Virus record (IMG/VR): IMGVR_UViG_3300043468_000734
Span: 1 to 23,199 of that record
Reading direction: 5' to 3' (one strand)
Length of the DNA stretch: 23,199 nt
Source of the DNA: a virus
Both the position numbers and the translations under genes were made by a program. The stretch's first letter is position 1. Each line of letters opens with the position of its first letter. The notes beneath the pieces were generated by a model. It made no database searches. It worked only from the letters and a program-made list of their open reading frames with translations, and was not told the origin of the DNA. Below are positions 1-23,199 of the stretch, piece by piece.

Positions 1-8
1 GTGGGCAT
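1..8 (-). CDS. Start of a further gene, cut by the window edge
   Basis: An ATG at 8-6 begins an open frame that runs off the window after two full codons (Met-Pro). It follows the stop of the preceding gene by 3 bases, and an AGAGG Shine-Dalgarno element sits 6 bases upstream. The same tight spacing is seen throughout the operon, so a real gene start is likely. Nothing can be said about its product. Confidence 0.45.
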
Positions 9-11
9 CGG

Positions 12-233
12 CTACCTCTGAATCTTTCCGTGGTCGACGTTAAACCCGATCCGACACGCCCAGCACCGGCACGTGTTTTCAGCGGTCGCCGGCCGGGAGG
101 TGATCACGCCGATCCCGGCCCTGCGGAGAGGCTGGTAGTGGACGTGCTCACCGCTCGGCGGCGCCAGCGGCTCACGGCCGCCCGGGCCGTGCCGGAACAG
201 CGTGTCGGCCAGTCGAGTGTGTTCGCCCTTCAC
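12..233 (-). CDS. Small hypothetical protein with CxCxxC motif, 73 aa
   Basis: I do not recognise this protein. It is predicted from a GTG start at 233, preceded by GGAG with 6-7 bases spacing, to a TAG stop. Near the C-terminus lies Cys-Arg-Cys-Trp-Ala-Cys, which could bind zinc, although no matching second pair of ligands is visible. The N-terminal half is basic and histidine-containing. The gene follows the diphosphohydrolase-like gene after a 30-base gap and sits in the same direction. The start is supported mainly by the ribosome-binding site, and codon use is GC-rich as in the neighbours. It may be a small DNA- or RNA-binding accessory protein, but that is a guess. Confidence 0.5.
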   Translation of the reverse strand: MKGEHTRLADTLFRHGPGGREPLAPPSGEHVHYQPLRRAGIGVITSRPATAENTCRCWACRIGFNVDHGKIQR

Positions 234-263
234 ATGCTGCTCCTACCGTCATTGTACCTTTGT

Positions 264-1082
264 TCAGGTGGGCGGCTTGCAGCCAGGGCCGCGGAGATTG
301 CCGTCGTTCAGGTGCGTCCAGAGCTCGTGCGAGTGGATCGCCGCAAGCAGATTCCAGGCAGCATGCCCAAGGTGCGGCTCGCTGCGGTCGCCGGCGAGAA
401 ACTGGTAGACGTGTGCGATGGCATGGTTCAGAAGGTCGTTGACCGGCATGCCCTTTTCCCAGTTGAAGTCAGAGTATTTTTGAGCCCCCTCCGCACACGC
501 TCGAGCCACCTCGCGAAGGCCAATCGGCGACACGAGGTCAAACCGGTACTCTTCAAACGTGTCGGACCGAACGGCTCCGGTTCCGAACTTCGCCGTGGTG
601 CCCGGCTGGGCGGCCGCGGCGGGCGTTGCCGTGTCGTCGCCAACCACTCGCCGCTCGAGCGGATCGTGCGCATATGGGTCTCGGAGCCGCTCGTGGAGCT
701 CGCGCTGCCGCTCCTTCACGCCGGCCCACGCAGCATCCAGTTGCTCAGGGGCCATGCCCGCAACGGGCATGGGATCCTCGAACACTGCCTCCTGCACCGG
801 CTCGGCCGGCGTCAGCGTGTAGCACGCGTAGCCGTCGGGCAGGTCGAGAGCAGGGGGGGCGTGGCATTTCCCGCCGTCGCAACAGCCGCCGCGTGATTCG
901 ATGGCAGCCCGCATGGCCGCGTTGTCCTGCTCCAGTTCAGCAATCGTGCTCATAAGTTCCTTCCTCTCGATGATCATCCGTGCACTGTCCGCAGCCAGCG
1001 ACCCACTTGTGCCACACCACTGGCCCTGGAATCGATACGCCCGCTGGCGGGCCTCTGCGATGTATTCGTCTGTGAGTCTCAC
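264..1082 (-). CDS. dGTP/dATP diphosphohydrolase-like protein (DUF5664 / dGTP_diPhyd_N), 272 aa
   Basis: The C-terminal region, about residues 170-262, matches my memory of the phage dATP/dGTP diphosphohydrolase N-terminal domain (DUF5664). It is all-helical with an EGAQKYSDFNW segment (198-208), a helix with His220 and His224, and a HLGHAAWNLLA segment (237-247). Such proteins are thought to act on purine deoxynucleotides in phage nucleotide metabolism. Residues 1-60 are helical and probably coiled. A CCDGGKC cluster follows at 67-73, then a linker rich in Ala, Pro and Asp. I chose the GTG start at 1082, which overlaps the upstream stop as GTGA. A second in-frame ATG at 953 has a far stronger ribosome-binding site (AGGAAGGAAC), so a shorter form is possible. 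Fold assignment is moderately sure and activity is unproven. Confidence 0.65.
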   Translation of the reverse strand: MRLTDEYIAEARQRAYRFQGQWCGTSGSLAADSARMIIERKELMSTIAELEQDNAAMRAAIESRGGCCDGGKCHAPPALDLPDGYACYTLTPAEPVQEAVFEDPMPVAGMAPEQLDAAWAGVKERQRELHERLRDPYAHDPLERRVVGDDTATPAAAAQPGTTAKFGTGAVRSDTFEEYRFDLVSPIGLREVARACAEGAQKYSDFNWEKGMPVNDLLNHAIAHVYQFLAGDRSEPHLGHAAWNLLAAIHSHELWTHLNDGNLRGPGCKPPT

Positions 1083-2080
1083 GACGTCCGTACCACGCCG
1101 TCTTTCGTGATGCGCATGTTCTGGACGTTGAACGAGCCATCTGCCTGCACGTCGACGGTCGCGAAGCCCCAGTTGTATTTGTTCAACCTCGCGTACTCCG
1201 GACGAAGGTCGGCGAGGCACCCGGTGCTCCAGCAAAATGTCTCGTTGCCGAACATATCGGGCTCACAGTGCCCGGACGTGCGGTGGCCGTGGCCCTCGAG
1301 CACGGTGTGGTGCAGCCTCATGAACGCACCGCGAGCCTGGTTCACGGGAGCCGTCATGCCGCCACCCTTTTCGTGGCCGTGGAGCACCGGCAACTTACCG
1401 AGCATCACGGGCAGCTGGTCGCCAACCATTGCGATGTCATAGATGTTGCACTGCAGCCAGACCTCCAGATTCATCTCTGGCTGGAGCGATAGCTCGGCGG
1501 CATGCTGCCACAGCCAGACCTGATACCTCTCCTCGTGGTTGCCCTGCTTGTAGACAATCTTCACGCCTGGGAACTCGCCACGCAGCCACTTGAGCAGCTG
1601 CCGCACCTGGGCAAGCTCGTTGCCGAAGTCTCGGTTGGCTGGGTTCTTCACGTACCGCGAGATGCTGTAGAAGTCTGCGATGTCGCCGTTCAGCAAAAGG
1701 CCCACGATCTGGCGCTGCTTCAGGTGCTCGACCGCGGCCTTGAGCGCTACCTCGGAGTGGTACGGCACATGGACGTCGGAGAGCACGCCCCACAGGCCAG
1801 GAAGCTGCGGATCGTAGGGCTCCCACTTCGCGGCCCTGCTGCTCGGCATCGCCACGCCCTCGCCAGGCGACCTAGCCTGTCGCTCTAGGCCAGTGGCCGG
1901 TCGTTTCCTGTTCTTGTCGCCGCACTGCCCCAGCTGCTGGCGAATCCTGCTCCTGGCAGCATCCAGCGTGAGGGCACCCTTGGTAGCCTCGACCAGCCGC
2001 CGCGCGAGCGATCTCGCCGGATGGTCCGGATACTGCCGAATGATCTCGATCGCCATCCGCGTGATGTCGTCGCCAGCCAT
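1079..2080 (-). CDS. Phage metallophosphoesterase with helical N-terminal domain, 333 aa
   Basis: This is a calcineurin-like metallophosphoesterase. The five classic metal-binding blocks are visible in order: D102-x-H104, GDIAD at 132-136, GNHEE at 180-184, the H234-G-H236 segment, and GHGH at 263-266. Two metal ions are expected, with hydrolysis of a phosphoester; the substrate cannot be read from sequence. Residues 1-55 form helices resembling a helix-turn-helix, followed by a charged linker before the catalytic domain. Similar two-part proteins occur in many phages of diverse bacteria. The ATG at 2080 was chosen because GGAGG lies 4 bases upstream and because the 70-odd bases before it look non-coding. 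The stop overlaps the next gene as GTGA. A role in nucleotide or RNA metabolism during infection is plausible. Confidence 0.85.
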   Translation of the reverse strand: MAGDDITRMAIEIIRQYPDHPARSLARRLVEATKGALTLDAARSRIRQQLGQCGDKNRKRPATGLERQARSPGEGVAMPSSRAAKWEPYDPQLPGLWGVLSDVHVPYHSEVALKAAVEHLKQRQIVGLLLNGDIADFYSISRYVKNPANRDFGNELAQVRQLLKWLRGEFPGVKIVYKQGNHEERYQVWLWQHAAELSLQPEMNLEVWLQCNIYDIAMVGDQLPVMLGKLPVLHGHEKGGGMTAPVNQARGAFMRLHHTVLEGHGHRTSGHCEPDMFGNETFCWSTGCLADLRPEYARLNKYNWGFATVDVQADGSFNVQNMRITKDGVVRTS

Positions 2081-2154
2081 GAAACCTCCGTGCGAGGGGC
2101 GTAAGACAAGAGTGCCAGATCGGCATTGGCGTGCAATAGCATCGGGCAGCACTG

Positions 2155-2514
2155 TCAAGCGTTACGCCTGGCGTTGCTGATAGCCCGCCGCACGAGCATC
2201 CTGCCGGCGAGGTCGAGGAACGGCAGGCCGCGAGCCGTGGCCTCGGCTCGCATGACGGCGACGACCTCGTCGATACGTTCTGGCTTGCTGCACTCGTCTG
2301 GCCCCCATGCGTCCATCTGCGCTGCCTTGGCGCGGCAGGCACAGGTTGGCGTTGGCTCAATGCCGATCCGCTTCAAGAGGCGGGATAGCTCGGTGCCGGG
2401 GCCGTGGGCGGGTGATGCGGCCAATGCCACGGGCCTGCATTCTCGGAAATGTTTTGGGCTTGGTGCCTTGTGCCCACAGGCAACGCACACCATGTTTTCG
2501 TAATTGCAAAGCAT
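2155..2514 (-). CDS. Zinc-ribbon-like conserved phage protein, 119 aa
   Basis: The N-terminus holds C10-x2-C13 and then H22-x3-C26, which looks like a zinc ribbon. It is followed by a conserved core: a GIEPTPTCACRAKAAQMD segment around residue 51, a WGPDEC segment, and a helical tail ending in Arg/Ala-rich residues. I recall similar small proteins from planctomycete prophages and related phages, always without an assigned function. The start at 2514 forms a TAATG overlap with the preceding stop, and GAGG lies about 10 bases upstream. A GTG two codons further up is the alternative. The gene sits between the cysteine-rich tail proteins and the metallophosphoesterase, so it could be a tail-tip accessory or a nucleic-acid-binding protein. 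Confidence 0.6.
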   Translation of the reverse strand: MLCNYENMVCVACGHKAPSPKHFRECRPVALAASPAHGPGTELSRLLKRIGIEPTPTCACRAKAAQMDAWGPDECSKPERIDEVVAVMRAEATARGLPFLDLAGRMLVRRAISNARRNA

Positions 2515-3365
2515 TAGCACATCACCTCTGCCGTAAACGACAGGGCAGCCAGATTTTTTTGTCCTTGGAACGAAAACAAAAAGCCTGTCCCGTTATTGCT
2601 TGCAAACGATTCGCTGGCGCAGCAAGAATTAAAGGGATGGACAACAACTCCGTCCGCCTGGCAGGACAATATTGCAGTTACACTGGCAGTGCATGACATC
2701 GCGTAACCTGTTGCATTACCAATGCACAAGAACCGAAGCGATACAGCCTTGAAGCCTGACAATGCTATTCTATAAAATCGAATATTTAACCCCGGAACAA
2801 CAGGTTGCAAGGCAAGCGAATACGTCCCATTCATTGATTCAAAGTCAGACCCGTAATCCGTATCTTGGCAATTAGAAAGGCGCACCTGTATCTCTTGCGG
2901 ACACGGCGACGGGCACCAGCCACATAAGTCAAAACCCGAGCATGTGGTCTTTACGCACGGATTCGGGCTACACACCGTCCCCACGCCCTGAAACACTGGC
3001 TCAACAGGCTGTGCTGGCGATGGCGTGTCAGTTGAACGACAGATAGATGCGTTTGGATTGGCAGCGTCCGCCGAGCACCCGATGCACGGCCTCCACGTCC
3101 CACCGCGAGCGTCGCACTCAGACTTCGTCCCGCCCCTGCACCTAGGGCCAGTAATGCCGTTGACGGTCATAGTGTCTGGGCCACAGCAGGAATTACTAGC
3201 GCACTTGCACTGACACTGCGGCTTGACCGTGCAAGTCGTGCCCTCGCAGCACGCGCCTTCGCGGCAGGCTTCGTTGCACTCGGCCTCGGTGCGGTAGCCG
3301 CCGCCGCCATCGAGTTTCCCTGCGCCATATTTCCCGCTGTAAGTTGCAACTTGTCTGCACGGCAT
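2514..3365 (-). CDS. Cysteine-rich putative distal tail protein, 283 aa
   Basis: I do not know a function. I count 29 cysteines in 283 residues, most in the first 165, including paired CC at 39-40 and 60-61, a run QCQCKC at 50-55, and repeated short motifs such as GACCEGTTC and GTVCSPNPC. The last 115 residues are beta-rich with few cysteines until a closing CC and a C-terminal Cys. Start at 3365 has GAGG 7 bases upstream. The gene follows the other Cys-rich gene by 13 bases. The cysteines could bind metal (cluster or zinc knuckles) or form disulfides after release from the cell. Base composition falls to about half GC in the 3' part, unlike the tape measure gene. Position suggests a distal tail or host-contact protein; related sequences, from memory, occur in planctomycete prophages. 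Confidence 0.6.
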   Translation of the reverse strand: MPCRQVATYSGKYGAGKLDGGGGYRTEAECNEACREGACCEGTTCTVKPQCQCKCASNSCCGPDTMTVNGITGPRCRGGTKSECDARGGTWRPCIGCSADAANPNASICRSTDTPSPAQPVEPVFQGVGTVCSPNPCVKTTCSGFDLCGWCPSPCPQEIQVRLSNCQDTDYGSDFESMNGTYSLALQPVVPGLNIRFYRIALSGFKAVSLRFLCIGNATGYAMSCTASVTAILSCQADGVVVHPFNSCCASESFASNNGTGFLFSFQGQKNLAALSFTAEVMC

Positions 3366-3378
3366 TCAGCAGCCTCGG

Positions 3379-4185
3379 TCAATAATTGGGAACAATAGAC
3401 ACGGTAACGTCGCGAGACCCAGACTGCTCGTATACCACTGGGTCAGATACATACCCGTATGGGCCGGTAAAACCCGGACGGGATGTAAAGCCAAATCCGA
3501 CATATGACCCTTCCACCCACCATTTGTCTGGTAGTGCTAGCGTGAGCACAACAGGAGAAGAAGAACTTATTTCACTGCAAGAAACAAACTTTGAAAATGG
3601 AAAATGTGTGAAGTCTCTCAGTACCCATGTAGGGTTTGCCGTAGCGCAAGAATATGGGCTTGGGCAAGTCTGAGTGCTGCATCCTAAGTCCGCACCAGCG
3701 CGGGGAACGGTATCCGAAGGATAGTTAGCTAGGCTTGATTCAAACTGGCCGCGCACGGAGACTGCGAAGTAGCAGCTTGCCAAGTCAAAAGAAATGTTGG
3801 ACGCTGCAACTCCTGATGACGAACACGCCGGGTTGTCAGGAAGGCTTGTCTCGTATCGAGTTGCGCTAACGCGAGCGAGCGTGTGCGTTCCCGACAATGC
3901 GCTTCCCTTGAAATAACTAGTGAGCCCAACTCCCGCTCCAGATCCTCCAACAATGTTGTAGTAGACTCGGCCCATTACCCTATTGACGTAATCGGACGCA
4001 GTCACAGTGGCCGTGAAGCTCTCCGGTGCGCGATATGGCGGGCATGATCCAAGGCAATACGAACACGCTGGCGTTGTGTTGCAATCGTTTTCGCAATAGC
4101 AATACCACCCCCCGCAGCACCCGCAGTCCTCTGCGATCTGGCCGTCCTTGACGATCAGCGAGCCGTTTTTGGTTGCGAGTGTCAT
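3379..4185 (-). CDS. Cysteine-clustered putative distal tail protein, 268 aa
   Basis: An N-terminal stretch typical of planctomycete phage proteins (SLIVKDGQIAEDCGCC, from residue 9) leads into a dense cluster of nine cysteines between residues 21 and 48. The remaining 220 residues are beta-rich, with aromatic and Ser/Thr-rich strands and a few scattered Cys, and end in a hydrophobic strand. ATG at 4185 shares its A with the preceding TAA stop (TAATG). Much of the coding sequence is AT-rich for this phage: one 60-base row (3541-3600) holds only 23 G or C. Cluster plus beta domain may form a metal-stabilised base and a receptor-contact head, but this is inference. No enzyme motif was seen. Confidence 0.6.
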   Translation of the reverse strand: MTLATKNGSLIVKDGQIAEDCGCCGGWYCYCENDCNTTPACSYCLGSCPPYRAPESFTATVTASDYVNRVMGRVYYNIVGGSGAGVGLTSYFKGSALSGTHTLARVSATRYETSLPDNPACSSSGVAASNISFDLASCYFAVSVRGQFESSLANYPSDTVPRAGADLGCSTQTCPSPYSCATANPTWVLRDFTHFPFSKFVSCSEISSSSPVVLTLALPDKWWVEGSYVGFGFTSRPGFTGPYGYVSDPVVYEQSGSRDVTVSIVPNY

Positions 4186-4841
4186 TAGGTGCACCCAGTC
4201 GTTCCGATGGTCGAGCCAGTGATGCCAGTTGGGCCGTAGACCCATGCCCGCTTCTTCTCAACAGCGATACCGGTAGCCCCGAGCGTTACGTTGGTGACAA
4301 CGTCGATCTGCGTGCCGCGGCCGTTACCGAGCCGCACCAAGGCCCACTGGCCCGCACCAGTGCCCTGCTTCCACAGAATGAGCCCCTCGCCGTTGTCGGT
4401 GCTCTTGAGCTCGGAGCTCGAGCTCTTGCACCGCACAAACGTGTGGGCGGAGTCGGCGACCTCCACCTTCACCTGCACGCACCCTCCGACCGCAACACGC
4501 CCGACCTCGCCGGCCGCAATCGGCTCTACTGCCACGCACCAGGCCGTCGTCGTGTCGCTGGGCGTGCCACCGGCCACGACCGGCAGCTGCTCGAACTGGC
4601 TCGTCGCGCCACTGCTGTCGCCTGGCGTGATTGCCATGCCGGTGATCGCAAGCACGCCCCAGCGTGGCACCGTAGACGCTGTGTTGTTTTTCGCCATGAC
4701 CCACGTGTACGGCGTCGGCTGTTCGACAGCCCCGCCGTCGCCGAATCCGACGGCCGGCTGCAGCAGGCGGTTGAGTCCGTTGATCTGGCTGGCGGCCAGA
4801 CGGATCGGATCACCCGGGTTGACTTGCTGGCGAGGGTCCAT
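4185..4841 (-). CDS. Putative distal tail protein ending in Gly-Pro-Thr-Gly motif, 218 aa
   Basis: I recognise the general type rather than a function. The N-terminus (NPGDPIRLAASQINGLN, residues 8-24) resembles proteins found after the tape measure gene in planctomycete phages. A region near residues 50-75 (NNTASTVPRWGVLAITG) and later strands suggest a beta-rich structural protein. The last 17 residues carry GPTGITGSTIGTTG, a collagen-like scrap matching the motif of the fibre genes upstream. Start at 4841 follows the previous stop by one base (TGA C ATG) with only a weak ribosome-binding site, so translation is probably coupled. A decoration or adaptor role at the tail tip is possible. Confidence 0.6.
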   Translation of the reverse strand: MDPRQQVNPGDPIRLAASQINGLNRLLQPAVGFGDGGAVEQPTPYTWVMAKNNTASTVPRWGVLAITGMAITPGDSSGATSQFEQLPVVAGGTPSDTTTAWCVAVEPIAAGEVGRVAVGGCVQVKVEVADSAHTFVRCKSSSSELKSTDNGEGLILWKQGTGAGQWALVRLGNGRGTQIDVVTNVTLGATGIAVEKKRAWVYGPTGITGSTIGTTGCT

Positions 4842-4842
4842 G

Positions 4843-5793
4843 TCAGTTGAAGAACTCAGCTACGGCGGCGGCAGTGGATGCAGCCGTTGCTATCGTTCCG
4901 GTTCTCCTGCTACCCGGAGCCGACGAAGTGATCTGAAGCGGCGACCATTCCTTCTTTTCGTAAATCTGGTCGATAACAAGCGACCGCGGCTTTTGGACGA
5001 GCAGCCCGCTCGCGGAGGTGTAAGGGGCGTAGACCACCCACGGGTACTCCCAGCCTTCCTTCGTTGTCTGCGGAAGACCTTTCACATAGAAGGCCGGGTT
5101 GTTAGCACGGGCTTGAAAATCAAACGTCACAGTGGCATACGGCTGGTCGCCGCTCCATTGCGCTCGAGCGCCGATGAACAGCGCCTCGCCCGGAGAGAAC
5201 GCGCGGAACTGGGAGGCGTTCACGGTCCCTGTCAGTGTGTAGACAGACTTCACGAAATCGACCGACAGTCCGATCTGCGTCGGCATGATCCACGTCTCGG
5301 AATACTTCATCGCCGGCACGACCTTGTCGATGCCCTGTACGCTCGTGCCCTGGACGTTGATTGCGCCCTCAAAGTCGTCTGTGTCGCCACCAACAACACG
5401 CTCGCTCAGCGCACTGGTAATGTGCTCTGTTGCACCAGTTGTGTCCCATGCGATCGATCCAGGGACGAACTGATATTTGCTGTCGCTGTTGCCACCGCCA
5501 CCTCCACCATCACCGCCGCTTGCGGGAACTAGGGTCGTGTATTCTCCAGTGCATTCAAAACATTGCTTTCCAATGCCCTTGATTGCAACGCCCTTGCGAC
5601 GCCAGTATCCGACAGGCGACTGACAGTATCTCGGAAGATAGCCAGCGATCGCATCCTTGACCTCGCCCATTCCGCCAGGGCACTGTCCGATGATGTATTT
5701 CTTGGTGACGTTCCAGACCTCGCCCGACTCGAAGTTTTCGTTGTCGATGCTGCCTGATTCTGAGTCTCGGAGCTCGTAGACGGTGTAGCTCAT
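4843..5793 (-). CDS. Putative distal tail protein immediately after the tape measure, 316 aa
   Basis: Position directly after the tape measure gene is where siphophages place distal-tail (Dit-like) or tail-tip proteins. Residues 1-90 include several Cys and a basic GYWRRKG segment. A glycine linker follows at 93-101. The region from about 108 to 295 contains a pattern I associate with a planctomycete phage family: an ATEHITSALS segment, DFEGAINVQGTSVQG, a SLT-type strand with TLTGTVNASQFRAF, then GEALFIGA, and a GWEYPWVVY strand. The ATG at 5793 overlaps the tape measure stop as ATGA. The C-terminus is alanine-rich and may be helical. Structural role likely, precise role unassigned. Confidence 0.65.
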   Translation of the reverse strand: MSYTVYELRDSESGSIDNENFESGEVWNVTKKYIIGQCPGGMGEVKDAIAGYLPRYCQSPVGYWRRKGVAIKGIGKQCFECTGEYTTLVPASGGDGGGGGGNSDSKYQFVPGSIAWDTTGATEHITSALSERVVGGDTDDFEGAINVQGTSVQGIDKVVPAMKYSETWIMPTQIGLSVDFVKSVYTLTGTVNASQFRAFSPGEALFIGARAQWSGDQPYATVTFDFQARANNPAFYVKGLPQTTKEGWEYPWVVYAPYTSASGLLVQKPRSLVIDQIYEKKEWSPLQITSSAPGSRRTGTIATAASTAAAVAEFFN

Positions 5794-8339
5794 TGGAACG
5801 CAAACTCCGGAGACTTCTTTTCCGCGATTTTGTTGAGCACGCCGAGCATCGACTTCGACACCTCGGTGCCGGCGTTAACCGCCGCCACGATCTCGCTGCT
5901 GAACTGTCGGAAAGCGATTCCGATCTGCGATGTCTCCGTCGCGGCCTGCATGCCCTGGGCCGCTGCCATCTGGCCGGCTACGGCCCGGGGGGCCACGACG
6001 TCCATCGCGATGGCTGGAGCGCCACCAATAGGCTGTGGCATTGCACCAACGCCGCCGCCTTGCATGGCGAGCAGCTGCTCGGCCGTCACGTTGGGGTCGG
6101 CGGCGGCCGCCGCCACGGCATCGAGCCCAGCCTGGAACTCGCCCGGCGCCATTCCGGCTGCGGCGGCCAGCGGCGCCACGCCAGCGGCGGCCTGCGGTCC
6201 TTGCTGGCCAGCGATTGCGCCCACTGCTTCAGCCGTCCGCTCCGTGGCATCTGCGGTCCGCTGGGCGGGATCCTCAAGCCGACTGAGCTCAGGACCAATA
6301 TCCAGCCCAACGCCGCTGAAGTTTCCGGCAGATGAGATCCCCCTGTCCTTCTCTGCCTTGCCGCCTTCCGGCGGAGGCATGAACGCCCCGGGAGGGGCGG
6401 CCGGCAGCTTCGGCTTCACCGGCTTCGCCTCCTCATCTGCCTTTGCGCCTTCCGGTGGCTTATCAGGCTTTCCGAGAGCACGCTCACGCGCCCTGGCCGC
6501 GTCCTTTCGGAGTTCCTTGATCGTGTCCTCAAAGCCTGCGTCGCGTCGCTTGATCTCTTCGTTGCGGCCCTCTGCCTGCTTCTCTCGTTCCTGCTTCCTC
6601 TGCTCGGCTCGAGCGTCAGCAGTCGGCGCTCGCTGGCGGGCCTCCTCGACACGGGCCTCAACTTTTTTGAGTGCGTCCGACATGCCGTTCACGGCGAAGT
6701 CCCAGTCGAACGCGGCACGGAAATACACGCCGAGCTTCTCGAACCCTGCTTGCAGCGTAAGGATATCGGCACCGAACAGCCCCATGAACCGGTCGAGCCC
6801 TTGGGTGAGCATGTCGCCGATGAACTGCGACGTCGAGATCACCGTGTTCTTCACGAAGTCGAACGCCTGGGCGAATGCCTGATGCATCTGCACCAGGGCG
6901 ATCGCCAGGTTGATGTTCATTACCTGCCAGGCTGCGGCGAAGTCCAGCCGCATAAGGGCGGCACCGATCGCGTCGGTTTCCTGCTTGAAGGCCGGCGAGA
7001 GCGTGCGAGCGACCATAACGCCGCCGGCGATCGCTGCGGCGACGCTGGCGATCGCGAGGCCGATCGGCGAGAACAGGGCCGGGATCAGCGGCAGCACGGC
7101 TTGGATAACGCGGAGACCGGTGGCGAGCCCCTGCAGGGCGATGCCGGCGGCGAGAGACGCCACGCCCAGGCTGAAGAGGGCCGCCGCACTGCCGGCCACA
7201 ATCGCAACCAGCGTGCCATTGCGTGATATGAATTCGCCGAAGACACCGAGCAGACGAGTAATGCCCTGCACTACTGGAGTAAGCCCCATCGATTCGATCA
7301 CAGTGCTCTGAAGGTTTTTAAAGGCCGAACCAAGCTGGTCGACGGCTCCACCAAAGCTGTTCATGACAATCTCTGCTTTTGTCAGTGCAGCGCCGCCGGA
7401 ATTCTCAATCGTTCCGAGCACTTCATTGAACTTGTCCCGCATCTTTGACAGCGACATGGCGGCATTCGCACCACGAATCTCAAAGATGTCGGTGAACAGT
7501 CGAATCTTGTCGACGTTGCTCATGTTGGCCGTCTTCTTGCCGAGATCCTCAAGCACGTCAATGAACGGCCGCATGCCGCCAGCCGCGTCCCGGGTGCTGA
7601 CGCCAAGCCCGGCAAGCTTTTCCTCTTCGTTTGCAATCGACTCAATCACGCGGGCAAGACCAGTGCCGCCAAGAGATCCGCGGAGACCGGCGTCTCCAAG
7701 CGTGGCGATCGCAGCGGCCACGTCGTCGAACGACTGTCCAGCCTCTTGGGCCTTTGGGCCGACATATGACAACGCCTCTCCGATGGAGTCGACGCTGGTC
7801 GTCGATGCGTTGGCCGTGGCCTGCAGCTTGTCAGCGATCGTGCCGAAGTCGTTGGTCGTCATGCCGAACTGGGCCATAGTACTGACGGCCACCTCGACGG
7901 CCCTGGCGAGCTCCATGTTGTCGGCGGCTGCAAGCGCCAGAATCGGCGATATGGATTTCATTACGCCCTCGGCGTCTAGTCCGGCTTTGGCGAGCTCTCC
8001 CATTGCGTTGGCAACAACTTCGGGGCTTTTCCCGAACTGGACCGCCAAACCCTTGGCTGACGCATTGAGTGACGCAAACTGCTGATCGGTAGCGCCGGTG
8101 TTCGCTCGCACGCGAGCCATCTCGAGCGAGTACGCTGCCGCCGTGCGGGCCGCAAACACGAACGGAGCCCCCAGCGCCGTGCCGGCGAGCGTCATGCCCG
8201 TGCCGGCCTGACGCAGCTGCGTGCCCAGCGTCATCATGCGGGCACGAATGCGGCCCATAGCCTGCTGGAACTGCCCATCGCGGGCAAAGATTTCAACGTA
8301 GGCCGAACCGGCACGGATCGCCCCTGCGCTAGCCGCCAT
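5790..8339 (-). CDS. Phage tail tape measure protein (TP901-type), 849 aa
   Basis: This is the longest gene of the window and sets tail length in siphophages; it is packed in the tail tube and helps DNA entry. Residues about 60-345 show the TP901-type core, with segments such as NAMGELAKAGLDAEGV (111-126), SIGEALSYVGPKA (185-197) and RGANAAMSLSKM (289-300). A long hydrophobic stretch with several possible membrane helices spans 376-445. A highly charged coiled-coil lies at 555-625, then a Pro-rich linker at 627-662 and an Ala/Gly/Gln-rich tail. GGAGG stands 6 bases before the ATG at 8339. The start overlaps the end of the -1 frame of the chaperone gene by 11 bases, the usual arrangement. No lytic transglycosylase or peptidase domain was seen. 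Confidence 0.95.
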   Translation of the reverse strand: MAASAGAIRAGSAYVEIFARDGQFQQAMGRIRARMMTLGTQLRQAGTGMTLAGTALGAPFVFAARTAAAYSLEMARVRANTGATDQQFASLNASAKGLAVQFGKSPEVVANAMGELAKAGLDAEGVMKSISPILALAAADNMELARAVEVAVSTMAQFGMTTNDFGTIADKLQATANASTTSVDSIGEALSYVGPKAQEAGQSFDDVAAAIATLGDAGLRGSLGGTGLARVIESIANEEEKLAGLGVSTRDAAGGMRPFIDVLEDLGKKTANMSNVDKIRLFTDIFEIRGANAAMSLSKMRDKFNEVLGTIENSGGAALTKAEIVMNSFGGAVDQLGSAFKNLQSTVIESMGLTPVVQGITRLLGVFGEFISRNGTLVAIVAGSAAALFSLGVASLAAGIALQGLATGLRVIQAVLPLIPALFSPIGLAIASVAAAIAGGVMVARTLSPAFKQETDAIGAALMRLDFAAAWQVMNINLAIALVQMHQAFAQAFDFVKNTVISTSQFIGDMLTQGLDRFMGLFGADILTLQAGFEKLGVYFRAAFDWDFAVNGMSDALKKVEARVEEARQRAPTADARAEQRKQEREKQAEGRNEEIKRRDAGFEDTIKELRKDAARARERALGKPDKPPEGAKADEEAKPVKPKLPAAPPGAFMPPPEGGKAEKDRGISSAGNFSGVGLDIGPELSRLEDPAQRTADATERTAEAVGAIAGQQGPQAAAGVAPLAAAAGMAPGEFQAGLDAVAAAAADPNVTAEQLLAMQGGGVGAMPQPIGGAPAIAMDVVAPRAVAGQMAAAQGMQAATETSQIGIAFRQFSSEIVAAVNAGTEVSKSMLGVLNKIAEKKSPEFAFQ

Positions 8340-8766
8340 CTGGCACCTCCGGCTTCACGGGGCGGAATCCGAACGCCATGAGGATGTCTGGCGTCGCCTC
8401 CGGCAGTTCCGGCTTGGGCACGCGATAGAAGGGGTGGAAGGTGTACATGGTCGGCGGCGGCTCGCTGCTCTCGGCGTCGTGGTGTATTTGTGCGAACAGG
8501 GCCATCAGCGACGCCGTGTGCGTCCAGTTCTCGTGCTGGCGTCCTTCGGCGAGCCAGACGAGCTCGCGGAGGGTGAATCCCCAAGGCTCGACGCCGACGA
8601 TGCCGGCGAGATGGAACCCGAGCTCCCATGCGTCTTGAGGGCTGCCTCGAAGTCGAACTGGCTCAGGGCCGCGTCGATTGCTTTCTCCGCCTGAGCCTCC
8701 ATCTTCCGCTCCGTCTCCCGAAGCTTCGCGATCACCTTCTTCACCAGCCCCTTCCGGGGCTCTTGG
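8329..8766 (-). CDS. Frameshift-encoded second domain of the tail assembly chaperone (gpGT-like)
   Basis: This frame is -1 relative to the chaperone gene and has no ATG, GTG or TTG between 8766 and the start of the conserved-looking part, so independent initiation is unlikely. Read after a slip at 8772-8766 it yields 145 residues: first about 43 of low-complexity acidic and glycine-rich linker, then a well-formed domain with a DAWELGFHLAGIVG segment, WGFTLRELVWLAEGRQHENW, and a FHPFYRVP segment. That domain resembles the second tail chaperone proteins of siphophages. Third-codon positions become strongly G/C in this frame from about 8630 onward. The stop at 8331-8329 lies inside the tape measure start. 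The full fusion would be 244 residues. Confidence 0.75.
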   Translation of the reverse strand, partial: PRAPEGAGEEGDREASGDGAEDGGSGGESNRRGPEPVRLRGSPQDAWELGFHLAGIVGVEPWGFTLRELVWLAEGRQHENWTHTASLMALFAQIHHDAESSEPPPTMYTFHPFYRVPKPELPEATPDILMAFGFRPVKPEVPDGG

Positions 8767-9062
8767 AAAAAATCGGATACCTGGTCAACCAGCCGCTCGA
8801 CTGCCTCCTTGAGCACGCCGCCGTCGCAGGCCGCAAAGAAATCCTCGTCCGACATGTCGACCGCTGCCAGCTGCGGCCGCACGACCGCACAGACGACCTC
8901 GAGCACCTTCAGGTCGTCAGCGACCCACCCGGAGAGCGACTCCTTGTCGAGGTTGCAGATGTCGAGCAGGTTCACTGCGCACAGATCGCGAACGCGCTTG
9001 ACAGTGAGATAGGTGACGTCGATCACCCATTCCTTGCCATCGATTGTCTTGAACTTTGCCAT
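8505..9062 (-). CDS. Tail assembly chaperone (gpG-like), 185 aa
   Basis: The gene precedes the tape measure gene, where lambda-like phages encode gpG and the frameshifted gpGT that chaperone the tape measure during tail assembly. The N-terminal 80 residues are compact (KTIDGKEWVIDVTYLTVK, then a helical part ending SDEDFFAACDGG). Residues 80-145 are helical and charged. The last 40 residues switch to a Ser/Arg-rich string that looks like the wrong frame, which fits a frameshift being used here. The ATG at 9062 shares its base with the preceding stop (TGATG), with no clear ribosome-binding site, so it is probably coupled. The in-frame product and the -1 fusion would both be made. Confidence 0.8.
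   Translation of the reverse strand: MAKFKTIDGKEWVIDVTYLTVKRVRDLCAVNLLDICNLDKESLSGWVADDLKVLEVVCAVVRPQLAAVDMSDEDFFAACDGGVLKEAVERLVDQVSDFFQEPRKGLVKKVIAKLRETERKMEAQAEKAIDAALSQFDFEAALKTHGSSGSISPASSASSLGDSPSASSSGSPKDASTRTGRTRRR
8746..8772 (-). promoter_or_regulatory. Programmed -1 ribosomal frameshift signal
   Basis: On the minus strand the heptamer T_TTT_TTC (8772-8766) lies in the X_XXY_YYZ phase of the chaperone frame (codons GAT TTT TTC). After a 4-base spacer comes AGCCCC-GGAA-GGGGCT (8761-8746): a perfect 6-bp stem closed by a GNRA-type tetraloop. Heptamer, spacer and hairpin are the standard parts of a -1 frameshift site, and the gene context is exactly where tail phages use one. Confidence 0.75.
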
Positions 9063-9418
9063 CAGTTGTAGGGCCAGAGTTTTAGAACGACCTCATAGGC
9101 GAGCACGCCAGAGAATTGCCCCGACAGCTTGACCTTATGCACCAAGAACTTCGCCACGGCACCATCGACTGCGATCGTGACTGGCTGCGGCGGAAACTTG
9201 TTCCACTTCCGCATGAAACGCTGGACGTCCTCGGCGTGGTAAATCTGCAGCGTGACCGTGTTCATTTCGGTGAGCGTGAGCTCACCGCGTGCTGCAGAAT
9301 CCCACCGAGTGACGTCGACCGTGTCGAGCTCTAGATCAACATCAAAGTCGCGTGTGCCCAATAGCACAATGCCGTCGGCTCTGATCGATTGCGACCTCGA
9401 GAGGCGGACCTTTGCCAC
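9062..9418 (-). CDS. Small beta-rich tail protein, 118 aa
   Basis: This belongs, from memory, to a family seen in planctomycete phages just before the chaperone. It starts with a basic strand (RLSRSQSIRADGI), then DVDLELDTVDVTRWD, a central LQIYHAEDVQRF segment, a conserved-looking FPPQPVTIAV turn and a terminal GVLAYEVVLKLW strand. The pattern of short beta strands and the position between tube genes and chaperone suit a tail tube or tube-associated protein. The start is a GTG at 9418 with GAGGTG 4 bases upstream. The stop shares a base with the chaperone start. Confidence 0.65.
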   Translation of the reverse strand: MAKVRLSRSQSIRADGIVLLGTRDFDVDLELDTVDVTRWDSAARGELTLTEMNTVTLQIYHAEDVQRFMRKWNKFPPQPVTIAVDGAVAKFLVHKVKLSGQFSGVLAYEVVLKLWPYN

Positions 9419-9432
9419 AGGTCACCTCTGCG

Positions 9433-9759
9433 TCAGGACACAGTCGGTGCGTAGCTGATCGTGTACTCGTTCCGCCCCTTCGGGCTGACCTTGTTCTTGA
9501 CGTCAAGCACCACGCAGCCAACGGCAGTCATGCCGCCGACAGTGATCGGGCCGGTGGCTCCGACGGTGGCGGAGTGCTGCGTGGCCGTCACCTCGACAGT
9601 CACATCAAGCAGGCCGCATCCGATCTGCTTCTCAGTGTCGCCAAACACGGTGATATCGACCTCGTCGCCGCTGGCGTTCAGGTCAACGTCGACCACATTG
9701 TCGAGGATGACGCCCGGCGCGGTGATGAGCGAGCTCTTTCCCAGCTTGTACTTGGCCAT
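9433..9759 (-). CDS. Small beta-rich tail protein, 108 aa
   Basis: A second compact beta-rich protein in this block. Visible elements are an ITAPGVILDNVVDVDLNASG segment, a DEVDITVFGD segment, a central GLLDVTVEVTATQH strand and a C-terminal SPKGRNEYTISYAP stretch, all of the type found in small tube or tube-like proteins of planctomycete phages. The ATG at 9759 is preceded by GAGGG at 5 bases. It lies 18 bases after the previous gene and 14 before the next. Distant similarity in pattern to the 121-residue neighbour (residues resembling 'DVD' then 'T') suggests a related fold, but not a recent duplication. Confidence 0.65.
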   Translation of the reverse strand: MAKYKLGKSSLITAPGVILDNVVDVDLNASGDEVDITVFGDTEKQIGCGLLDVTVEVTATQHSATVGATGPITVGGMTAVGCVVLDVKNKVSPKGRNEYTISYAPTVS

Positions 9760-9777
9760 AGATCCCTCGTGTGGTGG

Positions 9778-10143
9778 TTAGACGGTGACCTGGTCGCCGG
9801 CGTCGAGCGCGATGCCCGGCTTGATCGTGATCGAGACGGCTTCCGCACCTCCGATCGGCTGAGTCCGCTTTGCACTGGTGACAACACCAGTGATCGCGAA
9901 CGCAGTGCCGCCGCTGGGCGTGACGGTGACGGCTACCTGCTTGCCGTATGACTGCGTCGAGTCGCCGAGCACCGTGGCCTCGAGCGTCCGCGACTGCAGG
10001 CCGGCGACAGTCCGCTTGTAGACTCCCGTGGACCCCTTGGTCGTGGCGTCGACCTTCTCGGCCTCGATCGTCATAGAGACGTCTTGAACGCCAGTCAGGC
10101 CGGAAATGGTCGTGTCTTTGCCGAGCAGAATCGTGGTTGCCAT
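9778..10143 (-). CDS. Candidate major tail (tube) protein, 121 aa
   Basis: Of the three small beta-rich proteins here this best fits a tail tube subunit. The N-terminal TILLGKDTTISGLTGVQDVSM segment, the KVDATTKGSTGVYKRTVAGLQS segment and the following TLEATVLG strand match, from memory, a family encoded between gp10-like and chaperone genes in planctomycete phages. It lacks Cys and membrane segments and is rich in Thr, Val and Gly. The ATG at 10143 was chosen over an upstream in-frame ATG because GAGGAAG lies 3-5 bases before it. A 51-base gap separates it from the previous gene, the second-largest in the tail module; I saw no convincing promoter there. Confidence 0.65.
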   Translation of the reverse strand: MATTILLGKDTTISGLTGVQDVSMTIEAEKVDATTKGSTGVYKRTVAGLQSRTLEATVLGDSTQSYGKQVAVTVTPSGGTAFAITGVVTSAKRTQPIGGAEAVSITIKPGIALDAGDQVTV

Positions 10144-10194
10144 AGCTTCCTCACGTGGGGTGGGCACCTATCGCCAGTATACCTGAACGGTTGA

Positions 10195-10914
10195 TCACCC
10201 GCTGCGGAACCGGCCGGCGAACTCTTGTGCGATCCTGCCTCGCCTCACACCCTCGAGCATTGCCGGGAACATGAAAGGTCGCTGCGGGTACGGGAAAGTT
10301 TTTCTGAATGACGTGATCTGCCAGTTCGCCTTGCTCTTCGGGCCTTTGCCGACGCGATACCACGAGAGGATGCCCTTGTAGCCGCGGTCATACCGCGGGA
10401 TCCACGCCCAGGCCGCCATCTGCTGCGAGCCGCCGTGCTCGTGCAGGCTTGCGATATATGGCGCACCGTCCATGAAAGCACCGACAACCACAGACTCAGT
10501 CGATGGGTCATATTGATACGTTATTGAGCGGCGAAGTGTGCCCGCGTGAGTGTGAGGTGGGTTTGGCGCCGTACTAGCTGGCTTGAACTTGATTTGATAC
10601 AGCCTCTGCGAGATCTTCCGCTTTGTCCTGGTGCTAATGTCATTTCTCGCGAGCAGCTGCCGGAGTGTCGAGTCAGGGTTCGCTCGCATTACAGCCAGCT
10701 TCGGCTTAGCCATGCCCATCTTCTTGATCGACCGACGACTGATCTGCATCACCACAGACCCAGCCCGATACAGTCCGCGGTAGATCGCTTTGTCGAGCGC
10801 AGCTTGCACGCTGGCACGGTCGAAAAAGAAATCAAAGTTGATCCGCATCGGGATCCCGGCCGATCCCGACAGTCCAGCACCGAGCGGATTCCGGCCAGCG
10901 TCTAGCATGCTCAT
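10195..10914 (-). CDS. HK97 gp10-like tail completion protein, 239 aa
   Basis: The middle of the protein carries the signature of the HK97-gp10-like family: a NPPHTHAGTLRRSITYQY stretch, then VVVGAF, a PYIASLHEHGG segment, and a C-terminal YPQRPFMFPAM stretch. The N-terminal half is strongly basic and helical (YRAGSVVMQISRRSIKKMG). Family members act at the head-tail junction or tail completion. I used the ATG at 10914, which overlaps the preceding stop as ATGA. A later ATG at 10848, starting MRINFDFFF, is a real alternative and is nearer the usual beginning of the family. An insertion-like segment of about 35 residues (WAWIPRYDRGYKGILSWYRV) lies between the HEHGG and RPFM parts. Confidence 0.75.
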   Translation of the reverse strand: MSMLDAGRNPLGAGLSGSAGIPMRINFDFFFDRASVQAALDKAIYRGLYRAGSVVMQISRRSIKKMGMAKPKLAVMRANPDSTLRQLLARNDISTRTKRKISQRLYQIKFKPASTAPNPPHTHAGTLRRSITYQYDPSTESVVVGAFMDGAPYIASLHEHGGSQQMAAWAWIPRYDRGYKGILSWYRVGKGPKSKANWQITSFRKTFPYPQRPFMFPAMLEGVRRGRIAQEFAGRFRSG

Positions 10915-11417
10915 GCGCCGGTAGCTCCTGTCGGGCCGGTCGGAGCCGCTGGCACCCACTTATCTACCGGGATATCCCACTGCACGGCGATCTGTGCCAT
11001 GAACACGTTGCGGGCCTCGAGCAGTTCCGGATCGTAGGGCAGGGGGTTGCTTACCTCTGTCCAGTCGTTGTTTTCCGGCAGACCGCTGGGCTTGATGTAG
11101 TTTGACCGGATAGCATCAACGATCTCCTGGCAGAGATCCTCCAGGGCAACGATGTCCGCCTCGCTGCCGACGTGCTTGGCCACGACAATCCCGACGGTCG
11201 TGTCGGCCAACTCCATGCCTTTCGTCTCTGTCTTCATCGTGTATGGGCCTGGCACCACCGACACGCGGAGGGAGCCGAGATCCTCAAGCCCGTAGTCGGG
11301 CTTGCGTTGCATGGTGGCGGCGATCGTGCCGCCGGGCACGCTGCCCCAACTAAATGCCGACAGGGCGGCTGCCAGCTGCGTGGCAAGGTTGCGTGAGAGG
11401 TGCGGCGTGACTGGCAT
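10911..11417 (-). CDS. Tail terminator-like protein with GPTGATG C-terminal tail, 168 aa
   Basis: An alpha/beta protein of the size and position of siphophage tail terminators, which cap the tube. Recognisable parts are LATQLAAALSAFSW, then LRVSVVPGPYTMK, IVVAKHVGSEADIVALEDLC, and a FMAQIAVQWDIP strand near the end; this combination recurs in planctomycete phage regions. Unusually, the last 15 residues ([15 protein letters not shown]) form a collagen-like Gly-Pro-Thr tail like that of the fibre proteins. Start at 11417 is one base after the glycosyltransferase stop (TAG C ATG). The stop overlaps the gp10-like start. Confidence 0.65.
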   Translation of the reverse strand: MPVTPHLSRNLATQLAAALSAFSWGSVPGGTIAATMQRKPDYGLEDLGSLRVSVVPGPYTMKTETKGMELADTTVGIVVAKHVGSEADIVALEDLCQEIVDAIRSNYIKPSGLPENNDWTEVSNPLPYDPELLEARNVFMAQIAVQWDIPVDKWVPAAPTGPTGATGA

Positions 11418-11418
11418 G

Positions 11419-12477
11419 CTATCGCTCCTGGGGGCCGGGGATGCTTGTCGTGAGCTCGAGCTCCAGCTTCGCGACGGCCGCGGCCGTCTCCTGCGACGAT
11501 TGCCGACGGAACGCCTCGCGGGCGTGCTCCAGGGCCTCCTGCTTGAGCCCGAGGCTGTAGGCCGCGGTGGCGGCCATCTCAGGGGCTCGGTGCCCATAGG
11601 CCACTGGATCGCTGGTGTGCGTCTGTCGGTCTGGTGGGGCCATCGAGGCCCGCCGAGCCCAGTGCAGGGCACCAACGGCGTCGCCGGCATCCCAGCACGC
11701 CTCACCGAGGGCCAGATAGCCCTCCGGCTCGTGGGGCGACTCCTCGATCGTTCGCAGCAGCCAATTGCCGGCCTTATCCGGCTGCCGGCGGGCGAGCACG
11801 CGGTAGGCATAGGCACGCTCGCATGCGGCCCCGCCGGGCAGCGTGAGGTAATGCTCAAACGCCTCCACGATCCCGGGCTGGTCGTGGTAGTCGAGCTCGC
11901 GGGCGAGATACCACGCCATGCGGGCATCTTGCGGAGCCTCTTTGACGGCCTGCTGGAGTAGCGTCAGGTCGCTCTTGTGCTGCTTCCCTGGCTGCCGGTG
12001 GTGCCGGATCAGCAGGGCGTCGGTGTGCGTCTGCGTCTCGGCACCGCTCCAACGCACCAGACCCTCGTGCGTGGCACCGGTCCACCGATAGCCGGCCCGG
12101 AGGTGAATGCGATCGCTCTTAAATTTCAGCGCATCCGACCACTGATACCAGTAGCGGAGTTTGGTCGTCTCAGGCGTCCACGCCGCCTCTAAGGCATCAC
12201 GCCAGCCGGGCTCAAGCACCTCGTCGAGGTCCAGCCGGATCGCCACGTCAACGTGGCTGGGCAGATGCTGCATGGAGAGGTTGTGGGCATCGTCCCACCT
12301 CCACGGCACGACGTTCCCGCGGGCCACGGTCACGCCCTCGAACTCGAGCAGCTGCGTCGTGTCGTCGATCGAGCCCGTGTCGGTGACTACCCGCACGTCG
12401 GCGTCGCGGCACGACGCCTCCCAGGCCGGGACGTTAGCGGCCTCATTCTTCGCGAGCGCGTAGATGCCGACGATCAT
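11419..12477 (-). CDS. GT2-family glycosyltransferase with C-terminal TPR repeats, 352 aa
   Basis: The first 100 residues have the GT-A fold signs of family 2: YALAKNEAANV at 7-17, D33-TGSIDDT for nucleotide-sugar binding, and the metal-binding DLDE at 83-86 followed by EPGW. An acceptor-side ATHEGL lies at 135-140. From about 170 to 330 come TPR-like helical pairs (DARMAWYLARELDYHDQPG, EPEGYLALGEACWDAGDAVGALHWA). It should transfer a sugar from an activated donor; donor and acceptor cannot be read. The ATG at 12477 shares a base with the methyltransferase stop (TGATG), with GGAGG 4 bases before it. The operon places it beside a methyltransferase and collagen-like fibres, suggesting fibre or host-surface glycan modification. 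Confidence 0.85.
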   Translation of the reverse strand: MIVGIYALAKNEAANVPAWEASCRDADVRVVTDTGSIDDTTQLLEFEGVTVARGNVVPWRWDDAHNLSMQHLPSHVDVAIRLDLDEVLEPGWRDALEAAWTPETTKLRYWYQWSDALKFKSDRIHLRAGYRWTGATHEGLVRWSGAETQTHTDALLIRHHRQPGKQHKSDLTLLQQAVKEAPQDARMAWYLARELDYHDQPGIVEAFEHYLTLPGGAACERAYAYRVLARRQPDKAGNWLLRTIEESPHEPEGYLALGEACWDAGDAVGALHWARRASMAPPDRQTHTSDPVAYGHRAPEMAATAAYSLGLKQEALEHAREAFRRQSSQETAAAVAKLELELTTSIPGPQER

Positions 12478-13031
12478 CAAGCCTCCACAAGCACGGCGGC
12501 CTTCCGCAGCCCGTCATGGAAATAGACCGGCTCTCGGCCAGTCTCTTCACAGAACTCCTCGACGGCCCGCTCCACTTCTGGGTTGCAGCAGTCGTCGGCA
12601 AGGATCACCGGCACGTGAGCCACCAGCCGCAGATCGGCCAGCGCCCCTTGGTAGGAGTGGTCGCCGTCGACGTGGGCAAAGTCCGCCGGCGGCAGCTGCC
12701 GCATGTCGTGGCTGTTGGCAACGACCAGCTGGGCATCGATCCCGAGCGAGTCAACAACACTCTGCCAGTGCTGCAGGCATGCCGGGCTGTCGGAGTCGAG
12801 CGCGCCGTCGATGCAGAAAAATGTTGCGTCAGGTGCCACGGCATGAAACGCGGCGAGCGAGTAGCCGCAACGCGTACCGATCTCGATCACTCGAGCAGGC
12901 TTGTGCTCGCGGCACACCCGGGCCTTGGCTGCGTAGTGGCCGACAGCCTCCGGCGAACACGGAAACCAGTCTCCCGGCATCCAGTGAATCCGCAGACGGT
13001 CGCCGACCTGGTCCTCGAGCTCGTCACCCAT
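12477..13031 (-). CDS. Class I SAM-dependent methyltransferase (Methyltransf_24 type), 184 aa
   Basis: Residues 48-57 (VIEIGTRCGY) form the SAM-binding motif I, FCIDGA at 72-77 gives the acidic residue for the ribose, and HVDGDHSYQGALADL at 120-134 is the hallmark of the Methyltransf_24 group. Members methylate hydroxyls on sugars and natural products, so an O-methyltransferase acting on a sugar is likely. The domain is close to the minimum length. I chose the ATG at 13031 because GGAGG is 5 bases upstream, giving an 8-base overlap with the propeller gene (ATGGGTGA). It sits between the propeller and glycosyltransferase genes and is presumably translated with them. Confidence 0.8.
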   Translation of the reverse strand: MGDELEDQVGDRLRIHWMPGDWFPCSPEAVGHYAAKARVCREHKPARVIEIGTRCGYSLAAFHAVAPDATFFCIDGALDSDSPACLQHWQSVVDSLGIDAQLVVANSHDMRQLPPADFAHVDGDHSYQGALADLRLVAHVPVILADDCCNPEVERAVEEFCEETGREPVYFHDGLRKAAVLVEA

Positions 13032-14091
13032 CGTTGCCTCCAATCATGGCCAGCACCTCGGCCATACTCATCTCAGCCATCCACGCCTCGGCGTCACGCA
13101 CGCCGAAGGTTGCCACCAGCTGGTCGCCACGTCGGGCAAGCCCAGCCGCAAACTCAATCGCCCGCGATTCGCGAAACGCGAAAGCCGGCGACCAGCCCAC
13201 GATCCGCCACTCGTCGTCATTGAACAGCACGAACCGGTGTTCGTAGATGCGGCCGGCAGTGTCGTCAGCCACCTCGTGCACCAGGGCGAGCCAGCGGCCG
13301 TCGCCCAGGTCGACCAGCTGCGATCCGCCTCGCCAGCCGCGGGCGATCGCCGGCGATTCACCGTGCCGCTCCACCAGCCAATGCCAGCCGTCCTTGCGTA
13401 CCGTGGCCACGCGACCGTCGTCCCAGCACGCATAGAGGAAGTTTGGCGTGCCACCGATCGGCATCCAATTCTTTTCGTGCCGCCCCTTTTGCGGCTCATC
13501 GATCATGGCCGGATCGATGAGGCTGGCCTTGTAGGGCAACAGCGTGGCCGTCGCGATACGGCATGTGCCGTCTCGGCCGGCCCAGTTGCGGACGGTGGCA
13601 CTCACCACGAGCTCGCCCTCGACTGCGTTGAGCCGGCAATCCTCAAACCCATCCACTGGATAATCGGATTTAGGGTAGATGGGGTGAGGGATTGCAGACG
13701 GCTGCCCAGCAGCAGAAAGGTCTTCGCCGAGGTGCACGAGCACATTGACCGTGCGAATCAAATCACCGTCCGCCGGCGGTATCACGTACTGACCGTCAAC
13801 GATCCGGTAGTTGCTTGACCGCACGATCGCCAGATAGCCGTGTTCCTGCGCTACGATCGTCGGATTGAACGTCGACCAGCCGTCCGCTGCCGGCTCAACG
13901 TCAAACCTACGGAACCGGCACGCGACGATCTCGTCGATCGTCTGCGTGTACCAGCTGCGGTTGCGTCGCACGAGCCGCTCCTTCTCCGGAGTCAGTTCCA
14001 TGCCGAGCAGTCGCTCGCACGCCCGCCGGCCGGCGTCGAACTCGCCCGCGTAGTACGCGTGCACGGCCAACTGGTGAAGGTGCTCGACCAT
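13024..14091 (-). CDS. TPR-like plus GH130/GH43-type five-bladed propeller protein, 355 aa
   Basis: The first 50 residues are a TPR-like pair (LHQLAVHAYYAGEFDAGRRA then LTPEKERLVRRNRSWY). From about 70 on, the blades show motifs I know from a glycan-linked propeller family: FNPTIV at 75, RSSNYRI at 91, GFEDCRL at 148-154, HEKNWMPI at 205-212, GGSQL at 255-259, LVHEV at 270, IEFAAGLA at 312-319 and a FGVRDAEAWMA end. In other genomes this part is, as I recall, often fused behind GT2 and TPR domains, and here they are separate genes side by side. It may bind or process a glycan, but no catalytic pair can be assigned with confidence. GAGG precedes the start by 5 bases. Confidence 0.7.
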   Translation of the reverse strand: MVEHLHQLAVHAYYAGEFDAGRRACERLLGMELTPEKERLVRRNRSWYTQTIDEIVACRFRRFDVEPAADGWSTFNPTIVAQEHGYLAIVRSSNYRIVDGQYVIPPADGDLIRTVNVLVHLGEDLSAAGQPSAIPHPIYPKSDYPVDGFEDCRLNAVEGELVVSATVRNWAGRDGTCRIATATLLPYKASLIDPAMIDEPQKGRHEKNWMPIGGTPNFLYACWDDGRVATVRKDGWHWLVERHGESPAIARGWRGGSQLVDLGDGRWLALVHEVADDTAGRIYEHRFVLFNDDEWRIVGWSPAFAFRESRAIEFAAGLARRGDQLVATFGVRDAEAWMAEMSMAEVLAMIGGNDG

Positions 14092-14098
14092 CCAGACC

Positions 14099-14746
14099 TC
14101 ACGATGTGGCCGCAGACTTGATCGCAGCCCTGAGAGTGGCGTTGCTGCCCACGGCCGCGATCACGTCGGCGATCGTCAGCGAGCCTGTCGGGCCGGTGGG
14201 GCCTGCAATCGACACCGCGGCCGGCCATTCGCCAGCCGCCTTCGGTCCAAAAAATTGTTTTCCTGTCACGTCGAACGCCAGGTCGCCGTCGCGGCCCACG
14301 TTGGCATTCGGCGTGCCTCCCACGGACAGCACCGATGCCCCATGAGCCCCCGTCGGCCCGGTCTCGCCGCCAATTCCAGTCGGGCCGGTGTAGCTCTGGC
14401 CAGACGGCCCAGTGGACCCCGTAACTCCAGACGGCCCCTGCGCGCCGGTCTGCAGCTGCAGCGGAGATCCCCAGGAACCGTCTGCCTTCGGCCCGTACAG
14501 CCGGCCGTTGGTCGTGTCGAGCCAGAAGTCGCGGCTGTTGCCGAACCCGGCAGAAGGCGCTCCTGAACCACCATAGAACTGCGAGCCGTCGGCGCCGGTC
14601 GGACCGGTCACGCCAGTGGCCGGCAGCCACGCAGAGCCGCTCCAAGCGAGCACCTGGTTGGCGGCCGGTGCAGTCGCCGAAACGGTTCGCCCCTGCAGTT
14701 GCGTAGCGTTGCCGCTCAGTGTGGCTGGTAGTGAAAAGAATGGCAT
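14099..14746 (-). CDS. Short collagen-like tail fibre protein, 215 aa
   Basis: The first 120 residues are a paralogue of the N-terminus of the 720-residue fibre gene at the other end of the cassette: shared SGNA-LQLQGR, VSAT, a W-GSAW turn, GVTGPTG and a LYGPKA-SWGS-LQLQ segment. A collagen-like stretch with GPTG, GPSG and GETGPTG follows at 102-137. A second copy of the 'D-GK-FFGPKAAGEW' unit occurs at 155-176, so the gene also contains an internal duplication. The C-terminus is a short helix (TIADVIAAVGSNATLRAAIK). ATG at 14746 has GAGG 8 bases upstream; a GTG three codons earlier is less likely. A structural, trimeric fibre or adaptor protein is inferred. Confidence 0.75.
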   Translation of the reverse strand: MPFFSLPATLSGNATQLQGRTVSATAPAANQVLAWSGSAWLPATGVTGPTGADGSQFYGGSGAPSAGFGNSRDFWLDTTNGRLYGPKADGSWGSPLQLQTGAQGPSGVTGSTGPSGQSYTGPTGIGGETGPTGAHGASVLSVGGTPNANVGRDGDLAFDVTGKQFFGPKAAGEWPAAVSIAGPTGPTGSLTIADVIAAVGSNATLRAAIKSAATS

Positions 14747-14823
14747 GAATGTCACCTCGAATTTGTTCTGCCACAGACTGCCGCAAAGCCAAATAGGATT
14801 GACCCTCTATGCCTTCAGCAGCG

Positions 14824-15174
14824 TTAAATCCCCGCCGCCTCGACAAACGCCTGATCGACCTGATCCTCTGTCAGCCCCAGAGCCGCCGCGAGCGGAACGA
14901 GCATGGGGTGCGAACGCTCCACATACGGAGCGTAATCCCACTCCACCCTCACAGAGTCTCGCTGTAACTGGTCCGGGATCGCGTCGATGGCTGCGTCCAC
15001 CGCCGCGAGGCTGATGCCTTGGCGAAGCAGCCAGAGGCGTATCTGGCGGGCGGAGACGCTCGTGGGTACAGAGTCGTCCACGGCCTGCTGATTCATGCCG
15101 ATGACGGTGCCGCTCTCGTCTCGGACCTCCCAAGTGCGCATGCCGTTGATCACGCCGAGATAGGTGGTCGTCAC
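14824..15174 (-). CDS. Small fibre-associated accessory protein, 116 aa
   Basis: It begins at a GTG (15174) overlapping the stop of the long collagen-like gene as GTGA, with GGGAGA 6 bases upstream. The N-terminus is a short beta part ([19 protein letters not shown]). The C-terminal 75 residues match a widespread small phage protein: [16 protein letters not shown], then [21 protein letters not shown], and a [20 protein letters not shown] helix at the end. Such proteins lie beside tail fibre genes in many phages and are often considered fibre assembly factors, though I know of no firm proof for this type. The 77-base gap after it holds no gene that I can support. Confidence 0.7.
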
Positions 15175-16811
15175 GAGATTCTCCCATACATCATGTAGCT
15201 GCCAGATGAGATGGTCGTAGCCGATGTTGGCATGTCTGATTGGCTTCCCAGATTCCCCGAAACCATCGGCGGCAGCCGCATGAATGTGCCAGTGCTGACG
15301 GTGGCGGATTGCCACTGCCCAGCCGTGGTGCCAACGACCAAGAACCCTACTGCGTAACGAGAGCCGGCGACGAGATTGTATGACGCAGGAAAGCCACCGG
15401 CCGTGCTGAATGTGCGAGAGTAGATTGTATTAGCGACGTTGCCAATCGTTGTATCGCTGGCAGTCTGAGCGACCAGAGTGATTGACGGTGATGTGACCGT
15501 GGTGCCGTCGGTTATCGTCTCGGAGACGGCAAACAGCGCGAACTTGCACAGCGTGAGCGAAGCGGTGGCCGTTCCAGCGGTTACAAAAGTGATCGTTGTC
15601 ACTGTGGTGTTTGTTGGTGCCGTAAAAAACGCCAGGGTCAAAAGGCCAGACGAGGCATTGGCACCTCCGATCACACCATGCCCTCGCGGCAACCAGTCAA
15701 TCGCGTTGCTGCTGGCCTGCATCGCCCATCGCAGATTCTCATTCCGCGTGACGTTGCCGCTCAGTCTCGCGTCAGGAAGCGTGCCGCTCGTCAGATCGGA
15801 GGCCGATGTCGTGGCGATCCCGCCGCCAGAGGTTCCGACCTCTATGTAGACCGGCGACTCCCACTGGTAGAGCCGCGACGTGTCCTCGGCCAAGTACAGG
15901 GCAGTCGATGAGCCAGTGGCAGGGAAGTCGGTGACAGACGCATAGACCAGCGAGGCGGGAGGACCTTGCGGTCCGGTGGCGCCTTGGCTTCCTGCTACGC
16001 CAGTTGGCCCGGTCACCGTAGACGCAGCGCCAGCGCTGCCAGTCGGGCCTGTCACAGTAGAAGCGGCGCCTGCCGCTCCAGTCGCCCCCGTCGGACCGGC
16101 GACTGTAGACGCAGCACCCTGCGCGCCTATTGCTCCTGTTGGACCCGTAACGGTTGATGCGGCGCCCTGGCTGCCGGTCGCGCCAGTCGGTCCCGTGACA
16201 TTAGACGCGGCGCCAGCAGAGCCGGCCGCTCCGGTCGGCCCGGTGACGGTCGATGCGGCTCCAGTCGCGCCCGTCGGGCCGGTGATGGATGCGCCAGCAG
16301 GGCCAACCGACCCGGCAACCCCCGTCGGCCCGGTCACGCTCTGGCCGGCAGCACCGTCGCTGCCGCGAGCCCCCGTGGCACCAGTGGCGCCAACCAAACC
16401 GGAGTCGCCTCGTTGACCTGCTGCGCCAGTCGGACCGGTAATGCTCTGGCCTGCAGCACCATCGACGCCTCGAGCACCTGTCGGGCCTGTCGCGCCAACG
16501 CTTCCAGCCGTCCCGGCCGGGCCGGTGGCGCCGACCACGCTGGCGCCTGTCGGGCCTGGGACTGTCGAGACGGCCCCAGCGGGGCCAGTCGGACCTGTGA
16601 CAGTAGATGCAGCGCCAGTAGCCCCGATCGGACCAGCCACGCCCTGGCTGCCTGTCTGCCCGACGTCACCTCGAGGCCCAGTCGGACCGACGCCGGCAAG
16701 CTGCACAGCGAATGTCTGTCCGCTTGTGATTACCGGCGACACGCCGGTGGCACCGGTGACGCTCACGGCGAACGGTGCTGGCCCGGTGACGCTGACGCGA
16801 ATGTCGCTCAT
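15171..16811 (-). CDS. Long collagen-like tail fibre protein, 546 aa
   Basis: Residues about 42-284 are collagen-like, with Gly-Pro-Thr triplets broken into units by short AASTVT-type interruptions. The typical unit is [12 protein letters not shown]. Then comes a module at 289-331 ([33 protein letters not shown]), a short linker, and a C-terminal beta-rich region (360-546) rich in Ser and Thr that probably forms the trimeric head or receptor-contact domain. Phage collagen-like proteins trimerise as rods in tail fibres and host-adhesion structures. ATG at 16811 overlaps the stop of the BppU-like gene (ATGA). Proline in the Y position is rare and threonine frequent, as in bacterial collagens that lack prolyl hydroxylation. 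Confidence 0.85.
15960..16688 (-). repeat. Collagen-like coding repeat region
   Basis: Degenerate tandem repeats in the DNA encode GPT/GAT/GAA triplets, with recurrent STVTGPTGA units of 30-54 bases. The units differ in synonymous positions and length, as expected for repeats that expand and contract by recombination or slippage. Confidence 0.8.
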
Positions 16812-17161
16812 GGCGCCCTCAGAGTGAACGTGCCTGACGTCACCGCTCGGTCGAGGGCAGACGACCGCAAGAACCATCGGTAGCTCTTGGTGAGCGAAAG
16901 TCCTTTGACGGTTGACGCCGAGAGCGAGAGCGTAATAGCGCCGATGGAGTTGTCGACGCGAGCGATGGACCAGGTCGCCGCCGGGGCTGGCGTTGCGGCG
17001 ATCGCAGCTGCGTAGCCGCCAGCCGTGTCTTCGTATATCACTGCGGTGAGTGTGTCACCAGCGGTCGAGAACCCTAGCGAGCCGGTGATAGCCAGGCCGT
17101 CACCGTGGGCCACGACGACGTCTAGAGCACCAGGCAGCTGCGTATACGTTGCATTGTTCAT
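16808..17161 (-). CDS. BppU-like baseplate/tail accessory protein, 117 aa
   Basis: A small beta-rich protein shaped like the N-terminal domain of baseplate upper proteins. It opens with [17 protein letters not shown], continues with [11 protein letters not shown] and an [22 protein letters not shown] strand pair, and ends in YRWFLRSS and a SGTFTLRAP tail. This domain type often precedes fibre genes and docks the fibre to the tail. The ATG at 17161 follows the 41-residue gene by one base; GGTGAG is in the upstream codons. Confidence in the fold is moderate, since it rests on pattern only. Confidence 0.55.
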
Positions 17162-17162
17162 C

Positions 17163-17288
17163 TCACCACTCCACTGCTAGTGTTCGCTGGACAGCCCATC
17201 GCATGAACGCCGCCGTAGTGCGTGCCGCGATTACGCCCGCTGCGAGAGCGAACGTGAGGAGAGCGGCGAGGAAGATGGAGTCACGCAT
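17163..17288 (-). CDS. Small single-pass membrane protein, 41 aa
   Basis: The peptide begins MRDSIFLAALLTFALAAGVIAA: a hydrophobic helix of about 18 residues, then a basic amphipathic tail (RTTAAFMRWAVQR). The ATG at 17288 has GAGG 6 bases upstream, overlaps the end of the previous gene by 8 bases (ATGCGTGA), and its stop stands one base before the next start. This exact fit makes a real gene probable. The charge pattern suggests a cytoplasmic C-terminus. A holin, spanin part or membrane anchor in infection are all possible and cannot be separated here. Confidence 0.55.
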   Translation of the reverse strand: MRDSIFLAALLTFALAAGVIAARTTAAFMRWAVQRTLAVEW

Positions 17289-17535
17289 GCGGCACCTCGG
17301 CCTGCGGATCAACGAACTCGTCGGCCTCGGCGTCGTATTTGTAGCCAACGCCCGCAAAACGCTTGCGCGTGCTGCCGCTGTAGCTTGTCTGAATCCAGCG
17401 ACCACCGAGCAGCGACTCGCAGAAAGCGATGCCCTTGGCCTCGCTCTCGACGCCGTTGTCGAGCAGTTCCGCGTTGGCGACGACGATCACCTGCGTGACT
17501 ACGTTCTCGTCGTTGAGTTGTGCAAAGTGTGCCAT
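17281..17535 (-). CDS. Conserved small tail-region protein common in cyanophages, 84 aa
   Basis: The sequence closely follows a small protein that I recognise from cyanophages and other marine phages: MAHFAQLNDENVVTQVIVV, then NGVESEAKGIAFCESLLGG and WIQTSYSGSTRKRFAGVGY, finishing with a YDAEADEFVDP stretch. Function is unknown, but it usually lies with tail fibre or structural genes. The ATG at 17535 is 2 bases after the stop of the LamG gene. Its length is that of the whole family domain, so it is probably complete. Confidence 0.8.
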   Translation of the reverse strand: MAHFAQLNDENVVTQVIVVANAELLDNGVESEAKGIAFCESLLGGRWIQTSYSGSTRKRFAGVGYKYDAEADEFVDPQAEVPHA

Positions 17536-17537
17536 GA

Positions 17538-19271
17538 TTAAAACGTGATGCTCCCGGTGGACGTGAACACATAGACCGTCTCGCCTGCGACCGTGGAGAC
17601 GGTTGGCGATCCGGTGGTCGAAGCTGCCGCGACGGGGGCGCGAATGATGACAACGCCCGAGCCGCCGTTGCCGCCCTGCTGCGGATATGATCCGCCGCCG
17701 CCACCCGAGCCCGTGTTCGTTGCGCCGCTGGTGCCAGCCACGTTGTCGGTCGCGCCATTTCCGCCACCGCCAGAGCCTGACCCGCTCGTCGGTGCGCTGC
17801 CGCCGCCGCCGCCTGCCCGCACTACTGCGGTGCCGGTGATTGTTGAGGAGGCACCACTACCACCCGTCGAGCCGCTGGCAGTGGCAATTCCGACACCACC
17901 CGCGCCGCCGCCGCCTGCGCCGCCGTAAGTCGTCGCGCCGCCGTTGTTACCCTGCGAAGGCGAGGTCGCAGGTGTGTTGCCAGCACCACCAGCCGCCGAC
18001 CCCGCGCCACCACCGCCGCCACCAGAGCCTCCCGAGCCGCCAACCACGCCCGCGCTGTCGCTGCCCGCACCGTAGCCGCCGCCTGCGGACTCTATGCCAG
18101 CGAATGAACTTGCACTACCCGAGGAGCCGATGCCGACTTGCGATGCCGTGAGGGCAGCACCACCGCCGCCAACCACGACCGCGTATGCGGTCCCTGCGGT
18201 GATGGTTGTCGTGCCAGACCGATACCCGCCAGCACCACCGCCGCCAGAAAAATAGCGTCCGCCGCCGCCGCCACCGCCGACCACCAGATAGCTGAGATTC
18301 ACCGGAGTAGTGAGAGCCGTTCGCTTCCACGTATTCGCAGCCGTCGCCACCCAGAGGTTGTCGCCGTCATACGCGATCTCGCCCGCCGCACCCGTCGCCG
18401 TCGCGGATGCTGGCGCAGATGACCACGAGAGGCCCGAGCCGCCGCCTGATCCGGTGACGGTGACCGGGAGGGTGAGGCCGTCATAGTCCAAAAACGCCTT
18501 TGCGGGCACAGAAATTGAAGCACCCTCGTACCCCCTGTTTGTGCCGAGGGTTACACGGAGATCATCTATGTACCCTGCGTAATCCCTAGACGTTCCTGTG
18601 TTGTTATTCGTCGCAATAAATACGTTTGAACTAGAAGAGAACGACGAAGAGCTAGTTCCGGTGGCGTTTCGCGTTCCGTCTAGGTACAGCGAAAACGAGT
18701 TTCCCGTGCGGACGAGCGCAACGTGATGCCATTGACCGTCCGTCCAGTCTCCGCTTGACGCAAGCAGCAAGCCCGACCCGCCGTACACTGCCACCTGCCC
18801 GGCACCGTTATTGTTCAGAAGCAGCGTAAACCCGCCCGTGCCTTCATTCCCTATTAGCTGTGCGTATTGCGTGCGGCTAGAACTGCGGAACCACATCTCA
18901 ATACAGAAATCATTTGTTCCAAACGCTATGGGGGGAACAGTCAAATAGTCGCCAGCTCCGTCGAAGTATGCGCTTTTCCCGCCAAACTTAGACTGATCGA
19001 CCGATTGCGTTGCGTTGCCATACGCGGTGACTGTTTTCGGAGACGACGACGAATCGACAAACGTGCCGCCAGTCCCGTCCATGTGCAAAAGCAGCGAGAC
19101 GCTTGAGAAGTACGGATCGCCCAGCCCCGGTATCGTCACCGTCGCTGAGAGCGCGCCACCGCCACTCGCCGCGACGAGTTCCCACGCCGCGCCGCTCCAC
19201 GACCAAGTGCGTCCGTTGGCAGTATAGGTTTGACCTACAGTGGGTGATGCTGGGGGGGAGAGTGATGGCAT
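17538..19271 (-). CDS. Tail adhesin with LamG-type domain and glycine-rich C-terminus, 577 aa
   Basis: The N-terminus (PSLSPPASPTVGQTYTANGR) is a motif common at the head of phage fibre modules. Residues about 55-247 form a LamG/concanavalin A-like jellyroll (LLLHMDG, CIEMWFRSS, GQWHHVALVRTGNSFSLYLDG, YIDDLRV), a sugar-binding fold in many proteins. A module at 291-317 (AGEIAYDGDNLWVATAANTW) follows. Residues 328-546 are glycine-rich (VVGGGGGGG and GGGGAGGYR blocks), as in phage receptor-binding tips made of polyglycine helices. The C-terminus (ETVYVFTSTGSITF) is the typical closing strand. The LamG part is AT-rich for this genome: row 18601-18660 has 24 G/C of 60. It probably binds cell-surface glycans. 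Confidence 0.8.
   Translation of the reverse strand: MPSLSPPASPTVGQTYTANGRTWSWSGAAWELVAASGGGALSATVTIPGLGDPYFSSVSLLLHMDGTGGTFVDSSSSPKTVTAYGNATQSVDQSKFGGKSAYFDGAGDYLTVPPIAFGTNDFCIEMWFRSSSRTQYAQLIGNEGTGGFTLLLNNNGAGQVAVYGGSGLLLASSGDWTDGQWHHVALVRTGNSFSLYLDGTRNATGTSSSSFSSSSNVFIATNNNTGTSRDYAGYIDDLRVTLGTNRGYEGASISVPAKAFLDYDGLTLPVTVTGSGGGSGLSWSSAPASATATGAAGEIAYDGDNLWVATAANTWKRTALTTPVNLSYLVVGGGGGGGRYFSGGGGAGGYRSGTTTITAGTAYAVVVGGGGAALTASQVGIGSSGSASSFAGIESAGGGYGAGSDSAGVVGGSGGSGGGGGGAGSAAGGAGNTPATSPSQGNNGGATTYGGAGGGGAGGVGIATASGSTGGSGASSTITGTAVVRAGGGGGSAPTSGSGSGGGGNGATDNVAGTSGATNTGSGGGGGSYPQQGGNGGSGVVIIRAPVAAASTTGSPTVSTVAGETVYVFTSTGSITF
17634..18290 (-). repeat. Glycine-rich coding region
   Basis: Runs of glycine codons (GGN), with Ala, Ser and Thr between them, span about 219 codons. 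Different codons are used within runs, so this is selected protein composition rather than simple base repetition. Confidence 0.7.
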
Positions 19272-19279
19272 TGTTTACC

Positions 19280-20404
19280 CTATGCGTAGCTAATGACGAG
19301 TGACCCGGCCGTGTCGGTTGCACGTATCTCTCTGTCCGACGCTGCATTTTCGCCGGAAAGATACAGCACTATTGAGCTTCCCGGCGTCCATCCGGCCTGC
19401 CCTACGATCTCCGCGATCACGGCAGTGCAATCAACTGTCAGATTGCCGTTGGATGTGGTCACGCTGCCTGTCGCGCTTGCCGTGGTCGGGCTGGTGCCCT
19501 GAAGCCCTTGCCCAGCGTTAGAAAGTTTTGCCCCGCGCAGGACAGCGTCAAAAGCCGTCTTAGAGATTGTATTCCAAGTGTACGGGAGCGTGAATACTGC
19601 GGAGCTAATCACGGTCGGCTTACTGGCTGGGGTCCACGTTGTCCGCCAGCCTATGGCACTGACGGTGTTATCATCCCACCGGCCGAAATAATATTCCGAG
19701 TCAAAGTAGCCGTTCGCTGTGTTCCACCGCCAGCTATTCAGCCCGCCGCCAGATGTGAGGGTCGCTGACAGGTTCGGCACCGCAGGCGTCGCCGCAGTCG
19801 ATGCCGCCGAGTAGCTGCCCGTTCCAATGGCATTTGTCGCTGAGACGCGGAAGACATACGGCGTGCCATTGGTGAGTCCGGTAACAGTGGCACTCGCCGC
19901 AGCGGACGCAGACCGCGTGAAGTTTGACCAAGACGCCCCGCTGTTGCTGCTGAACTGAACGGTGTAGTCCGTTATTGGAGTGACAGAAAGAACGGTTGGC
20001 GCAGTCCACGCGAGCGACACCTGCGCGTTGCCCGCTGTGGGCGTCACACTCGTCGGCGCAGGAGGAGTAAGCAACGCCCGCAACTCAGTGTCAGTGCCGC
20101 CGCCACTCACACCCGCCTCGATGTAGGCACCCGCCCAGATGTAGGCGCGAGCCGTGTCCGTAGCAATGTACAGCGTGCCAGAAGACGAGCCGGTCGCGGG
20201 GAATCCTGCGACTGTCGCGGCGGTGACGATGCTGCCAGAGCCACCGCCGCCGCTGCCGCCGAGCGTCACGCTGACGATCTGTCCGCTGGGATTGCGAGTG
20301 AACGCCTTCGCGTCCACCCAGTTAATAGCCAGCTCGTTGGCTTCGAGGGCTGTGGGCACGTAGTTGGCTACCCACGACCGCGATGGCTGAATCTTGTTAG
20401 GCAT
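19280..20404 (-). CDS. Tail protein with FnIII and DNRLRE-like domains, 374 aa
   Basis: Residues 1-45 resemble the start of phage fibre proteins (VPTALEANELAINWVDAKAFTRN). A glycine linker leads to a module at 64-103 shared with the long collagen-like protein (VAGFPATGSS, LYIATDTARAYIW, YIEAGVSGGG). A clear fibronectin type III domain spans about 113-208 (PTSVTPTAGNAQVSLAWTAP to PYVFRVSATNAIGTGSYS). The rest, 220-374, looks like a DNRLRE-type jellyroll (ISSAVFTLPYTWN, VDCTAVIAEIVGQAGWTPGS, IVLYLSGE, AGSLVISYA), a fold linked to polysaccharide-associated proteins. It starts 3 bases after the previous stop, with GGGTGA nearby. Likely host-surface binding; no catalytic residues can be named. Confidence 0.75.
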   Translation of the reverse strand: MPNKIQPSRSWVANYVPTALEANELAINWVDAKAFTRNPSGQIVSVTLGGSGGGGSGSIVTAATVAGFPATGSSSGTLYIATDTARAYIWAGAYIEAGVSGGGTDTELRALLTPPAPTSVTPTAGNAQVSLAWTAPTVLSVTPITDYTVQFSSNSGASWSNFTRSASAAASATVTGLTNGTPYVFRVSATNAIGTGSYSAASTAATPAVPNLSATLTSGGGLNSWRWNTANGYFDSEYYFGRWDDNTVSAIGWRTTWTPASKPTVISSAVFTLPYTWNTISKTAFDAVLRGAKLSNAGQGLQGTSPTTASATGSVTTSNGNLTVDCTAVIAEIVGQAGWTPGSSIVLYLSGENAASDREIRATDTAGSLVISYA

Positions 20405-20407
20405 GCG

Positions 20408-22570
20408 TCACCCTGAGACCGTGAGAGTTGCGGATTGGCTCGTGACGCTGCTCGCACCAGTAGCACTGACGGTAACTCGATAGCGTTTGCCCGAATCAGC
20501 CGTCGTCAATCCAGTGAGGGAGAGCGTGGAACTGGTAGCGCTGCTGATGTTCGCCCAGGTCGTGCCCGCGTCAGTGGAGACTTGCCACTGGTAGGACGCC
20601 ACGCCAGTCGTGACGGCTGCGGACACGGCTAGCGTGGCCGACGTGGCACCAGACGGCACAACTGCACCGGTGGCGATTGACGTGCCGCCAGAAACGAACA
20701 GGAGACTGTCGCTCAGAGATGCAGCCGGACCATATCCAACGCCAGACGGCATCTCGACATACGTCCACACTTGACCATCGCTGCTAACGGCAGCATCTAC
20801 GCCGCTGCCATATGCGACAAACACGCCGTCAACAAAAACAATCCTGCCGTTCCACATCACGCCAGACGGCAACGCAAACGATGACCAGTTGACGCCATCC
20901 GTGCTGGCGACAGCATTTGCGCCGGAAAGGGAAACAAACTTTCCGTTTCCGTACACAACGCCTGCCGGGCCGGCGCTGGCCGCAAATGGGAAGGTCGTGT
21001 CAGTTCTGGACCACGAAATGCTATCGGTACTGACTGCGCAAGCGCCAACGGGATTCACTGACGTATTCAACCGTGCGACCGCGACAAACTTCCCAGACCC
21101 ATACGCGACTGAGTGATACAGCAATGCCGAATTTTGCCCGACAACCCGTAGCGTCGGCCGCCGTTCCGTCCATGACAATCCGTCAGAACTGGTCATGAAA
21201 TACTGGTAAGGCTCGCTGTCTGGCCCAGCCTTTTCGTTCAGAACGATTACAAACTTTCCGCCACCATATGCCAACGTGCGCCGCGATCCGCTGCCTGTCC
21301 AGCTAGCGCCGAACTGAAACTGCATGGCAAAAGTTGATGCGTTGTCGGTACTTGTGTAGATTTCCTGTCGCTGGTAGGGAGATGTCTGTGAACCGCCGCC
21401 AGCTAAAAACACTGTGCGGAAGTCGGTGGCTGACGCGGAAATAACGACAGTATTTCCGGCTGTTGCGATGCACTCTCCGTACCGAACGTATGGCTCGCTC
21501 GGCATCGCATACAAGCTCGTCCACGCTGTCTTGTTTGTGGACGCTACGAGGCTGGAGCCTGTAGTGCCGCCAAACGCAAGGTATCTGCTGCCATCGGCTA
21601 CAACGTCAGCGCCCACAGCCAGATTCGCCGTCCCCAGCGCGAGGTTCGCAAGCGTGTACCCAATGTACGCAGTCGTGTTTGATGGCTGGCTTGTGATTGT
21701 GACCACCGGGCCAACGATCTCCCCGATGTAGTCGCCTCCGTCGATGACGGCGTTTGCATCCAAGCCCGCCTTGCTGTCGATAGTCAGCGTCGAGCCGTTG
21801 GTCGTGAGCGTGACGTTTGAGCCAGCCGCCAGGGTCAACGCACCCGTGAGGTTGTTCAGGCTCGTCACGTAGTTGTGAGCGTGGTTGATGCCCGAGTAGC
21901 CCGACGACAAGCCAGATACGAGCGTCGTGTTGGTAGGGAAGTTGCTCGGCACGCCCGACAGGTTCGCGTAGCTGATGACCGGCAGCGAGTGGGAGTGGTC
22001 AGCACGGGCCGCGAGGATGCTGGTGCCCGGTGACGCCGTCCCGAGGTTTGCGGGCGTGGCGTCGGAGAGCGAGAGGCTTGAGTTTCCGGCTGGGCCTTGT
22101 ACGCCAGTCGGACCAGTGGCGCCAAATCCAGTCGGGCCTGTGGCGCCAGCAGGTCCTGCGATCAAAGATGCGGCGCCGGTCGCGCCAGTTGCCCCAGTGG
22201 GGCCGTTAGCAGGCCCCGTGGCACCCGTTAAACCAACCGGCCCAGTAGGCCCCTGCGGGCCGCTCTGCAGCTGTAGACCAGAGCCCCACGCGTTATTCGC
22301 CTTTGGACCGTAGAGGACACCCGCGTTGGAGTCGATGTAATAGTCGCCACTGCGGCCGAGGCCGGAGAATGGGCCTGTCGCGCCGCTGTAAATCTGCGGG
22401 CCATCAACGCCTGAGCTTCCTGTAGGACCTGTCACGCCAGCCAGCGGCGACCACGCCGATCCGTCCCACGTCAGCACCTGCCCACCGGTGGGGCCGGTGG
22501 CCGAAACGGCACGGCCCTGCAGCTGCAGGGCGTTGCCGCTGGTCGGTGATTGGATGGAGAAATACGGCAT
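20408..22570 (-). CDS. Collagen-like tail fibre with BNR-type propeller and Ig-like domain, 720 aa
   Basis: Residues 1-105 are the fibre N-terminus shared with the 215-residue fibre gene (SGNALQLQGR, WDGSAWSPL, GVTGPTG, LYGPKA, WGSGLQLQ). A collagen-like stretch occupies about 103-163. A fibre shaft part follows, with DHSHSLPVISYANL and NHAHNYVTSLNNLTG. From about 315 to 625 there are repeated propeller strands (YGGGKFVIVL, YGSGKFVAVA, YGNGKFVSLS; each near an S-D-G-x-x-W unit such as SSDGLSW), like BNR/Ycf48-type propellers. An Ig-like domain closes the protein at 635-720 (YQWQVSTDAGTTW, DSGKRYRVTVSA). The ATG at 22570 shares a base with the upstream stop (TGATG) and matches the paralogue's start. 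Host receptor binding is inferred. Confidence 0.85.
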   Translation of the reverse strand: MPYFSIQSPTSGNALQLQGRAVSATGPTGGQVLTWDGSAWSPLAGVTGPTGSSGVDGPQIYSGATGPFSGLGRSGDYYIDSNAGVLYGPKANNAWGSGLQLQSGPQGPTGPVGLTGATGPANGPTGATGATGAASLIAGPAGATGPTGFGATGPTGVQGPAGNSSLSLSDATPANLGTASPGTSILAARADHSHSLPVISYANLSGVPSNFPTNTTLVSGLSSGYSGINHAHNYVTSLNNLTGALTLAAGSNVTLTTNGSTLTIDSKAGLDANAVIDGGDYIGEIVGPVVTITSQPSNTTAYIGYTLANLALGTANLAVGADVVADGSRYLAFGGTTGSSLVASTNKTAWTSLYAMPSEPYVRYGECIATAGNTVVISASATDFRTVFLAGGGSQTSPYQRQEIYTSTDNASTFAMQFQFGASWTGSGSRRTLAYGGGKFVIVLNEKAGPDSEPYQYFMTSSDGLSWTERRPTLRVVGQNSALLYHSVAYGSGKFVAVARLNTSVNPVGACAVSTDSISWSRTDTTFPFAASAGPAGVVYGNGKFVSLSGANAVASTDGVNWSSFALPSGVMWNGRIVFVDGVFVAYGSGVDAAVSSDGQVWTYVEMPSGVGYGPAASLSDSLLFVSGGTSIATGAVVPSGATSATLAVSAAVTTGVASYQWQVSTDAGTTWANISSATSSTLSLTGLTTADSGKRYRVTVSATGASSVTSQSATLTVSG
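22082..22264 (-). repeat. Collagen-like coding repeat region
   Basis: GPT, GAT and GPA triplet codons repeat over about 61 residues with two interruptions (ANGPT and AASLIA). The DNA repeats are degenerate and similar in kind to those in the long collagen-like gene. Confidence 0.65.
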
Positions 22571-22923
22571 CACGGCACCAACTGGGTGTGAATTTTTCTG
22601 ATCTTCTGCTGACGGTCTGCCCACACCCACGCGTTGCCGCTGAATGGTGCGAACACCTCATACGCATTGCCGTCTGGCTCAATCACTTTGTCACCCTTCT
22701 TCGGAACCGCCGACAGGTAGTCGGTGGAGATGAAGAAGTCGCGACTCTCAATGCGAGTGATTGAACCGGCCTGGTCCATTGAGTCGTGCCGCGTCATGCC
22801 GACCATTGCCGGCACGGACACCGGCACAAGCGAGCCGATGCTGCGGTACTCGACCTGCACCGAAAGGTGCTTGTCGGCCTGCTGCCGGAACCACGCTGCG
22901 CCCTGCGAGATGAGATCCTGCAT
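22570..22923 (-). CDS. Head closure / head-tail joining-like protein, 117 aa
   Basis: A small protein that begins with an amphipathic helix (LISQGAAWFRQQADKHLS) and continues as a beta domain: VQVEYRSIG, MVGMTRHDSM, a RIESRDFFIS segment, PKKGDKVIEPDGNAYEVFAP and a C-terminal RKIHTQLV strand. The pattern GD-I-E-x-G-x-x-Y-V is typical of head closure or stopper proteins of siphophages, which follow the capsid genes and join head and tail. The ATG at 22923 is the only available start, since an in-frame stop lies just upstream, but its ribosome-binding site is weak. It is followed at once by the fibre cassette, not by the tail terminator as is more usual. Confidence 0.7.
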   Translation of the reverse strand: MQDLISQGAAWFRQQADKHLSVQVEYRSIGSLVPVSVPAMVGMTRHDSMDQAGSITRIESRDFFISTDYLSAVPKKGDKVIEPDGNAYEVFAPFSGNAWVWADRQQKIRKIHTQLVP

Positions 22924-22970
22924 GCTTGCGTGTTACCAACAGGGGAAGGAACTCCAAATAGAGCCACCGA

Positions 22971-23007
22971 GGCCGTGCGGCCGGCACAACTGCCAGGCCG
23001 CACGGCC
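22971..23007 (-). terminator. Long perfect hairpin in the intergenic gap (possible attenuator or processing site)
   Basis: Two 12-base arms, GGCCGTGCGGCC and GGCCGCACGGCC, are perfect complements. Between them TGGCAGTTGTGCC can extend the stem by 4 more pairs (GGCA with TGCC) after one bulged T, around a GTTG loop. It lies 17 bases after the DUF2190 stop. No run of U follows, so a classic intrinsic terminator is not supported. Partial attenuation between head and tail genes, or protection of the upstream mRNA end, would fit. Confidence 0.5.
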
Positions 23008-23023
23008 CCTAGAGCGAACTGCG

Positions 23024-23197
23024 TCAGGCACCTGGAACGAGCAGCACGTGCACCGTGTTGTCGGTGGTCGCCGGCTTCGCAGCCACGTAGCCCATCGCGG
23101 TGCCGGTAGCGCCGGTCACGGCCTGGCCGCCGAAGAGCGAAACCTTGCTGCCCTGGGCGTAATCGGTCCCGGCGCCGGTCGGCTTCGGGACAGAGAA
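23024..23197 (-). CDS. DUF2190-like capsid cement protein, C-terminal part
   Basis: Only the last 57 residues are in the window; the start lies beyond the right edge. The pattern FSVPKPTGAGTDYAQGSKVS, then TGATGTAMGYVAA and DNTVHVLLVPGA, follows closely the second half of DUF2190 proteins, which in several phages are small capsid decoration (cement) proteins. The alternation of a PK-x-TGAGT turn, a GSKV strand, a GxA strand and a closing VxVLL strand is what leads to the call. This gene marks the end of the head module. Confidence 0.75.
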   Translation of the reverse strand, partial: FSVPKPTGAGTDYAQGSKVSLFGGQAVTGATGTAMGYVAAKPATTDNTVHVLLVPGA

Positions 23198-23199
23198 AA

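Follow-up and report, generated by a model that had tools for sequence, protein, structure and literature searches.

The window analyzed here, an entire 23,199-bp IMG/VR contig from a phage of freshwater type, carries three sugar-related genes on the minus strand, placed between genes for GPT-containing collagen-like fibers and the gene for a neck-region protein (Table 1). The three genes encode a propeller protein (PROP), a methyltransferase (MT) and a GT2-type glycosyltransferase with TPRs (GT). Their translational linkage, proposed in an earlier sequence-only reading of this DNA, is seen on the minus strand as an overlap of ATGGGTGA between PROP and MT and of TGATG between MT and GT; the start of MT that is conserved in the alignment is the ATG at 13031 and not the TTG at 13043. 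The trio was also said to lie directly beside GPT-rich collagen-like genes, and this holds, the PROP ATG being 7 nt past the stop codon of the 214-aa collagen gene. The 546-aa protein contains 13 GPT triplets, and its G-X-Y runs reach a length of 11, compared with no more than 5 and 7, respectively, in 2000 shuffles. At the other end of the cassette the ATG of the neck gene lies 1 nt past the GT stop codon, and the linkage to the neck gene is as tight as that to the collagen genes.

Table 1. Genes of the fiber and cassette region, with positions in the window.
Product	Length (aa)	Coordinates	Strand	Features and supporting matches
Neck-region protein	168	10911..11417	-	Directly after GT gene
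GT, GT2-type glycosyltransferase	352	11419..12477	-	GT-A then TPR; phrog_13126, AF2 model
MT, class I SAM methyltransferase	184	12477..13031	-	Methyltransf_24
PROP, GH130/GT108-fold propeller	355	13024..14091	-	Short TPR-like helical N-terminus; AF2/Foldseek
Collagen-like protein	214	14099..14743	-	Short GPT repeats
Protein between two collagen genes	115	14824..15171	-	phrog_6034; homologs in same place in relatives
Collagen-like fiber	546	15171..16811	-	13 GPT; C-terminal adhesin-like domain; Collagen E 2e-16, phrog tail fiber E 3e-32
Conserved protein	117	16808..17161	-	Upstream of 546-aa fiber
LamG and glycine-rich adhesin	577	17538..19271	-	Laminin_G_3 E 3.6e-24, Gly_rich_2 E 6e-15
Fn3 fiber protein	374	19280..20404	-	fn3 E 1e-11
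Collagen-like fiber	722	20408..22576	-	6 GPT; Collagen E 3e-4 (below cut-off), tail-fiber PHROGs

GT matches phrog_13126 (beta-1,4-glycosyltransferase) over residues 2-327 with an E-value of 1.5e-58, and the near full-length profile match, the GT-A DxD and the C-terminal TPR expected of this family are all present. Its description as a GT2 transferase with TPRs is thus upheld by the family match, by TPR models, which match weakly, and by the AF2 model (pLDDT 88.9), in which a GT-A domain is followed by TPR helices. The DxD of the N-terminal GT-A domain reads LDLDE, and TDTGS, RWDDAHN and D83xD85 are invariant in the homolog alignment. The six best PDB matches of the model are the peptide glycosyltransferases ThuS and SunS; the SunS family profile gave no match to GT and scored far under its cut-off with the fused cellular relatives. 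These relatives occur in several bacteria, where GT2-TPR and PROP are fused into one protein. A distant phage homolog of GT is annotated as an LOS glucosyltransferase.

A Pfam scan of PROP returned no match, the GH130 model PF04041 included, and profile searches of PDB sequences gave nothing significant, so that comparison of folds was needed. The AF2 model is a propeller (pLDDT 91.5), and its top 37 PDB matches in Foldseek are all members of the GH130 family or the GT108 enzyme MPT-2 (E 5e-11 to 5e-7, probability 1.00, TM about 0.55). Residues E150, D151 and R153 are invariant among 24 diverse homologs and align with the invariant E-D-x-R of the GH130 G-x-E-D-x-R motif, and a profile match to GH130 was obtained at E 7e-6. 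The earlier description of a propeller with GH130-like motifs is therefore sustained by fold and motif, and because the curated Pfam model is not matched, PROP is classed as having a GH130/GT108-like fold and not as a GH130 member. A Pfam GH130 match in the relative L103 was considered as a bridge to PROP and discarded, since it sits in a second, C-terminal domain.

MT was likewise correctly assigned as a Methyltransf_24-type enzyme (Pfam E 7e-9); it also matches catechol O-methyltransferases weakly, and Methyltransf_24 is present in some rhizobial loci as well. The suggested analogy to the rhamnose and O-methylrhamnose glycan of BclA is not supported by the sequence of this enzyme, which scores 16.6 bits against the rhamnosyl O-methyltransferase equivalog, whose cut-off is 400.

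The gene order of the trio is kept over approximately 80 loci whose identity falls as low as about 50%, and the genes are under purifying selection. Among loci gathered with two single neck proteins as queries, the trio stays beside the neck gene wherever there is enough sequence, whether collagen is present or absent; contigs ending near the cassette (L035-L037, L039 and L068) were scored as unknown, and L078-L080 were counted as collagen-bearing because interrupted GPT repeats are present.

The distribution of collagen genes around relatives of GT and PROP is suggestive of a functional connection. Collagen genes were found in 50 of 80 phage loci with a GT relative and lay within 4 kb in 28 of 44, with the nearest one on the same strand as the GT relative in 49 of 50. 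The corresponding figures for a phage reductase were 3 of 80 and 0 of 43, and for another phage glycosyltransferase collagen was found in 0 of 21; both controls are genes outside the fiber region, and part of the enrichment in phages may therefore reflect location. Many of the genomes tested are related to one another, so the Fisher values overstate independence. Beyond the phage family, a search of 72,556 plasmids yielded a single GT match, located 164 bp after a collagen gene with 24 GPT. In 120 Mesorhizobium genomes, PROP occurs in 29, GT in 28 and both in 28, adjoining Gly-Ala-Thr collagens, and collagen is found in 28 of the 29 genomes with PROP versus 36 of the 91 that lack it. Gaps to the collagen gene of 39, 51 and 94 bp were seen at L131, L121 and L119, close neighbors also occur in phages DSL-LC01 and DSL-LC02 and in one gut phage fragment, and collagen lies close by in three of five newly sampled bacterial genomes. 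The association is thus found repeatedly, in unrelated phages, on a plasmid and in several phyla of bacteria, at rates that far exceed those of the controls, and these relatives beside collagen genes point to an unrecognized collagen-glycosylation toolkit.

The survey that the sequence-only reading had proposed accordingly bears out a recurrent association of GT and PROP with collagen-like genes, but not a strict coupling, since each of the two arrangements that this reading had named as refuting it occurs somewhere. Within the phage family itself, one derived subclade possesses the whole trio, still under purifying selection, and no collagen was found on its 31-42-kb contigs; in one member (L042) a LamG-type protein occupies the fiber slot. 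The neighborhood of GT relatives in jumbo phages holds a DNA ligase gene together with head or tail genes, and no annotated collagen. In reciprocal fashion, collagen without GT is common, being the state of 11 of 13 collagen-bearing reductase phages. Contrary to expectation, the frequency of threonine at the Y position of collagens is hardly different, being 0.63 in GT-bearing phages versus 0.62 in the others, and richness in GPT and threonine is generic to phage and bacterial collagens (PMC8968730); GPT richness was therefore dropped as a sign of glycosylation.

Taken together, gene linkage, folds, active-site motifs, purifying selection and the recurrent association with collagen suggest that the trio is probably a cytoplasmic protein-glycosylation cassette acting on virion proteins of the phage itself, collagens foremost. 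As to the acceptor residue, the sugar, the order of the three steps and the effect on the virion, we infer a route in which the cassette would be expressed together with the late structural genes and the TPR arm of GT would bind the newly made acceptor protein. With a host sugar nucleotide as donor, GT would then add the first sugar, the most likely attachment being an O-linkage to threonine (or serine) in the Gly-X-Thr repeats of the collagen-like fibers; PROP would lengthen or edit the glycan, most likely by a mannosyl-type transfer, and MT would O-methylate the sugar. Collagen fibers would be the main acceptor, and other virion acceptors are possible. The earlier proposal that the phage decorates its own fibers is partly supported, and more strongly than could be known from the sequence alone: it gains from the association of GT and PROP with collagen, the peptide-glycosyltransferase fold and the precedent of SgtA (below), and loses from the trio without collagen, the collagens without GT and the unsupported methylrhamnose analogy. 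A broader and more tentative idea, which we think may or may not hold and lean slightly against, is that a mobile collagen-modification toolkit is common to phages, plasmids and bacteria, and that the trio equips threonines of the phage's own collagen fibers with a methylated glycan.

The trio might instead decorate another virion protein common to these phages, such as the LamG-type adhesin, neck, capsid or tail, with collagen incidental or secondary. The conserved order of trio and neck gene regardless of collagen, the continued selection on the trio in the collagen-free subclade with its LamG-type protein in the fiber slot, and the glycans reported on mycobacteriophage major capsid proteins (cited in PMC11256854) all favor this, but it leaves GT and PROP beside collagens in virion-less bacteria and on a plasmid unexplained, and we regard it as unlikely. 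Somewhat less probable still is that the target is a glycan or a collagen-like protein on the host surface, modified so as to exclude competing phages. Phage glycosyltransferases near tail fibers are usually read in this way (e.g., PMC7029224), and the PHROG label and the LOS glucosyltransferase annotation of the distant homolog agree with it; however, beside the trio we saw neither a gene for a membrane-anchored partner nor one for a sugar-lipid carrier, the fold of GT is nearest to peptide transferases, and GT and PROP genes flank collagen genes in bacteria and on a plasmid. That unrelated moron genes landed here by chance is favored by the status of fiber regions as hot spots of gene gain and by a threonine content of the collagens that is independent of GT; synteny over some 80 diverged loci and purifying selection, together with the repeated independent association with collagen, lead us to reject this view as very improbable.

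Glycosyltransferases near phage tail fibers are usually seen as tools acting on the host surface, and modification of the phage's own fibers is a specific alternative. If true, it could explain how phage collagen triple helices are stabilized or shielded without hydroxyproline, could assign a role to a family that at present carries the label 'moron', and could make enzymes available for producing glycosylated collagens. A methylated-glycan toolkit, if real, would be a pathway without precedent in bacterial viruses, and the GH130/GT108 fold would thereby gain a protein-glycan role in bacteria. The occurrence of GT and PROP beside Gly-Ala-Thr collagens of nitrogen-fixing rhizobia would, in that event, make the glycobiology of those surface proteins accessible as well.

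Among known systems, PROP shares its fold and E-D-x-R catalytic motif with GH130 mannoside phosphorylases and the GT108 GDP-Man mannosyltransferase MPT-2, and differs from them in its short helical TPR-like N-terminus and its own motifs HEKNWMP, RGGSQ and YEHRF. SunS and ThuS, the solved structures nearest to GT, are GT2 enzymes acting on a peptide; they are S-glycosyltransferases, and they differ in modifying small bacteriocin (glycocin) peptides. The exosporium collagen BclA of Bacillus is alike in being a glycosylated bacterial collagen-like protein (PMC8968730, PMC10050317), and no sign of its rhamnose/O-methylrhamnose pathway is seen in the window. Mimivirus L230 is, like the trio, virus-encoded and, as is proposed for the trio, glycosylates viral collagen-like proteins, in which it hydroxylates lysine and places glucose on the hydroxylysine (PMC9614988); its lysyl hydroxylase and GLT25D1-type glucosyltransferase domains were absent from the trio in the Pfam scan. 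The mycobacteriophages Che8 and Rita are described, in work cited in PMC11256854, as decorating virion proteins with phage-encoded glycosyltransferases, the target reported there being the major capsid protein rather than collagen-like fibers. SgtA of C. difficile adds beta-O-GlcNAc to threonines of GPT collagen repeats in vitro, and its gene lies immediately upstream of bclA3 (PMC7157674). Both SgtA and the phage GT consist of a GT-A domain with a C-terminal TPR, are about 355 residues long and are encoded next to a GPT collagen, the likeness being one of architecture and gene setting, and the action proposed for GT is likewise O-glycosylation of threonine in the repeats. SgtA is a spore-coat enzyme shown to use UDP-GlcNAc, whereas in the phage a GH130/GT108-type propeller and a methyltransferase accompany the transferase.

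The layout of the window, one complete IMG/VR contig of 23,199 bp, confirms the sequence-only reading that three linked sugar-related genes lie beside genes for collagen-like fibres rich in Gly-Pro-Thr (GPT). All major genes are carried on the - strand, and transcription runs from a head-tail connector-like gene through the fibre block to PROP (propeller protein), MT (methyltransferase) and GT (GT2-TPR transferase), then to the neck protein, tail tube and tape measure. The fibre block encodes, in order, a 722-aa collagen-like protein, an Fn3 protein, a LamG/glycine-rich adhesin, a 117-aa protein, a 546-aa collagen-like protein, a 115-aa protein and a 214-aa collagen-like protein. PROP, MT and GT overlap or nearly touch one another, the preceding collagen gene and the following neck gene, and no promoter-like sites were detected anywhere in the region. 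Two non-fibre structural proteins, the neck protein and a 218-aa protein (...GPTGITGSTIGTTGCT), carry short C-terminal GPT tails, as if collagen repeats were seeding onto other virion proteins. Two neighbouring cysteine-rich proteins of unassigned function, located behind the tail genes, vary among relatives.

Coordinates of features in the window and at loci (L) of relatives
Feature	Sequence	Positions	Strand
PROP, 355 aa	window	13024-14091	-
MT, 184 aa	window	12477-13031	-
GT, 352 aa	window	11419-12477	-
Neck protein, 168 aa	window	10911-11417	-
218-aa protein	window	4185-4841	
Cysteine-rich proteins	window	2514-4245	
Extra FkbM or GT2 gene	L038	11607-12236	
Extra FkbM or GT2 gene	L053	11606-12235	
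Extra FkbM or GT2 gene	L022	4319-5083	
Extra FkbM or GT2 gene	L023	12197-12862	
PROP-GH130 protein	L103	6829-8997	
DUF4347-collagen	L129	3077-7669	
DUF4347-collagen	L132	1-6881	
Halogenase-like gene and GT	L174 (phage DSL-LC01)	3433-5004	
GT, PF11397-oxygenase fusion and GPT collagen	L377 (genome G228)	9120-14820	

MT matches Methyltransf_24 in a Pfam scan (E 7e-9) and is weakly similar to catechol O-methyltransferases; its HVDGDHS and LADD motifs are invariant among aligned homologs. GT matches phrog_13126 (E 1.5e-58), and its predicted structure (pLDDT 88.9) has an N-terminal GT-A domain and, after it, TPR helices. In the PDB, ThuS and SunS, both peptide S-glycosyltransferases, account for the six top matches of this model (E 2.6e-14 to 2.9e-12), with other sugar transferases following at only ~1e-6. 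The PROP sequence has no match in Pfam. The 37 top PDB matches of its predicted structure (pLDDT 91.5) are the GH130 family and MPT-2, a GT108 GDP-mannose transferase, and a broad PROP profile matches that of GH130 (probability 84%, E 7e-6). In this alignment the E-D-x-R motifs coincide, as do other conserved motifs; E150, D151 and R153 are invariant. Because the curated GH130 model was not passed, PROP is classed as GH130/GT108-like rather than as a GH130 member. It is a putative phosphorylase, hydrolase or transferase, three activities that fold and motifs do not separate. In a BFVD search, proteins of Pithovirus-like giant viruses (LCPAC) match the entire PROP model, most at TM 0.82-0.86. 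One chain in a collagen-rich Ignavibacteria MAG joins a PROP domain to a second, Pfam-recognised GH130 domain.

An IMG/VR search returned 144 PROP relatives, and in the 80 loci fetched the order PROP-MT-GT-neck is retained to ~50% identity, the trio being present at every neck-anchored locus with enough sequence. Median dN/dS is 0.10-0.24, alike in collagen-bearing and collagen-free groups. Some relatives possess extra genes between MT and GT, such as those for FkbM methyltransferases (L038, L053, L047), or additional GT2 genes (L022, L023), as would be expected if the cassette assembled a glycan whose sugar decoration changes. The survey of relatives proposed in the sequence-only reading gave a divided answer: collagen-bearing lineages are spread widely on the PROP tree, but collagen-free phages, confined to one derived subclade, keep the trio, which is therefore not strictly tied to collagen. 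Collagen matches in this subclade number zero in 31-42-kb contigs, and in L042 a LamG-type protein occupies the fibre slot; L078-L080, marked collagen-free on the tree, in fact contain interrupted GPT repeats.

Collagen-like genes also accompany these enzymes outside this phage group. They occur at 27 of 46 bacterial PROP loci, mostly <2 kb away and as close as 39, 51 and 94 bp in Acidimicrobia and Devosia. The Mesorhizobium partners are giant DUF4347-collagen proteins with ~95% threonine at the Y position (the third of each triplet), and there a GT2-TPR domain is fused N-terminal to PROP, a separate GT homolog follows, and Methyltransf_24 is present at some loci (L140, L133). These DUF4347-collagens consist largely of Gly-Ala-Thr triplets and adjoin several glycosyltransferase genes. 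Among 120 Mesorhizobium genomes, PROP is found in 29, GT in 28 and both in 28, and collagen in 28 of 29 genomes with PROP vs 36 of 91 lacking it, counts that ignore relatedness. A search of 72,556 plasmids gave a single match, in Peribacillus, where a collagen gene with 24 GPT lies 164 bp upstream of it. GT sits within a group of GPT collagens in actinophage DSL-LC01 and immediately follows a YadA-collagen gene in a gut phage fragment, and a collagen-like gene adjoins PROP in cyanophage DSL-LC02. DSL-LC01 also encodes a UDP-galactopyranose mutase and, beside its GPT collagens, a tryptophan-halogenase-like gene overlapping GT. GT turned up in five new genomes among draws of 385 from Alphaproteobacteria and 397 from the phylum of an actinobacterial MAG; in three of the five it is separated from a GPT collagen by between 45 bp and 4 kb. 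In one of these three (G228), GT and the GPT collagen gene have between them a fusion of a PF11397 GlcNAc-transferase domain with a 2OG-Fe(II) oxygenase. This domain pair is familiar from hydroxyproline glycosylation, and the fusion is possibly a prolyl hydroxylase and hydroxyproline glycosyltransferase for bacterial collagen.

Collagen is present at 50 of 80 loci of IMG/VR GT relatives (within 4 kb at 28 of 44), and in 49 of these 50 the nearest collagen gene shares the strand of GT. By comparison, collagen occurs at 3 of 80 phage ribonucleotide reductase loci (within 4 kb, 0 of 43) and at 0 of 21 loci of another phage glycosyltransferase. Both control genes lie outside the fibre region, and thus part of the phage enrichment may reflect location, a bias that does not apply to the bacterial and plasmid cases. 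Phage collagens do not always come with the transferase: GT was absent from 11 of 13 collagen-bearing reductase phages. Nor does threonine at the Y position differ (0.63 with GT vs 0.62 without), and Thr-rich repeats are commonplace in bacterial collagens (PMC8968730). The proposal that the phage decorates its own fibres is partly supported: it is likely right in kind, with a virion target that is shifting or wider than the sequence-only reading took it to be.

Under this proposal GT would initiate O-glycosylation of the fibres within the host cytoplasm, PROP would extend or edit the glycan and MT would methylate it; the glycan may stiffen the fibres, shield them or tune adhesion. The closest parallel is SgtA of C. 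difficile, a 358-aa GT-A plus TPR protein encoded immediately upstream of bclA3, which in vitro adds beta-O-GlcNAc to threonines of GPT collagen repeats (PMC7157674); phage GT shares this plan and has a similar gene setting. Viral precedents are provided by Mimivirus L230, which acts on collagen (PMC9614988), and by capsid glycosylation in mycobacteriophages (cited in PMC11256854).
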